Shown here: positions 1 to 64,000 of the stretch, piece after piece
How positions within the stretch are numbered: position 1 is the first letter of the stretch
Layout: each line of letters opens with the position of its first letter
Source: Fundidesulfovibrio putealis DSM 16056
GTDB taxonomy: Bacteria > Desulfobacterota > Desulfovibrionia > Desulfovibrionales > Desulfovibrionaceae
Assembly (NCBI RefSeq): GCF_000429325.1
Contig: NZ_AUBQ01000014.1
Location: 62,001-126,000 of the forward strand
Direction of reading: 5' to 3'
Length of the DNA: 64,000 nucleotides
Program-made: the position numbers and the translations under genes
Notes under the pieces: generated by a model
The model's input: the letters and a program-made list of their open reading frames with translations, nothing else
The model's database searches: none
Told to the model about the DNA's origin: nothing

Positions 1-913
1 CGCCGACCAGCAACGGCACAACCACCACGGCAGCCCTGGCCAAGTACGGAGCGACCTCCGGCACGTCAGCGTAAACCGCCACGTTGGGTCCTTCCATGGC
101 GCGAATTGCCGGGCCGGGATTCTTGCCCACGATGGAAAGGCGCACTCCCGGACAGGACTTGAGCAGGTGGGGGAGAATCTCATCCACCAGGAAATGCGCG
201 CCGGAGACGTTGGCGTGATAGTCCATACGCCCGACGAACACGATTTCGTTGTCCTGGGCCGCTGCCTGGCCGGAATCGTAGGCGTCGCACCAGACGCCGT
301 TGGGGATGACCTCCATGGAGGCGGTGACGCCCATGCTCATCAAAAGCGCCTTGTCCTGCTCCGAACAGACCGTGACCAGATCGAAAAACCGGGTGACGTC
401 GCGCTCGTAACGCTCCAACTTGGCGGCGGTGATCCTGGCATAGAGCGATTTCGCGGGGGAACGCTCCTGGCGGGCGAACCGGGCCATGAGGCTGGACTCC
501 ACGTTATGCATGTCCAGCACCTTCAAGGGGAACGGCAGGTTGAGGACGTACTGGGCCATCACCACGTCTTCGACCTGTACGGCGTCGTACTCATGCTGCG
601 CCGCCATGGCCTCGATCTCACGGGCGAAATCGTCCTGGCGGTAGTTGAACACCGGGAAAGGCTCGGGGAGAATCAAGCCGCGCAAGAGATCCACCGGCGA
701 ATAGGCCTTGCTCCGACGCACGGACCTGACCGTCCGCAATACGCCCGAAAGGGCGTCCAGGTCCGCATCATCGGCGTCACTGCCCGAATACGACAACAAG
801 TCCACATGGTTGCCGCGAGACGCGAGCGCCCGGATGAGGGCGGAGGTGCGCATCTTCCATCCGTCGTCAGGAGGAACAGGCACTCTGGCGGTTATGACGA
901 GGATATTCTTCAT
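1..913 (-). CDS. Glycosyltransferase family 4, 3' end cut by window edge
   Basis: Last visible gene of the exopolysaccharide operon; about 304 codons are present and the reading frame is still open at base 1. The N-terminus (KNILVITARVPVPPDDGWK) and the later VIPNGVW and FVGRMDYHANV segments fit a GT-B retaining sugar transferase of the group associated with exosortase-A EPS loci. It would transfer a nucleotide-sugar residue to a lipid-linked intermediate at the cytoplasmic membrane face. ATG at 913 is chosen because AGGGG lies 4 nt upstream. The stop of the preceding GNAT gene is 1 nt away, so translation is probably coupled. Donor and acceptor cannot be read from sequence. Confidence 0.85.
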   Translation of the reverse strand, partial: MKNILVITARVPVPPDDGWKMRTSALIRALASRGNHVDLLSYSGSDADDADLDALSGVLRTVRSVRRSKAYSPVDLLRGLILPEPFPVFNYRQDDFAREIEAMAAQHEYDAVQVEDVVMAQYVLNLPFPLKVLDMHNVESSLMARFARQERSPAKSLYARITAAKLERYERDVTRFFDLVTVCSEQDKALLMSMGVTASMEVIPNGVWCDAYDSGQAAAQDNEIVFVGRMDYHANVSGAHFLVDEILPHLLKSCPGVRLSIVGKNPGPAIRAMEGPNVAVYADVPEVAPYLARAAVVVVPLLVG

Positions 914-914
914 A

Positions 915-1535
915 TCACCCCTGGCCCGCAATGCAGGGCCGGGTTTTAAAATTAAACGGGCCAACGGAATGCAACGTCATGAGGGGCCGCATTCCAGCCT
1001 TGGCCAAAGCCCTGCAGGAAGCCACGTTCTCCGAGTGGACCACGGAATAGACCCGCTCTACCCCTTCATCGAACAGCTGCCGCAGAGTGAGCCGTATCGC
1101 CTTGGCGCACAGCCCCTTTCCGCGTTGCCCGGGCATGGTGACGATATGGTTTATTTCCGCATCCGCGTCGCCAAGTTTCAGGAATCTGCTGTGATCCTCG
1201 CCCTGGTGAACCCAGTGGATGTGACAGGGCGTCCCGTCTTCCCATACGCCGAAGCAGCGCCTGGACCAGCCCATTTCGTCCACATGGTACTCCCTGGGAA
1301 GCTGTTTTCCTTGCCTGTAGCTATCCAGCAACTTCAGGCTGATCTCTTTCCAGTCCAGTTCCGGAAACATGTCTGCGTATCCTGCCAGCGAATTCTTGTC
1401 GGCGAACATCACGACGAAAGTATTAATCCGAAATATGCTGTAATACAGAAACTTCACGTATTTCTGCACACCCGTCCCGTAGGATGATTCAAGACTACTC
1501 GATAAGGTCTTGAGCGAGCACAGCCTCTTCAGCAT
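915..1535 (-). CDS. GNAT-family N-acetyltransferase in EPS operon
   Basis: Product of 206 aa. The C-terminal half carries the acetyl-CoA loop GQRGKGLCAKAI followed by the beta-bulge region SVVHSENVASCRALAKAGM, typical of GNAT enzymes. It may acetylate an amino-sugar precursor made by the nearby DegT-type aminotransferase, but this is inference from position. ATG at 1535 is preferred over an upstream in-frame TTG at 1550 because AAGGAG sits just before it. The gene overlaps the end of the upstream polymerase/ligase gene by 7 nt, indicating translational coupling. Confidence 0.8.
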   Translation of the reverse strand: MLKRLCSLKTLSSSLESSYGTGVQKYVKFLYYSIFRINTFVVMFADKNSLAGYADMFPELDWKEISLKLLDSYRQGKQLPREYHVDEMGWSRRCFGVWEDGTPCHIHWVHQGEDHSRFLKLGDADAEINHIVTMPGQRGKGLCAKAIRLTLRQLFDEGVERVYSVVHSENVASCRALAKAGMRPLMTLHSVGPFNFKTRPCIAGQG

Positions 1536-2854
1536 GCATTCTCCTTGCAATACCCTGTACGAAGTGAAGAAATACGCTGAAGAATGACCAATTGTGCGGC
1601 AAGGAACAGCATGACGCCAGAGTAGGCATGCGACAAAAACATTGCCGTCACAATAAAACCATAAAATGCACCTTCCAGACCAACAACCACATCGACCACA
1701 CGGGACGACAGCTGGTATGCGCTTGTTTGCAATCGCCGCACGTCACGAATGCAGACATACAAAAGAGACAGCAGGAGGATGAGGCCTCCGAAACCAAGTT
1801 CGGCCGCCATCTGGATCAGGAAGTTATGGGCTGCCTTCCATGCTCCGAGATCATGCTGTTGCCCTTCTGCCGCGACGAATCCTTGTACTCCGACACCAAG
1901 GAAAGGGTTCTTGATTGCGATGGAAATCCCATTCTTCCACACCTCTATCCGTCCAGCCTGGTGCGTGTAGTTATAGTCTTTCTCAGGATTAAGTATGGTG
2001 GACACCCTGTCTAAATAACTCTCCGGAGCAAACAAAACAAACATCAACGCAACAGCGCACAACAGAATGACTGACTTGAACTTCCCGACAGCCTTATCCC
2101 GAAGCAAACAATAAGGGATTATTACACAAATACCTATGAAAGCGCCTCGTGACATTGTGGACATTATTCCAATGAAAATCATCCAGACGCATCCGAGCCA
2201 CATAAGCTTTGCCATTTTTCCCGCCACAGCCTTGCGCATGTAATAGGCGAGGGGGAAGGCAGTGCACATCACCATCCCAATGTCATTCGGGTCATATGTA
2301 TAACCTGCCGAAAACCGTTCACGCCCCGAAAACAACGACAGCAGAGCGTAGAATGCCACGCCGATCAAAAACACCTTCACCAACGTGAGATAATCCTTTT
2401 CGGAATGCACGAAGCGGACAAGGCAGTAGTAGAAAAAGGCCATCTTGGGCAAAACGTTCACAACATAGTTGAAACTCATTCCGGGCCAAACCCCGCCGGG
2501 AACGGACAGGGCGGCCAGGACAAATATCCCCAGATAAAGCCTGGTCTGGGGAAAAGACATGAGCGGCCGGACACCCTGCTGCGCTGTTGTCGAGAAGACC
2601 AACAGCACGCTCAGCGCCGTAACGATTTTCCCGATGCTGAGAGCGACCAGCGCCAGGTGCAGTTCCTGAACGCGGACCACGTTGACCAGCACCATGGCGC
2701 AAGCACCGAAGAGCCTGAGCGGACTGTCGCTTTCACGCAGATAACGGCGGACGCGTCCTTCCTTGACGGTCTTTCCCGCCGAGTCAGCGCCGCCTGAAAC
2801 ACGGTTCAGGCCTTTGGGCTTCCCCCGAGAGTACGAACCTGCTGGATTATTCAT
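1529..2854 (-). CDS. O-antigen ligase / Wzy-like polysaccharide polymerase
   Basis: Integral membrane protein of 441 aa with about ten hydrophobic segments. The large periplasmic loop contains HNFLIQMAAELGFGG, the usual Wzy_C/O-antigen ligase signature, and SRGAFIGI in a preceding helix. Family members polymerise repeat units or ligate glycan to an acceptor on the periplasmic side. In exosortase-A loci such proteins are often annotated as putative O-glycosylation ligases; polymerase and ligase cannot be separated here. The first 40 residues are polar and basic. No strong ribosome site precedes the ATG. It starts 21 nt after the upstream GT2 gene ends. Confidence 0.8.
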   Translation of the reverse strand: MNNPAGSYSRGKPKGLNRVSGGADSAGKTVKEGRVRRYLRESDSPLRLFGACAMVLVNVVRVQELHLALVALSIGKIVTALSVLLVFSTTAQQGVRPLMSFPQTRLYLGIFVLAALSVPGGVWPGMSFNYVVNVLPKMAFFYYCLVRFVHSEKDYLTLVKVFLIGVAFYALLSLFSGRERFSAGYTYDPNDIGMVMCTAFPLAYYMRKAVAGKMAKLMWLGCVWMIFIGIMSTMSRGAFIGICVIIPYCLLRDKAVGKFKSVILLCAVALMFVLFAPESYLDRVSTILNPEKDYNYTHQAGRIEVWKNGISIAIKNPFLGVGVQGFVAAEGQQHDLGAWKAAHNFLIQMAAELGFGGLILLLSLLYVCIRDVRRLQTSAYQLSSRVVDVVVGLEGAFYGFIVTAMFLSHAYSGVMLFLAAQLVILQRISSLRTGYCKENAC

Positions 2855-2875
2855 AAATATATTTCATCAACTTCA

Positions 2876-3889
2876 CTACAGTATACACTTTGCAAAAAGC
2901 TTGAACCGGTCAAACATAGAACTTGCTCCACTTCTACCAAAAGGAAGAGAACTATACATTTTCCACAGATGCATCCCTTTCCTGGGAACCCTGTTGCACA
3001 TATTAATCCATCTTGCAGCCAAGAAATCCGACAACTCCGCATCGCCAAATATTCTTATGCGCTCATTCCTGCCCATGAGGATGTCGATCCAGCTTCTGAC
3101 TGCTGAGGCATCGTCCAACGTGACATTGCGACCTGTGTTGAAAAACAGTTCGAGCATGCCTGGTACGGCCTCGCTGTACTCTTCCTGCAGGAACAGCTTC
3201 ATCCGGCGTGAGCGTATCCTGGCGACGCTGTCCTGAAGGATATCGGAATGGACGCGGCTCACCTGCGTTGCATGAAGCCGGTAACGCAGTCCAACCTCTG
3301 GAATGTTGGCCAGGCGGAAATAGTGCGACGCCCTCTCCAGCAGGTCGTAGTCTTCCGCGTGGGGGAAATTGCGATCATAGCGCAAATCGTGCTGATCAAG
3401 AAGCTGTTTGCGAAACATCACAGACGGGTGCGCCATGGGCGTGTAGCCAAGCAGGTGGCATTGCACCTGCTCATTGCTGACGGGGTAACGCAGCACCTTG
3501 GGACGCCCAAATCCGAACGTCTTGATGAACATTCCGCAGGCTCCAAGCCCTGCATCGCCGTCCAGCAGCTCCACCTGCGTTTCAAGTCGCCGGGGCATGG
3601 CCACATCGTCCGCGTCCATGCGGGCGACGTACTCCCCGCGCGCCAGATCAAGCCCCTTGTTCAGCGTGGCGATCAGCCCCAGATTGACGTCGTTGCGCTC
3701 TATGCGGATTCGGGGGTCGTCAAAGGAGCGCAGGATGTCCAACGATTCGTCGGTTGACCCGTCGTCAATGGCGAGCAGCTCGAAATCCGCGAAGCTCTGC
3801 CCGAGCACCGACCGCACCGCCTCGCCAAGATAAGGCGCGGCGTTGAAGACAGGCAGCAGAACCGTGAGGCGTGGTGCTGTATCCCTCAT
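2876..3889 (-). CDS. Glycosyltransferase family 2 (GT-A)
   Basis: Inverting GT-A enzyme of 337 aa. The N-terminus shows LTVLLPVFNAAPYL, then AIDDGSTDESLDIL and the metal/nucleotide-binding VARMDADDVA motif; an HAEDYDLLERA segment follows. It most likely adds one sugar to the lipid-linked EPS repeat unit in the cytoplasm. A GTG at 3898 three codons upstream is an alternative start; ATG at 3889 is preferred as the commoner codon. Both lie within 13 nt of the stop of the pyruvyltransferase-like gene. Specific donor sugar unknown. Confidence 0.85.
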   Translation of the reverse strand: MRDTAPRLTVLLPVFNAAPYLGEAVRSVLGQSFADFELLAIDDGSTDESLDILRSFDDPRIRIERNDVNLGLIATLNKGLDLARGEYVARMDADDVAMPRRLETQVELLDGDAGLGACGMFIKTFGFGRPKVLRYPVSNEQVQCHLLGYTPMAHPSVMFRKQLLDQHDLRYDRNFPHAEDYDLLERASHYFRLANIPEVGLRYRLHATQVSRVHSDILQDSVARIRSRRMKLFLQEEYSEAVPGMLELFFNTGRNVTLDDASAVRSWIDILMGRNERIRIFGDAELSDFLAARWINMCNRVPRKGMHLWKMYSSLPFGRSGASSMFDRFKLFAKCIL

Positions 3890-3901
3890 GCCTGTCACCA
3901 G

Positions 3902-5176
3902 TTAACGCCCGCTCCGGCTGTCCACGATTTCCTTGAACATTGCATAGCCTGCCTGGCCGTTGCGCACCTGCAAGCGCGCGGACTCCGACAACGCCTCCCT
4001 GGAGAGGCTGGCCCGCCCCAGAGAGACGCCAAGCGCGTTCTCCAGGCGGTTTTCATATTCCGAGTCCAGCAGGACGACTTCAGCTCCCCCCGGAAACATG
4101 TCGGCCACACCGTCGAACTTGGCGCGGTAGTAGGCGGACTTCGCCAGCGCGACCACGGGGATTCCCTGCGACAGGGCCAGCACGGCTCCGTGGTAACTGC
4201 CGGTGACCACCACGGCGCACTGCCCGATCACATCGATCACATCGGCGGGAGACTGCGCCCGGCTGGCTCCGCCGGATTCCACGTCCAGCCCGCAGAGGCG
4301 CAGGGAATTGAGGTCGGAGTCCTGGTCGTGGATCGAGATGGAAAACGGCACGACGCCGACGCCCGCCTCACCAGCAGTGCGGGTCACGACTCCGGCGATG
4401 CGCACGGCGTCTTCATGGCTCACTCCGGAATAAGCGGCCACCCGGACATTGAGCCCGATCGCGCTTCCCGGAGCCTTGCCGTTCGCCTGAAGGGCCAGTT
4501 CGATCGCGTCGTCACCCGTGATGAGGCAGCGTCTGGGCGCGCCGCCAACCGAATTGAGCAGCTTTTCACCGCCGAGCCGCTCCCTGAGCCCGAGATAGGA
4601 CAGGCGGGGCAGTACACGCATGGCTGCTGCGTGCAACCGGGCCGAAGTGATCGGCCCAAGCCCCTGGCCGAACATGGCGGTAGGCTTCCCCATGCGCTGG
4701 GCCATGCGCAACAGGGCCAGCGTCTCAAGGGCGTGCCCTTCGAATTCGTCGTTGACGAACCCTCCTCCCGTGCTCACCACGGCATCCGCTTCCGAAACAG
4801 CGGTGAAGAACTCGTCCACAACCCCGGTATCGATCTTCTTGAACGCACCGCGAAGTTTCGCCAGGGCCAGACCGCCCCGGGGCAACACGCTCAGGCCCTC
4901 GGAGTACATGTCGCTGAGGCGCGCCGCCAGCCCGGAGCGTTTGTTCTTGAGCGCACCTGGGATGAGGTTGCCCAGGGCGTTGAACAGCATCTTGCCCTTC
5001 GCGGGGACCGGCTCGGCCTCTGGGCAGAGCCTGCGTAATGCCTGCGGGTCCAGGGTCAGGACATTGATGCGCGCGCGGGGCCAGAGTCCCCGCAGGCGGG
5101 AAACCCCGACCTGCAACATGGCCGCGTCGCCGAGATTGCGCAGGTGATACCCGGAATTGTCCACGAGGATCTTCAT
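3902..5176 (-). CDS. Polysaccharide pyruvyltransferase family protein
   Basis: Product of 424 aa. It begins MKILVDNSGYHLRNLGDAAM, the usual opening of the family, and later shows STGGGFVNDEFEGHALETL and VTGSYHGAVLALSQGIPVVAL, the GT-B-like domain pair of PS_pyruv_trans proteins. Such enzymes add pyruvate ketals to EPS sugars, though some members may be glycosyltransferases. ATG at 5176 is chosen because GGAG lies 6 nt upstream; in-frame GTG (5203) and ATG (5194) are less well placed. It follows the ABC flippase gene closely. Confidence 0.8.
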   Translation of the reverse strand: MKILVDNSGYHLRNLGDAAMLQVGVSRLRGLWPRARINVLTLDPQALRRLCPEAEPVPAKGKMLFNALGNLIPGALKNKRSGLAARLSDMYSEGLSVLPRGGLALAKLRGAFKKIDTGVVDEFFTAVSEADAVVSTGGGFVNDEFEGHALETLALLRMAQRMGKPTAMFGQGLGPITSARLHAAAMRVLPRLSYLGLRERLGGEKLLNSVGGAPRRCLITGDDAIELALQANGKAPGSAIGLNVRVAAYSGVSHEDAVRIAGVVTRTAGEAGVGVVPFSISIHDQDSDLNSLRLCGLDVESGGASRAQSPADVIDVIGQCAVVVTGSYHGAVLALSQGIPVVALAKSAYYRAKFDGVADMFPGGAEVVLLDSEYENRLENALGVSLGRASLSREALSESARLQVRNGQAGYAMFKEIVDSRSGR

Positions 5177-5207
5177 TTCATGCTCCGCTTTCATTGGTGG
5201 CACCGCG

Positions 5208-7016
5208 CTATGCCTTGTGCTGCGTGGCCATGACGGCGAACTTCGATCCCGTGGAGATCAGGTCCTCGTATCGGCCTTTCTCCGCCACGCGCCCGTTTTC
5301 CAACACGAAGACCTCGTCACAGTTTCTCAGCGTGCTGAGCCTGTGGGCGATCATGATGATGGTCTTTTTGCGGGCGAGGCGGTCGATGGACTGCATGACC
5401 GCAGCCTCGGTGAGGCCGTCGAGGGAACTCGTGGCTTCGTCGAAAACAAGGACATCGGGGTCGTGGTAGAGGGCTCGGGCGATGCCTATGCGCTGCCGCT
5501 GCCCGCCGGAGAGGCGTATCCCCCGTTCCCCGATGTTGGTGGCGTACCCTTGCGGCATTTCCTTGGTGATGAATTCGTGAAGGCTGGCAATCTTGGCTGC
5601 CCTGATCACGGCCTCCATGTCGATTGCGTCCTCGGGTACGCCGAACGCGATGTTGGCCGCCATGGTGTCGTCGCAGAGGAAGATGACCTGGGGCACGTAG
5701 CCGATGTTGCGCTGCCAGTTACGCAGGCTCTCCCTGGTCAATGCCACCCCGTCCACGCGAACCGTCCCCTCGACAGGCTCCACCAGTCCGAGCAGCAGGT
5801 CCACCAGGGTGGTCTTGCCCGCACCCGTGGAACCGGCGATGCCTACGGTTGTGTTCCTTGCCACCTCCAGGCTGAGGCCCTTGAGGACGTCCTTTGTGCC
5901 GTCGTAGGAAAAGAACACGTCGTCGATCTCAATATTCTTCTCGAAGGACAGCTTGGCTGCGGCCTTGGTTTCCAGGGGGCTCTCCAGGGCTTCCTGCCCC
6001 AGGCGCTCCATGTCCTCGACCAGGAGTTGCAGGGCTGACTGATGGTAGCGAAGGACCGACACCCCGTTGAATATCTGCTGCATGGCCGGCATGAGCCTGA
6101 ACCCGGCGAAGGCGTAAAGCCCGATCATGGGGAGCAGCTCCGCAGCCTGGTTCCCGCTCACCACGAGACTGTACAGCACGATCACCATCAGGCCGCCAAA
6201 AGCCACGGTCTCCATGGCGAACCGGGGCACCTGGGAGATTACCTGGCTGAAGGCCATCCCTTCCGCGAGCTGTTTGGACGCGCGCGAGAACCGCTCCAGG
6301 AAGTAGGCCTCCCTGCCTAGGATCTTGATGTCCTTTATTCCCTGGAGGGCTTCGCCGGCCATCTTGAAGCGCTGGCGCATGCTTGAGCTTCTGATTTCAC
6401 CGGCTTTGCCGAGCTTGCGGCGCACCAGGGCGAAGATGGTGGCGTAGGTCGATCCCACGACGGCAAGCATGGAAAGAGCCAGCACGGGGTCCACGAGAAA
6501 AAGGAACAGCGCCAGCGCGCCCGCCACCACAAGGCGCGAGACGATCTCCACGCAGGGGGTCAGCACGCCGCTCACCACCGTGCCGGTCTCCTGGAGAACA
6601 TTCTTTCCCAGGTCGCTGCTGGAACGGTCGAGGAAGAAGGCATACGGCTGGCGCATGTAGCCAAGCAGCATCCTGCGCGCCAGGGAGTGGTTGCGCATCT
6701 GGATGAACCGGAGCAGCAGCCAGGTGGTCAGCACCTTGTAGGCATTGCCGAAGACCAGCAGCCCCAGGGATACGCCGCCCAGCAGCATCAGGAAGGCGGT
6801 CACGCCGTCCACTCCGCTCAGCTCGTAGGCCTTGGCCAGCCAGCGGTTGGTGGTGATCACGTTGGGATTGGCCGCCAGAGTCAGGAACGGCATGATGGAC
6901 GCCACACCCAGCACGTCCAGCGCAGCCATTCCTGTAACCAGGACCATGAGCACGAGAAGACTCAGGCGTTCGCGCCGAGTCAGTATCTGAAACATTTTCC
7001 GGAACATGCTCACCAT
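5208..7016 (-). CDS. PglK-like ABC transporter (fused permease/ATPase), lipid-linked oligosaccharide flippase
   Basis: Product of 602 aa with an N-terminal six-helix exporter domain (about residues 15-320) and a C-terminal ATPase. Visible motifs are Walker A GSTGAGKTT, signature LSGGQRQRIGIARAL, Walker B VLVFDEATSSLD and switch IAHRLST. Family members flip undecaprenyl-linked oligosaccharides or export glycolipids. No Wzx-type flippase is visible in the operon, so this is the candidate translocase. An in-frame opening extends to 7268, but it overlaps the preceding GT2 gene. ATG at 7016 has AAGGGAG 8 nt upstream and gives the usual length. Confidence 0.88.
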   Translation of the reverse strand: MVSMFRKMFQILTRRERLSLLVLMVLVTGMAALDVLGVASIMPFLTLAANPNVITTNRWLAKAYELSGVDGVTAFLMLLGGVSLGLLVFGNAYKVLTTWLLLRFIQMRNHSLARRMLLGYMRQPYAFFLDRSSSDLGKNVLQETGTVVSGVLTPCVEIVSRLVVAGALALFLFLVDPVLALSMLAVVGSTYATIFALVRRKLGKAGEIRSSSMRQRFKMAGEALQGIKDIKILGREAYFLERFSRASKQLAEGMAFSQVISQVPRFAMETVAFGGLMVIVLYSLVVSGNQAAELLPMIGLYAFAGFRLMPAMQQIFNGVSVLRYHQSALQLLVEDMERLGQEALESPLETKAAAKLSFEKNIEIDDVFFSYDGTKDVLKGLSLEVARNTTVGIAGSTGAGKTTLVDLLLGLVEPVEGTVRVDGVALTRESLRNWQRNIGYVPQVIFLCDDTMAANIAFGVPEDAIDMEAVIRAAKIASLHEFITKEMPQGYATNIGERGIRLSGGQRQRIGIARALYHDPDVLVFDEATSSLDGLTEAAVMQSIDRLARKKTIIMIAHRLSTLRNCDEVFVLENGRVAEKGRYEDLISTGSKFAVMATQHKA

Positions 7017-7056
7017 GCTGATAACTCCCTTGCCGGGGTCCTGCCTGCCGTGCGGC

Positions 7057-8193
7057 TCAATTGGCCCTGGGGTTCCAAGTGACAAAACGCCGCCCCCGCA
7101 CAAAGCCCACAAACCCCAGTATTCCGGAAACTTGCAGCAGGACGAAAAAATACGACACTCTGAACACTCCGCCAGCGCCCCGGTATCCGGCCCATGCTCC
7201 GCCGTATGCAGCCAGCTGCGCCGCGAGAAACACGCCGTATCCCGGCCCGCACGCGGCCAGGAAAACATTCGCGACCAGGAGCCCGGCCATCAGCGGCAGC
7301 GACAGCCAGCGCAGCGCCTTGTGGGAAAGCAGTTGCCAGACGTATCCGGTTTTTCCGGCGGCAAGCAGAAGCGGCAGTTGCGAAACCACCACGTGCCAGG
7401 ACTGGGACATTATCCGGGTCTGGCGGGCCAGCTCGTCCGCGCCGCTGTCGGCGGCGGGTTCCACGCACACGGCGTCCGGTTCGCTGACCGCCCGTTTGCC
7501 CTTGGCCGCAACCTGGATGGTGTGGACAAAATCGTTGATCAAGTCGGGGCTCAGGGGCTCGAAAAGCTCCCGTCGCATCGCATAGATGGCGCCGTCCGCC
7601 CCGACGATGGAAAACGCCTCGCTCTCGTAGCCCTTGATCCACTCCTCGTAGGCTCGGTACAGACCAGCGGCCAGGGGCTTGCCGGTCGCCGGGTCCACGT
7701 AGAGGGTCCGCCCGCTCACCAGTCCCACGTCCTGCGAGGAGAAACGTGCGGCCAGGCGGCGCAGGGCGTCGGGACGGAACATGGAGTCGGCGTCGGTGAA
7801 CACCAGGATATCCCCGGCCGCTTCCGATGCCGCACGGTTGAGGGCTGCGGTCTTCCCCTGCCGGACGGACTGGCAGAGCAGGCGGACGCGCCCGCAGGGA
7901 TGCCCGGCCACCAGGCCTTCCGTGGCGTCCGTGCTGCCGTCGGAGACCACCACCAGTTCCAGAAGCTCAGGCGGGTAATCAAGAGCGAGAAAGTTCTCGA
8001 TCTTTTCGCGTATCACTGCCTCCTCGTTGAACACGGAAAGCAGGATGCTCACCGAGGGCTGCGGGGTGTCGCCCCCAGGACCGCGCGAGGGGCGCGTCCT
8101 TGCCACAAGGGCCGCCAGAGCCACAAGGACCGGATAGCCCGCGTAGGAATAGACCAGGACCGCCAGGCAGGCCCAGAAGATGAATGTTGTCAT
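7057..8193 (-). CDS. Membrane-bound glycosyltransferase family 2
   Basis: Product of 378 aa with an N-terminal membrane helix (MTTFIFWACLAVLVYSYAGY), a cytoplasmic GT-A domain and C-terminal hydrophobic helices. Motifs include SILLSVFNEE, VVSDGSTDAT and the DxD-containing VFTDADSMF. Architecture resembles processive or lipid-acceptor GT2 enzymes such as those of EPS loci. ATG at 8193 overlaps the TGA of the upstream aminotransferase gene in an ATGA junction, so translation is coupled. The longer in-frame opening to 8340 lies inside the aminotransferase gene and is rejected. Sugar specificity cannot be read. Confidence 0.87.
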   Translation of the reverse strand: MTTFIFWACLAVLVYSYAGYPVLVALAALVARTRPSRGPGGDTPQPSVSILLSVFNEEAVIREKIENFLALDYPPELLELVVVSDGSTDATEGLVAGHPCGRVRLLCQSVRQGKTAALNRAASEAAGDILVFTDADSMFRPDALRRLAARFSSQDVGLVSGRTLYVDPATGKPLAAGLYRAYEEWIKGYESEAFSIVGADGAIYAMRRELFEPLSPDLINDFVHTIQVAAKGKRAVSEPDAVCVEPAADSGADELARQTRIMSQSWHVVVSQLPLLLAAGKTGYVWQLLSHKALRWLSLPLMAGLLVANVFLAACGPGYGVFLAAQLAAYGGAWAGYRGAGGVFRVSYFFVLLQVSGILGFVGFVRGRRFVTWNPRAN

Positions 8194-9344
8194 GCCACGC
8201 TCCTTGCGAGCGTTTCCCGGTCGGCCTCGGTGACGAAGCAGTGAGTCGGCAGTGTTACCAGCTCCCGGGCCAGCCTGCGCGCCTCGGGGCAGTCCTGCGC
8301 GCCGTGGACGACGTGCGGCCTGAGTTCCTGGAGATCGCACAGGGCCTGGGGGTAGGAGCGCACGACTCCCATTTCCGGAATCTCCCTGCCAGCCTGCCCC
8401 AGGCAGGGCAGCCTGAGGTAAACCGGCCGGGACCCCGGAGCGGGCTCGGGAAATCTGCCGGGCTTGCCGCTGCGGCGGATGATGTCCTCCGCATTGCGGA
8501 CGCGCTCTTGGTTGATTTCGTCCAGGCGCCCGAACATCCTGCGCCCCAGGGCGGCCTGGAACGGGGACATCTCCCCGATGGGGAAATCCGGCTCAAAGAC
8601 CGACGCCCCGATTTTCAGGAACGGCAGACTCCGGGGCAGCCAGTATATCTGCGGGCGTTGCAGAGCCCATATCAGCAGCGCCTTGAGCGCAAGCGCAGGA
8701 ATGTCGCGACGGCGCGACGGCTCACACGCGACACCGGCAATGGCCCTGGACAGCTCCGAGTCGTTGGTCAGGATCACGCCGCCGTCCACCGAGGTAATGT
8801 TCTTGCCCCGGCTGAGGCTCAGGATGCCGGCGATGCCCGACATGCCCGTCGCGCGGCCCTCCACTGTCGCCCCCATGGCCTGGGCGGCGTCGTCCACCAG
8901 CGGCACACCGTGCCCGGCAGCGATGTCGGCAAGCCCGTTCATGGGACACGGATAGCCGAACAGGTGGCAGACCACGGCACAGACCACATCAGGGCCGAGG
9001 CTGCGCTCGAAACTGCCTGGCTCGGGGCAGAGGGTGGCGGGGTCCAGGTCGTAAAAGGCCACCTTGAGTCCCGAGCGGACGGCTGCGGATGCCACGGAGT
9101 AGGAAGTAAACGCCGGGAGCGAAACCGTGTCACGCTCCGGGGTGCGGGCGCGAAGGGCCGAAAACAGCGCGCTCAGGGCCGCCCTGCCCGAGCTGAACAG
9201 GTGGCAGTGCTCCGCATGGAAACGCCCGCGCAGGTCGTCGCCAAAGCGCCGCGCGGCCTGATCCCCCCGCACGGCGTCGAACGCCGACGATGCGATGTCG
9301 GCACAACGGACAGGGGAAGCGGAAGGGGAAAGATTACGGGGCAT
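8190..9344 (-). CDS. DegT/DnrJ/EryC1/StrS-family PLP aminotransferase
   Basis: Sugar aminotransferase-like protein of 384 aa. The PLP-phosphate loop is SSGRAALSAL (51-60), the PLP-ring contact is VDDAAQ (150-155), and K181 in SLSRGKN is the likely Schiff-base lysine. Such enzymes convert nucleotide keto-sugars to amino-sugars, fitting precursor supply for the EPS; the GNAT five genes downstream could acetylate the product. Note that SLSRGKN replaces the more usual SFxxxK form. GGAG lies 8 nt before the ATG. It starts 15 nt after the FemAB-like gene ends. Confidence 0.85.
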   Translation of the reverse strand: MPRNLSPSASPVRCADIASSAFDAVRGDQAARRFGDDLRGRFHAEHCHLFSSGRAALSALFSALRARTPERDTVSLPAFTSYSVASAAVRSGLKVAFYDLDPATLCPEPGSFERSLGPDVVCAVVCHLFGYPCPMNGLADIAAGHGVPLVDDAAQAMGATVEGRATGMSGIAGILSLSRGKNITSVDGGVILTNDSELSRAIAGVACEPSRRRDIPALALKALLIWALQRPQIYWLPRSLPFLKIGASVFEPDFPIGEMSPFQAALGRRMFGRLDEINQERVRNAEDIIRRSGKPGRFPEPAPGSRPVYLRLPCLGQAGREIPEMGVVRSYPQALCDLQELRPHVVHGAQDCPEARRLARELVTLPTHCFVTEADRETLARSVA

Positions 9345-9359
9345 GATTCTGGCTCCGGG

Positions 9360-10442
9360 TCAGGGAATGCTGCGTACCAGCAAAGGGCCTATCACCTTGG
9401 TCACCGGAACCGGCAGGCGTTTCCAGACCGCGATGGCGGCCTGATAGCGGGGATTGGTCGGAGTGATGTCCGGAATGGAATCGCCAGGCTTCAACATGTA
9501 TTGCCAGTGCAGCTGGATCGGAGCCGCCCCCCACTGCGCCTTGAACTTGTACGTTCCGCCTCCGGGGGTGGAGCGGCCGAAATCCAGGACGTCCAGCCCC
9601 TGCCCGACGGCAAAGCGGATGGCCTCCCAGTAGAGCAGGTTGTTGGGGCAGGAGGAGTTGTACTCCCGCAACGAAGAAGCCCAGGGCACCTCAAGCCTGC
9701 CGCGATGCCACATGACCAGCCCGCCGGCGACGGGTTTCCCGTCGAGCTCGACCATGATGATGCGGCTTGATGCCGGAAACTCTTCAAGTATCCTGGCAAA
9801 GAAGGATTTCGGATATACCGGAGTCCCCAGGTCCCGCATGTTGTGGGCGAACACCGCATAGAACCCGTCCAGCAAGGCCTGATCGCACACTGTGGCCGTC
9901 AGCCCGCTCTTCTGGGCCTTGCGCACCTGGTTGCGCACCTTGGCGTTCAGTTTGGCCCACAGGGCCTCTTCCGAATCGCCAAGAGGCAGCAGCATGCTCA
10001 CTTTATGGGAACGGACAGGCAAACCCTCAACGACAGTCCCGGCATGGCGCAGCTCCACATGGGCAGCGCCCAGGCGTTCCCGCAGCTCTGCGGCTTCAGC
10101 AAGCAGCAGGCGCTCCTCTTCGCGACCGTCTGCCAGCACGCCGCCGTAATTCAGGAAAGGCATGGAAACCAGGAACGTGCCGAACAAGCGGCTCTTCAGA
10201 AAGACCAGCGGCAGGATACCGTGAAGGGTCGAGTCGGCTGCTTCCACGGCCAGGGCATAGGTCTCATGGCCGAAAACGCGCTTGATCACCCGCAGCCATC
10301 CCATCTGATGCGCCGATGACGCGCCCGGAGCGGAATCCACGTAAGCGTCCCACATGCCGGAATCGACAGCGGAGTCGGGATCGAGCAGCCGCAGACTCTT
10401 CTGCCCACCGATGCGGCCCGCCCCAGGTTCTACCTGGCGCAT
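9360..10442 (-). CDS. FemAB-like GNAT-fold protein of exosortase-A-type EPS loci
   Basis: Product of 360 aa. SSAHQMGWLRVIKRVFGHETYA at the N-terminus, the LPLVFLKSRLFG segment and the C-terminal FGRSTPGGGTYKFKAQWGA block are typical of FemAB-related proteins linked with PEP-CTERM/XrtA EPS operons. FemAB enzymes add amino acids from aminoacyl-tRNA to peptidoglycan; the substrate in EPS loci is not established. The ATG at 10442 lies inside the end of the deacetylase gene (13-nt overlap), so the two are coupled. Confidence 0.85.
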   Translation of the reverse strand: MRQVEPGAGRIGGQKSLRLLDPDSAVDSGMWDAYVDSAPGASSAHQMGWLRVIKRVFGHETYALAVEAADSTLHGILPLVFLKSRLFGTFLVSMPFLNYGGVLADGREEERLLLAEAAELRERLGAAHVELRHAGTVVEGLPVRSHKVSMLLPLGDSEEALWAKLNAKVRNQVRKAQKSGLTATVCDQALLDGFYAVFAHNMRDLGTPVYPKSFFARILEEFPASSRIIMVELDGKPVAGGLVMWHRGRLEVPWASSLREYNSSCPNNLLYWEAIRFAVGQGLDVLDFGRSTPGGGTYKFKAQWGAAPIQLHWQYMLKPGDSIPDITPTNPRYQAAIAVWKRLPVPVTKVIGPLLVRSIP

Positions 10443-11317
10443 GCAAGGTGCTCCGTCATGGCGCGCTCCAGGACCGTGCCCATGGGAGCGAACGGCAGCG
10501 AGGCGAAGAGATGGCGAAGCTTGCCTTCCGTCTTGTGCAGATTGACGTAGTGCCTCAGGCGGGATTTGAGCTTCGCGCGGATGCGGGGCTGGCCTGGATC
10601 AAGCTCCCAGGGATGGAAGTACAGCACCACTGGCTGGCGCTCACGCCGCCCGATTCTGCTCAGAGCCCGCCGCACCAACTCCACGGGGAACAGGCGAAGG
10701 TAGCCTCCGCCGGACACGGGGAGCTTGTACTTGAAGCCCATGGCGCTCATTTCCAGCGTGCTGGGTGGAAACTCCATGATGCAGCCCGAGTCCCGCCGGA
10801 TCATGTGCGGAAAGCTCGGAGCGTCCGGGATGCCATAGGTGTCGTGATGAATGGGAAAGATGCTGGAATCGTAGCGAAAGCCTTCTTCGATCAGGATGTC
10901 CAAGGCCCAGAGGCTCTGGGCGGTGATGGAATAGCTGGGAGCCCGGTAGCCATGCACGGGCTGGCCCGAGATATCCTCAAGGAGGTCTTTCGCTCTGCGG
11001 ACGTCAGCGCGAAACGCGTCGGGTCCGATGCGGTAGATCAGCTGATGTCCATACCCATGGCAGGCCAGTTCATGGCCCTCGCCGATGATGCGTCTGACCA
11101 TGGCCGGGCGGCGCTTCGCTTCCCAGCCCAGCACGAAGAACGTGGCCTTCAGCCCGTGTTCCGCGAACAGGTCCAGCACGCGGTAGGTGTTGTCCTCCAC
11201 TCTGGACTCGAATGATTCCCATTGATGAGGGGAGACGACATCCGCGAACGCCTGGACCTGGAAATAGTCTTCCACGTCCACCGTAAGGGCATTCAAAATT
11301 ACATCGGGGGCTTTCAT
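10430..11317 (-). CDS. Polysaccharide deacetylase, XrtA-associated type
   Basis: NodB-fold carbohydrate esterase of 295 aa. TVDVEDYF (12-19) holds the catalytic Asp pair, HGYGH (H87, H91) completes the metal triad, and RAPSYS gives the arginine motif. The C-terminal part (YLRLFPVELVRRAL, VLYFHPWELD) matches the extra domain of the subgroup found beside exosortase A. It would remove N- or O-acetyl groups from the polymer. No signal peptide is visible, as is usual for this subgroup, so its compartment is uncertain. AGGA precedes the ATG. Confidence 0.9.
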   Translation of the reverse strand: MKAPDVILNALTVDVEDYFQVQAFADVVSPHQWESFESRVEDNTYRVLDLFAEHGLKATFFVLGWEAKRRPAMVRRIIGEGHELACHGYGHQLIYRIGPDAFRADVRRAKDLLEDISGQPVHGYRAPSYSITAQSLWALDILIEEGFRYDSSIFPIHHDTYGIPDAPSFPHMIRRDSGCIMEFPPSTLEMSAMGFKYKLPVSGGGYLRLFPVELVRRALSRIGRRERQPVVLYFHPWELDPGQPRIRAKLKSRLRHYVNLHKTEGKLRHLFASLPFAPMGTVLERAMTEHLACAR

Positions 11318-11323
11318 AACGTC

Positions 11324-12589
11324 CTAGAAGGTTTTCTTCAGGCTCAAACCCACGATGTTCACATTATAGTTGAGTGAGGAGCCCTGGCTCGAATCGTAAA
11401 TTTTCCAGCGGTAGTAGCCCTCCAGGGAGAAATCCTTGCCCAGGGAATATTCCAGGCCGCCGTTCGCATACCAGCGGACCTGGGTGTAGCTGCTGGTCAC
11501 AGTCGAATTGCGGGAAGCCCCGGCCTTGAGCATCAAACGCGGAGTGATCTCGTAACGGGCGACAACTCCCAGTGCGAGTTGGTCCGAATCGCGCGTGTCC
11601 TCGCCGTCCGTGTTGCTGAGCGACGCATTCGCCTGAAGATTCAGCTTTTCCCCCTGCCAGGCGAGGGAAAGCCCTGCGGTTTTCTTCAATGTGGAGTACG
11701 TCGCTACCGGGTTCTCCGTATACAGGGAGGACAGAATCGCCTTCGCCGTAAACCTGTTGAGCGTGTGAGACCAGACTGCATCAACATAGGGATTGAGGCT
11801 GGTGTTGCCGTTGTCGTAGGCTGAATATCTGGGACCAACTTTTGCCGAGATGTATCCATCCTCGGAGTACTGCCACCTGAACCCAGCGTTTACGTACGTC
11901 CGTTGCAATCCACCGGTGCGGGAGTCCTGCCGTAAGGTGTTTGCATCGAGAGTGATCTGCCACAGCGGCGTCAACTCGTATACGAAGTTCGCAAACACTC
12001 CATTGCTGATTTTGTTTTTGGCACTTCCATATGAAGTTGAGTTGATGTTAGAATCCGTATTTGCTCCATCACCATAGAAGTACCCTATGAACTCGTAGCC
12101 GATCATGCTCGAGAGCCTGTCGGACAGGCGCGGAGTCATGTATACTCTCCCACTTGTAACGTACTGGTCAACCTGAGACCTTGTGGAGTCAGTGGGATTT
12201 GTCTCGCCTCGAATAAGGTTGTTATATACCTGCTTGAAAGTTCCATGCGCTTCCACAAAGAGCAGTTCTTCAGCAAGCGTCACTTTTGCATTGACCAGCG
12301 CGCTGCCCTTGAATTCGTCGTTTCGGTTGCCCAGCGCATAGACGTTGAAAGAGCCGTCCACTTCACCATCCGCCTCGATCCGGGCAGACTGGTATTTGAC
12401 CTTGCCTACGGCGGTCGCCTTGCTGACCCAATCCGCCTGGGCGTTGGATTTTTCATTGACGTTGGAGTTGTATTCCTCGCCGACGCCAAGCGTCATGGAA
12501 TATTCCGACGTACCGGCCAGGGACGAAACTGGCATGGCGAAGAACGCCAGGAGCACGGTCAAATAGAGTGGCACCCGCATATCCAGCAT
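11324..12589 (-). CDS. Outer-membrane beta-barrel protein of the EPS system
   Basis: Product of 421 aa with a signal peptide ending near VSSLAG. It then has alternating aromatic/polar strands (for example EYNSNVNEKSN, GRVYMTPRL, LEGYYRWKIY) and a C-terminal aromatic residue (LSLKKTF*), the hallmark of BAM-inserted barrels. It matches the XrtA-locus outer-membrane family in position and layout and may form or support the export pore. ATG at 12589, one base after the ATPase stop, has GGAG 9 nt upstream; another ATG at 12580 is possible. Confidence 0.82.
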   Translation of the reverse strand: MLDMRVPLYLTVLLAFFAMPVSSLAGTSEYSMTLGVGEEYNSNVNEKSNAQADWVSKATAVGKVKYQSARIEADGEVDGSFNVYALGNRNDEFKGSALVNAKVTLAEELLFVEAHGTFKQVYNNLIRGETNPTDSTRSQVDQYVTSGRVYMTPRLSDRLSSMIGYEFIGYFYGDGANTDSNINSTSYGSAKNKISNGVFANFVYELTPLWQITLDANTLRQDSRTGGLQRTYVNAGFRWQYSEDGYISAKVGPRYSAYDNGNTSLNPYVDAVWSHTLNRFTAKAILSSLYTENPVATYSTLKKTAGLSLAWQGEKLNLQANASLSNTDGEDTRDSDQLALGVVARYEITPRLMLKAGASRNSTVTSSYTQVRWYANGGLEYSLGKDFSLEGYYRWKIYDSSQGSSLNYNVNIVGLSLKKTF

Positions 12590-12590
12590 C

Positions 12591-13847
12591 CTATAGCGCT
12601 CCAAATATCAGACGTTTCATCCAACCCTTGGCGGGAGGTTCGGCCTTTACCTCAGTGGTTTCGGGCGGCGCGGACGCCGTCTGGCATTCGAACTCGGCCG
12701 GGGGAACCACAACATCATCGTGACGCTCAAGACGCTCTTTCAACGCGTCCACCTCGCCTGCGATATGGCTCACATTGCGGTTCATCTCGTCCAGGCGCGC
12801 CTGCAGGCTCTCCTGGAAAAGCGTCAACTGGCCGTGAAGCGCGCTCTGGTCGGGCATAACTGGCTGACGGGAGGACTCCAACCTGGGCAGCGCGTCCTCG
12901 ATGCATTTGAGCCTGCCGTTGAGATTCTTCAGAAGCGAAGTGATCTTTGCGGTGGCCCGTCCGGCGGAGTGACGCTGCCCGAGGGTCTCGGCAGGGCCGG
13001 AATCCGCATCGACCGGGTCTACAACGGGGTTCCAGTACTGGTTGTCGAAGTTGAGGTCGCCTGCCACCTCATGCACGGCGTCCACCGTGATCTCGTGCGA
13101 CTCACGGGCGAAGGCGTCCAGGAGAAGATAATCGCACAAAATGTTTATCAGGCGCGGCACGCCCCTGGTATACTGGGAGATTGCATCGTACGCCTCGGAG
13201 GAAAAGCTCACGGCGTTGCGATTTCCCGCAGATTCGAGGCGGTGGGTGATGTACCCCTCCATCTCCGTGGCCGGGAGCGGATGGATATGGCAGCTGACCT
13301 GGATGCGCTGGCGCAACTGAAGAAGCTCCGGCGCGGCGAGCAGTTGCTTGAGCTCGGGCTGACCAACCAGAATTATGCGCAGAAGCTTCTGGTAGTCGTT
13401 CTCCAGATTGGAAAGCAGCCGCACTTCTTCCAGCAGTTCATGGGTGAGGTTCTGGGCCTCATCGATGATAAGCACGCACTGGCGGCCCTTGGCATATTGA
13501 GAGATGAGAAAATCGTTCAACTCGCGAAGGAGCGAAGGCTTGTCCTTGCCCGAGGGGCGCACTCCGAAGTCTTCCAGGATCATTTCCAGCAACTGCTGGG
13601 CCTCGACCTTCGTATTGAAGATCTTGGAGAGGGTCACGTCGGTCAACTGGCTGTTGATGAGCCTGCGAATGAGCGTTGTCTTTCCGGTGCCCACCTCGCC
13701 GGTCAGTAGAATGAATCCGCTCTGCTGGCGAATGCCGTACGTCAGGTAGTTCAATGCCTTGCGATGTGCCTGGCTCATGTAAAGAAACGACGGATTCGGC
13801 ACCAACTCGAAGGGTTTATGCTCCAAGTTGAAGAATGACTCGTACAC
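12591..13847 (-). CDS. ExeA/GspA-like secretion ATPase of XrtA-type EPS locus
   Basis: AAA ATPase of 418 aa beginning (G/V)YESFFNLEHKPFELVPNP, the standard opening of this family. Walker A is GEVGTGKT (about 50-57) and Walker B is VLIIDEAQN. The C-terminal third is predicted coiled and charged and ends with a hydrophobic tail. The family always travels with exosortase-A EPS genes and is thought to energise or organise assembly. GTG at 13847 is preferred: it has GGAGAGGA just upstream and matches the family start. GTG at 13889, overlapping the kinase stop as GTGA and also preceded by AGGAG, is a real alternative. Confidence 0.86.
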   Translation of the reverse strand: MYESFFNLEHKPFELVPNPSFLYMSQAHRKALNYLTYGIRQQSGFILLTGEVGTGKTTLIRRLINSQLTDVTLSKIFNTKVEAQQLLEMILEDFGVRPSGKDKPSLLRELNDFLISQYAKGRQCVLIIDEAQNLTHELLEEVRLLSNLENDYQKLLRIILVGQPELKQLLAAPELLQLRQRIQVSCHIHPLPATEMEGYITHRLESAGNRNAVSFSSEAYDAISQYTRGVPRLINILCDYLLLDAFARESHEITVDAVHEVAGDLNFDNQYWNPVVDPVDADSGPAETLGQRHSAGRATAKITSLLKNLNGRLKCIEDALPRLESSRQPVMPDQSALHGQLTLFQESLQARLDEMNRNVSHIAGEVDALKERLERHDDVVVPPAEFECQTASAPPETTEVKAEPPAKGWMKRLIFGAL

Positions 13848-13885
13848 GTTCCTCTCCGGTTGTCCGCCACGCCCATTCGCCCCGC

Positions 13886-14707
13886 TCACTGGCCAGACTC
13901 CTGAGGCGCCGCATAGGCGTAGTGGTCGTAGTGGGAGGACTTGCGGAAAGGCAGTTCCCGCGCGCCGTTGTAAACCACGCCCATTACCCGGTGATCCAGG
14001 GCCTCAAGGGCGTCGCTGATGTCCTCTCGAGATGACTGGCCCTCGCGCACCACGAGAATGGTGGCGTCGGCCATGGCGGCCAGAGCGCGAGTCTCCGCGA
14101 ACATGTTCACCGGCGGCGAATCGATGAGGATGAACCTGTCGGGATAGCGATGCTTGAGTTCCTGAAGAAGCTGGCGCATTTTGTTGGACGAGAGCAGCTC
14201 CGCCGGGTTGGGCAGCGCCTTTCCCGCAGGCAAAAGCACCAGACGTCCAATGGCGAGACGTATCAGTGCTTCGGAGCAGTCGGCCTTGCCCTGGAGGCAA
14301 TCCGAAAGGCCGATCTTGGGTTCTATGCCCAGATACGTGTGGCTCTTGGGCGCGCGAAGGTCGGCATCAAGCAGCAGCACGGTATAGTCGAACTCCTGCG
14401 CAAGGCTGATGGCCAGATTGAGGGCCGTGACGGACTTGCCTTCCTTGGGGTTGGCGCTGGTGACCAGCACCACGTTGTTGAACCCTTCCCGGCTGGACTC
14501 TTTGATGAGCGCCTCTTTGAGTTTGCGATACTCTTCAGCCGTATGGGAATGCGGGGCAGTCAACGTCTGGAGTGTGTGCTCGGAAGGAATCGGCGCAAGG
14601 GCTTCGCCCAACTCCGATGCAAGAGGCGCGTTCGCTTTGGCCCGGCTCACAGGGCGGCCGGGGCTCGTCTGAACGGCCTTGTTGAGGGCCTCTTCAATTC
14701 TGCTCAT
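13886..14707 (-). CDS. BY-type tyrosine autokinase (CpsD/CapB/XrtA-associated)
   Basis: Soluble bacterial tyrosine kinase of 273 aa. Motifs are Walker A SANPKEGKS (84-92), Walker A' LLLDADLR (111-118) and Walker B ILIDSPP (193-199). A short C-terminal tyrosine cluster (Y260, Y263, Y265) is the likely autophosphorylation site. It needs an activating cytoplasmic tail, probably that of the chain-length protein encoded immediately upstream. Cycling of phosphorylation controls polymer length and export in homologous systems. AAGG lies 7 nt before the ATG. Confidence 0.9.
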   Translation of the reverse strand: MSRIEEALNKAVQTSPGRPVSRAKANAPLASELGEALAPIPSEHTLQTLTAPHSHTAEEYRKLKEALIKESSREGFNNVVLVTSANPKEGKSVTALNLAISLAQEFDYTVLLLDADLRAPKSHTYLGIEPKIGLSDCLQGKADCSEALIRLAIGRLVLLPAGKALPNPAELLSSNKMRQLLQELKHRYPDRFILIDSPPVNMFAETRALAAMADATILVVREGQSSREDISDALEALDHRVMGVVYNGARELPFRKSSHYDHYAYAAPQESGQ

Positions 14708-14726
14708 TAGATATCCTTGCCCTTGT

Positions 14727-16220
14727 TCATTTATTGAGGACAGTGCTGATTTTGGAGCTGACGAATTTGCGGGCGAGCTGTGCCTGTTCGTCCAGACGGA
14801 ACATATCCGCCATGGCGAAACTCAGCATCAAAACGAGATACCCTGTAGCAAAAACGAGGAATATCCTATCCACCCGGAGCTGCTTCGCGTCCGCAGCCAC
14901 ATCCGGCATGTGGGGAATCACGGCGAACACGGGCAGGTCGAACTCCTTCAGGGCAGTAGGCGATTTGATCCCGCCCTTGAAGAAATCAAGCAGGAAAATG
15001 AGCGCGAACCCGATGCCGAGCCCGGCTCCCGCCGAGCCCAGGATTATCAGCATCCTGTTGGGGCTGACAGGGGACAACGGCTTCACGGCGGGGTCAAGGA
15101 TGCGGAAGGTGATGGACTTGTCTTGCAGTTCCATCTGCTTGGAAACTTCCGACTGCCCATAGCGCGATACGAGCTGCTGATAGACAACTCCCTCGTTCTC
15201 TTTCTTCCGGACCAGCTCGGCCAAGGTGGATCTCACGTTGGGAATCTCGCGCAGAAGGGCTTTGCTGTCTTCCACGATCCGCAGCTGGCGGGCTTCCATT
15301 TCCTTGTACGCGTCGATCTCCACCTGGAGCATCTGGAGGCCGTCACGAACTGCCGCATTGGTCTTGCGCGACGAAGAGTCACCCCGACCGCTGCGCAGCC
15401 TCGCAACCTCAGCCTGCGCGGCAGCCACCTTCGGATGTTCGGATGTGTAGCGGCCAAGCAGTTCCGACAACCTGGCCTCGGCCTCTGCGAGTTTGCCCGG
15501 CTCAGGCCCCCGCTCCACAAAAATGCGTTTTTTGGCCTCAAGCTCGCTACGCTTGATGGCCAGCTCCTCCAGCTTCTTCTCCGCGTTGTTTATCTCACCG
15601 CGAAGATAGAGATCATCCGTGGCCAGGATCAGGCCCTTTTCACTTTTGTACTTATTGATTGCGTCGTCCGCCGCGTCAATGCGGCGTTTGAAGCTGTCAA
15701 TCTGTTCGGCCAGGAATTTGTTGGCCTCGAACGACTCCTCCCGCTTGGAGGACGTATTGGTGTCGATGTACTTCCGCGTCAGGGTGTTTACGAAATCGCT
15801 GGCGAATGCAGGGTCCTTGTCGCGCAAGGTGATCCTGAAAACGCCTTGCTTCTCCTGATAAGAAATCATGATCCGCTTGGTCAGGTCGGCGAGGTAGGCT
15901 TCAACCTGGCGCTCATCCTGAAGGAAGAGATCCTTGTCCAGTTCGCTCAGGACCTTGAGGACCATGTTTCTGCTGAGCAACGCGACGGACAGCATCTTGA
16001 GCTTGGCGTCAACGGAGGGTGAAACGGCAATGCCCTTCACCAGATCCGTTATGACGTTCTGTTCAAGGAACACTGTTGTTTTGGCTTCGTATTGTTTCGG
16101 AAGCATATACGCCACAATGACGCCGATAGTCATCACAAGCAAGAAGACAGAGACAAACAGCTTCTTCCTTGTGAGAATGATCTTCAAATAATAGTCATAA
16201 TCATTCAAGGCACTAGACAT
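14727..16220 (-). CDS. Wzz/GNVR-type polysaccharide chain-length determinant
   Basis: Polysaccharide co-polymerase of 497 aa. It has a Wzz domain with a first membrane helix at about 20-40 (LFVSVFLLVMTIGVIVAYML) and a long periplasmic coiled-coil (about 150-370). A GNVR-like PAVKPLSPVSPNR segment precedes the helix at about 395-415, and an additional hydrophobic segment lies near 455-475. It sets chain length and couples the tyrosine kinase to the export pore. It matches the XrtA-system length and layout. GGAG lies 7 nt before the ATG. Confidence 0.9.
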   Translation of the reverse strand: MSSALNDYDYYLKIILTRKKLFVSVFLLVMTIGVIVAYMLPKQYEAKTTVFLEQNVITDLVKGIAVSPSVDAKLKMLSVALLSRNMVLKVLSELDKDLFLQDERQVEAYLADLTKRIMISYQEKQGVFRITLRDKDPAFASDFVNTLTRKYIDTNTSSKREESFEANKFLAEQIDSFKRRIDAADDAINKYKSEKGLILATDDLYLRGEINNAEKKLEELAIKRSELEAKKRIFVERGPEPGKLAEAEARLSELLGRYTSEHPKVAAAQAEVARLRSGRGDSSSRKTNAAVRDGLQMLQVEIDAYKEMEARQLRIVEDSKALLREIPNVRSTLAELVRKKENEGVVYQQLVSRYGQSEVSKQMELQDKSITFRILDPAVKPLSPVSPNRMLIILGSAGAGLGIGFALIFLLDFFKGGIKSPTALKEFDLPVFAVIPHMPDVAADAKQLRVDRIFLVFATGYLVLMLSFAMADMFRLDEQAQLARKFVSSKISTVLNK

Positions 16221-16239
16221 GCAATTTCTCCGTTAAGGG

Positions 16240-17106
16240 CTAGAAAAACCCTTCCTCCACGATAACCATGTCGCCGCGCCGAAGCAGCAGGTTCTGGCTG
16301 GAGTCCCCGCCTTCCATCAGGCGTTTGCCCTTGACCTTGACGATCTCTTCCTTGTCGCCGCTACGACGGACAATCTTGGTGTCGTTCTTACTGGCGAACT
16401 TGGTGAAACCTCCGGCCTCCATCAAGGCGTCCAGAACGGTCATCCCTTCCCGGTAGGGCAATGTCCTCGGCGAGTTGACCGCACCGGAGACATACACGAA
16501 ACGGTCCTTCAGCACCGGAATGACGATGACGTCGCCGGCCTTCAGCTCCTGGTTGCGGGACACGTCCCCCTCTTCGTAGAGCTCGCGCAGTCCCTTGATG
16601 ACCACTGCGTTCTCACGGACGAGGGAAGCCTGACTCAGGTCGGCCACGCTCAGGTCTTCAATGCTGGCGAGCACCTGCAACAGGCTCTTGTGGGTGGCCA
16701 AGGCAAAGAATGTCGGCTTGACCCCTCCGCCAACGACGTAAACCTTGTCGTTCTGCCCATCCACAATGGTGACGCTGACCTGCGGCTTACGGACAAGGGT
16801 TTTGAGTTGGGATGCCAAACGCTCGCCGAGCTGGGTTGGGGTGAGGCCCGCAGCCACCACTTCCCCGATGTGGGGATAGGTGATTTTCCCGTCGGGCCGG
16901 ACAGATGCGGCGATGCTCAGGTCGGGTTCGCCTTCGACCGCTACAGCCAGCTTGTCGCCGACAACGATTGCGTAATCCCCCGCCAAAGCGCTGGTCGCCA
17001 TCAATAGAGTAAGAGCGATGGAAAGAATCGTCGTCACCTCTGGTTTCCTCCTGGGCTGTGTCTGGCCATGACGGCTGCCGTGTAAATCCCGGTTGACTGA
17101 GACCAT
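16240..17106 (-). CDS. Wza-like polysaccharide export protein (poly-export plus SLBB domains)
   Basis: Periplasmic/outer-membrane exporter of up to 288 aa. The poly-export domain starts at GDYAIVVGDKLAVAVEGEPD, and SLBB-type repeats follow (VYVVGGG, FVYVSGAVNSPRTLPY). The secretion signal VTTILSIALTLLMATSALA lacks a lipobox, unlike classic Wza. The start is unresolved. ATG at 17106, four bases after the preceding stop, gives a basic n-region. GTG at 17037 has the much stronger AGGAGG 9 nt upstream but leaves an uncharged n-region. Coordinates use the longer form. Confidence 0.88.
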   Translation of the reverse strand: MVSVNRDLHGSRHGQTQPRRKPEVTTILSIALTLLMATSALAGDYAIVVGDKLAVAVEGEPDLSIAASVRPDGKITYPHIGEVVAAGLTPTQLGERLASQLKTLVRKPQVSVTIVDGQNDKVYVVGGGVKPTFFALATHKSLLQVLASIEDLSVADLSQASLVRENAVVIKGLRELYEEGDVSRNQELKAGDVIVIPVLKDRFVYVSGAVNSPRTLPYREGMTVLDALMEAGGFTKFASKNDTKIVRRSGDKEEIVKVKGKRLMEGGDSSQNLLLRRGDMVIVEEGFF

Positions 17107-17112
17107 AAGCTT

Positions 17113-18492
17113 CTATCTTCCGCCCCTGCAGAAGAGCATGACTGCAATGGTTTTCAGTATTATCTTGAAATCAAGAAATATGGAAATGTTTTTGATGTAG
17201 TAAAGGTCGTAGCGCAACTTTTCCACGGCGTCCTCCACGGAGGCCCCGTAGGGGTAGCGTACCTGAGCCCAGCCGGAAACGCCCGGCTTCACGTAATGGC
17301 GCTCGGAATAGTAGGGAATGCGCTCCTTGAGGGTCCGGACGAACTCCGGGCGCTCAGGCCGAGGCCCGACCAGGCTCATCTCGCCCTTGAGCACGTTCAC
17401 CAGCTGGGGGATCTCATCGATGCGGGTCTTGCGCAGGATGCGACCCAGGCGGGTCACGCGGCAGTCGTTCTTCTGAGCCCAGACCGCTCCGGAGTTTTTC
17501 TCGGCGTCCTTGCACATGGAGCGGAACTTGATCAGGCTGAAGTTCCTGTCGCCCTGGCCCACGCGGATCTGCCGGAAAAAGACCGGTCCGGGGGATTCAA
17601 GCTTGATGGCCAGCGCCACCAGCAGGCCGATCGGCGCGAAGGCCAGCAGGCCGAAGGCCGAGAGGATCACGTCCACGGTGCGCTTGGTCGCCCGCAACAG
17701 GGGGGTGACCCGGAACCCGTTTGAGAAGATGAACCAACTGGGGGTGATGTTTTCGATCAGCAGTTTCCCGGTCATGCGTTCGAACATCGCGGGTGAATCG
17801 AGGACCTCGATGCCCGAGAGCTTGCAGCTCAGCATATCCTGGAGCGGAAACACGCCCCGGCGTTCAGTAAGTGAAATGACGACCTTGGTGGCGCCCAGGC
17901 GCTTCGCGGTCTCGAAGATGTCCTGCGCGTCCTCGGAGCGGGCCTCCTGGCTGGTGGCGGGGTATTCCACGGTGCCGACCAGTTCGAAGCGGTCCGAATG
18001 TTCCAGGACCATGTCCTTCATTTGCTGGGCCATGATCCCGTTGCCCACCAGCAGCACGCGGCCCCCGTTGCGCCTGGCCGACATGCCGAAGCTGCGCAGC
18101 ATTTCGCAAGAAAGGCTGAGAAGGGCGAACACGGCCAGACCCCAGGCGATTTCGGTCTGCCCCAGCCGGTTGGGGATGCGCGACTCCTCCAGGGCCAGGA
18201 ACAGCACGTAAGAGACCAGGATCGAAATCGCCGTCTTGGTCAGATGGATCACCATGCCCCTGCTCTTGGCGGCGTAGGCCAGGATGATCCCCACAAGCAT
18301 GGAGGGAAACGCGGCGATCACCAGGAAGTGCACGGCCTTGTCGGACGCAAATACGGATGTATCAAGCCCCTTCAAGCCCAGATGCGGCAGAACGAGCATC
18401 AACTGAAGCGCGGTCAGCGCGACGAGCACATCCAGGGCGCATTGCTTCAGCGTCAGCCTTCCTGTGTGTTGGTCATCGGTATGATTCTGCAT
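17113..18492 (-). CDS. Polyprenyl glycosylphosphotransferase initiating EPS synthesis (XrtA-associated)
   Basis: Product of 459 aa with four or five N-terminal membrane helices, a CoA-binding-like middle domain ([14 protein letters not shown]) and the C-terminal sugar-transferase domain. Catalytic motifs are [39 protein letters not shown] and [11 protein letters not shown]. It transfers a sugar-1-phosphate to undecaprenyl phosphate, the first committed step. ATG at 18492 is used because GGAGG lies 6 nt upstream; a TTG at 18519 is unlikely. It is the second gene of the operon, 63 nt after prsT. Confidence 0.92.
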
Positions 18493-18555
18493 GTGTTCCC
18501 TCCCCCAGGACGCGTTCAAACTGTGGACTCTTGCCGCGATCTTTCCAGCCGGTTT

Positions 18556-21120
18556 CTACGAGGCAGGTCCGCTTGCCCGCGCCATCTCCAGATGCTTGTC
18601 GATGTCCTTGCTGTTGGGCATCAACTTCTTTGCACGCTCAAGGACCACCACAGCTTCCTTGGCGCGACCGTTTTTCAAAAGCGCGTAACCCAACGTATCC
18701 ATCACCGATGCGCTGTTGGATTCCAGGGTGTAAGCCTTGACCGCCAGTTCCAGGGCCTTGGTCGCCTGACCCGCCTGGTCGGCGTAGATCATGGCCAGGT
18801 TGTTCAGGGCCAATGCCTGGCGCTCCTGGTAGCGAAGGGCTTTTTCGTACAGTTCCTGGGCGCCCTTGAGGTCGCCCTTCTGCTGAAGGATAACGCCCTT
18901 GAGGGCGTTGCCGTATGCGGGATCCATTCCAGCCGTGATGCCCTTGTCCAACAGAGCCAGGGCTTCAGCGGTGTTGTTGGCGCGGGATTCGATATTGGCC
19001 AGGGAGGTCAGCACGCGGGGATTGGCAGGATCGTCGCGCAGAACGTTTGTCAGGGTGGCTTTGGCAGCGTCAGCCTGACCGGCCATTTCCTGGATCTCCG
19101 CAAGAGGCAGGGCGTAGTCGCCGGAACGGGTGTTCATGCTGCGAAGCTTTTGAGCCACCTCGAGCGCCTGGGCGGTATTTTTCTGTGCGAGATAATACTT
19201 GGCCTTTTCCAGGAGACCGAGCCTCTGGTTGAGGGTCTCGACTCGTCCCAGGGAGGACAGGGCCTTCTCCTGGTCGCCCATGATGGAATGGATGCGGCTC
19301 TTGGTGAGCCAGCCCTGAATGTCCTTGGGATTGGCGGCCAGCATTTCATCCAGGACTACGATGGCCCTGGCGTTGTCGGAGCGCCTGACAAAGAACGACG
19401 CCAGCGCCAGTGACGCCTGGGGATTGTGGTTCTTGGCGGCGCGCTCCAGAAGGGCCTGGGCCTTCACAAGATCGCCCTGGGTTTCCCAGGCGCCGGCAGC
19501 GCCGGTCAGAGCGCGCTGGTCATCGGGAGCCACGGCGAGGGCCGCCTCGAATTCGGCGACGGCCTTGTCGAGGTTGCCGGTCGCGGCCTGGATGGCTGCC
19601 AGGTTGTAGTAGGTGATAAGCACCTTGGGTTCGAACTGCTTGGCTTTTTCCAGCAGTTCCTTGGCCTCGTCGAGCTTGTTCTGGCGCAGGCGCAGCTTGG
19701 CCATGCCGTTGTACGCGAGGGCGGCCCCGGCTCCTTCGGTCATGCCCGAGCGGAGCACCTCGACTGCCTCGTCGATGCGGTTCTGTCCTGCCAGGAAGGA
19801 GGACAGGTACAGGCGCGGCTCCAGGGTCTTGCCTCCGGCCTCGACCGCCTTGCGCAGGTCGACTTCAGCAGCGGCGTTGTCGCCCTTCATAGCCAGCAGC
19901 ATGCCCTTCTTGAGGAAAATCACCGGAGGGGATCCAGGCTGCTCACTCATCTTGGTGAACAGCTCCAGGCCCTTGTCGTATTCCTTCTTCGCAACCAGGG
20001 CGTCCGCGAGGATGCGCTGGCCGCCGAGGTCCGACGGAGAGAGTTCGAACACCTTCTGGGTCTCGGCGATCGCCTCGTCCAGGCGGTTCTGACGCAGGTA
20101 GATGGAAGCCAGCATGCGCCTGGGGCCTTCCAGGTCGGGCTTTGCCGAAAGGATGGACTGAAGGTGGCTGACGGCCGTCTCAAGGTTGCCGAGTCCCTGG
20201 TAGGTCTGGGCCAGGAACAGGTTGGTGTCTACGTCGGGGCGCAGCTTGTGGGCGGTCAGGAGCGGTTCCAGGGCCAGGGCGCCCTCGTTCTTGGCGAGGT
20301 ACGCCAGGCCCTTGAGCTTGTAGCCTTCAGGAGCCTTGGGGAATTCTCCGATCAGGGCGGTGGACACGGCCATGGCGTAATCGGCGTCCTGCTTCTTGGA
20401 GAGCTTCAGGAAGGCTTCCAGGTAACGCGCCCTGACGTCTGCCGGGTAGAACTTCCCTATCTTGCCGTAGGTTTCGATGACGGCGTCATCATCGTTTGCA
20501 AGAACCTGAATCTGGGCGAGCATGTGCAGCGCGGACTGGTTCTTGGGAGAATCCGCCAGGATCAGGTCGATCTCGCGCTTGGCCTGGTCGGTCAGTTTGC
20601 GCTGGAAGTAGGATTCGGCCAGGCCGATCCGGGACCTGGACAAGCTGCCGGAGATCGAGAGGGCCTTCTGATAAGAGCGCTGGGCTTCGTCGAACCAACC
20701 CAAGAGCATCAGGGCGTGCCCGGCCTGCTCCCAGGCCTCGCCACTGGCGCCAGGGGCATCCAGCACGGGCTTTAAGGCGTCGAGCGCTTCCTGGGGCTTG
20801 CGCTGGGCAATGAGAATCTTAGCATACAATACAGGCAGGCCCGGCGTTGCGGGGGCCTTCTGCATGATGGACTTCAGTTCGCTTTCGGCCTGGGCAAGCT
20901 TATCTGTGGCCACGTAGGCCTCAGCCAAAGCCATGGAGGCGGGGATGTCCCCAGGATACTTTTCAAGGAGGTTCTTGAAGACGACTATCGCGCCTTTGGA
21001 ATTACCTTTTTCGACAAGCTGGGTGCCCTGAAGCATCATCTCGTCACGGGACTTGTTGCCACACGCGTTCAGGAGGGCAACACACAATAACAGCAGCAGA
21101 CACAATGCTCTTCCTGTCAT
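18556..21120 (-). CDS. prsT: TPR-repeat lipoprotein PrsT, first gene of the EPS operon
   Basis: Product of 854 aa. A lipoprotein signal (MTGRALCLLLLLCVALLNAC) gives lipobox LNAC with C20 as the lipidated residue; +2 Gly suggests outer-membrane sorting. The remainder is about twenty tetratricopeptide-like repeats (recurring A.ALALNN.A, AK..FP patterns). The layout matches PrsT, the large TPR protein of exosortase-A/PEP-CTERM systems, presumably a periplasmic scaffold for assembly or export. A sigma-54-type promoter lies 73-88 bp upstream, with none seen further downstream, so this gene probably heads the whole operon. Confidence 0.88.
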   Translation of the reverse strand: MTGRALCLLLLLCVALLNACGNKSRDEMMLQGTQLVEKGNSKGAIVVFKNLLEKYPGDIPASMALAEAYVATDKLAQAESELKSIMQKAPATPGLPVLYAKILIAQRKPQEALDALKPVLDAPGASGEAWEQAGHALMLLGWFDEAQRSYQKALSISGSLSRSRIGLAESYFQRKLTDQAKREIDLILADSPKNQSALHMLAQIQVLANDDDAVIETYGKIGKFYPADVRARYLEAFLKLSKKQDADYAMAVSTALIGEFPKAPEGYKLKGLAYLAKNEGALALEPLLTAHKLRPDVDTNLFLAQTYQGLGNLETAVSHLQSILSAKPDLEGPRRMLASIYLRQNRLDEAIAETQKVFELSPSDLGGQRILADALVAKKEYDKGLELFTKMSEQPGSPPVIFLKKGMLLAMKGDNAAAEVDLRKAVEAGGKTLEPRLYLSSFLAGQNRIDEAVEVLRSGMTEGAGAALAYNGMAKLRLRQNKLDEAKELLEKAKQFEPKVLITYYNLAAIQAATGNLDKAVAEFEAALAVAPDDQRALTGAAGAWETQGDLVKAQALLERAAKNHNPQASLALASFFVRRSDNARAIVVLDEMLAANPKDIQGWLTKSRIHSIMGDQEKALSSLGRVETLNQRLGLLEKAKYYLAQKNTAQALEVAQKLRSMNTRSGDYALPLAEIQEMAGQADAAKATLTNVLRDDPANPRVLTSLANIESRANNTAEALALLDKGITAGMDPAYGNALKGVILQQKGDLKGAQELYEKALRYQERQALALNNLAMIYADQAGQATKALELAVKAYTLESNSASVMDTLGYALLKNGRAKEAVVVLERAKKLMPNSKDIDKHLEMARASGPAS

Positions 21121-21192
21121 AGACGATACCTTGGGATTTGAGTTTGTCGTCGCGACCGGAACGGCTTTGGAGCGCGATGGTTTTCTACACTA

Positions 21193-21208
21193 AGCCAAGA
21201 TCGTGCCA
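21193..21208 (-). promoter_or_regulatory. Sigma-54 (-24/-12) promoter of the EPS operon
   Basis: Minus-strand TGGCACGATCTTGGCT matches the RpoN consensus TGGCACG-N4-TTGCW at every fixed position except one T to G at the third-last consensus T. The GG and GC doublets keep the required 10-base gap. Predicted transcription would begin near 21182, leaving a leader of about 62 nt before prsT. Such a promoter needs an NtrC-family activator; none is encoded next to it. Confidence 0.8.
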
Positions 21209-21474
21209 AGCGGGGTCAAACCCAGTAACACACTGAATTTAAATGCCAACACCTGAAGCGCACAACCTGCCGAAAGTTGAAATCCACCCTAAAACGCCGT
21301 CTTGACATTCCGGACTGTCCGATAAAACAAGATTCTCGACAAAATTTACACAAGAAGCTTCCCAGAGAAACCAAATCGAAATCGAATCGGAACAACTATT
21401 TTATTCCTGGCAGGACACTCTGGCGAAACCTTCGTGCTTATCCTGCATTTTCAGCATATTATAACATTTCGAAT

Positions 21475-21489
21475 GTAGGGAAACCCTAC
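21475..21489. promoter_or_regulatory. Perfect inverted repeat, possible operator
   Basis: GTAGGG-AAA-CCCTAC, six-base arms around three bases, in the AT-rich spacer about 270 bp upstream of the prsT -24 element and 415 bp before the DUF4412 gene. The dyad is typical of a dimeric regulator site. The regulator is unknown. Confidence 0.45.
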
Positions 21490-21903
21490 TACGGATGTCA
21501 ATCTGAAAAAACCGGACTTTTGCAAAAACTGATCAAATCGACCATCGTTGCATCCTGTCTCGACGACCGATCCGCCATTGTACCTTATTTGCGTCTCATG
21601 CATAGCTGAATCTCACAAAGTGCTCCAGACAATCGAGGTGCGACCCAGATGGTTATCCATCGTTCGCCCTGATGTTCGCGACGCCCGTGCCGTGAGTCCA
21701 AAGCCAAGGCGCTGTGAGAGGGCACGAATCCGGAACGCCGGGGCCCCAATCCGCGCAGAACAGTATATATGATCCGCCGGCCAGCCACGCGCGAATACTA
21801 TTTCCAACGAGCGCGGCTGCCACGCGTTCCCCTGCCCTGTCCCGGCGCTTGACCCGGCGCGCCTTGGGTCTTACCGTTTTAAAACTCTGCGAAAGGAGCC
21901 AGC

Positions 21904-22530
21904 ATGAACCCGTTCACGTCGTTGTGCTTCTCATTGGCGATTTTTCTCCTGTGCGCCCCCGCCGCCTTGGCGTCCGACTTCACAGCGGACATGCTCCAGA
22001 CCATGAACGGCAAACCCGTCATGAGCGGCAGGGCCTCCGTGAAGGACCTCCGGATGCGCATGGACGTCTCCATGGAAGGCCAAAGACAGATCGTGATTAC
22101 CGATCCGACTGCGGGCAAGGTCCTTATGCTGATGCCTGACGCCAAGATGTATATGGAAATGAAGCTGGACCCGGCCCAGATGGGTGCGGCGGCCATCCGG
22201 GAAGGCAGCACCGAGGAAGGCCAGTGGCGTTCCATAGGAAAGGAGACTCTCGACGGGTGGGAGTGCGAGATGAAAGCCTTCGACTTCAAGGACAAATCGA
22301 AGGGGGAGCTGACCGCCTGGTTCGCGGAGAAGCTGGGCTACCCCATCAGGACCGTCTACAAGAGCGGCGCGGAAACCATGATCATGGAATTCAGGAACAT
22401 CAGGCAGGGAACAGTGGACCCGTCGCAGTTCGCCATCCCGGCAGGCTACCAGCGCCTGAACATGCCCGCGATGGGCCAGGGCATGCCTCCGGGAATGGGA
22501 CAGGGCATGGGGAAAAAGCCGCCCATGTGA
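21904..22530 (+). CDS. Secreted DUF4412-type protein
   Basis: Product of 208 aa with a Sec signal peptide ending near ALAS (residues 1-24). The mature part is beta-rich (VKDLRMRMDVSMEGQRQIVI, DPTAGKVLMLMPDAKMYMEM) and resembles DUF4412/LolA-like periplasmic folds. The C-terminus is a Met/Gly/Pro-rich tail with GMPPGMGQGMG, which might bind metal or be disordered. AAAGGAG precedes the ATG at good spacing. Function unknown; it is transcribed away from the EPS operon. Confidence 0.8.
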   Translation: MNPFTSLCFSLAIFLLCAPAALASDFTADMLQTMNGKPVMSGRASVKDLRMRMDVSMEGQRQIVITDPTAGKVLMLMPDAKMYMEMKLDPAQMGAAAIREGSTEEGQWRSIGKETLDGWECEMKAFDFKDKSKGELTAWFAEKLGYPIRTVYKSGAETMIMEFRNIRQGTVDPSQFAIPAGYQRLNMPAMGQGMPPGMGQGMGKKPPM

Positions 22531-22570
22531 TCGCACACCGTGCGATCGCGACAGGCATGCAAAACGAAGA

Positions 22571-22601
22571 AAGGGATATCAGGCGGTGCCTGATATCCCT
22601 T
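22571..22601 (-). terminator. Terminator of tRNA-Lys copy 1
   Basis: A perfect 14-bp stem (AAGGGATATCAGGC / GCCTGATATCCCTT) with a 3-base loop lies 8 nt past the tRNA 3' end, followed on the minus strand by a broken T-rich stretch. It also lies 40 nt past the convergent DUF4412 stop. Confidence 0.75.
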
Positions 22602-22609
22602 GAACTTCG

Positions 22610-22685
<76 letters not shown>

Positions 22686-22726
22686 ACTCTGAGGGTGCTT
22701 CCGGGGTTCCCGTCAGCGCGGGACCT

Positions 22727-22755
22727 CATCTACACATCCGAGGCAGAACTGTCAA
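22727..22755 (-). promoter_or_regulatory. Promoter of tRNA-Lys copy 1
   Basis: The minus strand reads TTGACA, a 17-base spacer, then TAGATG, about 40 nt before the tRNA 5' end. The -35 is perfect and the -10 weak. Confidence 0.6.
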
Positions 22756-22766
22756 CTGAAAGAACA

Positions 22767-22799
22767 AAGGGATATCACGCTATCCGCCTGATATCCCTT
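22767..22799 (-). terminator. Terminator of tRNA-Lys copy 2
   Basis: Inverted repeat AAGGGATATCA / TGATATCCCTT (11 bp, 11-base loop) directly downstream of the second tRNA, followed by TTTGTTCTTT on the minus strand. It shares its outer stem with the copy 1 terminator. Confidence 0.7.
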
Positions 22800-22807
22800 G
22801 AAATTTG

Positions 22808-22883
<76 letters not shown>

Positions 22884-22923
22884 ACCCTGGGTGCCTTCGG
22901 GGTTCCCGTCAGCGCGGAAGCGG

Positions 22924-22952
22924 TAACTACCCATTCGGCACATGCTTGTCAA
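22924..22952 (-). promoter_or_regulatory. Promoter of tRNA-Lys copy 2
   Basis: The minus strand reads TTGACA, a 17-base spacer, then TAGTTA, about 40 nt upstream of the tRNA 5' end. Confidence 0.65.
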
Positions 22953-23216
22953 CAAATCAAAACGACTTTTTCTTCCAGGGTGAACATTTTCATTTCTCGA
23001 CCTCTCGTACGCAGCCTGCGCACGGTTGCCCAGCCCGTCCCGATGCCCTGCCTTCCCGATCCTGCGGCAAAAGGCCCACGGCCCGCCACCTGCCCGTCAA
23101 GTCCGGCCGTCCTGCCGATACCTCCCCGTAGCATTTGAAGTTCGTTACACTATGAGCTAGAGTATGGTGTTCAACACATCTTCAACCGCCCGCTTAAGGG
23201 CGACTCGGATACGATC
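22953..23216 (+). promoter_or_regulatory. Intergenic region with weak promoter for ricT-metG
   Basis: GC-rich and non-coding as far as can be seen. TTGAAG at 23135-23140, 17 bases, then TAGAGT at 23158-23163 is a modest sigma-70-like match on the plus strand, 54 nt before the ricT start. Nothing else recognisable. Confidence 0.4.
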
Positions 23217-24329
23217 ATGAGCACAACTCTGGGACTGAGGTTCCGGGAAAACGGCCAGATATACTACTTCGACGCGCTCTCCTACGGGGTGCGAGTCGGG
23301 GAATACGTGCTGGTCAAGACGGACCAGGGCACGGCCATGGCCCGCGTGGCCAGCGTGCTGGACGCCCCCCCCGCCGACATGCAGGCCAGCGAGATCAAAC
23401 CCATCCTGCGGCTGGCCTCCAACGAGGACATGATCCAGCACGACGAAAACCGCGAGCTTGCCCGCGACGCCATCCGGCACTGCCGCCGCTGCATCAACGA
23501 ACGCAACCTGGACATGAAGCTCGTGGATGTGGAGATCCTCCTGGACCGTTCCAAGATGGTCTTCTATTTCACGGCCCCCGGACGCATTGATTTCCGCGAG
23601 CTGGTCAAGGATCTGGTCAAGGCCTACCGCACCCGCATCGAGCTCAGGCAGATCGGTGTGCGCCACGAGACACAGATGCTCGGGGCCATCGGCAACTGCG
23701 GCCAGATGTGCTGCTGCGCCCGGTTCATCCGCAAGTTCCAGCCTGTGACCATCAAGATGGCCAAGGAACAGAACCTGTTCCTGAACCCGGCCAAGATATC
23801 AGGCATGTGCGGCAGGCTGCTGTGCTGCCTGGCCTACGAGCAGAACGCCTACGAGGAATTCCAGCGCCGTTGCCCCAAGATCGGCAAGAAGTACCAGACC
23901 AGCCAGGGCCCGGTGAAGATCCTGCGTTCCAACCTCTTCACGGAGACGCTCTCCATCTACACCGAATCCGGTGAAGAGAGGGAGATCACCCTGGAAGAAT
24001 GGCGCGCCATCGCGGGCGAGACCTGGACCCCGTACATCACCCCGCAGCAGGCGCCGCAGCAGCGTCCGCCGCAACAGCAGCGCCCCGCGCCGCAGCAGAA
24101 GGCTCCGGCGCCCGCCGCAGACGCTCCGGCGCCGGACGCCTCCCAGCCCCCGCAGGGTCTGCTGCCCGCCATGCCTGCCGAGCCCACCGACGGCGACGAC
24201 GGGGAAGTCGTGGCCGAAGGCCAGCCCGCCGCAGACGCCCCGGCCCGGCCCAAGCGCAAACGCAAACGCAAGCCCAAATCGCGCCGCCCCGAGGGCGCAC
24301 CGACCACAACGCCAGATTCCGGAGAATAG
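23217..24329 (+). CDS. ricT: PSP1-domain protein RicT/YaaT-like
   Basis: Product of 370 aa. The PSP1 core runs to about residue 270 and carries the cysteine signature AIGNCGQMCCCARF followed by GMCGRLLCCLAYEQ, as in Bacillus RicT, which helps ligate Fe-S clusters in the RicAFT complex and affects mRNA processing and development. Residues after about 275 form a Pro/Gln/Ala-rich linker ending in a Lys/Arg tail (KRKRKRKPKSRR), much longer than in Bacillus and probably disordered. No RicA or RicF gene is nearby. Two bases separate the stop from the metG start, so both form one operon. Confidence 0.88.
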   Translation: MSTTLGLRFRENGQIYYFDALSYGVRVGEYVLVKTDQGTAMARVASVLDAPPADMQASEIKPILRLASNEDMIQHDENRELARDAIRHCRRCINERNLDMKLVDVEILLDRSKMVFYFTAPGRIDFRELVKDLVKAYRTRIELRQIGVRHETQMLGAIGNCGQMCCCARFIRKFQPVTIKMAKEQNLFLNPAKISGMCGRLLCCLAYEQNAYEEFQRRCPKIGKKYQTSQGPVKILRSNLFTETLSIYTESGEEREITLEEWRAIAGETWTPYITPQQAPQQRPPQQQRPAPQQKAPAPAADAPAPDASQPPQGLLPAMPAEPTDGDDGEVVAEGQPAADAPARPKRKRKRKPKSRRPEGAPTTTPDSGE

Positions 24330-24331
24330 CC

Positions 24332-26290
24332 GTGGAGCGCTTCTACATCACCACGCCCATCTACTACGTCAACGCGCGCCCCCACCTGGGACACGCCCAC
24401 ACCACCATCCTGGCCGACGCCATGACCCGGTTCAACCGGCTCATGGGGCGCGAGGTCCACTTCCTGACCGGCACCGACGAGCACGGCGACAAGATCGTCA
24501 AGGCCGCCGAGGCCGCAGGCAAGTCCCCCCAGGAATACTGCGACGAGATAAGCGCCATCTTCAAGGACCTCTGGCCCAAGCTCGGCATCGAGAACACCCA
24601 GTTCATCCGCACCACGGACCCCGAGCACAAGCGGCTGGTCCAGATGGCGCTCCAGCAGGTGTACGACTCCGGCGACATCTACTTCGGCGAGTACGGCGGG
24701 CACTACTGCTTCGGCTGCGAGCGCTTCTACACGGAAAAAGAACTCGTGGACGGCCTCTGCCCCGACCACAAGACCAAGCCCGAATACATCGCCGAGAAGA
24801 ACTACTTCTTCCGCATGGCCAAGTACCAGCAGTGGCTGCTGGACCACATCAAGGCCAACCCGGACTTCATCCGCCCCGAGCAGTACCGCAGCGAAGTTGT
24901 CTCCCTGCTGGAGTCCGGCGCGCTGGAAGACCTGTGCATCTCGCGGCCCAAGTCCCGCCTGGACTGGGGCGTGGAGCTGCCCTTCGACAAGGACTATGTG
25001 GCCTACGTCTGGTTCGACGCCCTGCTCAACTACCTCACCGCCCTGGGCTGGCCCGACGGCGAGATGATGCAGCGCTTCTGGCCCGCCGCCAACCACCTGA
25101 TCGCCAAGGACATCCTGAAGCCCCACGCCGTGTTCTGGCCCACCATGCTCAAAGCCATGGGCCTGGAACCCTTCCAGCACCTGAACGTGCACGGCTACTG
25201 GCTCATCAAGGACACCAAGATGTCCAAGTCCCTGGGCAACGTGGTGGAGCCCCTCTCGCTGGCCGGAAAGTACGGCCTGTCCGGCTTCCGCTACTTCCTG
25301 CTGCGCGAGATGAGCCTCGGGCACGACTCGTCCTTCTCCGAAGAGGCCCTGTGCGGCCGCTTCAACTCGGATCTGGCCAACGACCTGGGCAACCTCTTCA
25401 GCCGCACCCTGGCCATGACCCACAAATACTTCGGCGGGCAGATTCCCCAGGCCGGACAGGGCGGGCCGGACGAAGAAGAGCTCATGATGCTGGCCAAGGA
25501 CGCCTGCCTGAACTACCAGCGCCTCTTCGAGCGTTTCCAGACCGCCAAGGCCCTGGACTCGCTCTGGGAGCTGGTGCGCGGCCTGAACAAGTATATCGAC
25601 ACCCAGGCTCCCTGGAGCCTCTTCAAGGAACAGAACGGCTCGCGTCTGGCCACGGTGATGTACTGCGTGCTGGAATGCATGCGCAAAGTCGCCGTGCACC
25701 TCTGGCCAGTGATGCCCGAGGCCGCCTCGGCCATGCTGGCGCAGCTCGGCGTCGCCGAAGACCCCGCCTCCATCAATCTCCCCGCAGAAGCCGAAGGATG
25801 GGGCAACCTGAGCGCCGGGACCGAAGTGGCCAAGGCCTCCAACATCTTCCCGCGCGTGGAACCGCCCGTGGCCGACACGCCCGCCGAGCCCGCTCCCAAA
25901 GCCAAGCAGGCCGACAAGCCCAAGGCCGCGCCAGCTGCTGCCCCCGCCCCGCAAGGCCCCAAGGACCCCATCGACTTCGAGGATTTCCAGAAGATCGAGC
26001 TGCGCGTGGCCACCGTTCTCGAGGCCTCGCCCGTGCCCAAGGCCGACAAGCTGCTGCTGGTGAAGCTGGACGCCGGAGACGGCGAGCCGCGCCAGGTCGT
26101 CGCGGGCATCGCCGAGTTCTGGAAGCCCGAGGATCTGGTGGGTCGCCAGGTGGTCGTCGTGGCCAACCTGAAGCCACGCAAGCTGCGCGGCGTGGAGTCG
26201 CAAGGCATGATTCTGGCCGTGAAGCGCGAAGGCGGACTGGAGCTGCTGGCCCCGTCCGCGCAGGTGACGCCCGGCAGCGCCGTCTCGTAA
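24332..26290 (+). CDS. metG: Methionyl-tRNA synthetase
   Basis: Class I aminoacyl-tRNA synthetase of 652 aa. YYVNARPHLGHAHTT carries the HIGH motif, CFGC...CPDH is the zinc knuckle, and KMSKSLGN is the KMSKS loop. Residues from about 545 form the EMAPII-like tRNA-binding domain (FQKIELRVATVLEASPVPKA), joined by an Ala/Pro/Lys linker. It charges initiator and elongator tRNA-Met. GTG at 24332 is chosen: GGAG lies 7 nt upstream and VERFYITTPIYYVN is the family start. A much longer in-frame opening upstream overlaps ricT and is rejected. Confidence 0.95.
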   Translation: MERFYITTPIYYVNARPHLGHAHTTILADAMTRFNRLMGREVHFLTGTDEHGDKIVKAAEAAGKSPQEYCDEISAIFKDLWPKLGIENTQFIRTTDPEHKRLVQMALQQVYDSGDIYFGEYGGHYCFGCERFYTEKELVDGLCPDHKTKPEYIAEKNYFFRMAKYQQWLLDHIKANPDFIRPEQYRSEVVSLLESGALEDLCISRPKSRLDWGVELPFDKDYVAYVWFDALLNYLTALGWPDGEMMQRFWPAANHLIAKDILKPHAVFWPTMLKAMGLEPFQHLNVHGYWLIKDTKMSKSLGNVVEPLSLAGKYGLSGFRYFLLREMSLGHDSSFSEEALCGRFNSDLANDLGNLFSRTLAMTHKYFGGQIPQAGQGGPDEEELMMLAKDACLNYQRLFERFQTAKALDSLWELVRGLNKYIDTQAPWSLFKEQNGSRLATVMYCVLECMRKVAVHLWPVMPEAASAMLAQLGVAEDPASINLPAEAEGWGNLSAGTEVAKASNIFPRVEPPVADTPAEPAPKAKQADKPKAAPAAAPAPQGPKDPIDFEDFQKIELRVATVLEASPVPKADKLLLVKLDAGDGEPRQVVAGIAEFWKPEDLVGRQVVVVANLKPRKLRGVESQGMILAVKREGGLELLAPSAQVTPGSAVS

Positions 26291-26310
26291 AGATTAAGAA
26301 TAAGAGTAAG

Positions 26311-26380
26311 ATGCCTCCGGCGGCCAGGGGGAGAAGCCTCCCCCTGGACCCGGCTTTTAGCTTCGCATTCCAGGGCGGCA
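26311..26380 (+). repeat. 3'-end hairpin module, copy A
   Basis: Begins with ATGCCTCCGGCGGCC 20 nt after metG ends. A perfect stem CCAGGGGGAG / CTCCCCCTGG follows (26324-26347), then CCGGCTTTTAGCTTCGCATTCCAG. The same module, in the same orientation relative to the preceding gene, ends the cupin gene (32485-32408) and mtnA (37533-37458). Confidence 0.75.
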
Positions 26381-26395
26381 CTCTGTGGTTCAAGC

Positions 26396-26503
26396 GGGTG
26401 CCGAGGGCTGTCCCGTTCACGCCCTGCTCGGCGGGCTAGAATCGATTTGAAGACGATTCGTCGCCCGTCGAGCAGGACGCGACCGTTACAGCCCTTGGCA
26501 CCC
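26396..26503. repeat. Interspersed structured element, copy A
   Basis: Outer stem GGGTGCCGAGGGCTGT / ACAGCCCTTGGCACCC, inner stem CCTGCTCGGCGGGC / GCCCGTCGAGCAGG, and central GAATCG / CGATTC around a conserved loop. The core GGCGGGCTAGAATCGATTTG recurs at 32.3 and 37.2 kb. Stems differ between copies but remain paired. Confidence 0.75.
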
Positions 26504-26733
26504 GCCCGCCAGAACACGGGCGGGATAGTGACCAGTTCCCGCTCAAGCCGCTTCGCGTCCCGAGGCGATACGCTTCAGGCATCTCGCAGGAAAACGCTGA
26601 AGCACGAGCCACATTTCCAGCTTTGTTGCTGAAAATCGCCGTCTTCGGCGATGGCTGGCCGCCGGGATAAGCCGCTTTGGGCGTTCCCGGCGGATGCCCC
26701 GCCTCACCGCCCCGCCGCAGACTGCGCGCGCAC

Positions 26734-26819
26734 GACGCGAAGCGGAAAGCCGGGTCCAGGGGAGGCTTCTCCCCTGGCGGGTGCAGGGCAGCGCCCTGCC
26801 GGGTCTGGGCGGAGCCCAG
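26734..26819 (-). repeat. Hairpin module, inverted copy D
   Basis: Reading leftward it has stems CTGGGC/GCCCAG, GCAGGGC/GCCCTGC and CCAGGGGAG/CTCCCCTGG, then the conserved CCGGCTTTCCGCTTCGCGTC. It is inverted relative to copy A, and the two bracket the metG-MFS spacer. No minus-strand gene ends here, so it does not follow the 3'-end rule. Confidence 0.65.
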
Positions 26820-26860
26820 CATATCTCCCCTAACTCCTTCCAGGAGACGCCACACTCATC

Positions 26861-28231
26861 ATGGACGCCGCCGAACGCCGTTCGCTCGAAGCGCAGATCG
26901 CCGTGGGGCTGGCGTCGTTCCTGACGCCGTTCCTGTACGGGGCGCTGTCGGTGGCGATGCCCACCATCGGGCGGGCGTTTTCTTTTTCAGCGCGCGAGAT
27001 GGCCATGGTGATGATGGTGCACCTGCTTTTCTCCACCTCCTGCATGCTGCCGGTGGGCCGCGCCTCGGACTTCATCGGGCGAAAGGGCCTGTTCATGGCG
27101 GGCAGCGTGCTGTTCTCGGTCAGTTCGCTCACGGCAGGGCTGGCGGACAGCGCCGGGGTGCTGCTGTTCGCCAGGGCGCTCCAGGGCGTGGGCGACGCGC
27201 TGACGTTCGGGGTCAGCGGAGCGATACTCGTGACCATCGTGCCGCCGGAGCGCACGGGCCGAGCCATCGGCTTCAACCTGTCGTTTATTTTTGCCGGTCT
27301 AGCGCTTGGGCCTCTGGCTGGCGGGGCGCTGACCTCGTGGCTGTCCTGGCGGGTAATTTTCTATCTGTCGGCGGCGGCGGGAGTGGCGGCCTTCGCGCTC
27401 ATCTTCAGAAGCTACCAGGAAGTCAGGCCGCAGCGGTCGCAGACGGTGGGCTACGCCGACACGGCGCTGTTCATCCCGGCCATGCTGGGGCTGATCCTCG
27501 GGCTCTCGGTGCAGCCGTCCTGGTGGGGCGCGGCGCTTTCGGCAGCGGCGGGCGTGCTGCTGTGGCGCTTCGTGAAGTTCCAGGAGGGACACGCCAACCC
27601 CATGGTGGACGTGGGGTACATCCGGCGAAATCCTGCGTTTGCGCTGGCCAACGTGGCTTCGGTGCTGGGATACGCAGCTGCGTTCTCCACAAGCTTTCTG
27701 CTGAGCCTCTTTTTGCAAAGCGTGCAGGGGATGGCCCCGCACGACGCAGGGTATCTGCTGCTGGTGCAGCCAACGGTGCAGGCGCTGGCCTCGCCGCTGG
27801 CGGGGAGGTTGTCGGACATGGCGCACCCGGCACGGGTGAGCGCGGTCGGACTGGTCGTGCTGGGAGCGGGACTTCTGATGCTGACGGGAAACGGAAGCGA
27901 CACCACAACGCTGTGGATAGTCGGGGTGCAGGTGGTGCTGGGGCTGGGATTTTCGCTGTTCGTATCGCCGAACTTCAACGCCATCATGTCCAGCGTGGAC
28001 CCGGCCCACAAAGGGATGGCCTCGGGGTTCATGTCCACCATGCGCGGGATGGGCATGTGCCTGTCGCTGTCGGTGACGGGCCTTCTGCTGGCGCTGGTGC
28101 TGGGCGAGGCCCATACGGGCCAGACCGGCCCCGAAGCGCTGCCCGCGCTCAAGTCCTGCTTCATCATCTTCGGCCTGTCCGCCCTGGCAGCAGCGGCAGT
28201 ATCCTGGCGGGCTGCGCGACAGACGCGATAG
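26861..28231 (+). CDS. MFS transporter, DHA2-like
   Basis: Membrane protein of 456 aa with 12 to 14 hydrophobic helices. The motif A region GRASDFIGRKGLFMAG lies between helices 2 and 3 (about 65-80). ARALQGVGDALTFGVSGAIL and GFNLSFIFAGLALGPLAGG match motifs B and C of proton-coupled drug exporters. The substrate cannot be inferred. The ribosome site is poorly placed (AGGAG 14 nt before the ATG). The upstream spacer is full of hairpin repeats, so its promoter is not obvious. Confidence 0.85.
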   Translation: MDAAERRSLEAQIAVGLASFLTPFLYGALSVAMPTIGRAFSFSAREMAMVMMVHLLFSTSCMLPVGRASDFIGRKGLFMAGSVLFSVSSLTAGLADSAGVLLFARALQGVGDALTFGVSGAILVTIVPPERTGRAIGFNLSFIFAGLALGPLAGGALTSWLSWRVIFYLSAAAGVAAFALIFRSYQEVRPQRSQTVGYADTALFIPAMLGLILGLSVQPSWWGAALSAAAGVLLWRFVKFQEGHANPMVDVGYIRRNPAFALANVASVLGYAAAFSTSFLLSLFLQSVQGMAPHDAGYLLLVQPTVQALASPLAGRLSDMAHPARVSAVGLVVLGAGLLMLTGNGSDTTTLWIVGVQVVLGLGFSLFVSPNFNAIMSSVDPAHKGMASGFMSTMRGMGMCLSLSVTGLLLALVLGEAHTGQTGPEALPALKSCFIIFGLSALAAAAVSWRAARQTR

Positions 28232-28307
28232 CACATCCCCGCCTGGACGCCGCCCGCCCCCTGGTCTATCGTCCTCTCGAGACTGGTTTGCCGAGGGAGG
28301 ACGCGCC

Positions 28308-29228
28308 ATGTTCCGTCGATTGCTGAGCCTCGCGCTGTTCGCCGCCATCCTGGCGACACTGCCCGCACATGGGGCGTCTGCGGCGGAGCCCTCCACTCCC
28401 CTCATATATGGCCTGAAAGGTGCGGTGATGCTCCTGGACGGACAATCCGGCCAGCCCCGCAAGATCGGCCAGGGGCGGCAGCCGTCGCTCGCGCCGGACG
28501 GACTCCGGGCCGTGTGGGTTGAGCACGGCGAAGACGCGGCCAAGGCCAGTATCGCTGTTTATGATACGGCGACCGGAAAACAGTCGCTGCTGGCCAAGCC
28601 GGGCGGCTATCTTCAGACGCCCCGGTTCTCGCCGGATGGTCGTAGCGTGGCCTTCACCCGCATGGGCGAGGACGGACGCCAGAGCCTCTGGCTGGTGCGA
28701 AGCGGCGAAAACCCCGTGCAACTGCCCACAACCGGCGACGGTTCACTCTTTGAACTGGCCTGGACCCCGGACGGAGCGTTCATCACTGCCCAGGACATGC
28801 GCTGGCTGCGATTCTTCAAGCCTGACGGATCAGAGGCACGGCGCGTGGCGCTAAGTGACGTCACGGGAGGAAAGCAGGACGCCGTCACCAGCGCGGACCG
28901 CTTCAGCCTGCGCCCTGGCGGGAGCGGGGAAATCCTTTACTCCATGATGGTCCCAGGCACGAAGCTCTTTCACAAGAAAGTGCCGGATTTGAGCTCGGCG
29001 CTGTTCCTGTATGATCCCAAGAGCGGCAAGACCACGCGGCTCACCCCCGAAAACCTCACCGCCTTCGCTCCGTCCTGGACGCCGGACGGCCAGGGACTTC
29101 TGTTCACAGGCTACACGGACGTCCAGGCCGGATCGGCCTACCCGTTTCGCGTGTGGAGCATGCGCCTTGGCGACTCCCCACGGGAAGTGACGCCCGGCGA
29201 GGACCCTGCGCCGCCAAGCGGGCCATAA
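28308..29228 (+). CDS. Secreted TolB-like beta-propeller protein
   Basis: Product of 306 aa with a signal peptide ending near GASAAE (residues 1-26). Several PD40/WD40-like blades follow: PSLAPDGLRAVWV, PRFSPDGRSVAFTRM, LAWTPDGAFI and SWTPDGQGLLFTGYT, each with the (S/T)PDG turn of TolB propellers. No TolB N-terminal domain is present, so it is not TolB itself. It is probably a periplasmic interaction or sensing module. The next secreted-protein gene follows after 20 nt, suggesting a pair. Confidence 0.8.
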   Translation: MFRRLLSLALFAAILATLPAHGASAAEPSTPLIYGLKGAVMLLDGQSGQPRKIGQGRQPSLAPDGLRAVWVEHGEDAAKASIAVYDTATGKQSLLAKPGGYLQTPRFSPDGRSVAFTRMGEDGRQSLWLVRSGENPVQLPTTGDGSLFELAWTPDGAFITAQDMRWLRFFKPDGSEARRVALSDVTGGKQDAVTSADRFSLRPGGSGEILYSMMVPGTKLFHKKVPDLSSALFLYDPKSGKTTRLTPENLTAFAPSWTPDGQGLLFTGYTDVQAGSAYPFRVWSMRLGDSPREVTPGEDPAPPSGP

Positions 29229-29248
29229 TGTGTGAGGGAGGGGTGAGC

Positions 29249-29812
29249 ATGACACGACGTTATGCAGTGCTGGCAGCACTGGCTCCGCTGGCGCTGGTCT
29301 TGACGATGAGCAGCCTGGGCTGGGCAGGCCAAGGCAGGCCTTCGCCCGATGTCGCCGCGCGGCTGGACGCCGTGTGCGGACAGACCGGCGTGTACGGCTG
29401 CTACACGAACCACAGGTACGGCTATGTCGTGGCCTGGCCTAAAAAGTACCTGACGGGGCAAGGCGAATCGGACAGTGGCGACGGGCAGGTCTTCAGTTCG
29501 CCGGACGGGCAGGCGCGGCTGGCCTGCTGGGCGTCCTTCAACGACGTGCTCGGGGAGAGCATCGGCCAAGCCTACGCCCAGGCTCTTCAGGAAGCCGGGG
29601 CGCAGGTCAGCTACAAGCATCTGGGGAAGGATTTCTTCGTGATTTCGGGCGTCAAAGACGGGATGATCTTCTATCGAAAGACCCTGCTGGCCCACGGGGT
29701 GCAGGCCAGCTTCGAACTGAGCTACGCCGAGCAGCTCAAAGCCGCGTTCGACCCCATCGTCAAGGACGTGGCCCGCTCCTTCAGCGTGGACCCGGCCTTT
29801 ACCTGGCGATAA
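29249..29812 (+). CDS. Small secreted protein of unknown function
   Basis: Product of 187 aa with a signal peptide (TRRYAVLAALAPLALVLTMS...WAG). The mature sequence has the pattern YGYVVAWPKKYL...DGQVFSSPDGQARL and KHLGKDFFVISGVKDGMIFY, resembling periplasmic proteins of sulfate reducers and proteobacteria that lack an assigned role. Mature cysteines occur near the start (VCGQTGVYGCY) and in ACWASF. ATG at 29249 is used because GGGAGGGG lies directly upstream; the longer in-frame start overlaps the previous gene. It converges on der with only 33 nt between them. Confidence 0.75.
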   Translation: MTRRYAVLAALAPLALVLTMSSLGWAGQGRPSPDVAARLDAVCGQTGVYGCYTNHRYGYVVAWPKKYLTGQGESDSGDGQVFSSPDGQARLACWASFNDVLGESIGQAYAQALQEAGAQVSYKHLGKDFFVISGVKDGMIFYRKTLLAHGVQASFELSYAEQLKAAFDPIVKDVARSFSVDPAFTWR

Positions 29813-29845
29813 TCCGGGTCCCGTCAGGCAGGCGCTGGGAGCCCC

Positions 29846-31561
29846 CTACCCTTTGGAGCGCGACCGCGACGAGCCTGCCCTGTTGGAGCCTGACCTCTGG
29901 CTTCCGGACTTTGATCCGCCGGTTTTCGACCCACCGGATTTCTGGCCGCCAGCTTTCGAGCCGCCCGTTCTCGGGGCGGAGGGCTTTCTCGCGCGGGACT
30001 GATCCCTGTCGGACCTGTCTCCCGAACTTTTCTCACCGGCAGGCTTCCGGCCACGGGACTGGTCCCTGTCAGGCCTGTCTCCCGAAGCTTTCTCGCTGCC
30101 GGACTTGCCCGCATCTGCACCGGCCTCGCCGGACTTCGCCACGGCGGCTTTCGGCGCTGCGGGCTTCACGTAGGTCGAGGGATAGGGCTTGTCCTTGCCC
30201 GGCTTCTGCGGCTTGGGCCTGGGCCTGTTCTCGATCTCCCCTTCCTCGTTCCTCTGGCGGCTGCCCCGGAAAAGCAACTTCACCGGCGCGTGGCGGATGC
30301 CGAAAAGCTTGCGCAGCTGGTTTTCCAGGAAGCGGGCGTAGCTATCCTTGATGCGCTCGGGATCGTTGACGAAGAATACGAAGGTAGCCGGGACGGTCCC
30401 CGTCTGGGTAAGGTAGTAAAATTTGGGGCGTTTGCCTTTCACCAGAGGCGGCTGGTGGCGCTCCAAGGCCTCGCGCAGCAGGCGGTTCAGCTCTCCGGTG
30501 CCGATGCGGATATGGCATTCGGCGCGGATGGCCTGGGCAGTGGGCAGGATGTCGCGCAGCCCCTTGCCCTTGACGGCGGAGGTGAAGATGACCGGCACGT
30601 GGTTGCAGATGCGCAGCTCTTCGCTCACGGCCTGCTTGAGTTCGGCCAGCCCCTTGGCGTCCACGAGATCAACCTTGTTGATGACGATGAGGAAGGGGAC
30701 CTTCTCCTTGTCCAGGTAGGAGATCAGGCGCTTGTCCTGCATGGCCAGCCCCTCGGGGCCGTCCACCACCAGGATGGTCACGTCGGCGCGCCTGCCGCTG
30801 CCCAGCGCCGTCAGGCTGCTGATGCGCTCCAGGGCGTCGTCGATCTTGGCCTTGCGGCGCACGCCCGCTGTGTCCACGAACACGAAGCGCTTGCCGTCCT
30901 TCTCGAAGGTGACGTCCACGGCGTCGCGGGTGGTTCCGGCCTGATCGCTGACGATCATGCGGTAATCGCCCACCATGGCGTTGATTATCGAACTTTTTCC
31001 CGCGTTGGGACGGCCCAGCATGGAGAGCGTGAGCTCCGTCTCCATGCGCTCCTCCGGCTCCGCGACCTCGGGCAGGCGCGATATGATGTCGTCCACCAGG
31101 GTGCGCATGCCAAAGCCGTGCTCGGCGGAGACCGGGGCCAGATCGAGGCCCAGGGAGTGGAAGTCCGCCATGAAGAGGTCTTCCTTCTCGCCGCCGTCCA
31201 CCTTGTTCACGGCCACCAGCACGGGCTTGCCGGACTGGCGCAGCAGCTGGGCCACGCGCTGGTCTTCCGAGGTGATGCCCTCGCGGCCGTCAACCACCAG
31301 CAGCACCAGATCCGACGAGGTCACGGCGCGGCGCGCCTGCTCCAGCACGTCCACTTCCAGGCCCTGCGGGTCTTCCAGGGTCAGGCCACCCGTGTCGATG
31401 ATGTTCACCGGCACGCCAGCCAGCACGGCCTGGCCTTCCAGTCGGTCGCGGGTGACGCCGGGGCGGTCGTGGGTGATGGCCTTGCGCCTGCGCAGGAAGC
31501 GGTTGAACAGGGTGGACTTGCCCACGTTGGGGCGACCGATAATGGCGAGAGTGGCTGGCAT
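29846..31561 (-). CDS. der: Ribosome-assembly GTPase Der (EngA) with long basic tail
   Basis: Product of 571 aa against about 440-490 usual. Two tandem GTPase domains: GRPNVGKST (G1), DTGG, NKVDG; then GRPNAGKSS, DTAG, NKVD. The KH-like domain ends near residue 440. Der acts in 50S maturation. The extra C-terminal ~100 residues are Lys/Arg/Ser/Gly/Asp only, with an imperfect repeat GDRPDRDQSRGRKP / GDRSDRDQSRARKP, then SGGSKTGGSKSG-type runs. ATG at 31561 matches the family start (PATLAIIGRPNVGKS). No good ribosome site is seen; an upstream extension to 31678 is rejected as non-homologous. Confidence 0.93.
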   Translation of the reverse strand: MPATLAIIGRPNVGKSTLFNRFLRRRKAITHDRPGVTRDRLEGQAVLAGVPVNIIDTGGLTLEDPQGLEVDVLEQARRAVTSSDLVLLVVDGREGITSEDQRVAQLLRQSGKPVLVAVNKVDGGEKEDLFMADFHSLGLDLAPVSAEHGFGMRTLVDDIISRLPEVAEPEERMETELTLSMLGRPNAGKSSIINAMVGDYRMIVSDQAGTTRDAVDVTFEKDGKRFVFVDTAGVRRKAKIDDALERISSLTALGSGRRADVTILVVDGPEGLAMQDKRLISYLDKEKVPFLIVINKVDLVDAKGLAELKQAVSEELRICNHVPVIFTSAVKGKGLRDILPTAQAIRAECHIRIGTGELNRLLREALERHQPPLVKGKRPKFYYLTQTGTVPATFVFFVNDPERIKDSYARFLENQLRKLFGIRHAPVKLLFRGSRQRNEEGEIENRPRPKPQKPGKDKPYPSTYVKPAAPKAAVAKSGEAGADAGKSGSEKASGDRPDRDQSRGRKPAGEKSSGDRSDRDQSRARKPSAPRTGGSKAGGQKSGGSKTGGSKSGSQRSGSNRAGSSRSRSKG

Positions 31562-31580
31562 TGGAGGTATGTCCCGGGTT

Positions 31581-31620
31581 AAGGCCCCGGCGGGCAAGGG
31601 GGGTGGCCCCTTGAATCCCC
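31581..31620. repeat. Degenerate hairpin module
   Basis: GGCCCCGGCGGGCAAGGGG...CCCCTTGAATCCCC contains stem CAAGGGG / CCCCTTG and resembles the GCCTCCGGCGGCC-hairpin modules elsewhere. It lies between der and the isochorismatase-like gene and reads in the plus direction. Confidence 0.4.
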
Positions 31621-31697
31621 GAGGTCGGGGGCTCCGCTGAGGACGGGTACTTTGCACTATCGCATGACGTCTTGTCAAGTCCTCTGAAAAACGGCGA

Positions 31698-32249
31698 TTA
31701 CCGCAGCTCCCCGGCCATGTCCTTCACGCCGGTCACGGTGGCGTACACCGCGCCCAGAGCCGCCATGAAGGCCGCCTGCACATGCGCGGCGGGCACGTTC
31801 ACGTGGCCGTAGTCCAGGGCGCGCGTGGCGCAGGCGTCGGCCAGCACGACGCACTCGTAGCCCAGGTCGAAGGCTGCGCGGGTGGTTGCGTCCACGCACA
31901 TGTGGGTCATCATTCCGGCGATAACCAGCCGCTTCACGTCGGCCTCGTCCAGGCGGTCCTGGAGTTCCGTGGCCCGGAACGAGTTGGGGAAAGTCTTCTG
32001 GACGACCGCTTCGCCCTCCTGGGGAGCCACTGCGGGGTGGATCTCCACGCCGGGCGTGCCGGGGATGAAGAAGCCCGCGCCGGGGCGCACCGAGAGGTGC
32101 TGCACGTGGATGACCGGCCAGCCCTGCTCGCGGAACCAGCCCAAGGCGCGGCCCGCCTTCAGCACGGCGGCCTCGGCCCCCACGAGCTCCATGGGGCCGC
32201 CCGCGAAGTAGTCCATCTGGAGGTCGATCAGGATGAGTGCGGTATTCAT
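31698..32249 (-). CDS. Isochorismatase-like cysteine hydrolase
   Basis: Product of 183 aa with the family's catalytic triad visible: D9 in LILIDLQMDYF, K85 in VVQKTFPNSF and C118 in GMMTHMCVDATTR. The cis-peptide region before the Cys (IAGMMTHMC) is typical. Members include nicotinamidases, isochorismatases and N-carbamoyl hydrolases. The active-site surroundings do not allow a choice, and the metal-binding histidines of nicotinamidase are not evident. It is transcribed toward der. Confidence 0.85.
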   Translation of the reverse strand: MNTALILIDLQMDYFAGGPMELVGAEAAVLKAGRALGWFREQGWPVIHVQHLSVRPGAGFFIPGTPGVEIHPAVAPQEGEAVVQKTFPNSFRATELQDRLDEADVKRLVIAGMMTHMCVDATTRAAFDLGYECVVLADACATRALDYGHVNVPAAHVQAAFMAALGAVYATVTGVKDMAGELR

Positions 32250-32296
32250 GGCGATGCCTTTATTATAGTTAGCGGCCAGATTGCGCCGACGCGGGT

Positions 32297-32396
32297 GCTG
32301 GATGCTGTCCCGTCCGTGTCCTGGCGGGCGGGCTAGAATCGATGTGAAGACGATTCGTCGCCCGCCCGCCAGAACCCGACCGGGACAGCACCCAGC
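32297..32396. repeat. Interspersed structured element, copy B
   Basis: Outer stem GCTGGATGCTGTCCCG / CGGGACAGCACCCAGC with one A-C mismatch, inner stem CTGGCGGGCGGGC / GCCCGCCCGCCAG (32321-32333 with 32360-32372), and central GAATCG / CGATTC. The core is nearly identical to copies A and C. Confidence 0.78.
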
Positions 32397-32407
32397 CCCC
32401 GTCGAAA

Positions 32408-32485
32408 CTTCAGTCTGCCGCGCTGGAATGCGAAGCGGAAAGCCGGGTCCAGGGGGAGGCTTCTCCCCCTGGCCGCCGGAGGCAT
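32408..32485 (-). repeat. 3'-end hairpin module, copy B
   Basis: The minus strand begins ATGCCTCCGGCGGCC 8 nt after the cupin gene stop. The perfect stem CCAGGGGGAG / CTCCCCCTGG (32472-32449) comes next, then CCGGCTTTCCGCTTCGCATT and CAGCGCGGCAGACTG. Confidence 0.75.
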
Positions 32486-32493
32486 ATTATCTC

Positions 32494-32844
32494 TTACAGC
32501 TCCGGCGCACCCGAGGGAACCAGGCACAAGAGCATCAGCGGTTCAGTGCCGGTATTTCGCACCTGATGCTCCTCGTTCGGCTTGACGAGCACGGCGCTGC
32601 CCGGCCCGACCGGGTTCCACTGCCCGTTGCCGTACACTTCACCCTGCCCGCTGTGGTAGAACATCTCGTGCTCCCAGTCGTGGGTGTGGCGCGGCGTGTG
32701 GCCGCCGGGTGCGATCTCGAACAGTCGCATGCAGAAGTTGGGCGCGCCGTCAGCCTTGCCGATCAGCACGCGCCCGGCGACTCCCTTGGCTACTTCGTTG
32801 TCGAAGCGAACAGGTTCGATGGCCTTGTAATCCTTGATCTCCAC
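32494..32844 (-). CDS. Single-domain cupin protein
   Basis: Small beta-barrel protein of 116 aa. Cupin motif 1 is GGHTPRHTHDWEHE with likely metal ligands H53, H55 and E60; motif 2 is PNEEHQVRN with H93. Such proteins act as metal-dependent isomerases, dioxygenases or sugar-binding proteins; this one has no further clue. It lies between the thiamin operon and the isochorismatase-like gene, all on the minus strand, but a structured repeat separates it from the latter. Confidence 0.85.
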   Translation of the reverse strand: MEIKDYKAIEPVRFDNEVAKGVAGRVLIGKADGAPNFCMRLFEIAPGGHTPRHTHDWEHEMFYHSGQGEVYGNGQWNPVGPGSAVLVKPNEEHQVRNTGTEPLMLLCLVPSGAPEL

Positions 32845-32907
32845 GCCGTCCTCCCGATGATGTATGCCTGTTGACGCATCCGGGCTTTGCCCGGCTCCAA
32901 ACGAAAA

Positions 32908-33552
32908 TTACGCCTTCATCATATTGCGAAGATTCCTGGCGGTGCCGGAAATATCGTCCGCGCCCACGATCTCCGTTACCAGACAGGCCATGTGGGCTCC
33001 GCGCTCGCGCACCTGGGGCAGGTTGTGGGTCTTGATGCCGCCGATGGCCACGAAGGGCATGGGGATATGCTCCACAACATAGTCCAGATACTCGAAGCCC
33101 ACGGGATCGCAGACGTCTTTCTTGGTCTTGGTGGCGAAGATGGGGCCGACGCCGATGTAGTCCACCACGCCGGAAGTCTGGGCTGCGCGCGCCTGGCTGG
33201 GACCGTGCGTGGAGAGCCCGATTATCCTGTCCGGCCCGAGGAGCTTGCGCACCGCCGCCGGGGGCAGGTCCTCCTGCCCGACGTGCACGCCGTCGGCGTC
33301 CACCAGCAGGGCCAGGTCCACGTGATCGTTGATGATGAAGGTGGCCTTGGCGGAGCGCGTCATTTCACGCAATGTCAGGCACTCGTCGTACATGGCCCCC
33401 GCCTTCTTGTCCTTCTCGCGATACTGGATGACGGTGATGCCCGCCTCCAGGAGCTTCTCGGCCACCTCCAGATTGGAACGGCCATTGGAGTGCTCCTCCG
33501 AGAGGATGGCATAGATGCCGCCAGCCAGAAAATTACGCATGGATTTCTTCAC
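32908..33552 (-). CDS. thiE: Thiamin-phosphate synthase
   Basis: TIM-barrel enzyme of 214 aa joining HMP-pyrophosphate and thiazole phosphate. Motifs are VIQYREKDK (substrate phosphate), ATFIINDHVDLALLVDADGVHVGQEDLP, GLSTHGPSQA, YIGVGPIFATKTKKD and VAIGGI. GTG at 33552 is selected because GGAGG lies 5 nt upstream and it overlaps the thiF stop in a GTGA junction; ATG at 33540 and a longer opening are alternatives. Last gene of the thiamin operon. Confidence 0.93.
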   Translation of the reverse strand: MKKSMRNFLAGGIYAILSEEHSNGRSNLEVAEKLLEAGITVIQYREKDKKAGAMYDECLTLREMTRSAKATFIINDHVDLALLVDADGVHVGQEDLPPAAVRKLLGPDRIIGLSTHGPSQARAAQTSGVVDYIGVGPIFATKTKKDVCDPVGFEYLDYVVEHIPMPFVAIGGIKTHNLPQVRERGAHMACLVTEIVGADDISGTARNLRNMMKA

Positions 33553-34163
33553 GCTTGCCTCCGCAAAGCGAATTCGAGCACCAGATCGGCCTGTTTGGCC
33601 GCCGCAACCGTGACGCACGGGGCCAGGGGCGGACACTGCTCCGTGGCCGCGCTGGCCATGTCGCCCACTATGGCGAAGTTATCGCGCACGCGCCGCGTGA
33701 CGATGCGGTCAGCATCGCCATACCCCGCAAGACCTGACGCGGCCACCAGAAATTTACCCGTAGGGAGGTAGGCCTCCACGATCATGCGCTTGGCGCTGGC
33801 CGCGTCGAAGGCTTCGACGACAACGTCGCAGTCCGCGAACAGGGAAGCGACATTGTCGGGCGTGATGAGGGTCTGCACGGCCTGGATGTTCGCGTCCGGG
33901 TTGATGTCCAGAAGGTTGTCGCGAAGCGCCGCGACCTTGGGCATGCCGATCTGGCGGATAAAGAAGAACTGGCGGTTCAGGTTGCTGGCATCGACAACGT
34001 CGTGGTCAGCAATGACGAAGTTCGAGAACCCGGAGCGCACCAGCATCCAGGCGCAATTGGAACCGAGCCCGCCCGCGCCCGCGATGCCGATGCGAAGGGA
34101 GCGCACGCGCGAAAGATCGTCCGGCGACAGATAGCGCGACAGGCCCTGCTGGAAGGGATTCAT
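33549..34163 (-). CDS. thiF: ThiS adenylyltransferase ThiF (short clade)
   Basis: E1-like enzyme of 204 aa that adenylates the ThiS C-terminus. The nucleotide-binding loop is GAGGLGSN (29-36), followed by ADHDVVDASNLNRQFFF, the conserved E1 segment. It lacks the CxxC zinc pairs of E. coli ThiF and matches the shorter ThiF clade of about 200 aa common in anaerobes. The stop overlaps the thiE start. An unrelated gene separates it from thiH. Confidence 0.9.
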   Translation of the reverse strand: MNPFQQGLSRYLSPDDLSRVRSLRIGIAGAGGLGSNCAWMLVRSGFSNFVIADHDVVDASNLNRQFFFIRQIGMPKVAALRDNLLDINPDANIQAVQTLITPDNVASLFADCDVVVEAFDAASAKRMIVEAYLPTGKFLVAASGLAGYGDADRIVTRRVRDNFAIVGDMASAATEQCPPLAPCVTVAAAKQADLVLEFALRRQA

Positions 34164-34211
34164 GCGGTCATCCTAAAAGTATATCCAACCCGAAAACAAA
34201 CCGAATCATTG

Positions 34212-34892
34212 CTAGTTGACGCCTAACAACTCTCTAAATTCTCCAGCCAAACGCTCTTGCAACACTTTTATTTCATCCCTGTACTTACCCCTAACACCTT
34301 CTAACATTTCATGGCGCGTGCCAAGAATCAGGGGATTATTTATATATGTGGCGTGCTCAACATCAAGAGGATACACTTGAATCGCACGAATAGCCTGTCT
34401 CATTTTCGCAAGAAAATCATCAATCAAAGCACACAACTCTGGAGAAAAAAACAATCCATTACGCGGATATACTTTCAAAAGCTCATTATAGCTATCAACA
34501 ACGTTGCTAAACATCTCCTCTATCGACATATCATCCAAGCGATGCAATACGGACAAAGTTGACTCAAGATAAACACCAATACAGCTTATACTACCATACA
34601 TTGACTTTATAACTTCGAGCCTTTCTTCATGTAGCTTTGAAAACCTAAAAGACCTTTCATTATCAATACGGCTCAATTCAAAAGAAATACGCGCTTGATA
34701 TTCATCTGCATCCCTCTTGAGGCATGCCCTATGTGTTTCTATGTCTCCATTTAGCTTGGCCTTATATTTTTCAAGTGATTTATCAAACCAAGAACTGAAC
34801 AATTTCTTCGTCAGCCAAGCTACGGCCGCAGAGATTGATACAGCAGCGGAGAACACAGCGAGAGAGAACTTAACTACCTCTTCCCATCCCAT
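34212..34892 (-). CDS. Membrane-anchored coiled-coil protein of unknown function (AT-rich)
   Basis: Product of 226 aa. One N-terminal membrane helix (FSLAVFSAAVSISAAVAWL), then KKLFSSWFDKSLEKYKAKL and a charged helical region to about residue 95, then a mostly helical C-terminal part ending VLQERLAGEFRELLGVN. No known family was recognised. Its DNA is strikingly AT-rich, with codons such as ATA and TTA, unlike every neighbour, so it is probably acquired. It splits the thiamin operon between thiH and thiF in the same direction. Possible defence or stress accessory, but nothing proves this. Confidence 0.7.
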   Translation of the reverse strand: MGWEEVVKFSLAVFSAAVSISAAVAWLTKKLFSSWFDKSLEKYKAKLNGDIETHRACLKRDADEYQARISFELSRIDNERSFRFSKLHEERLEVIKSMYGSISCIGVYLESTLSVLHRLDDMSIEEMFSNVVDSYNELLKVYPRNGLFFSPELCALIDDFLAKMRQAIRAIQVYPLDVEHATYINNPLILGTRHEMLEGVRGKYRDEIKVLQERLAGEFRELLGVN

Positions 34893-34959
34893 AGGAGGAC
34901 CTCACTCGAAACAATAATTTGTTCAATGTTCAACTGCTGTTCAAACTATTGTCTGCATC

Positions 34960-36063
34960 CTACAAATACTGCCAATCCTTGTACACCGGCTGATACCCCC
35001 GCGAGTACAGCATCTGGGCCATTTCGGCCACACTGCGCTCGTCGGATATCTCGAACTGGCCGGGGTCTTCCTGGCCGGACGCCCTGCCCCCGACCTGGGT
35101 GCATACGCCCGCGCTCATCTTGGTGACGCCAAGCCCCAGCAGGTTGTCGCGCAGCTTCGCGTTCTCGCGCGTGGAGAGCGTCACCCCGCCGCGCGGCATG
35201 AACAGCCTGAACGCCAAAATATACTGCACCATGTCCGCGTCCGACACGATCACCTTGGGCGGGAAGCCCCCCAGGTGCGGGCGCATGCGCGGCGGCGAGA
35301 TGGCCACTTCCACGTCCGGGTAGGTGTGCTGCAAGTAGTCCGTGTGCAGGCCGGTGAAGAAGGCTTCGGTGCGCCAGTCGTTCAACCCCAGGAGCGTCCC
35401 CGTGGTGATCTGGCGGATGCCCGCCGCAGCCGCGCGCTCCGGGGCCTCCAGGCGGTTGCGGTAAACCCGCTTGGGGCCTTTGGGGTGCAGCTCGGCGTAG
35501 ATTTCCTCGTTGTAGACTTCCTGGAACATGGTCATGCCGTCCACGCCCACGGCGGCCAGCTCGGCGTATTCGTCCTGGGTGAGGGCGTAGACCTCCACGG
35601 CGATGCTGGTGAAGTACTTCTTCAGCACCTTGGAGCAATCCGCGATGTAGCTGACCGGAGTCTGTTTGCGGTCGTCCCCAGTGAGGATCAAGATGTGCTT
35701 CAGCCCGCTCTTGGCGATCTCGACCGCTTCGGCCTCGACCTCCTCAAGCGTCAACTTGCGGCGCTCCAACGCGTTCTTCGTGTTGAAGCCGCAGTAGACA
35801 CACTGGTTGGTGCAGTGGTTGGCCAGATACAGCGGCGTAAACAAGAGCACCGCCTTGCCGAAGTGGCGCACGGTGAGTTCGCTGGCGCGGCGCGCCATGG
35901 CCTCCAGGTGGGACGTGGCGCGCGGGGAAAGAAGCGCCAAGTAGTCCTCGCGGGACAGGCGCTCTTTGCTGATGATGCGCGCGATGTCGGCGTCCGTCAC
36001 CGAGGCGAAGAAGGACGCGAAGTCGAAGCCGTCGTAGCGGCGTAGTTCGTCGTAGAATGTCAT
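34960..36063 (-). CDS. thiH: 2-iminoacetate synthase ThiH
   Basis: Radical-SAM tyrosine lyase of 367 aa. The cluster motif is CTNQCVYC (C84, C88, C91), then [14 protein letters not shown] and the C-terminal BATS-like domain ([20 protein letters not shown]). It cleaves tyrosine to dehydroglycine for thiazole formation, the anaerobic route in place of ThiO. It lies 9 nt after thiG. The C-terminal [11 protein letters not shown] closes the protein normally. Confidence 0.94.
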
Positions 36064-36072
36064 GGTACGTCT

Positions 36073-36843
36073 CTATTCGTGAAGAAATCCCGTAAGCGGC
36101 GACGACGCCTTCGCGCTCTCCTGCACGGCTCCCGGCCCGGCCAGAAACGCCGCGCGCCCTGCCGCCACGGCCTGCCCGAAAGCGCGCCCCATGGCCACGG
36201 GGTCCGACGCCGACGCCACGGCGGTGTTCACCAGCACGGCGGCCGCGCCCATCTCCATGCACTCGCAGGCTTCGGAGGGCCGCCCGATCCCGGCATCCAC
36301 GATGACCGGCAGCTCAAGCTCCTCGATCATGATGCGCACGAGTTCCTTGGTGCGGAAACCCCGATTGGTGCCGATAGGCGCGCCCAGCGGCATGATGGCG
36401 GCGGCTCCGGCCTCGGCCATGCGCTTGGCGGCCATCAGGTCCGGCGACATGTAGGGCAGCACGGTGAAGCCCTCGGCAGCCAGGATGCGCGTGGCCTCGA
36501 TGGTCTCCTGGTTGTCGGGCAGCAGGTAGCGGTTGTCGCTTATCACCTCGATCTTGATCCAGTCGCCGCAACCTGCCGCGCGGGCGAGGCGCGCGATGCG
36601 CACGGCCTCGGCGGCGTTTCGCGCGCCGGAGGTGTTGGGCATCAGGATGCAGGTCTTGGGAATATGGGTAAGGATGTTCTCCTGACCGGCCTCGGGGTCC
36701 ACGCGGCGAACCGCCACGGTGATGACGCCCGCACCGCTGGCCTCGACGATGGCCGGGATGAGCGTGTTGGAGGAATATTTCCCGGACCCCAGGAAGAGGC
36801 GGCTCGGGAGGGTGACGCCGCCGATTGTGAGCTTGTCGGACAT
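36073..36843 (-). CDS. thiG: Thiazole synthase ThiG
   Basis: TIM-barrel protein of 256 aa. It begins [21 protein letters not shown]; the Schiff-base lysine is K97 in DWIKIEVI, and phosphate loops [13 protein letters not shown] and [15 protein letters not shown] are present. It condenses DXP, ThiS thiocarboxylate and dehydroglycine. Its ribosome site (GGAGG) is formed by the glycine codons that end thiS, which lies 3 nt upstream. Confidence 0.95.
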
Positions 36844-36846
36844 ATA

Positions 36847-37047
36847 TCAGCCTCCTCCCACGAAGGACACGATCTCCAGGCTGTCGCCCTCTGCGAGGAG
36901 GGTTTGCGCCCATTTGTCCTTGGGGACGATGGATTCGTTCAGTTCGATGACCACGACCGCAGGGTCCAGATTCCGGGAGGCCAGGTAGGCTTCCAGGGTC
37001 TGGGGGTGCGGCAGGGTGGTGGATTTTCCGTTGATGCGAAGGTTCAT
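36847..37047 (-). CDS. thiS: Sulfur carrier protein ThiS
   Basis: Ubiquitin-like protein of 66 aa beginning MNLRINGKSTTLPHP and ending SFVGGG, with the C-terminal Gly-Gly that is adenylated by ThiF and thiocarboxylated. The C-terminus carries one Gly more than usual. GGGAG lies 9 nt before the ATG; a longer in-frame opening runs into the upstream repeat and is rejected. First gene of the thiamin operon. Confidence 0.92.
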   Translation of the reverse strand: MNLRINGKSTTLPHPQTLEAYLASRNLDPAVVVIELNESIVPKDKWAQTLLAEGDSLEIVSFVGGG

Positions 37048-37162
37048 GTTGGAGTGCTCCCGCTGGGGAGAGAGTGTAACACCGCTGCTGGCGGCGTAAA
37101 GGGCTGGGTAGGGCCTGGGCATACCGGGCCGGGACCGGGTCGGGCAGGTCGTCGGGGCGGGT

Positions 37163-37262
37163 GCTGGGTGCTGTCCCGTTCGTGTCCTGGCGGGCGGGCT
37201 AGAACCGATTTGAAGACGATTCGTCGCCCGCCCGCCAGAACCCGACCGTGACAGCACCCAGC
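37163..37262. repeat. Interspersed structured element, copy C
   Basis: Perfect outer stem GCTGGGTGCTGTC / GACAGCACCCAGC, inner stem CTGGCGGGCGGGC / GCCCGCCCGCCAG, central GAACCG / CGATTC (one change). Located 115 bp upstream of thiS and downstream of mtnA. Confidence 0.78.
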
Positions 37263-37457
37263 CCTCGTCGAAAACCCATACTCCGTCAAGAAATGCAAAG
37301 CGGAGACGGCGTCCTGCACCAAATTCCCGTCAAAACTCCAGTCTGCCGTGTTCCAATTCCAGAAGAGGCAGGCGTCCCGCACCCGGCACTTGCCTGCAAA
37401 GGCTTTGCCTTGCTTGAAAACCTTTGCAGTGGACGTTCTGCATCCGGTTTACGAGGA

Positions 37458-37533
37458 AACTCCAGTCTGCCGCGCTGGAATGCGAAGCGGAGAGGGTTTC
37501 CAAAGGGCGAAGCCCTTTGGCCGCCGGAGGCAT
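37458..37533 (-). repeat. 3'-end hairpin module, copy C
   Basis: The minus strand reads ATGCCTCCGGCGGCC 12 nt after the mtnA stop, then stem CCAAAGGGC / GCCCTTTGG with loop TTC, then CTCTCCGCTTCGCATTCCAG. The stem sequence differs from copies A and B but pairs perfectly. The stretch 37263-37457 holds partial repeats of the same flanks and no gene. Confidence 0.75.
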
Positions 37534-37545
37534 CCTGATTCTTAC

Positions 37546-38586
<1,041 letters not shown>

Positions 38587-38598
38587 GGAGTTAAAGTC

Positions 38599-40029
38599 CT
38601 AGCTGAGTTTTTTGGCCAAGAGTTCGTTCACCAGTCCGGGGTTGGCCTGCCCCTTGGTGGCCTTCATGATCTGGCCCACGAAGAAGCCCATGAGCTTGGT
38701 CTTGCCGCCCCGGAAGGCCTCGGCCTCGGCGGGGTTGGCGGCGATGACGGCGTCGATGGCGGCTTCAAGGGCCGAAGTGTCGGAGATCTGCACCAGGCCC
38801 TTGGCCTTCACCAGGGCCTGCGGGTCGCCGCCCTGGGCGAACAGCTCGGGGAAGATCTGCTTGGCGATCTTGCCGGAGATGACGCCGTCGTCGATGAGCT
38901 TCACCAGCGCGGCCAGCTCGGCGGGCTTGAGGGCCACCTGCTTCGCAGTAAGCTTGGCCTCGGCCATCTCGCGCATGAGCTCGCTCATGACCCAGTTGGC
39001 GATCTTCTTGGGCTGGTCGTAGGCGGAGAGAGCCTGCTCGAAGTATTCGGCAATCTCGCGCTCGGCGGTCAGCACGTCGGCGTCCTGCACGGAGAGGCCG
39101 AAGTCGCGCATGAAGCGTTCGCGCTTGGCGCGCGGCAGCTCCGGCAGCTCGGCGCGCCAGGCGTCCACCTTGGAGGGGTCGAGCTTCAGGGGCACAAGAT
39201 CGGGGTCGGGGAAGTAGCGGTAGTCGTGGGCTTCTTCCTTGCCGCGCATGGAGGCGGTGATGTTCTTGTCCGGGTTGTAAAGCCGGGTTTCCTGGACGAT
39301 GGCCTCGCCGTCCTCCAGGCAGTCCTTCTGGCGCTGGATCTCGTACTCGATGGCCAGGCGGACGTTGCGGAAGGAGTTGACGTTTTTTATCTCGGCGCGC
39401 GTGCCGAAGGCCTCCTGCCCCTTGGGGCGGATGGAGACGTTGGCGTCGCAGCGAAACGACCCCTCCTCCATGTTGCCGTCGCAGATGCCCAGATAGACCA
39501 GAATGGAGCGCAGCTCCTTCAAGTAGGCCACGGCCTCCTCGGCGCTTCGCATGTCCGGCTCGCTGACGATCTCGATGAGCGGCACGCAGGCGCGGTTCAG
39601 GTCCACGTAGCTTGCGTTGTCCGTGGAGGAATGGATGTTCTTCCCGGCGTCCTCTTCCATATGGATGCGGGTGACGCCGATGGTCTTGACCTGTCCGTCC
39701 AGCAGGATGTCCACCTTGCCGTGTTCGGCGATGGGCAGCTCGTACTGGGAGATCTGGTAGCCCTTGGGCAGGTCGGGATAGAAATAGTTCTTGCGGGCAA
39801 ACACCGACACCGGATTCAGGGTGCAGTCAACGGCCATGCCCATTTTTGCCGCGTATTCCACAGCCTTCTCGTTGAGCACGGGCAGCATGCCCGGCATGCC
39901 CGAACAGACAGGGCAGACGTTTTCGTTGGGGTCCGCGCCGAACGCGGTGGAACAGCCGCAGAAAATCTTGCTCTTGGTGAGAAGCTGGGCGTGGACTTCA
40001 AGGCCGATGACCGCCTCGTATACCGCCAT
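38599..40029 (-). CDS. gatB: Asp-tRNA(Asn)/Glu-tRNA(Gln) amidotransferase subunit B
   Basis: Product of 476 aa. [10 protein letters not shown] at the start, the zinc-binding CGCS...[12 protein letters not shown] cysteines, and a C-terminal YqeY-like tail ([20 protein letters not shown]). GatB phosphorylates the mischarged aminoacyl-tRNA and accepts ammonia from GatA. gatA and gatC are not within the window near it. ATG at 40029 fits the family start. Confidence 0.95.
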
Positions 40030-40115
40030 GACGTGAGGCTCCTGGGAAGTAGTGGGTAGCGGGGTCTGGTCTTACAGCCCATGCGGGGCGTGGTCAATGG
40101 GCAGACGAGATTGAC

Positions 40116-40143
40116 TTGCAGGTCGGTTCATGTTGGGTATGAT
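40116..40143 (+). promoter_or_regulatory. Likely promoter of the small lipoprotein gene
   Basis: TTGCAG at 40116-40121, 16-base spacer, TATGAT at 40138-40143, placing the start point near 40150 and a short leader before the ATG at 40172. Confidence 0.55.
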
Positions 40144-40171
40144 AAGACGAACACTTTTTCAGGAGGCCCCC

Positions 40172-40471
40172 ATGCGACCGACCACCCTGCTCCCCCTTCT
40201 CCTGCTGTGCGTGCTGGCTTCTGCCGCCGGATGCATCCCCGGCACAAACCAGGGCGGATATTACGATGACAACCGTGGCTATTACAACCAGCGAGGCGGA
40301 GGCTACTACGACCAGAACGACGACAATCGCCAGCAGAGACGCCAGGAAGTGAACTGCAACAACAACTGGCAGAACTGCGTGGGGGTCTGCAATCAGATAG
40401 CCGACGCCAATCAGCGCTACGTGTGCGTGGCCAACTGCAACAACGCGCTGAACCAGTGCAAGGCACGCTGA
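40172..40471 (+). CDS. Small Cys-rich lipoprotein
   Basis: Product of 99 aa. The lipoprotein signal RPTTLLPLLLLCVLASAAGC gives lipobox AAGC. The mature chain starts with a Gly/Tyr/Asn/Asp-rich stretch containing three GYY units. Six further cysteines then come in a compact pattern (VNC, QNC, GVC, YVC, ANC, QC), likely three disulfides or a metal site. CAGGAGG precedes the ATG at 40172. No family recognised; function unknown. Confidence 0.75.
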   Translation: MRPTTLLPLLLLCVLASAAGCIPGTNQGGYYDDNRGYYNQRGGGYYDQNDDNRQQRRQEVNCNNNWQNCVGVCNQIADANQRYVCVANCNNALNQCKAR

Positions 40472-40555
40472 TACGGCAAGGATGAGTGAAGGGGAGCCGT
40501 ACGCCGCGTCCGGCTCCCGCGTTGCCCCATGCCCCCCGGCGTGGTAGGATTATCC

Positions 40556-41236
40556 ATGCCAGTCAACAACACGGAACCGCTCTCGGTCTACCGGGCAGGT
40601 CCGGGCTACGCCCCCTGCCTGGCCGAAATGATCCTCATGGCCACCCGCGCCCAGCACAAGCGCGGCATCCTGGACTACCTGCTGAACCTGCCGGAACCGC
40701 TGATCCTGCGTGTGATGGCGCGCCTCGCCATGCATCCCGCCCAGGTATGGGGCCGCATCGACAACACCTTCGTGGCCCTTGTTGACGGCGTGTGCTCCGG
40801 CACGGCCACCGCGCGCCCGGCGGTCCCCTTCGGGGAGTTCCCGTGTTCTCCCGATCCCTTCAGAGAAGTCGCGGCAGGGCTCAACATCGCGCCCGAGCTC
40901 GTGGATGCGGCGCTTGAACGCCAGAAGCGCCTGCTCTACTGGCTCTCGCCCGGTGACGATCCCGAACCGCAGGGCATGTGGCTGCTGGAATATCTGGCCG
41001 TGCGCCGCCCGTTCCGGGCAGGCGGCGTCGCCAGGGGGCTCATGGAGCGTGTGATGCAGGAGGCGCGCGCAGCGGGGGGCACTGGAATCGAGCTCTATTG
41101 CGAGATCGGCAACGTGCAGGCCGAACGGCTGTACGCCACGCTCGGCTTCAGCATGCTGCGCGAATATATTTATGATGATGACGCCGTGGTCTTCGGCGGC
41201 GTGGGGGTGAGGCAGTTGCGGCTTGTGTTTGAATAG
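40556..41236 (+). CDS. GNAT-family acetyltransferase
   Basis: Product of 226 aa. The acetyl-CoA loop is in AVRRPFRAGGVARGLMERVM and the C-terminal beta-bulge in YCEIGNVQAERLYATLGFSM. The N-terminal half (QHKRGILDYLLNLPEPLILR) is helical and unusual in length, as in GNATs with a long lid. Substrate unknown. ATG at 40556 is preferred over 40529 because TAGGA lies 6 nt upstream. It converges on the ModE-like gene. Confidence 0.8.
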   Translation: MPVNNTEPLSVYRAGPGYAPCLAEMILMATRAQHKRGILDYLLNLPEPLILRVMARLAMHPAQVWGRIDNTFVALVDGVCSGTATARPAVPFGEFPCSPDPFREVAAGLNIAPELVDAALERQKRLLYWLSPGDDPEPQGMWLLEYLAVRRPFRAGGVARGLMERVMQEARAAGGTGIELYCEIGNVQAERLYATLGFSMLREYIYDDDAVVFGGVGVRQLRLVFE

Positions 41237-41257
41237 TGCGGCTTGGGGAAGGCGTAC

Positions 41258-41737
41258 TCAGGATTCGTCCTCGTCGTGCTTGCGGGGGGGATGGGCTTCC
41301 TTGAAGCTCATGCAGGCCCAGGGAAACAGCTCGCGGGCCTTGCCCACGGCGGAGGCCTCCACAGCCTCGTACCATTCGCCGAACTTGTCCATGAGCAGCC
41401 GTCCGCCCGGCGTCAGCGTGTGCCCGCCCTTGCGGCTGCCCGCCTGCTCGATAAGCTGGACGCCAAGCACTTTTTCGGTCTTGCGGATCTTGCCCCAGGC
41501 CGCCCGGTAGGACATCCCCAGGTGTTCTGCAGCCTTTTTCAGCGAACCGAAACGGTCCACGGCCTCCAGCAGCATGCCCCGGCCCGTGCCGAAGAACATG
41601 CCGTCCTCGGTCTCCAGCCACAGGCGAAGCCGCACCACAGGCGGCCTGACGCCGCCCAGCCCGCCACCGTTCGTCGATGGGGCCTCGCCCTCACAGACCT
41701 TCTCTTTCTGTTCTTTGGTCGTCATATCGATGAACAT
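41258..41737 (-). CDS. ModE-like winged-helix regulator without molybdate domain
   Basis: Product of 159 aa. Residues about 33-125 match the LysR/ModE N-terminal domain: LEAVDRFGSLKKAAEHLGMSYRAAWGKIRKTEK is the HTH region, then GGHTLTPGGRLLMDKF. The C-terminal molybdate-binding TOBE repeats of full ModE (about 260 aa) are absent, and the end is a short acidic/basic tail. It may act as a DNA-binding regulator tied to molybdate or tungstate by analogy only. No clear ribosome site; a second ATG lies at 41725. A structured leader precedes it. Confidence 0.8.
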   Translation of the reverse strand: MFIDMTTKEQKEKVCEGEAPSTNGGGLGGVRPPVVRLRLWLETEDGMFFGTGRGMLLEAVDRFGSLKKAAEHLGMSYRAAWGKIRKTEKVLGVQLIEQAGSRKGGHTLTPGGRLLMDKFGEWYEAVEASAVGKARELFPWACMSFKEAHPPRKHDEDES

Positions 41738-41791
41738 GCTAGCAAACCCCAGGCAGGAACAACAACCCCGAAAACGATTGTTCGCGCTTTA

Positions 41792-41935
41792 GGAGGCAGA
41801 TCACCCTCGCGTGATAGTTCTTGGTGAAGAGTCCGGCATGTCGGTCCGGGAAGCGCGGGAGGTACTGCCTGCCTCCTGATTTGCCTGCCGCGCTCCCCGG
41901 TGTCCCGACTTGGTGGATGGGTGAAAGACCAATAG
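41792..41935 (-). ncRNA. Candidate structured leader upstream of the ModE-like gene
   Basis: On the minus strand CCGGGGAGCGCGG pairs with CCGCGCTTCCCGG over 13 bp, complete only if a G-U pair is allowed. This favours an RNA of this strand. Its loop holds AGGAGGCAG, which can instead pair with CTGCCTCCT about 70 nt further on, giving two mutually exclusive folds. No known riboswitch class was recognised. Confidence 0.4.
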
Positions 41936-41939
41936 TCGA

Positions 41940-41960
41940 AATTGAAAGTCAAAATCAATT
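41940..41960. promoter_or_regulatory. AT-rich inverted repeat, possible operator
   Basis: AATTGA-N9-TCAATT in an AT-rich patch (about 41930-41975) inside GC-rich DNA, directly upstream of the structured leader. It loosely resembles a Fur-type box, but the match is too weak to name the regulator. From 41976 to 42263 no gene or clear signal was seen. Confidence 0.35.
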
Positions 41961-42263
41961 ACTAGGTGCAAACCTTCTTTCAAGATGAGCAGACAGGGGA
42001 TGCCGGAGAGGCGCGCCGAGATGCGTCACCAGGACGCCCGAACGAGGGAGCGCAACTGAGCAAGCTGGAGGTGTGAAGAGAAGATGACTCGACCCGGACG
42101 GGAGGAGCCCTGAACCGGTCGGGGCGTGGCGTTGTCAGGACAGGATCGCATCGCCCTGTTCGCTCGCGCGGTGTTCTCGCGCAGACCGAGCCTCCCGGAT
42201 GCGCCCGCCGACAGACGCACCCGACGCGGGGCGGAACAATAACCACCCTGCCCCAGCGTGTCG

Positions 42264-44018
42264 CTACCTGGCCGCGATGGCCGCGTCGATGAACTTGCCC
42301 ACGCCGTACTCGCGCCGCCTGAAGAACTTCTCCGGGTCCGGCCCGATTATCTGCATCTCCGGGTGGGAGCGCTGCACGTCCAGCGCGATGTGCATCTCCT
42401 TGGTGCAGCCGGTGGAGAACGTGGCGTCCTTGCCGGTCCAGACCGGGGGGACGCTTCGCCCCATCATCTCGAAGGCCTGCTCGATGTCGGAGCTGGACTG
42501 GAACCGCCACACCCCGATGAGCCCGGAGCGCTGCACCTTCTCCCACATGAACATCAGGTCGTCGGCGTCCATGCCCTCCTCGAAGTGTTCGGCGGGATTT
42601 ATGATGTGCGTCCCCGTCAGCCTGGCGCGAAGCTGTTTCACGAACGTGGTGACCACCTTGATGGCGGTCTCCGTCTCGTGGGGAATGGAACCCACGATGG
42701 CCGAATAGAACACAATGGTCTTTCCGGCGGCTTTTTCGGCGCGCATGCGGGCGATAATGGCCTCGGCCTTGGCCGTTATCTCCGGCTCGGTGAAGGTGCG
42801 AAGCCCGGACGGCTTGGGTTTCAGGTCCACGTGGAGCAGCCCGTCCGCGCCGTGGTGCACGCAGATGACGTCGCGGGTGAACTTGGTGCGCGTCAGCATG
42901 ATGCGCCGGTGGTTCAGCTCCCCCTTGGCGATCACCAGGTCGGATTCCTTCCAGGCGCGCGCAAAGGTGACGCTGGTCTTGTACAGGTTCAGGCGCTCGC
43001 GGCTGCCATCGGAGATCACCAGGAAGGGGGTCTCCTTCAGGGCCTGCAAAAGGGCATTCTTGCCCGCGCGGCTGTCGCCCAGCAGGCGCGAACCGGCCAG
43101 GGCCTGCGCCAGCACGGGGTCGTCGTCGGAGTCCCAGACCGTGGGACAGTCGAAGAAGAAGCCGTCCTTCAGGGCCAGGATCACCCGGTGGCCCATGCGC
43201 AGGAGCACCCGCACCACCAGGATGTCGAACAACAGCCCCCCCGCCGTGTCCGGCATGTAGAGGATCTTCATGGACTTGGGACGGCCTGGGTCCAGGGCGC
43301 GGCGCAGCACGTCGAAAGGCCCGCAGTTCAGGAGTTCGGATTCGATCTCCCGGGGCTGCGGCGCGAAGTGGTCGCTCTCCCAGATGGGCTTCCACACGGA
43401 GAGACACAGAAGCCGCGATATCTCCAGCATGTCCAGTTCGAAGCGCATGTCGCGGATGGTGGCGCAGTTGACGGCCATGCCCGGACAGGTGTTCAGGGCC
43501 ACGTTCATGGCCTGGGTCTCCATGAACTGGCTGGCGCGGCGGTTCAGCAGGCGCTTGCGCTCGCGGTGGGGGTCGTCCTGCCCGGCCTGGGCCAGCACGA
43601 TGGAGGTCAGGCGTTTCAGGAGCCGCGAGGGGATGAGCACCGGCGCGTTCACGGCCTGGCGGTACTTGTGGTCGCACAGCGAGAGGATCATCATCTTCTC
43701 GTACTCGCCGGGGCAGTGGTTCTCGATCAGTTCCAGCACGTCTCGCCACACCTTGGAGTAGGCGTCCATGAGCGAGGGTTCCTGATGCTTCTCAAGGAGA
43801 TGGCCGAGCATCATGTCCGAACAGGGCACGTAAATTTCGTCCGGCCCCAGTGCCGCCATGAAGCGCATCTGCTCCGGCGAGGCGTTGCGCAGGGGGTCGA
43901 TGGAGTACTCGATGTGGTTCTCGCTCATGAAGTGCAGAAGCCACGCGTCGAGAAGCGGGTCCTTGCCGTAGCGGAGCTCGCTGGGCGAGCCCATGGTGGG
44001 GAAGCTGACCGGGCTCAT
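42264..44018 (-). CDS. Large protein with divergent ARMT1/DUF89-like domain
   Basis: Product of 584 aa. Residues about 248-390 align by eye with the DUF89/ARMT1 metal-dependent phosphatase core: MPDTAGGLLFD (usual DNAGE), LKDGFFFD (usual GGPxxND), ISDGS and SDLVIAKGELN (usual ADLVIAKGxxN). The metal-contact Asn of the first two motifs are replaced by T258 and F289, so activity may differ or be lost. The N-terminal 245 residues and C-terminal 190 residues are unrecognised; several Cys lie near 178-185. The start overlaps the nadK stop as ATGA, implying a coupled function. Confidence 0.75.
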   Translation of the reverse strand: MSPVSFPTMGSPSELRYGKDPLLDAWLLHFMSENHIEYSIDPLRNASPEQMRFMAALGPDEIYVPCSDMMLGHLLEKHQEPSLMDAYSKVWRDVLELIENHCPGEYEKMMILSLCDHKYRQAVNAPVLIPSRLLKRLTSIVLAQAGQDDPHRERKRLLNRRASQFMETQAMNVALNTCPGMAVNCATIRDMRFELDMLEISRLLCLSVWKPIWESDHFAPQPREIESELLNCGPFDVLRRALDPGRPKSMKILYMPDTAGGLLFDILVVRVLLRMGHRVILALKDGFFFDCPTVWDSDDDPVLAQALAGSRLLGDSRAGKNALLQALKETPFLVISDGSRERLNLYKTSVTFARAWKESDLVIAKGELNHRRIMLTRTKFTRDVICVHHGADGLLHVDLKPKPSGLRTFTEPEITAKAEAIIARMRAEKAAGKTIVFYSAIVGSIPHETETAIKVVTTFVKQLRARLTGTHIINPAEHFEEGMDADDLMFMWEKVQRSGLIGVWRFQSSSDIEQAFEMMGRSVPPVWTGKDATFSTGCTKEMHIALDVQRSHPEMQIIGPDPEKFFRRREYGVGKFIDAAIAAR

Positions 44019-44878
44019 CGTTCCCTGATGAATCCTTTGTCGAGTAACTTGTTGAAGTAGGAGTGCCTGCCCACGGCCACCAGCCTGAGCGTATGGGGCG
44101 AGCGGCGTACCCGCACCCAGTCGCCGGGCTGCAAGGGGAAGGTGGCCTGCCCGTCGCAGGTGAGCACCACGTCCGCCGTGGCCTCCTCCACGCCCATGTC
44201 CAGGGGGCGGTCGGTGGGCAGCACCATGGGGCGAAAATCACACAGGAACGGGCAGATGGGGGTGATGGTCAGCACCTGGAGGTCCGGGTGCACCAGCGGC
44301 CCGCCCGCGCTCATGGAATAGGCCGTGGCCCCGGTGGGCGTGGCCACAACCATGCCGTCGGCCCGGAAGCCGCCCAGGCGTTCGCCGCCGAACACGATGC
44401 CCACCTTTATGAGGCGCGCCATGGAGCCGCGCACCACCACGTCGTTCACCGCGCCGCTGTGAAAAATCTGCCTGCCGTTGCGGGCCACCTCGCAGGTGAG
44501 CATGATGAGCTGGCTCACCGCGAAGCCCTTCTGCACCACCAGCTCCAGCGGCTCGCGCCAGTCGTCCCCGGTGAGCTGGGTCAGGAAACCCAGGCGGCCG
44601 AGGTTTATGCCCATGAGCGGCACGCACTCGCTCGCCAGCTTGCGGGCGACGCTTATCATCGTGCCGTCGCCGCCCAGCACCACGGCCAGCTGCGGACGCG
44701 GCCCGCCGCTGGCCAGGCAGAAGGCGTCCGTGCAGCCTTCCTGGTCGGTACGGTTTTCCACGATGCGCCCCGACGAGCCGAGCCCGTCGAGCCGGGATAC
44801 GATCTGACCGGCCAGTTCCAGGGCTTTGACGTCGCCGGACTTGACCACCACGAGAACTTCGCGCACTGATGCCTGCAT
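44015..44878 (-). CDS. nadK: NAD kinase
   Basis: Product of 287 aa. The GGDGT motif sits in AVVLGGDGTMISVAR, then GINLGRLGFLTQL, the second conserved region DGMVVATPTGATAYSMSAGGP and the C-terminal TCDGQ. It phosphorylates NAD to NADP with ATP or polyphosphate in the cytoplasm. It is the first gene of a two-gene unit with the ARMT1-like protein. It is divergent from the flgM pair, sharing a 130-bp promoter region. Confidence 0.94.
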   Translation of the reverse strand: MQASVREVLVVVKSGDVKALELAGQIVSRLDGLGSSGRIVENRTDQEGCTDAFCLASGGPRPQLAVVLGGDGTMISVARKLASECVPLMGINLGRLGFLTQLTGDDWREPLELVVQKGFAVSQLIMLTCEVARNGRQIFHSGAVNDVVVRGSMARLIKVGIVFGGERLGGFRADGMVVATPTGATAYSMSAGGPLVHPDLQVLTITPICPFLCDFRPMVLPTDRPLDMGVEEATADVVLTCDGQATFPLQPGDWVRVRRSPHTLRLVAVGRHSYFNKLLDKGFIRER

Positions 44879-44952
44879 AGCGCGTCTCTATGTGAATCCG
44901 GCCCAGGGTTCAAGCCGTTTGGGCGTTCCGGTTTTATTTCGCCTCCCCCCCT

Positions 44953-44980
44953 AAAGTCCGCCGCCCTCTTGGCCGATAGG
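44953..44980 (+). promoter_or_regulatory. Sigma-28 (FliA)-like flagellar promoter
   Basis: TAAAGTCC at 44953-44960, 12-base spacer, GCCGATAG at 44973-44980. This compares with the consensus TAAAGTTT-N11-GCCGATAA, so the -10 is 7 of 8 and the spacer is one base long. Located 28 bp before the FlgM-associated gene. Confidence 0.65.
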
Positions 44981-45008
44981 TTTCGTGACGACTGAGGAGA
45001 ATCAAGAA

Positions 45009-45428
45009 ATGGCCGCCAACCCAGCATTGCTTCGCAACATGCTGCGCACATACGGGCGGCAGATCACCACGGCGCGAAGGCTGGCGCGGTACCGAAGGTC
45101 GCTCCAGGCCGCCGGGACGCAGGATCAGGTTGAGATCTCACGCGAGGCCAAACGCCGGGATCTGGTTCACAAGGTGGCTGCGGAGATCGTGGAGAGCCTG
45201 ATCGTCACCGGGTCCGAAAACCCGGTGGTGGTGGACATCAAGAAGGAATTGGAAACCGCGTTCAGGACGAAGTTCCATTTCGCCTACCCGCCCGAGGATA
45301 TGGACTTGCAGATCTTCCGGGTCCTGGGCGAAAACGAAGCGGAGGAAGTGACCGGAGCCGAGCGGGTGCGTATTCTGGAGAAGCTCTGGCACATCGCGCT
45401 GGAAAAGGTCGACGAGACGATGCTTTAA
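45009..45428 (+). CDS. FlgM-associated protein (DVU0524-type)
   Basis: Product of 139 aa, highly helical and charged, beginning AANPALLRNMLRTYGRQITTARRLARYRR. The C-terminal part (EDMDLQIFRVLGENEAEEV) is acidic. It matches the small protein that precedes flgM in Desulfovibrio genomes, whose exact role is not established. ATG at 45009 is chosen because GAGGAG lies 9 nt upstream. It sits behind the sigma-28-like promoter and 117 nt before flgM. Confidence 0.78.
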   Translation: MAANPALLRNMLRTYGRQITTARRLARYRRSLQAAGTQDQVEISREAKRRDLVHKVAAEIVESLIVTGSENPVVVDIKKELETAFRTKFHFAYPPEDMDLQIFRVLGENEAEEVTGAERVRILEKLWHIALEKVDETML

Positions 45429-45545
45429 CGGGCCGCAGGCCCGTTGAAGAGATGCCCGCAGGGTAGGCTGTCTGGGGAGGCGGCTTCATCCACCAAGGAA
45501 TCCGAGCGGGCGTCTCGGCGGGAAATTCCCGCCGAGGAGGGGAAC

Positions 45546-45863
45546 ATGGACATCAAGAACATATTGGGAGGTTCCAACCCGTACGTACAGTCCAAGGTGG
45601 ACAAGGGTGAAGGCACGGAAGCGGCAGCAGCCGTCAAGGCCAAAGCCAAGGCCAAGAGCCAGTCCTCCTCGGGCGATAGGGTTTCTGTTTCGTCTGACGC
45701 CAAGTTGGTGGCGGAAGCCGCCAAAACGGCCCAGGCGTCCCCGGACATTCGGGTGGACAGGGTGGAAGCGCTGCGGGCGCAGGTGGAAGCGGGGAACTAC
45801 AACCCCAATCCGCGCCGCATCGCCGAGAAACTGGTCGCAAGCGACCTGGACTTCCTGCGCTAG
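45546..45863 (+). CDS. flgM: Anti-sigma-28 factor FlgM
   Basis: Product of 105 aa. It begins MDIKNILGGSNPYVQSK; a low-complexity Ala/Lys linker follows, then the conserved sigma-28-binding helices DRVSVSSDAKLV, RVEALRAQVEAGNY and PRRIAEKLVASDLDFL. It holds FliA inactive until the flagellar hook is finished and FlgM is exported. GAGGAGG lies just before the ATG. The first 34 residues of the longer opening are rejected. A strong terminator follows 37 nt after the stop. Confidence 0.92.
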   Translation: MDIKNILGGSNPYVQSKVDKGEGTEAAAAVKAKAKAKSQSSSGDRVSVSSDAKLVAEAAKTAQASPDIRVDRVEALRAQVEAGNYNPNPRRIAEKLVASDLDFLR

Positions 45864-45900
45864 AACCGCCGCCTGCGCGCGGCAAGACTGATACCGATCA

Positions 45901-45955
45901 CTCGCCGGACGCGGAGGGACTCTCTCCCTCGCGTCCAGCGAGCTCTTTTTGTTTT
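45901..45955 (+). terminator. Rho-independent terminator after flgM
   Basis: Interrupted stem CTCGC-GGACGCG-AGGG / CCCT-CGCGTCC-GCGAG (45901-45942), followed by CTCTTTTTGTTTT. Confidence 0.88.
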
Positions 45956-46308
45956 CCCAGCCTGACTCCCGCCTTTGCGCGTTCATACGCCGCCGGGCAT
46001 TGACAGCGCACCGCATGTGACGCCTGTCCGGCCTGACCAGCGCGGCCCATTCTGCCCGTCCCACTACGCCCCATCGAAAAAACGCGTTGCGACACGCGCC
46101 CGCGCAGCCCTCCTCGCCTGGACGATAGTGCTCGTCAGCCGCTTCCCCGCACAGGAAGCTGACGCACGAGGCATCGTTCCACCAAATCTGCCCGCAGGAA
46201 GCGAAGCGCCATTGCATCAACGCGCTACCTGACCTATAAATCATGTAAATTCCTCGCGGATATGAAACCTCATCCGGCACGCACAGCCGCACACGAAGGT
46301 CAATACAC
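45956..46308 (+). promoter_or_regulatory. Spacer with promoter for the amino-acid binding protein
   Basis: No credible gene. TTGCAT at 46212-46217, a 17-base spacer and TATAAA at 46235-46240 form a reasonable sigma-70 promoter on the plus strand, giving a leader of about 60 nt. Confidence 0.55.
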
Positions 46309-47316
46309 GTGAAGATACTGCTCCTGCTAGTCGCGGTTGTATCGTTCGCCGTCGCGCCGTGCATCGCCGGGGAGACGCTCTCCGCAGTCAAGAAAAACGG
46401 AGTCATCCGTTGCGGCGTGGGGGACAACATCCCCGGCATGGCCATGCAGGACGCCACCGGGACGTGGTCCGGCATGGACATCGATTTCTGCCGCGCCGTG
46501 TCCGCCGCCGTGCTGGGCGATCCCGCCAAATGCGCCTACCTGCCTCTGGCCTCGCGAGCGCGTTTCACCTCGCTCATGAGCAAGGAGATCGACCTGCTGG
46601 CCCGAAACACCACATGGACAATCGGGCGCGAGGCGGCGTTCAACGTGGCCTTCGTGGGGCCGCTGCTGTTCACCAGGCAGGCGATTGCGGTGAGGAAGGA
46701 AGATGCCTCCGCTGTCCGCGCGGCCCTGGACAAGGCCAAAATCGGCGTGGTCCGGGGATCCACCCACGTGCGCGACATCGAGGAGATCGCCGCCAGGACC
46801 GGCCTGACTTTCGACCCGGTCCTCTATGACAGCACGGCCCAGGCCTGGAAGGGTTTCGTGTCGGGGGAGTGCCGGGGAGTCCTCGGAGACGAAACAGTGC
46901 TCGCCGCCGAGCGCAGCCTGATGCCGGACGGCACGAAGCTCATCGAAATAATCGCCCAGGCATCCGGCCGGGAGCCACTCTCTCCGGCGACCCGCCAGGA
47001 CGACGGGCAGTGGACCACGGTGCTGCGAGGGGTGTTGTCCCTGCTGGTGGCCGCCGAGGAGTGCGGGCTGACCCAGGCCAACATCGCTGACGTTGCGAAC
47101 CGCAGCGTGGCCGCGCGTCAACTGCTGGAGCGCGCCGGGGCGCTGGCCAAGCCCTTGGGCATCCCTCCGGACTGGGGCGTGCGGGTGATCGAATCCGTGG
47201 GCAACTACGGCGAGATGTTCTCCCGCAACCTGGGCGCGGGCAGCCCGCTGAAGCTCGACCGGGACCTGAACCGGCTCTGGAAAGACGGCGGCCTCATCTG
47301 GGCGCCCCCGCTGTGA
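46309..47316 (+). CDS. Orphan periplasmic amino-acid-binding protein (AapJ/BztA-like)
   Basis: Product of 335 aa with a signal peptide ending near CIAGET. The mature part begins LSAVKKNGVIRCGVGDNIPG and contains GMDIDFCRAVSAAVLGDP and DLLARNTTWTIGREA, typical of general L-amino-acid SBPs. The C-terminal GMF-like VGNYGEMFSRNLGAGSPLKL block is also conserved there. No Aap-type permease or ATPase gene is adjacent, so it is either a distant component or repurposed. The start is GTG at 46309 with AAGG upstream. Confidence 0.85.
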   Translation: MKILLLLVAVVSFAVAPCIAGETLSAVKKNGVIRCGVGDNIPGMAMQDATGTWSGMDIDFCRAVSAAVLGDPAKCAYLPLASRARFTSLMSKEIDLLARNTTWTIGREAAFNVAFVGPLLFTRQAIAVRKEDASAVRAALDKAKIGVVRGSTHVRDIEEIAARTGLTFDPVLYDSTAQAWKGFVSGECRGVLGDETVLAAERSLMPDGTKLIEIIAQASGREPLSPATRQDDGQWTTVLRGVLSLLVAAEECGLTQANIADVANRSVAARQLLERAGALAKPLGIPPDWGVRVIESVGNYGEMFSRNLGAGSPLKLDRDLNRLWKDGGLIWAPPL

Positions 47317-47358
47317 CCGGCCACGCACGCTAACCCGTCCACACGGAGGCCGCCGCTC

Positions 47359-48696
47359 ATGCACGATTTCCAAGTATATTCCATCTATGCCGTGTTTGCG
47401 GCGGTCATCCTCTGCATCGCCTTCAACCTGCTGGAGATGACCCTGGCCGCCCTGCTCGGGCTGTCCATCCTGACTATTCTCGGCGCAATCACCCACAAGG
47501 ACGTGCTGAACACCTTCGTGGCCTCCGAGGGGGCGCTCTCGCTCCTGTTCGGGGGCATGGTCGTGGCGCGGGTGCTCGGCCCCACCGGCATCTTCGAGAA
47601 CGTGGGCACGCGCTTTCTCATCATGACCGGGGGCAGCGGCAGACGCTTTCTCCTGATGCTCACCGCCATGGTCAGCGTGGTCTGCGCCATCCTGCCCAAC
47701 GCCACGGCGGTCATCCTCATCGCCCCCATCCTGATCCGGGTGTGCGGCGAGCTGGAGGTCGATTTCGTCGGCCCCATGATCCTGACGGCCATGCTCAGCA
47801 ACGCCGCCGGGCTCCTGACCCTGGTGGGCGACCCCGCCACCTTCCTGGTGGGCCAGTCCATCGGGCTTGGCTTCGTGGAATACCTGAAGAAGGTGAGCCT
47901 GGGCGGGGTGATGGCCATCATCGTGCTGATCCCCCTGATGCCGCTCCTGTTTCCGCAGATCTGGCGCACCCGGCGCAAACTGCCGCCCGGACTCAAACCC
48001 AAGCCGCTCGAGCGCCCCGGCTTCTGCCTCTTCGCGTTGCTCACGCTGGCGGTGATGGTCGGGCTGTTCCTGACCGGGGACATCCTGCCGACCCCCATCG
48101 TCCCGCCGGCAGCCGCCATCATCGGAGCGTCGCTGGCCCTTTTGGCCATCTACTCCTCCAAGGTGGAGCCGGTGGATGCCATCTTCAGGGACATCGACTG
48201 GAAGACCCTCATCTTCATCTTCTGCATGATGTGCTTCGTGGAGGTGTTCACCAAGACCGGGGTCATGGGCGGGCTTTCGCGGGCCATGCACGCAAATTTC
48301 GGCGACAACCTGCTGCTGGCTGGTTTCGCGCTGCTTGGCGCGGTGGGGCTGGCCTCGGGCTTTCTGGCCAACATCCCCGTGGTGGCGGCGGCCATCCTCA
48401 TGACCAAGGGGTATCTGGTGCTCATGCAGATGGTGCCTGAAGAAGCCCTTGGCCTGGGCTTCACCGACTGGCCGGACACTGCGCTGCCGGTGTTCGTGGC
48501 CATGATGTTCGGCGGCACGCTGGGAGGCAACGCCACAATGATCGGCTCCTCGGCCAATCTGGTCAGCGTGGGCATATGCGCCTCCCATGGGCGCCCGGTC
48601 CAGTTCGCGGGATTCCTGCGCTACGGCGTCCCGGCCACTGTCTGCCAGTTGGCCGTATCAGCCGTGTATGTGTGGGCGCTGGCGAAGCTCGCCTAG
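47359..48696 (+). CDS. SLC13/ArsB-NhaD-type ion transporter
   Basis: Membrane protein of 445 aa with about twelve hydrophobic segments. PNATAVILIAPILIRV and GLLTLVGDPATFLVG in the first half, and GGTLGGNATMIGSSANLV in the second, are the paired re-entrant motifs of the ion transporter superfamily. Candidate substrates are Na+/H+, arsenite or dicarboxylates/sulfate. It follows the binding protein by 42 nt, but no functional link is known between these families. Confidence 0.85.
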   Translation: MHDFQVYSIYAVFAAVILCIAFNLLEMTLAALLGLSILTILGAITHKDVLNTFVASEGALSLLFGGMVVARVLGPTGIFENVGTRFLIMTGGSGRRFLLMLTAMVSVVCAILPNATAVILIAPILIRVCGELEVDFVGPMILTAMLSNAAGLLTLVGDPATFLVGQSIGLGFVEYLKKVSLGGVMAIIVLIPLMPLLFPQIWRTRRKLPPGLKPKPLERPGFCLFALLTLAVMVGLFLTGDILPTPIVPPAAAIIGASLALLAIYSSKVEPVDAIFRDIDWKTLIFIFCMMCFVEVFTKTGVMGGLSRAMHANFGDNLLLAGFALLGAVGLASGFLANIPVVAAAILMTKGYLVLMQMVPEEALGLGFTDWPDTALPVFVAMMFGGTLGGNATMIGSSANLVSVGICASHGRPVQFAGFLRYGVPATVCQLAVSAVYVWALAKLA

Positions 48697-48717
48697 AGCG
48701 GACTGCAGAAAAACGAA

Positions 48718-48760
48718 GAGGCGTCCGGCCTGCCCCGCAAAGGGGCGGGCCGGACGCCTC
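48718..48760. terminator. Bidirectional terminator between permease and icd
   Basis: A 19-bp stem GAGGCGTCCGGCCTGCCCC / GGGGCGGGCCGGACGCCTC with one wobble and a GCAAA loop. A T-run follows on the minus side (TTCGTTTTTC) and a weaker one on the plus side. Confidence 0.88.
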
Positions 48761-48800
48761 AGTATTTCACGTCCCGAGGGCACGCGCCGAAGCGCCGCGC

Positions 48801-49949
48801 CTACAGGTTTTTCTGGAGCAGTTCGCCGAAGGCGGTGCAGCCCAGGGTGGTGCTGCCGGGAATCTGGTTGGCCAGGTCCACGGTGACGGTCTTGGCGCTG
48901 ATGGCCTTGTCCATGGCGTCGTGGATGCTTTTGGCGGCCTCGAACCAGCCCAGGTGCTCGAGCATCATGGCGCCGCACAGCACCAGGCTGCCGGGGTTGG
49001 CCTTGTCCATGCCCGCGATGGTGGGGGCGGTTCCATGGGTGGCCTCGTAGAAGGCCAGCTTCTCGCTCATGTTCACGCCGGGGGCCAGGCCGAGCCCGCC
49101 CACCTGGGCGGCCAGGGCGTCGGAGAGGTAGTCGCCGTTCAGGTTGGTGGTGGCGATCACCGAGTACTGCTGGGGACGGATCAGCACTTCCTGGAACATG
49201 GCGTCGGCGATGCGGTCGTTCAGCAGCACGGGCTTGGTCATGCCTTCCTTGGCCTGGGCCTCGGTCATCACTTCGGCGGAAAACTCCTCGGCGGCCATCT
49301 CATAGCCCCAGGCGCGGAAAGCGCCTTCGGTGAACTTCATGATGTTGCCCTTGTGGACGATGGTCACGCTGGGCTTCTTCTGGGCAATGGCGTGCTCGAT
49401 GGCCTTCTTGATCAGGCGCTTGGAGCCCTTGGGGGTCATTGGCTTGATGCCGACACCGGCGGTCTCGTCCACGTTCTTGCCCAGGGAGCGCAGGAACTCG
49501 ATCAGGCGCTTGGCCTCGTCGGAGCCGGAGGCCCACTCGATGCCCGCGTAGACGTCCTCGGTGTTCTCGCGGAACACGATCATGTCCACCAGGTCGGGGC
49601 GCTTCACCGGCGACTCGATGCCCTGGAAGTATTTGATGGGCCGGATGCAGGCGTAGAGGTCCAGCACCTGGCGCATGGTCACGTTCAGGCTGCGGATGCC
49701 GCCGCCCACGGGAGTGCCCAGGGGGCCTTTCATGGCCAGCTCGGCCTGGGCCAGGGTGTCCAGGGTCTCCTGGGGCAGGTAGTTTCCGGTCTCCTTGAAG
49801 GCCTTCTCGCCTGCGAGAAGCTCCTTCCAGGTCAGCTTGCGGGTATCGCCGTAGGCCTTGGCCACGGCGGCGTCGATGACGGGGCGGGCTGCGGCGAAGA
49901 CCTCGGGTCCGATGCCGTCGCCGATGATGTAATGGACGGTTTTGTTCAT
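48801..49949 (-). CDS. icd: Isocitrate dehydrogenase, NADP type
   Basis: Beta-decarboxylating dehydrogenase of 382 aa. YIIGDGIGPEV opens the fold; GGGIRSLNVTMRQVLDLYACIRP carries the substrate Ser/Asn/Arg residues; IVFRENTEDVYAGIEW, LNDRIADAMFQ and TTNLNGDYLSDALA hold the metal Asp; ATHGTAPTIAGMDKANPGS is the cofactor loop. It is shorter than E. coli Icd (416 aa), as is common in Desulfovibrio. AGGAG precedes the ATG. It stands alone between terminators. Confidence 0.94.
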   Translation of the reverse strand: MNKTVHYIIGDGIGPEVFAAARPVIDAAVAKAYGDTRKLTWKELLAGEKAFKETGNYLPQETLDTLAQAELAMKGPLGTPVGGGIRSLNVTMRQVLDLYACIRPIKYFQGIESPVKRPDLVDMIVFRENTEDVYAGIEWASGSDEAKRLIEFLRSLGKNVDETAGVGIKPMTPKGSKRLIKKAIEHAIAQKKPSVTIVHKGNIMKFTEGAFRAWGYEMAAEEFSAEVMTEAQAKEGMTKPVLLNDRIADAMFQEVLIRPQQYSVIATTNLNGDYLSDALAAQVGGLGLAPGVNMSEKLAFYEATHGTAPTIAGMDKANPGSLVLCGAMMLEHLGWFEAAKSIHDAMDKAISAKTVTVDLANQIPGSTTLGCTAFGELLQKNL

Positions 49950-50046
49950 TATCGCGCTCCTGGAGTGTCTTGTGAAGGAAAGCGCTTACGGCGGCTAAGA
50001 GGTGCTGTCAACCGCTGAGAGGAACGAGAGGCCGGGCACGCGACAA

Positions 50047-50676
50047 CTATACCGACACGCGTCCGTCGTTAAGCGTTCTTTTGAACAGTCCTCTCCCCTC
50101 GCGCGCGGCGAACACGGCCAGCGTGAACACCGCGCCCAGGGTGTCGGCGAGCATGTCCTTCTGAGCGTCCCAGGGGTCTCCCTGGCTGCCCAGAAATTCG
50201 ACCCCCGCGTCCCCGCCCACGAGGATCGCGTACCACCACTCGACAATCTCGTACGCGCAGGCCAGGGCCATCACCGAGGTGAGGCTCAAGGCCAGCACCA
50301 CCACCGGATGCGCCAGGCGCTTGCGCTGGAGGTATTCCGCCAGCGCGAAGGCGTAAAACCCCACGGAGAAGTGGGCGATGCGGTCGAAATGATTTCGCTC
50401 GAACCCGAAAAGGTCCGTCACCCATCCGAACGGAACATTGGCGAAGGTGTAGTGCCCGCCCACGGTGTGCAGGAAGAGCCACACGGCCATGAACGTATAG
50501 GCCAGGCCGGAGAAGCGGAAACGCCGGTACGTGGCCGCCAGGAAAGCGCAAACCATCAGCACCGGAATGTTCTCCGCCCACCAGACATCGCGCGAAACAG
50601 GGGATACGGCCAGGACTATCCAGAAGACCGAAAAGAGCAGACCGAGAAGAAGGGGGTAACGCGTGGTCATGCTCAT
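50047..50676 (-). CDS. DUF2238 (YjdF-like) membrane protein
   Basis: Product of 209 aa with about six membrane helices. The family landmarks are visible: GGHYTFANVPFG, RNHFDRIAHFSVGFYAFALAEYL, AYEIVEWWYAIL and the C-terminal DPWDAQKDMLADTLGAV. The conserved His/Asp/Glu residues suggest a membrane enzyme or metal site, but no function is established. A second Met three codons on is an equal start. Confidence 0.85.
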   Translation of the reverse strand: MSMTTRYPLLLGLLFSVFWIVLAVSPVSRDVWWAENIPVLMVCAFLAATYRRFRFSGLAYTFMAVWLFLHTVGGHYTFANVPFGWVTDLFGFERNHFDRIAHFSVGFYAFALAEYLQRKRLAHPVVVLALSLTSVMALACAYEIVEWWYAILVGGDAGVEFLGSQGDPWDAQKDMLADTLGAVFTLAVFAAREGRGLFKRTLNDGRVSV

Positions 50677-50747
50677 GAGCGTACACCGTCCAGGCGGGAA
50701 AGCCCAGCGCCGGGGCGAGGGTCTCCCACTCCTGTGCGCGCCAACGA

Positions 50748-50781
50748 AAAACCGGCCAGGATGGTGGTCCTGACCGGTTTT
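50748..50781 (-). terminator. Terminator after tRNA-Asp copy 1
   Basis: AAAACCGG-C-CAGGA / TCCTG-A-CCGGTTTT stem with a short loop; the minus strand ends in GGTTTTTCG. Located 27 nt past the tRNA 3' end. Confidence 0.75.
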
Positions 50782-50807
50782 GGGTGGGGCGTCACCCCGG
50801 AACTTTG

Positions 50808-50884
50808 TGGCGCGAGAGACGGGACTTGAACCCGCGACCTCTGACGTGACAGGCCAGCGTTCTAACCAACTGAACTACTCCCGC
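50808..50884 (-). tRNA. tRNA-Asp(GUC), copy 1
   Basis: A 77-nt cloverleaf with encoded CCA: acceptor GCGGGAG/CTCTCGC with one G-T pair, anticodon loop CTGTCAC giving GUC, T-arm CGGGTTCAAGTCCCG. Identical to the copy at 51064. Confidence 0.95.
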
Positions 50885-50923
50885 GCAGCCCTGCGACGTC
50901 TTCTCCGTCGCGGGGAAGCGTGA

Positions 50924-50950
50924 TTTATATGCGCCGTGCAAAAAGGTCAA
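50924..50950 (-). promoter_or_regulatory. Promoter of tRNA-Asp copy 1
   Basis: The minus strand reads TTGACC, 15 bases, then TATAAA. The same arrangement lies before tRNA-Val. Confidence 0.65.
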
Positions 50951-51021
50951 GGGGCAAAATACGAAACTCGGGAAAAAAAATGGACCGCGAAGGTCCGGCC
51001 CCCGAGTCCGGGGAAAGACAC

Positions 51022-51054
51022 AAAAAAAAGAACCCGGAGAATCTCCGGGTTCTT
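51022..51054 (-). terminator. Terminator after the tRNA-Val-Asp unit
   Basis: Stem AAGAACCCGGAGA / TCTCCGGGTTCTT followed on the minus strand by a run of eight T; a textbook intrinsic terminator. Confidence 0.92.
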
Positions 51055-51063
51055 GCTTTCTAG

Positions 51064-51140
51064 TGGCGCGAGAGACGGGACTTGAACCCGCGACCTCTGA
51101 CGTGACAGGCCAGCGTTCTAACCAACTGAACTACTCCCGC
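51064..51140 (-). tRNA. tRNA-Asp(GUC), copy 2
   Basis: A 77-nt tRNA gene identical to the 50808 copy. It lies 9 nt downstream of tRNA-Val and is co-transcribed with it. Confidence 0.95.
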
Positions 51141-51149
51141 GCATCTTCG

Positions 51150-51225
51150 TGGTAGGCGGAACAGGGCTCGAACCTGTGACCCCCGGCTTGTAAGGCCGAT
51201 GCTCTTCCAACTGAGCTACCCGCCC
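51150..51225 (-). tRNA. tRNA-Val(UAC)
   Basis: A 76-nt cloverleaf with encoded CCA: acceptor GGGCGGG, D-arm GCTC/GAGC, anticodon loop CTTACAA giving UAC, T-arm CAGGTTCGAGCCCTG. Confidence 0.95.
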
Positions 51226-51243
51226 GCCTCACGAAGGGAAGCT

Positions 51244-51270
51244 TTTATATGCGTCCGCTCCGCAGGTCAA
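51244..51270 (-). promoter_or_regulatory. Promoter of the tRNA-Val-Asp unit
   Basis: The minus strand reads TTGACC, 15 bases, then TATAAA, 19 nt before the tRNA-Val 5' end. Confidence 0.65.
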
Positions 51271-51299
51271 CCCTTTTTTCATTGTTTTGATTCAACAGG

Positions 51300-51731
51300 C
51301 TACAACCGCCCGCGCCGACGGGTCCGTTCCTGGGCGCAGGTCATCCAGAACGCCGCCGCCGCGCCCCAGACCGAATTGGCCACCAGCACGTAAGCCGGGG
51401 TCAGCGCGCCAAGCTCCAGGCCGAACATGCCCTTGTCCAGCACGTTGGGGAACACCACCAGCAGTTGCACAAGGCTCGGGAAAAGTCCCAGCAGCGCCCC
51501 GCGCCCCCACACGGATCTGGTCATCACCGGAATCAGGAACAGAAAGCCCCAAATTCCGCCCCATACCAGCCGTTGATACAGCCAGGGCAGGGTCCAGGCC
51601 GGGGCTATCCCTATCCCGAATAAGGCGGCGGCGCCCAGCGCTCCCATCCCCCAGACGAACAGGGCGTTCACCAGTCCGCCGAATACGCCCGCCGTAAAGC
51701 AGACACTCAGATGCCGAAATATTTCAACCAC
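51300..51731 (-). CDS. Small integral membrane protein of unknown function
   Basis: Product of 143 aa with four or five hydrophobic helices (SVCFTAGVFGGLVNALFVWG, ALFGIGIAPAWTLPWLYQ, WGFLFLIPVM, LLGLFPSLVQLLVVFP, AYVLVANSVWGAAAAFW) and an Arg-rich C-terminus. No family name can be given. GTG at 51731 is chosen because AGGAG lies 6 nt upstream; a longer opening to 51947 would overlap the divergent hydrolase gene and is rejected. Confidence 0.7.
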   Translation of the reverse strand: MVEIFRHLSVCFTAGVFGGLVNALFVWGMGALGAAALFGIGIAPAWTLPWLYQRLVWGGIWGFLFLIPVMTRSVWGRGALLGLFPSLVQLLVVFPNVLDKGMFGLELGALTPAYVLVANSVWGAAAAFWMTCAQERTRRRGRL

Positions 51732-51900
51732 CTGATACTCCTTTGATGACTGCACAATTTCATGACAGTCCCCTTTCAGGGACGCGGCGTCAAGCGCGAA
51801 GGCATTTTGTAACAATTGACCCCATATTGCCACAGGTGCGTATCTGTCGTACAGGAAGCCCGTTTGCGGGCCAAGCGGTCCCATTTCACGGGAGTCTCTG

Positions 51901-52821
51901 ATGTTGCTGACTTTTTTGCTATGCATACTCGGAGCCGGAACAACCATCTCCGGCCTGACCTACATTTTCTTCTGGTACGAAGCGGCCAACACCCCCCACC
52001 CGTCCCATCCCCGGGCCTGCCCCGGAACCAAGGGGCTCCTGTGGTGCGTGGTGGCGGGTTTTCTTTCCAGCGTTTCAAGCCAGCTCATGGCGTACCTCAC
52101 CTACCCCGTGGGATTCGCGAAAAAGCTCTGGAAGCCCGCGCCCTCGCCCCACTGCACCCGCCCTCCCGTGCTTCTGATCCACGGCCTCTACCACAACGCT
52201 TCGGCCTGGTACCTGTACAAGTGGATGCTCAGGCGCTGCGGCTACGAAAAGATCTTCTGCCTGAGTTACAACACCGTGAAGTATGACTTCTGGGAACTGG
52301 CCGAGCAGATCAAGGGTGTAGTGCGCGAGGCCGCAGGGCTGTGCGGGGGCGAGCCCATCGTGCTCATGGGGCACAGCATGGGCGGCCTGCTGGTGCGCGC
52401 GGCCATCGCCGACCCGGACACGGCCAAGCTGGTCCAGGCCGTGGCCATCCTCGGCGCGCCCAACCACGGCAGCAAGCTGGCCGCCCTGGCGTTCGGCAGC
52501 CTTGGGCGCAGCATCATCCACAACGGACCGCTGATCACGCGCATAAACCAGTTGAAGAGCCCGCCGGACATGCCCAAGCTCAACCTGTTCTCGCCGCTGG
52601 ACAACATGGTGCTGCCCACGTCTTCCCTGGAGATTTCCGAGCCGGGCTGGATTCAGGCTGAGACCGCTCCCATAAGCCACGTGAGCATGCTCTATCATCT
52701 GCCCACGGTCCGCTTGGTGATGGAATTTCTGGACGAGGCTGTGCCGCAAACAGATTGCGAGGACTCCCCCGCCCGTCCCGGCGGCGGCGCGGGATTCAAA
52801 CGCCAGGCCGTAAGCGCTTGA
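51901..52821 (+). CDS. Membrane-anchored alpha/beta hydrolase (lipase/acyltransferase-like)
   Basis: Product of 306 aa with two N-terminal hydrophobic segments (1-25 and about 45-65), then an alpha/beta hydrolase. VLLIHGLYHNASAW gives the oxyanion region, VLMGHSMGGLLVR the nucleophile elbow with Ser, and the ISHVSMLYHLP His probably closes the triad. It resembles triacylglycerol lipase/PGAP1-like esterases. A Cys/Pro/Gly-rich tail ends the protein. GGGAG lies 6 nt before the ATG. It diverges from the small membrane protein gene. Confidence 0.82.
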   Translation: MLLTFLLCILGAGTTISGLTYIFFWYEAANTPHPSHPRACPGTKGLLWCVVAGFLSSVSSQLMAYLTYPVGFAKKLWKPAPSPHCTRPPVLLIHGLYHNASAWYLYKWMLRRCGYEKIFCLSYNTVKYDFWELAEQIKGVVREAAGLCGGEPIVLMGHSMGGLLVRAAIADPDTAKLVQAVAILGAPNHGSKLAALAFGSLGRSIIHNGPLITRINQLKSPPDMPKLNLFSPLDNMVLPTSSLEISEPGWIQAETAPISHVSMLYHLPTVRLVMEFLDEAVPQTDCEDSPARPGGGAGFKRQAVSA

Positions 52822-52922
52822 AAAGCGCCCCACTCCTGTTCTAGGCTCGGTCCGCCGCGCGCCGCTTCCCGGGCCGCGCGGCTTAAACCGTCATACTCCG
52901 CGTCCGGCGCGGCGGCTCACAT

Positions 52923-55900
52923 ATGAAAATCCTCTCTTTCGCGGCCTGCATCCTCATCTTCCTCGCCTCCAGCCTGGGCCACGCCCAGGTGGCGACCAAC
53001 AAGAAGAAGATCCTCTACCTCAACTCCTACCATAACGGCTACGCCTGGTCCGACCAGATTCTCGAAGGCCTGCGGAGCACCCTGGACAAATCCACGGTGC
53101 CCTACGATCTCCAGATAGAATACATGGACTCCAAGCGCTTCGCCGACGACAACATGGTGACCACCCTGAAGCGGCTGTACTCGGAGAAATACCGCACCAC
53201 GTCCTTCGACGTCATCATCGTGTCCGACGACAACGCCTTCCAGTTCTTCCTGGAGCACCAGGACCAGCTGTTTCCCGACGTGCCGACCATATTCTGCGGC
53301 GTCAACGACTTCGACCCGGAAAAGCTCAAGGGGCGCAGGAACATCACCGGCGTGGTGGAACACCCCGACCTGGAGGCCAACCTCAAGCTGGCGCACGAGC
53401 TGAGCCCGGAAGTGAAGCGCGTGGTTGTAGTGGGCGACTATTCCCTGACCAGCCAGTCCATCAAGAAGCAGGTGCGCCACGCCGCAGCCAAGTTCCGCAA
53501 CCAGCTGATCTTCGAATACTGGGACGTGCACACCCTGCCGGAGCTGTTGCAGCGCACGGAGACCCTCACGGCCAGCGACATGATCTTCCTCATCCCCATC
53601 TACCTGGGCACGGAGAAGCAGGTCTATTCGGTGGAAGAGGTCTGCGAGATACTGTCCAAGTCCTCGCCCGTGCCTATCTACAGCGCCTGGCAGTTCATGC
53701 TGGGGCACGGCATCGTCGGCGGAAAGCTGCACTCCGGCCAGGAGGAAGGCGCGCTGGCGGCCAAGATGGCCCTCCAGGTGATGGCAGGGGAGACGCCCGC
53801 CAATATCCCCGTGGTGAACAAATTCAACGACCCCTACCTGTTCGACTATCCTGTTCTCAAGCGGTTCAAGATTCCCGAAAACAAGCTGCCGCTGGGCTCC
53901 ACGCTCATCAACGAGCCCCTGTCGTTCTACACCATCAACAAGCAGATCGTGTGGATAAGCCTGTCCGGCTTCTTCCTGCTGGTGTTCGTGCTGGTGCTCC
54001 TGGCCACGTCCATCGTGCAGAAGCGTTCGGTCGAGATGCAGATCAAGAACCAGCTGTCCTTCCTGCGCATCCTCATGGACACCATCCCCCTGCCGCTCTC
54101 CTACAAGGGCGTGGACGGGCGTTACCTGGGATGCAACCTGGCCTTCGAGCAATGGTTCGGCGTGGCCCGCCACGACCTGCTGGAAAACCCGGACCACCCC
54201 CTGGCCAGGCGCTTCGATTCCGCCGAGCGGCACCTGCTCTCCAAGCCGGGCATCCTGAGCTTCGAGACCGACATGCTGGACGCCCTGGGCAACACCCACG
54301 GCGTGATCGTCAGCAAGGCCACCTACAAGGACGCCAAGGGCGAGGTGGCCGGCGTGGTGGAAGCCATCCAGGACATCACCCTGCGCCGCGAGGCAGAGCG
54401 CGCCCTGCGCCGCTCCGAGGCCATGCTCCAGCTGGTGCTGAACAACATCCCGCAGCTGGTCTACTGGAAGGACAAGAACCTCAACTATCTCGGCGTGAAC
54501 CGCTCCTTCCTGGATTTCTTCGGGCTTGAACGCCCGGAGCAGATCGTGGGCCAGCGGGTGTCGGCCATCCTGCCGCCCGAGGCAGTCGCCTCCGCGGAGG
54601 AGGTCAACCGGCGCGTGCTGACCTCCGGGCACTCCGTACACCGGCGCGAGTGGTCCCTGGCTTTTCCGGGCCGCCCCCGCGTGAGCCTGGAGATGACCAT
54701 CGTCCCTCTGCACGACGAGGCGGGCGAGGTGGTGGGCGTGCTGGGAACGGCCGAGGACGTCACCGCCAAGATCAGCCTGGAGCGCCAGCTCCTCCAGTCG
54801 CAGAAGATGGAGGCCATCGGCGCGCTGGCCGGAGGCATCGCCCACGACTTCAACAACATCCTCACCTCCATCATAAACTCCACCGAGCTTGCCCTCATGG
54901 ACATCCCCGAAGGCTCGGACACAGCCCTGGACCTGGAGCGGACCCTGAAGGCCGCCCGGCGCGGCGCGCAGCTGGTGCAGCAGATCCTGACCTTCAGCCG
55001 CCCCTCCCAGGAAGGCTTCAGCCCGACCGACATGGCCGAGGTGGCGCAGGACGCGCTGGCGATCTTCGCGGCCACCCTGCCCCGCAACATAACGCTCAGC
55101 AGGCGCATCGAGGTGCACCCGGCCATCGCCTTCGCCAACCCCACCCAGATCCACCAGATCGTCATGAACCTGTGCGCCAACGCATTCCAGGCCATGCGGG
55201 CAACCGGCGGGCACATGGCCATCGAGCTCTCCAAGGTGGACCTGGACGACCTCCAGGCGGAGATGCTGAACATTGCGCCGGGCCGCTACCTGCGCCTGTC
55301 CGTAACCGACTCCGGCCCCGGCATCCCGCCGGAGATCATGGACCGCATCTTCGACCCCTTCTTCACCACCAAGGCCAAGGGCGAAGGCACGGGCCTGGGC
55401 CTCGCCGTGGTGCACGGCATCGTCACCTCCCACCACGGAGGGCTTCGCGTGGCCAGCCAGCCCGGCCAGGGAGCCAGCTTCGAGATATACCTGCCCAAGC
55501 ACGACGACTTCGACCCCACCACCCCTGCCGCACTGCCCGAGGGCCCGGTGCGCAAGGGCTGCGAGCACGTGCTCTTCGTGGAGGACGACGAGGATCAGCT
55601 CCGGGTCATCCCCCGGGTGCTCGAGCTCATGGGCTACCGCGTGACCGCCAAGAGCGGCGCGGCCCAGGCCCTGGAATATCTGAAAATGGCCCCCGGCGAG
55701 GTGGAGATCGTGGTCACCGACTTCGACATGCCCGGCATGTCCGGCGTGGAGCTGGCCGAACGCATGCACGTGGCCGCGCCCGACATTCCCGTCATCCTGG
55801 TGTCCGGCAGGCGCAGCTCCTTGACGGAGGCCGAACGCGCGGGCAACATCAAGACCGTTCTGCTCAAACCCTATAACGGAGAGGATCTGGCGCGCGCCAT

Positions 55901-55949
55901 CGGCCAGGTCCTGGAGACCGGACCCGCCTCATGTCCACAATCCTCGTAA
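52923..55949 (+). CDS. Hybrid sensor histidine kinase with periplasmic ABC-binding-like domain
   Basis: Product of 1008 aa. Signal peptide (1-21), an ABC_sub_bind-like periplasmic domain (about 28-335; [20 protein letters not shown]), a membrane helix (about 341-363), two PAS domains (about 380-500 and 500-625), HisKA with phospho-acceptor H641 in GGIAHDFNN, HATPase (DSGPGIPPE near 796; [12 protein letters not shown]), and a C-terminal receiver with D933 in [12 protein letters not shown]. It probably senses a small metabolite. It overlaps the next gene, an NtrC-type regulator, by 19 nt. The position beside lactate genes suggests lactate or a related acid as signal. Confidence 0.9.
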
Positions 55950-57337
55950 TCGACGACGACCCGGAAATCCGCGACACCTTCCAAAGCCTTTCGCGCCGAA
56001 TGCACTTCACCTTCCTGGGCGCGGGCACTCTGGCGGAGGGCCTGGCCCTCGTGCGCCGCGAGGAGGTGGACGTGGTGCTTCTGGACATCCGTCTCCCCGA
56101 CGGCAACGGCCTGGAGGCCCTGCCCGAGATCAGACGCGGCGACAGCCCCCCGGAAGTTATCATCCTCACGGGCCTTGGCGACCCGGACGGCGCGGAGATG
56201 GCCGTATCAGGAGGCGCGTGGGACTATCTGGTCAAGCCCGCGCCTATCAAGCAGACCATGCTCTCGCTGACCCGCGCGCTCAAGTACCACAAGGAGAAGG
56301 GGCAGAAGGTCTCCACCGTTTCGCTGCGCCGGGAATCCATCATCGGGTCGAGCCCCAGGATGGAAGCCTGCCTTGACCTGGTGGCCCAGGCTTCGCGCCT
56401 GACCGGCCCGGTGCTCATCACCGGAGAGACCGGCACCGGCAAGGAGTTGCTTGCGCGCACCATCCACCAGAACTCCACCCGCGCCGACGGCGAATTCGTG
56501 GCAGTGGACTGCGCCTCGCTCACCGAGACTCTTCTGGAGAGCACCCTCTTCGGCCACCGCAAGGGTTCCTTCACCGGGGCCGACCAGGACAGACCGGGCC
56601 TGGTCAAGCTGGCCGACGGCGGCACGCTGCTGCTGGACGAAGTGGGCGAGATGCCCATGGGCATCCAGAAGGCCTTCCTGCGGGTGCTGCAGGAGAAGCG
56701 CTTCCGTCCGGTGGGGTCGAGCGTGGAGGTGCAGAGCGATTTCCGTCTCATCGCCGCCACCAACCGCGACCTGGAGGCCATGGCTGCCAAGGGGGAATTC
56801 CGCCAGGACCTGCTGTTCCGCCTGAAGACCTTCGTGATCTCCCTGCCTGCGCTGCGCGAACGCCGGGAGGACATCAAGCTTTTGACCCTGTCCCACCTGG
56901 ACACCCTCTGCCAGCGCTACGGCCTGCCTACGAAAGGCGTGGGCAGCGACTACTCGGACATGCTCATGGCCTACTCCTGGCCAGGCAACGTTCGCGAACT
57001 GTTCGGCGTGCTGGAACGGTCCCTGGCTGCGGCGGGCATGGAGCCGACGCTTTACGCCAAGCACCTGCCCGTGGAGGTGCGCATCCAGGTGATGAAGGCC
57101 AACATCGAGCGCGGCCGCCGCGACGACGCCACGCCCATAGCAGCGCCCTACCGCCCCATGTTCCAGGCCGACGCCTCCCTGCCCACGCTCAAGGCCTTCA
57201 AGGAATCCAAGGAACGCGAATACCTGGACGCCCTGGCCTTCCAGACCGGCAAGGATTTGCAGGCCATGCTGGACACCTCTGGGCTGTCGCGCTCGCACCT
57301 GTACGCGCTTTTGAAGAAGCACAACATGGTCCTGTAG
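55931..57337 (+). CDS. NtrC-family sigma-54-dependent response regulator (LurR-like candidate)
   Basis: Product of 468 aa. The receiver has acidic residues D8-D10 and phospho-acceptor D52. The AAA+ domain has Walker A GETGTGKE (165-172), Walker B LLLDEVGE (233-240) and RQDLLFRL. The C-terminal Fis-type HTH (LSRSHLYALLKKHNM) ends the protein. The sigma-54-contact loop reads GSFTGA (212-217) in place of GAFTGA. Partner of the upstream kinase. Desulfovibrio has a known sigma-54 regulator of lactate oxidation (LurR); orthology here is inferred from position and domain type only. Confidence 0.92.
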   Translation: MSTILVIDDDPEIRDTFQSLSRRMHFTFLGAGTLAEGLALVRREEVDVVLLDIRLPDGNGLEALPEIRRGDSPPEVIILTGLGDPDGAEMAVSGGAWDYLVKPAPIKQTMLSLTRALKYHKEKGQKVSTVSLRRESIIGSSPRMEACLDLVAQASRLTGPVLITGETGTGKELLARTIHQNSTRADGEFVAVDCASLTETLLESTLFGHRKGSFTGADQDRPGLVKLADGGTLLLDEVGEMPMGIQKAFLRVLQEKRFRPVGSSVEVQSDFRLIAATNRDLEAMAAKGEFRQDLLFRLKTFVISLPALRERREDIKLLTLSHLDTLCQRYGLPTKGVGSDYSDMLMAYSWPGNVRELFGVLERSLAAAGMEPTLYAKHLPVEVRIQVMKANIERGRRDDATPIAAPYRPMFQADASLPTLKAFKESKEREYLDALAFQTGKDLQAMLDTSGLSRSHLYALLKKHNMVL

Positions 57338-57374
57338 TTTTGGGGCTTTGAATCTCGCGAAGCGGGAAAGCAAA

Positions 57375-57406
57375 AAGGGGAGCAGGCCCGTCAGCCTGCT
57401 CCCCTT
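57375..57406. terminator. Bidirectional terminator between regulator and chemoreceptor genes
   Basis: Perfect 13-bp stem AAGGGGAGCAGGC / GCCTGCTCCCCTT with a 6-base loop. TTATTTG follows on the plus strand and TTTTTG on the minus. Confidence 0.9.
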
Positions 57407-57450
57407 ATTTGCGTAGAATCGACGCAATCGCGCTTCGGCGAAAGAGATGA

Positions 57451-59325
57451 CTACCGCCCGATGGCGGTCGTGGTGCATCCGGCTTCGGATTTGAGTTCCT
57501 CGATGATGCGGCGAAGCTCGTTGGCCTGCGCCAGAAGCCCCTTGATGGCCCCGGTGGCGTTCTCCACGCTGGTCAGGGTCTTTGCGGTCAGGGTGCTCAC
57601 TGATTCCAGGGAGCTATTGATCTCTTCGGACGCGCTGGACTGTTCCTCCGCCGCAGCCGCGATGCTCTGCACCTGCTCGGCGGAGGTCTGCGCGCCGCTC
57701 ACCAGCTCCGTGAGCACTGCCCCGGACTGATCGGCCAGCTTTCCGGCCAGTTCAATGGTCTCCAGGGCGCGCTCGGTATTGGAAATGCTGTCCTTGGCGG
57801 AGTTCTGGATGGCCGAGATGCTGCCTGCGACTTCCTGGGTTGCGGTCATGGTTTTTTCGGCGAGCTTTCGGACCTCGTCGGCCACCACGGCGAAGCCGCG
57901 TCCGGCGTCGCCAGCACGCGCCGCCTCGATGGCGGCGTTCAGGGCCAGCAGGTTGGTCTGGTCCGCGATGTCGGAGATCACGGTCAGGACGCGGTTGATG
58001 TCCTGCGAACGGGTGCCCAGCTCGTCCATGTTCACCTTGAGGGCCTGGGCCTGTCCGCCCACCTGGCGCATGGCCTCGATGGAGTCAGCCACGACCTTGC
58101 GGCCTTCCTGGGCCTTGTTCTTGGCGTGGTCGGCCTGCATGGAGGCGGAGGAGGCGTTGCGGGCCACGTCCATGACCGCGTCGGCCATCTGGTCCATGTT
58201 GGTGGCGGTGACGCGGATGCGGTCGCTCTGTTCGTCAGCGCGCGAGCTTATCTCGTCGGCCTGGTGGGAGATGGCCTCGGTTGCCTGGGCGATATGCTCG
58301 GCCACGGCCTCCAGGCGGTTGGCCGCCATGGCCATGCCGTCGCAGCGGGCCTGCTCGGCCTTTTCCATGGCCTGCTCGGCCATCTGGCGTGCTTCGTCGG
58401 CTGCGGCGGCCTTCTCCTGGGCCTCTCGGGTCCTGGCGCCTATGTCCTGGATGTTCTGGCGCAGAGTGGCCACCATGGAGTTGAGGGCTGTCTGCATCCG
58501 TGCGGCTTCGTCGTTTCCTGCCGCATCCAGGGATATGTCCAGGTCGCCTTTGGCGCAGCGCTGGGCAGCGTCGGTGGCTTCCCTGATGGGGCGAGTGATG
58601 GTGGAGATGATGAGCCCGCACAGTCCGATGAGGAAGACCAGACTTATCCCGATCCCCAGGAAGATCCTGTTCAATATGGTCCGGATGCGGTCCTCGCTTT
58701 CGGCGCGGATGGTGGCCTTGGCCTTGTCCACGTTGTCGATGTAGACGCCCGTGCCCAGCCACATGCTGGTGCCTGGTATCATCACCGCGTAGGCCAGCTT
58801 GGGCTGGTCGCCCATATTGGGCTTGGGGAACACGTATTCCACGAATCCGCCGCCCGCCTTGGCCTTGTTCATCAGCTCGCGCACGAAGAAGACGCCGTTC
58901 TTGTCCTTGGCTTCCCCGAGGTCCTTGCCCTGGTTGGCCTTGTTGGGCGGCAGTGCGACGTTCACCGTGTTCTCGTAGACGAAATAATATCCGGACTGGT
59001 CCTTCTCGAAACGGATCGGGTCCACCATCTTGCGGATCAGTTCAATGCGCTTGGCGGAGTCCAATTCAGTCTTCAATGCTTCGCCGATGGACAACGCCAG
59101 TGTATCAGACGCCACGGCGAGCTTCTGCTTCTCACCGTCGAGCATGATGTTTTGCGCGGCTTGAATATTGTGGTCCAGCACCTGCTTCATGCCCAGGTAG
59201 AACACCGTGACAACGCCCCCCACGAATATGGAGAACAACATGAGGAGCAGCACAAAGCGCCAGGTGATCGAAAAACGGCGGAAGAAGAGGCTGAATCCGC
59301 TGTTCCGGGTTGGTTGAGTGGACAT
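57451..59325 (-). CDS. Methyl-accepting chemotaxis protein with single-Cache domain
   Basis: Product of 624 aa. First helix at about 20-45, periplasmic sCache_2-type domain (about 50-205; [27 protein letters not shown]), second helix ([20 protein letters not shown]), HAMP, then the signalling coiled-coil with hairpin tip [18 protein letters not shown]. sCache_2 domains commonly bind small organic acids. No C-terminal CheR-binding pentapeptide is visible. ATG at 59325 has GAGG 7 nt upstream. The gene is next to the lactate permease, but a terminator lies between them. Confidence 0.93.
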
Positions 59326-59402
59326 GAGTGGACCTCTTTGCATGATTGAGGAGTGTAAGTAGAGCTTTACATTCTGTCTGCCGAATCGGCAATCATGGCA
59401 AC

Positions 59403-59434
59403 AAAAAAAAGAGGGGGGGCCGATTGGCCCCCCC
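59403..59434 (-). terminator. Terminator of the lactate operon
   Basis: Stem GGGGGGGCC / GGCCCCCCC (59413-59434) with a 4-base loop. The minus strand continues into TC and eight T (59410-59403). Confidence 0.92.
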
Positions 59435-59461
59435 GGGCGGGTTGGTCGGGCGGAAGCTAGC

Positions 59462-61099
59462 TTAGTGGACGGGCAGCATCCACTTCAGCGGGTAAGCCAT
59501 GAGCATGGTCAGGCAGGAGATGAACATCAGCATGGCAACGGAGTGCCACAGCGTGAAGCGGAAGATGTCGCCGTCCTTGCCGTGCAGGCCGGTGGCGGCC
59601 ACGGCCACGGAGATGGACTGGGGCGAGATCATCTTACCGGTAACACCACCGGAGGTGTTGGCCGCAGCGCACAGCTCGGGGCTGACGCCGATGGCCTGGG
59701 CGGTGACCTTCTGCAGGTTGCCGAAGAGCAGGTTGGACGAGGTGTCGGAACCGGTCAGGAACACGCCCAGCCAGCCGAGGATCGGGGCGAAGAACGGGAA
59801 CATGACGCCGGTGCCGGCCAGGGCGAGGCCCAGGGTGGTGGACATGCCGTTGGCGTTCATCACGTAGGCCAGGCCCACGATGTTGCCGATGGACACGATG
59901 GGCCAACGCAGCTGGACGATGGTGGTGCCGAAGCACTTGATCGCGCGACCGGCGCCGTAGTTCGGGATGACGAACAGGGCCAGGATGCCGGAGAGCAGGA
60001 TGGCGGTGCCGGCAGCGGCCAGGGGCTGGAAGGAGTAGATGGCGGGCAGGGCGGTAGCCTTGTCGCCGGCCATCTTGGCAACCATCTTGTGGTACATGGG
60101 CCACTCGATGGGGATGTTGATCATCTTGGCGAGTTCGGGCTTGATGGAGGGCCAGCCCTGAATGAGCACCAGCACGGCCAGGATGATGTAGGGCATCCAG
60201 GCGCGGATGATCTCGCCGGAGGAGTAGTTGCAGACGGCCGGGCCGGTGGGCGCGGGCTCATCGGGGAAGTGGAACACGGTCTTGGGCTTCCAGACGCGCA
60301 GGAAGGCCCACAGGGCGACGATGGTCACGATGGCCGACAGGATGTCGGGCAGAGCCGGACCGTGGAAGTTGGACATCAGGAACTGGGTTCCGGCGAAGGC
60401 CACGCCAGCGACCAGCAGGGCGGGCATGACTTCCATGGAACGCTTGAATCCGCACATGGTGACGGACAACCAGACAGGCACGATCACGGCCAGGAAGGGC
60501 AGCTGACGACCGACGATCTGCGAGATCGCCATTTCGTTCAGGCTGGTGGCCTTGGCCAGGGCGGTGATGGGGATACCGACCGCGCCGAAGGCCACGGGGG
60601 CGGTGTTGGCGATCAGGCACAGACCGGCTGCGTACAGCGGGTTGAAGCCCAGACCGGCCAGCATGGCGGCGGTGATGGCGACGGGGGTTCCGAAGCCGGC
60701 GGTGCCCTCGATGAAGGAGCCGAAGGCGAAGCCGATGAACACGGCCTGGAGGCGGCGGTCATCGGTGATGCAAGCCAGGGAGTTCTTGATGATCTCGAAC
60801 TCGCCGGACTCGACGGTCATGTTGTAGACCCAGATCGCGGTGATGACGATCCAGACGATGGGGAACAGGCCGAACACGAAGCCGTAGGTGTAGGAGCCGA
60901 TGGCGGTGGACGCCGGGATGCCCCAGAGCGCGATGCCGGTCACAAGGGCGAGCAAAGAGGCGATGCCGCCCGCCACGTGGCCCTTCATGCGCTTCACGGC
61001 CAGCAGGTAGAACAGAGCGTAGATCGGAAGGCCCGCAACTAGCGCGGACAGCCCGATGCTCTTGCTGATGGGGTCATAAATTTGAATCCAGGGTTCCAT
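59462..61099 (-). CDS. lctP: L-lactate permease (LctP family)
   Basis: Integral membrane protein of 545 aa with about 13 helices. Conserved blocks are [40 protein letters not shown] and [20 protein letters not shown], followed by [16 protein letters not shown], diagnostic of the LctP/GlcA family. It imports lactate (or glycolate) with protons. ATG at 61099 has GGAGG 7 nt upstream; a GTG one codon earlier is possible. Last gene of the glcD-FeS-lctP unit, before a strong terminator. Confidence 0.95.
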
Positions 61100-61131
61100 C
61101 ACTCATCCTCCTTACGAAACGGTTGATCGGT

Positions 61132-62421
61132 TTACCCAAGGGTTTGGGCGTACAGCTCCACAGGGTGCTTGACGGCGATGCGGTCTCCGGCCTGGGACAT
61201 CATGTCCGCAATTTGCATCATGCAGGCCGGGCAACCGGCAGCGACAATGTCCGCCCCGGTGGCCGCGATGCTGTCGCGCTTCTTCTTTCCGATCTTGGTC
61301 GACACGGAGTAATGCTGCAGGTTGAACGAACCGCCGCAACCGCAGCAGACGTCCGACCCGCTCATCTCCACAACATCCAAGTTCGGATTGGCCTTCAGCA
61401 CCGTCCTCACCTGCCCGGACACCCCCAAGCTTTTCTTGAGGTGGCAGGGATCGTGGATGGTGACCTTCTTGGCGCCGACCGCCGACTCGACCACGGAAAC
61501 GCCCAACTTGTCAGCGATAAAGGCGTTGATATCCATGGCCTTGCTGGCGAGCATCTCGATCTGTGCGCGCTCTTCCTGGCTGAAATCACTGCACATCAGC
61601 GGCCACACGTGGTGGAAGGCCGAGGTGCAGGTTCCGCAGGGGGTGATGATGTAATCGAAATCACCCTTTCCGAAGAGCTTCAGGTTCATCCTCACGAGGT
61701 CCTCGAAGCTTTTCATATCGCCCGAGGCCAGGGAGGGAACCCCGCAGCAGACCTGATCGATGGGCATGTAAACGCCCACTCCGTGATGCTTGAACACCTT
61801 CAGCATGGCCTCACCCACGGTGGTGAACATCTTGTCCACGACGCACCCGTAGAAGAAGGCCACCTTCAGGCCGCTCTTGCCCGGAGCGGTGTTCAGGTTG
61901 CCGGCGCTGCGAAGAGGCTTGTCGGCCAGGGAGAGCAGATGGCGGTCTCCAAGAACCGGCGACAGCAGCTTGGAACAGGAAGACCCGATGATGTCGTTCA
62001 CCGGGCTGGTGAAAAGGCCCTGGAACTTGGTTCCGATGGCCAGCAGGTTGTTGAACAGTTTGGGCTTGCTCAGCATGCCCCGGAAGATGGCTTTCTTCAC
62101 GGGGGACAGGCCGATGAACGCGGTGACGATGGCGCGGGCCTTCAGGAAGATGTCCACGGCCTTGACGCCGGAGGGACAGGCCGCCGCACAGGAGCCGCAC
62201 AGCAGGCACTTGTCCAGGCGATCCTTGACGCCCTTGGTGTCGGAGATCATCTCGTGGCCGAGGAACTCCAGCAGGGCGATCTTGCCGCGTGCCACGTCGG
62301 CCTCACGGCCTGTTTCGGCGAACACGGGGCATACGCTCTGGCACATGCCGCAGCGCATGCAGTTGACCAGCTGGTCGTCGAGCTCGCCCAGCATTTTGAG
62401 CATTTGATTCAGGTCGGCCAT
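61132..62421 (-). CDS. Lactate/glycolate oxidase iron-sulfur subunit (CCG-domain protein)
   Basis: Product of 429 aa. Two 4Fe-4S motifs: CMRCGMCQSVCP (C21, C24, C27, C31) and CLLCGSCAAACP (C72, C75, C78, C82). Two CCG domains follow (CGVPSL within DQVCCGVPSL, and DVCCGCGGSF) and should bind further clusters or the electron-acceptor site. It takes electrons from the FAD subunit and passes them toward the membrane or soluble carriers. It starts 4 nt after glcD ends. Confidence 0.93.
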   Translation of the reverse strand: MADLNQMLKMLGELDDQLVNCMRCGMCQSVCPVFAETGREADVARGKIALLEFLGHEMISDTKGVKDRLDKCLLCGSCAAACPSGVKAVDIFLKARAIVTAFIGLSPVKKAIFRGMLSKPKLFNNLLAIGTKFQGLFTSPVNDIIGSSCSKLLSPVLGDRHLLSLADKPLRSAGNLNTAPGKSGLKVAFFYGCVVDKMFTTVGEAMLKVFKHHGVGVYMPIDQVCCGVPSLASGDMKSFEDLVRMNLKLFGKGDFDYIITPCGTCTSAFHHVWPLMCSDFSQEERAQIEMLASKAMDINAFIADKLGVSVVESAVGAKKVTIHDPCHLKKSLGVSGQVRTVLKANPNLDVVEMSGSDVCCGCGGSFNLQHYSVSTKIGKKKRDSIAATGADIVAAGCPACMMQIADMMSQAGDRIAVKHPVELYAQTLG

Positions 62422-62425
62422 GTTC

Positions 62426-63808
62426 TTACTCCCCCAGGATCTTTCCAGGATTCAGGATGTTCTTGGGGTCCACGGCGGCCTTGATGCGCTTGGAGTACAT
62501 CACGCTGGCCTTGTTGGTCTCAAGTTCCATGTAGCGCGACTTGGCCAGGCCGATGCCGTGCTCGCCGGAGAGGGTGCCGTCCAGGGCCAGGGCAGCGGCG
62601 AAGATGGCGTCGACGCCCTGCTCCACGCGGTGGAACTCTTCCTTGTCGCGGCGGTCGCACAGGATGGTGGGGTGCAGGTTGCCGTCGCCCGCGTGGCCGA
62701 AGGTGCCGATGGTCAGCTTGTAGTCCTTGGCGATCTTGTCCAGGGCTTCCATCATGGCGGGAATCTTGGAGCGGGGCACGGTGGCGTCTTCCAGCACGGT
62801 GGTGGGGCGCAGGCGCGCAAGCGACGACAAGGCGGCGCGGCGGGCTTCCCACACCTTGTTGCGCTCCACGGCGTCCTTGGCCACCTGGATGCGGATGCAG
62901 CCGTTGTCCTTGCAGATCTTCTCGACCTTCTCGGCGTCGTCGGCGACCTGTCCGGGGTGTCCGTCCACTTCGATCAGGAGGAGCGATCCGGCGTCCAGGG
63001 GCAGGCCGACCTTGGCGTAGCCTTCCACCGCGCCGATGGTGAAGTTGTCCATGAACTCCAGGGTGCAGGGGACGACCTTGGCGGCGATGATAGCCGACAC
63101 GGTGCGCGAGGCGGTCATGATGTCGGGGAAGATGGCCATCATCGCCTTGGAGGTCTGCGGCGGGGGAACGAGCTTCAGGATGAACTCGCTCATGACGGCC
63201 AGGGTTCCCTCGGAACCGACCATCAGCTGGGGAATGTTCAGGCCGGTGACGCACTTCACGGTCTTGGAGCCGGACTTGCACCAGTTGCCGTCGACGTCGA
63301 AGAAGTTGACGCCCATGACGTAGTCCTTGGTGACGCCGTACTTCAGGCCGCGCAGGCCGCCAGCGTTCTCGGCCACGTTGCCGCCCAAGGTGGAGACGGC
63401 CTGGGAACCTGGATCGGGGGGGTAGAAGAGGCCCTTGGCGGCCACGGCGTTGGCGAACTTGGCGGTGATGGCGCCGGTCTGGACCACGGCGTACATGTCC
63501 TCTTCGTTGATCTCGATGATCTTATCCAGGGCGTTGGTCAGAAGGACCACGCCGCCCTTGGACGGGATGGTGCCGCCGGAAAGGTTGGACCCTGCGCCGC
63601 GCACGGTGATGGGCAGGCCGTTGTCGTTGCACAGCTTCACCACCTTGCCCATGGCTTCCATGGTGGTGGGGCGAACGACCAAGGAAGGAAGCACGGGATC
63701 GAGGACTGCGGCGTCGTACGAATAGGAGTGCTTATCTGCCTCGGCGTCCATGATATTATCGCTGCCGACAACGGTCGCGAAGGCCTGCTTGAGCGATTGG
63801 CTGACCAT
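62426..63808 (-). CDS. glcD: FAD-linked lactate dehydrogenase/glycolate oxidase subunit GlcD-like
   Basis: Product of 460 aa of the VAO/FAD-binding type 4 superfamily. The N-terminal FAD domain has TVRGAGSNLSGGTIPSKGGV and DPGSQAVSTLGGNVAENAGG. The C-terminal cap ends with GTFGHAGDGNLHPTILCD and DGTLSGEHGIGLAKSRYM, which carry the active-site His residues. It oxidises D-lactate or glycolate to the 2-oxo acid. First gene of the operon, behind a sigma-54-like promoter and a two-hairpin leader. GGGAG precedes the ATG at 10 nt. Confidence 0.93.
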   Translation of the reverse strand: MVSQSLKQAFATVVGSDNIMDAEADKHSYSYDAAVLDPVLPSLVVRPTTMEAMGKVVKLCNDNGLPITVRGAGSNLSGGTIPSKGGVVLLTNALDKIIEINEEDMYAVVQTGAITAKFANAVAAKGLFYPPDPGSQAVSTLGGNVAENAGGLRGLKYGVTKDYVMGVNFFDVDGNWCKSGSKTVKCVTGLNIPQLMVGSEGTLAVMSEFILKLVPPPQTSKAMMAIFPDIMTASRTVSAIIAAKVVPCTLEFMDNFTIGAVEGYAKVGLPLDAGSLLLIEVDGHPGQVADDAEKVEKICKDNGCIRIQVAKDAVERNKVWEARRAALSSLARLRPTTVLEDATVPRSKIPAMMEALDKIAKDYKLTIGTFGHAGDGNLHPTILCDRRDKEEFHRVEQGVDAIFAAALALDGTLSGEHGIGLAKSRYMELETNKASVMYSKRIKAAVDPKNILNPGKILGE

Positions 63809-63845
63809 TCTGATTTATCTCCCGGTAAGCTGAGGTTTACGGCGG

Positions 63846-63895
63846 CCCTCCCCGGTCAAGGAGGGAGACCGTCAGCCCTCCCCGGTCAAGGAGGG
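63846..63895 (-). repeat. Two identical tandem hairpins in the glcD leader
   Basis: The 20-base unit CCCTCCTTGACCGGGGAGGG (minus strand) occurs at 63846-63865 and 63876-63895. Each forms a 6-bp stem with loop TTGACCGG. They lie between the predicted start point and the glcD ATG. Confidence 0.75.
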
Positions 63896-63915
63896 ATTCG
63901 ATCTGCTTCGGCCTT

Positions 63916-63931
63916 AACAACAACCGTGCCA
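63916..63931 (-). promoter_or_regulatory. Sigma-54-like promoter of the lactate operon
   Basis: Minus-strand TGGCACGGTTGTTGTT matches TGGCACG-N4-TTGCW except that the -12 C is T. It would start transcription near 63905 and give a leader of about 97 nt. Confidence 0.6.
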
Positions 63932-64000
63932 AGACACTCAGACTCAAATATGCGTGTTAAAACAGCATGTTATAAAAATGAGGTTCGGGGCGCTCTGGTT
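63932..64000. other. Upstream region of the lactate operon at the window edge
   Basis: AT-rich. Contains the imperfect dyad TTAAAACA-GCA-TGTTATAA at 63958-63976, about 30 bp upstream of the -24 element; a possible activator site. No gene seen. Confidence 0.4.

Follow-up and report, generated by a model that had tools for sequence, protein, structure and literature searches.

Upstream of prsT in Fundidesulfovibrio putealis DSM 16056 lies a -24/-12 element of the sigma-54 type which, judged by sequence comparison, is genuine and shared with sulfate-reducing relatives, and which probably switches on one 39-kb block of slime (glycan) genes. The window, i.e. the whole stretch of 64,000 nucleotides that was analysed, corresponds to C7:62001-126000 in a genome of 4.7 Mb in 29 contigs; positions without a contig prefix refer to the window (Table 1). 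We lean, if only slightly beyond an even balance, towards a reading in which a DVUA0024-type activator opens the sigma-54-dependent prsT-to-prsR glycan operon via an upstream palindrome, and PrsR then drives the PEP-CTERM genes.

Table 1. Features upstream of and within the prsT-to-prsR gene run, in window coordinates
Feature	Position	Strand	Basis
Sigma-70-like match TTGACA-18-TACATT, holding dyad GTAGGGTTTCCCTAC (candidate only)	21472..21501	minus	Consensus scan, 10/12
Weak PrsR-type box TGTAAATTTTGTCGAGA, reverse orientation, 13.6 bits (doubtful)	21334..21350	minus	Matrix scan
Candidate activator site, imperfect 19-bp palindrome AATCTTGTTTTATCGGACA	21316..21334	minus	Matrix trained on other genera; 0/200 shuffles as good
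Sigma-54 type -24/-12 element TTGGCACGATCTTGGCT	21193..21209	minus	Sequence; matrix scan; similar site before prsT in 23/30 family loci
prsT, first gene of run	18556..21120	minus	TIGR02917, 423 bits, cut-off 312.2
XrtA glycan genes: EpsB2 glycosyltransferase, export protein, chain-length determinant, tyrosine kinase, ATPase, outer membrane protein, deacetylase, FemAB-like	9360..18519	minus	Each above NCBIfam cut-off; tight spacing
Aminotransferase-like, glycosyltransferases, ABC transporter, pyruvyltransferase-like, O-antigen-ligase-like, acetyltransferase-like	915..9344	minus	Best NCBIfam/Pfam matches, several below equivalog cut-offs
Start of 423-aa gene; run goes on outside window, from C7:61693 down to prsR at C7:43727	1..964	minus	Frames on joined stretch

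The sigma-54 promoter of prsT

The original prediction placed a -24/-12 element at 21193-21208, and the sequence bears this out: the 16-mer TGGCACGATCTTGGCT lies there on the minus strand, within the 17-mer TTGGCACGATCTTGGCT, 72 nt before the ATG of prsT. The 17-mer has one mismatch to TGGCAC-N5-TTGC and carries the GG and GC doublets at the 10-nt spacing, with surrounding consensus, of a sigma-54 promoter. The transcript of prsT is predicted to start near 21182, 12 nt past the GC. In a weight matrix scan with sigma-54 weights, the element ranks second among the sigma-54-like sites of the window. Three sites score at least 15.4 in 247,872 strand positions (the window plus three 20-kb flanks), about 0.004 such sites are expected per 300 nt on one strand, and the site score of the prsT upstream region has p=0.003 (1/300 resamples). 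The bare consensus is not enriched, either genome-wide (241 matches with at most one mismatch versus 255 for the reversed control) or in the window (3 matches versus 6.3 expected), so that conservation has to decide on the prsT element, and the case for it rests on position and conservation. A sigma-54 gene is encoded in the genome.

The top sigma-54-like site of the window, TTGGCACGGTTGTTGTT (63916-63932, minus strand), lies elsewhere, 108 nt before a gene for an FAD-linked oxidase (62426-63808) that is followed by an Fe-S protein gene; the pair may form an operon for an oxidase of the lactate or glycolate type.

The element had been described as the only strong promoter-like signal upstream of the polysaccharide genes. 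This does not hold, as a sigma-70-like match (TTGACA-18-TACATT, 10/12) is also present on the minus strand at 21501-21472. A sigma-70-type promoter at this point could carry most prsT transcription, leaving the sigma-54 site a minor role, and the prsT of Aquincola tertiaricarbonis does appear to be independent of rpoN1 (PMC9850573). However, such consensus matches arise by chance (3 found versus 0.8 expected in 1.1 kb), the sigma-54 site and the palindrome are conserved across genera, and the Aquincola arrangement differs, with prsT following pepA and a terminator-like stem (PMC9850573), and we therefore regard this explanation as improbable. The dyad GTAGGGTTTCCCTAC that the match contains, approximately 350-380 nt before prsT (21472-21501, minus strand), could be a further regulator site. 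GTAGGG or CCCTAC repeats occur at a similar distance in both congeners with prsT (G002 and G005), and single copies occur in five other genomes of the 23.

The prsT-to-prsR gene run

The downstream genes lie on one strand and are tightly packed, as predicted, but the predicted extent of 21 kb and 17 genes was set by the window edge and covers only the part inside the window. The same-strand run from prsT to prsR comprises 32 called genes over 39.4 kb (C7:43727-83120), genes being taken as the longest frames of at least 150 aa, such that short genes may be missed and some overlaps, of 143-212 nt, are start-codon artefacts. Neighbouring genes overlap or are separated by at most 36 nt, with the single exception of a 96-nt gap, and a gap of 249 nt follows prsR. 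Past the window edge (stretch L002) the run ends with an exosortase, epsI, prsK and prsR. PrsT, PrsK (459 bits, cut-off 300), PrsR (604 bits, cut-off 502.6) and the XrtA-associated glycan genes all exceed their curated cut-offs, as expected of an XrtA (exosortase A) glycan locus; the exosortase scores 200.4 bits on the XrtA model (cut-off 208) and 193.2 bits on the general exosortase model (cut-off 105.55).

Within the run, both terminator-like matches (19 versus 17.8 expected; 20 versus 19.3) and sigma-70-like matches (5 versus 4.8 expected; 11 versus 7.1) are near chance. One sigma-70-like match falls inside the 96-nt gap and counts against our reading. The run likely forms one transcript. 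Because prsR is part of it, an NtrC-type activator is encoded with the operon, contrary to the supposition that none is encoded beside it.

Conservation across Desulfovibrionaceae and other families

PrsT-like matches (1e-60) were found in 35 of 288 genomes of the family, and 30 of these loci were scanned; the remaining five genomes (G006, G062, G178, G196 and G241), in none of which PrsR exceeds its cut-off, were left out as lacking the locus. A sigma-54-like site above 10.5 bits is present within 450 nt of prsT at 23 of the 30 loci, among PrsT proteins of down to approximately 30% identity. PrsR exceeds its cut-off in 28 of the 35 PrsT-bearing genomes, including all 23 with the site, and 22 of these 23 have prsR on the strand of prsT and downstream of it, at approximately 12-42 kb start to start. 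The exception, G243, also has no palindrome (see below). As for the seven loci where the site is missing, two have a match that starts inside the profile and have no PrsR; the other five (G021, G285, G291, G293 and G294) have PrsR, with prsR not on the same strand downstream of prsT. In Nitratidesulfovibrio vulgaris RCH1 the prsT site is GTGGCACGGTATTGGCT.

In family f5, all five genomes carry a looser GGCAY-N5-TTGA element, which is below the matrix threshold and in which the GC has lost its C; a palindrome precedes it by 107-186 nt (0/200 shuffles as good in four genomes, p=0.04 in one). In family f4, a prsT-type site with palindrome is found in only one of ten prsT upstreams (G323), and five of the remaining nine have CGGGCATTGAACTTGCT (8.9 bits) in common, without the palindrome. 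As the genomes are related, p-values overstate independence throughout.

The equality of the genome-wide pattern counts with their reversed control would suit a chance match before prsT. Given where the site lies, how it scores and that it recurs at 23 of 30 loci among such diverged PrsT proteins, we consider this highly implausible. The prediction that a sigma-54 promoter heads the glycan operon is supported by the conserved site in the family and in RCH1, the sigma-54 gene and the D. vulgaris listing given in PMC4641369.

A palindrome in place of the PrsR-type box

The prsT promoters carry a 19-bp palindrome, TGTCCGG-N5-CCGGACA, and not the PrsR-type box of PEP-CTERM genes, which in F. putealis and four relatives is the 17-nt TGTCGG-N5-TTTACA. 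The latter agrees with the published PEP-CTERM motif 1, which has 17 nt and ends in TTTACA (PMC1569441). The PEP-CTERM set of 39 comprises 15 of 18 own matches, all 23 in the four relatives and one of three annotated in the RCH1 stretch, the last chosen for its strong site; 29 of the 39 upstreams have a sigma-54-like site of at least 9 bits. At 10 bits the palindrome occurs in 23 of 24 prsT upstreams (shuffle mean 0.9) versus 4 of 39 PEP-CTERM upstreams (0.8), and the box in 33 of 39 PEP-CTERM upstreams (1.5) versus 6 of 24 prsT upstreams (0.9). These counts, with 15 shuffles each, are in-sample, since both motifs were first spotted by eye in the same sequences, and compare unequal lengths, 220 nt for prsT and up to 500 nt for PEP-CTERM genes. 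When each genus was left out in turn, with training sites that came from the all-genus matrix, the palindrome was better than all 200 shuffles in 20 of 24 prsT upstreams and weaker in G077 (p=0.01), G074 (0.03), G071 (0.125) and G243 (0.65). Its weakness in three Nitratidesulfovibrio genomes and absence in G243 count against our reading.

In F. putealis the palindrome starts 125 nt before the -24 box; across the 24 upstreams the distance is 99-106 nt in 15 and 121-141 nt in eight, including the own genus. On sequence grounds, this conserved palindrome is a candidate upstream activator site for the sigma-54 promoter. No 17-nt box ending in TTTACA lies 32-92 nt before the sigma-54 motif of prsT, as it would in a PrsR-type promoter. 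The box that adjoins the palindrome, TGTAAATTTTGTCGAGA, starts 141 nt before the sigma-54 site and is doubtful because the prsT upstreams of the congeners G002 and G005 have no box above 8 bits.

Palindrome-type sites were also seen before PilZ genes (G059, G060 and G259), a manC-like gene (G026) and an oligosaccharide-flippase-like frame that overlaps a longer frame (G060), the last two named by eye. The G026 site belongs to a pair of opposite sigma-54-like sites (L170, C8:447141 and 447687): toward the manC-like gene a palindrome lies upstream, and toward a PEP-CTERM gene a perfect palindrome together with a PrsR-type box. A palindrome pattern search of 19 genomes (at most one mismatch) was rejected as a regulon definition, being too noisy: the matches listed exceed the reversed control in most, not all, of the genomes.

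The palindrome might be another form of PrsR site, or weaker boxes upstream might be used, in which case PrsR alone would drive its own prsT operon in a positive feedback loop. For D. vulgaris Hildenborough, DVUA0036-DVUA0041 has been reported to have a sigma-54 promoter and to be among the targets of DVUA0057 (PMC4641369; also PMC3333781), DVUA0036 being prsT and DVUA0057 prsR (Table 1 of PMC1569441). This published binding of PrsR at the prsT operon (PMC4641369) counts against our reading, as do the predicted motif that DVU0110 is given in common with DVUA0057 (PMC4641369), the 16.7-bit box 243 nt before the prsT site of RCH1, and the number of prsT upstreams with a box, six where 0.9 are expected. 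The presence of PrsR in all 23 site-bearing genomes and the weak box before prsT in F. putealis would also suit a loop. We nevertheless think it unlikely, as the palindrome so outnumbers the box at prsT, with the reverse at PEP-CTERM genes, and as the two sets of sites also differ in the -12 region. As to the PrsR link that the original prediction implied, the DNA here has a simpler reading, since the prsT palindrome is unlike the box found before PEP-CTERM genes; moreover, in A. tertiaricarbonis loss of rpoN1 seemed to leave prsT transcription as it was, although pepA depended on rpoN1 (PMC9850573).

The base before the -12 GC

The base before the GC is T in one of 24 prsT sites (G in 14, C in seven and A in two) versus 27 of 29 PEP-CTERM sites, ten of the 39 PEP-CTERM upstreams having been left out of the count with sites below 9 bits (Fisher 1e-11, kinship among genomes ignored). 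The matrix favours T, so its bias works against this result for prsT. When the scan was made blind to the base before the GC, T was found in 0 of 20 prsT palindrome sites and in 17 of 17 boxed sites; the other palindrome sites, with T in 4 of 11, count against our reading. Among ten PilZ genes near the second activator described below, seven have a sigma-54-like site of at least 13 bits, all seven without T before the GC; the palindrome is present in only three of the ten, which likewise counts against our reading. In work on nif promoters, the bases beside the -12 GC are reported to tune the dependence of a promoter on a tethered activator.

A second NtrC-type activator and its PilZ neighbour

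Besides prsR, last in the run, a second NtrC-type gene lies close to the operon at C7:36066-37526, approximately 6 kb past prsR. Such a second NtrC-type gene is near the locus in 19 of the 23 site-bearing regions (26 regions were joined, G293 and G294 not among them). The second-activator genes group into two clades: the first (support 0.97) spans 13 genomes, and the other (support 1.00) is made up of the own genus, two genomes of the genus Nitratidesulfovibrio and the RCH1 gene that adjoins the prsT locus; the latter clade thus places the F. putealis gene with the RCH1 gene, which is apparently the orthologue of DVUA0024, judging from its plasmid position and not from a locus-tag match. The two clades are not joined with support, which counts against our reading. 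Their predicted DNA-reading helix is alike (mostly SRARLYE) versus SRPTFYD in PrsR; SRARLY is also found in two controls from outside the joined loci.

In the genus of G250, an orthologue of the second activator (at least 55% identity) is present in 10 of 10 genomes with prsT versus 0 of 26 others, and it lies on a different contig from prsT in G275, G250 and also the fragmented G248. In the own genus it is present in three of three genomes with prsT versus none of three without (the incomplete G006 left out). PrsR co-occurs with prsT too, which counts against our reading. By elimination and from this co-occurrence, we infer that a DVUA0024-type protein acts on the prsT palindrome.

The second activator of the own genus has N, H or Y in place of the phosphate-accepting Asp and lacks the acidic pair, so this protein is probably not switched by a kinase; in G074, G077 and RCH1 the Asp is replaced by E. 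A PilZ gene (C7:35349-35918) lies just upstream of the second activator in F. putealis, and one is near it in RCH1. The Pfam PilZ cut-off is exceeded by the genes of G059, G273, RCH1 and F. putealis, with G259 just under, and a motif scan, which missed the F. putealis gene, found PilZ genes at 10 of 19 linked loci.

Immediately following the second activator is a gene for a FeeM-like N-acyl amino acid synthase (C7:37546-38523; L169:15546-16523, plus strand). The second-activator gene of G259 (L274, C1:1410132-1411550) has an in-frame stop, and its Hildenborough counterpart is also broken. Inside the window, 52923-57337 (plus strand) encodes a hybrid histidine kinase of 1008 aa, whose N-terminal part resembles ABC substrate-binding proteins, and then an NtrC-type response regulator (55931-57337); the latter was ruled out as the prsT activator, as it falls in another clade.

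A proposed two-step model

In the favoured reading, an NtrC-type activator bound at the palindrome would open the sigma-54 promoter of prsT, the likeliest candidate being the DVUA0024-type protein encoded just after the PilZ gene. The operon would then deliver the exosortase along with the glycan machinery, ending with PrsK and PrsR, and PrsR would activate the scattered PEP-CTERM genes via TGTCGG-N5-TTTACA at sigma-54 promoters with the normal TTGC. A base other than T before the GC may make polymerase bind prsT promoters less well, such that only a tethered activator would fire them. Where a promoter has both sites, PrsR may in addition act back on prsT.

A fuller version of this model, which we put forward tentatively and hold to fall somewhat short of an even chance, is that a two-step sigma-54 cascade builds the Desulfovibrionaceae matrix. 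A kinase-independent DVUA0024-type activator, which the neighbouring PilZ gene may link to cyclic-di-GMP, would fire the 39-kb glycan operon at a promoter whose -12 box is weakened; prsR, at the end of that operon, would fire the PEP-CTERM genes, and the base before the GC would insulate the two steps. Since the glycan operon would be fired first and its last gene would fire the PEP-CTERM genes, the glycan machinery would precede the anchored proteins. What has been regarded as a single PrsR regulon would fall into two steps, one for the glycan and one for the PEP-CTERM genes. The promoters would also offer a natural case in which the -12 region varies systematically with the kind of upstream site, and this bears on how cross-firing is avoided in a cell that has around 39 NtrC-type proteins (matches of at least 195 bits).

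Comparison with known systems

For D. vulgaris, the prsT operon has already been published as having a sigma-54 promoter and as being bound by PrsR, so sigma-54/PrsR control there is not new; what is new, at the level of sequence, is the prsT palindrome and the -12 base difference. The palindrome, this difference and a role for DVUA0024 were not found in the literature searched, which covered few subscription journals. DVUA0024 is a pseudogene in Hildenborough and was left out of the regulon analysis (PMC4641369). The palindrome thus offers a candidate site, and a testable role, for an activator whose regulon was not reconstructed for the model strain (PMC4641369).

The Hildenborough prsT operon is alike in its sigma-54 promoter, its family and the presence of PrsR in the exopolysaccharide operon of the locus, but differs in that the activator is given as PrsR and DVUA0024 is broken (PMC4641369, PMC3333781). 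The PEP-CTERM promoters described with motif 1, motif 2 and PrsK-PrsR share a sigma-54 motif with an upstream activator box (PMC1569441), whereas in the prsT promoters here the 19-bp palindrome replaces or accompanies the box, and the -12 GC is not preceded by T. The pepA promoter of A. tertiaricarbonis is likewise a -24/-12 promoter of an exosortase system, mapped there and predicted from sequence here. It drives a PEP-CTERM gene that depends on rpoN1, while prsT transcription in that organism seemed unaffected by rpoN1 loss (PMC9850573).
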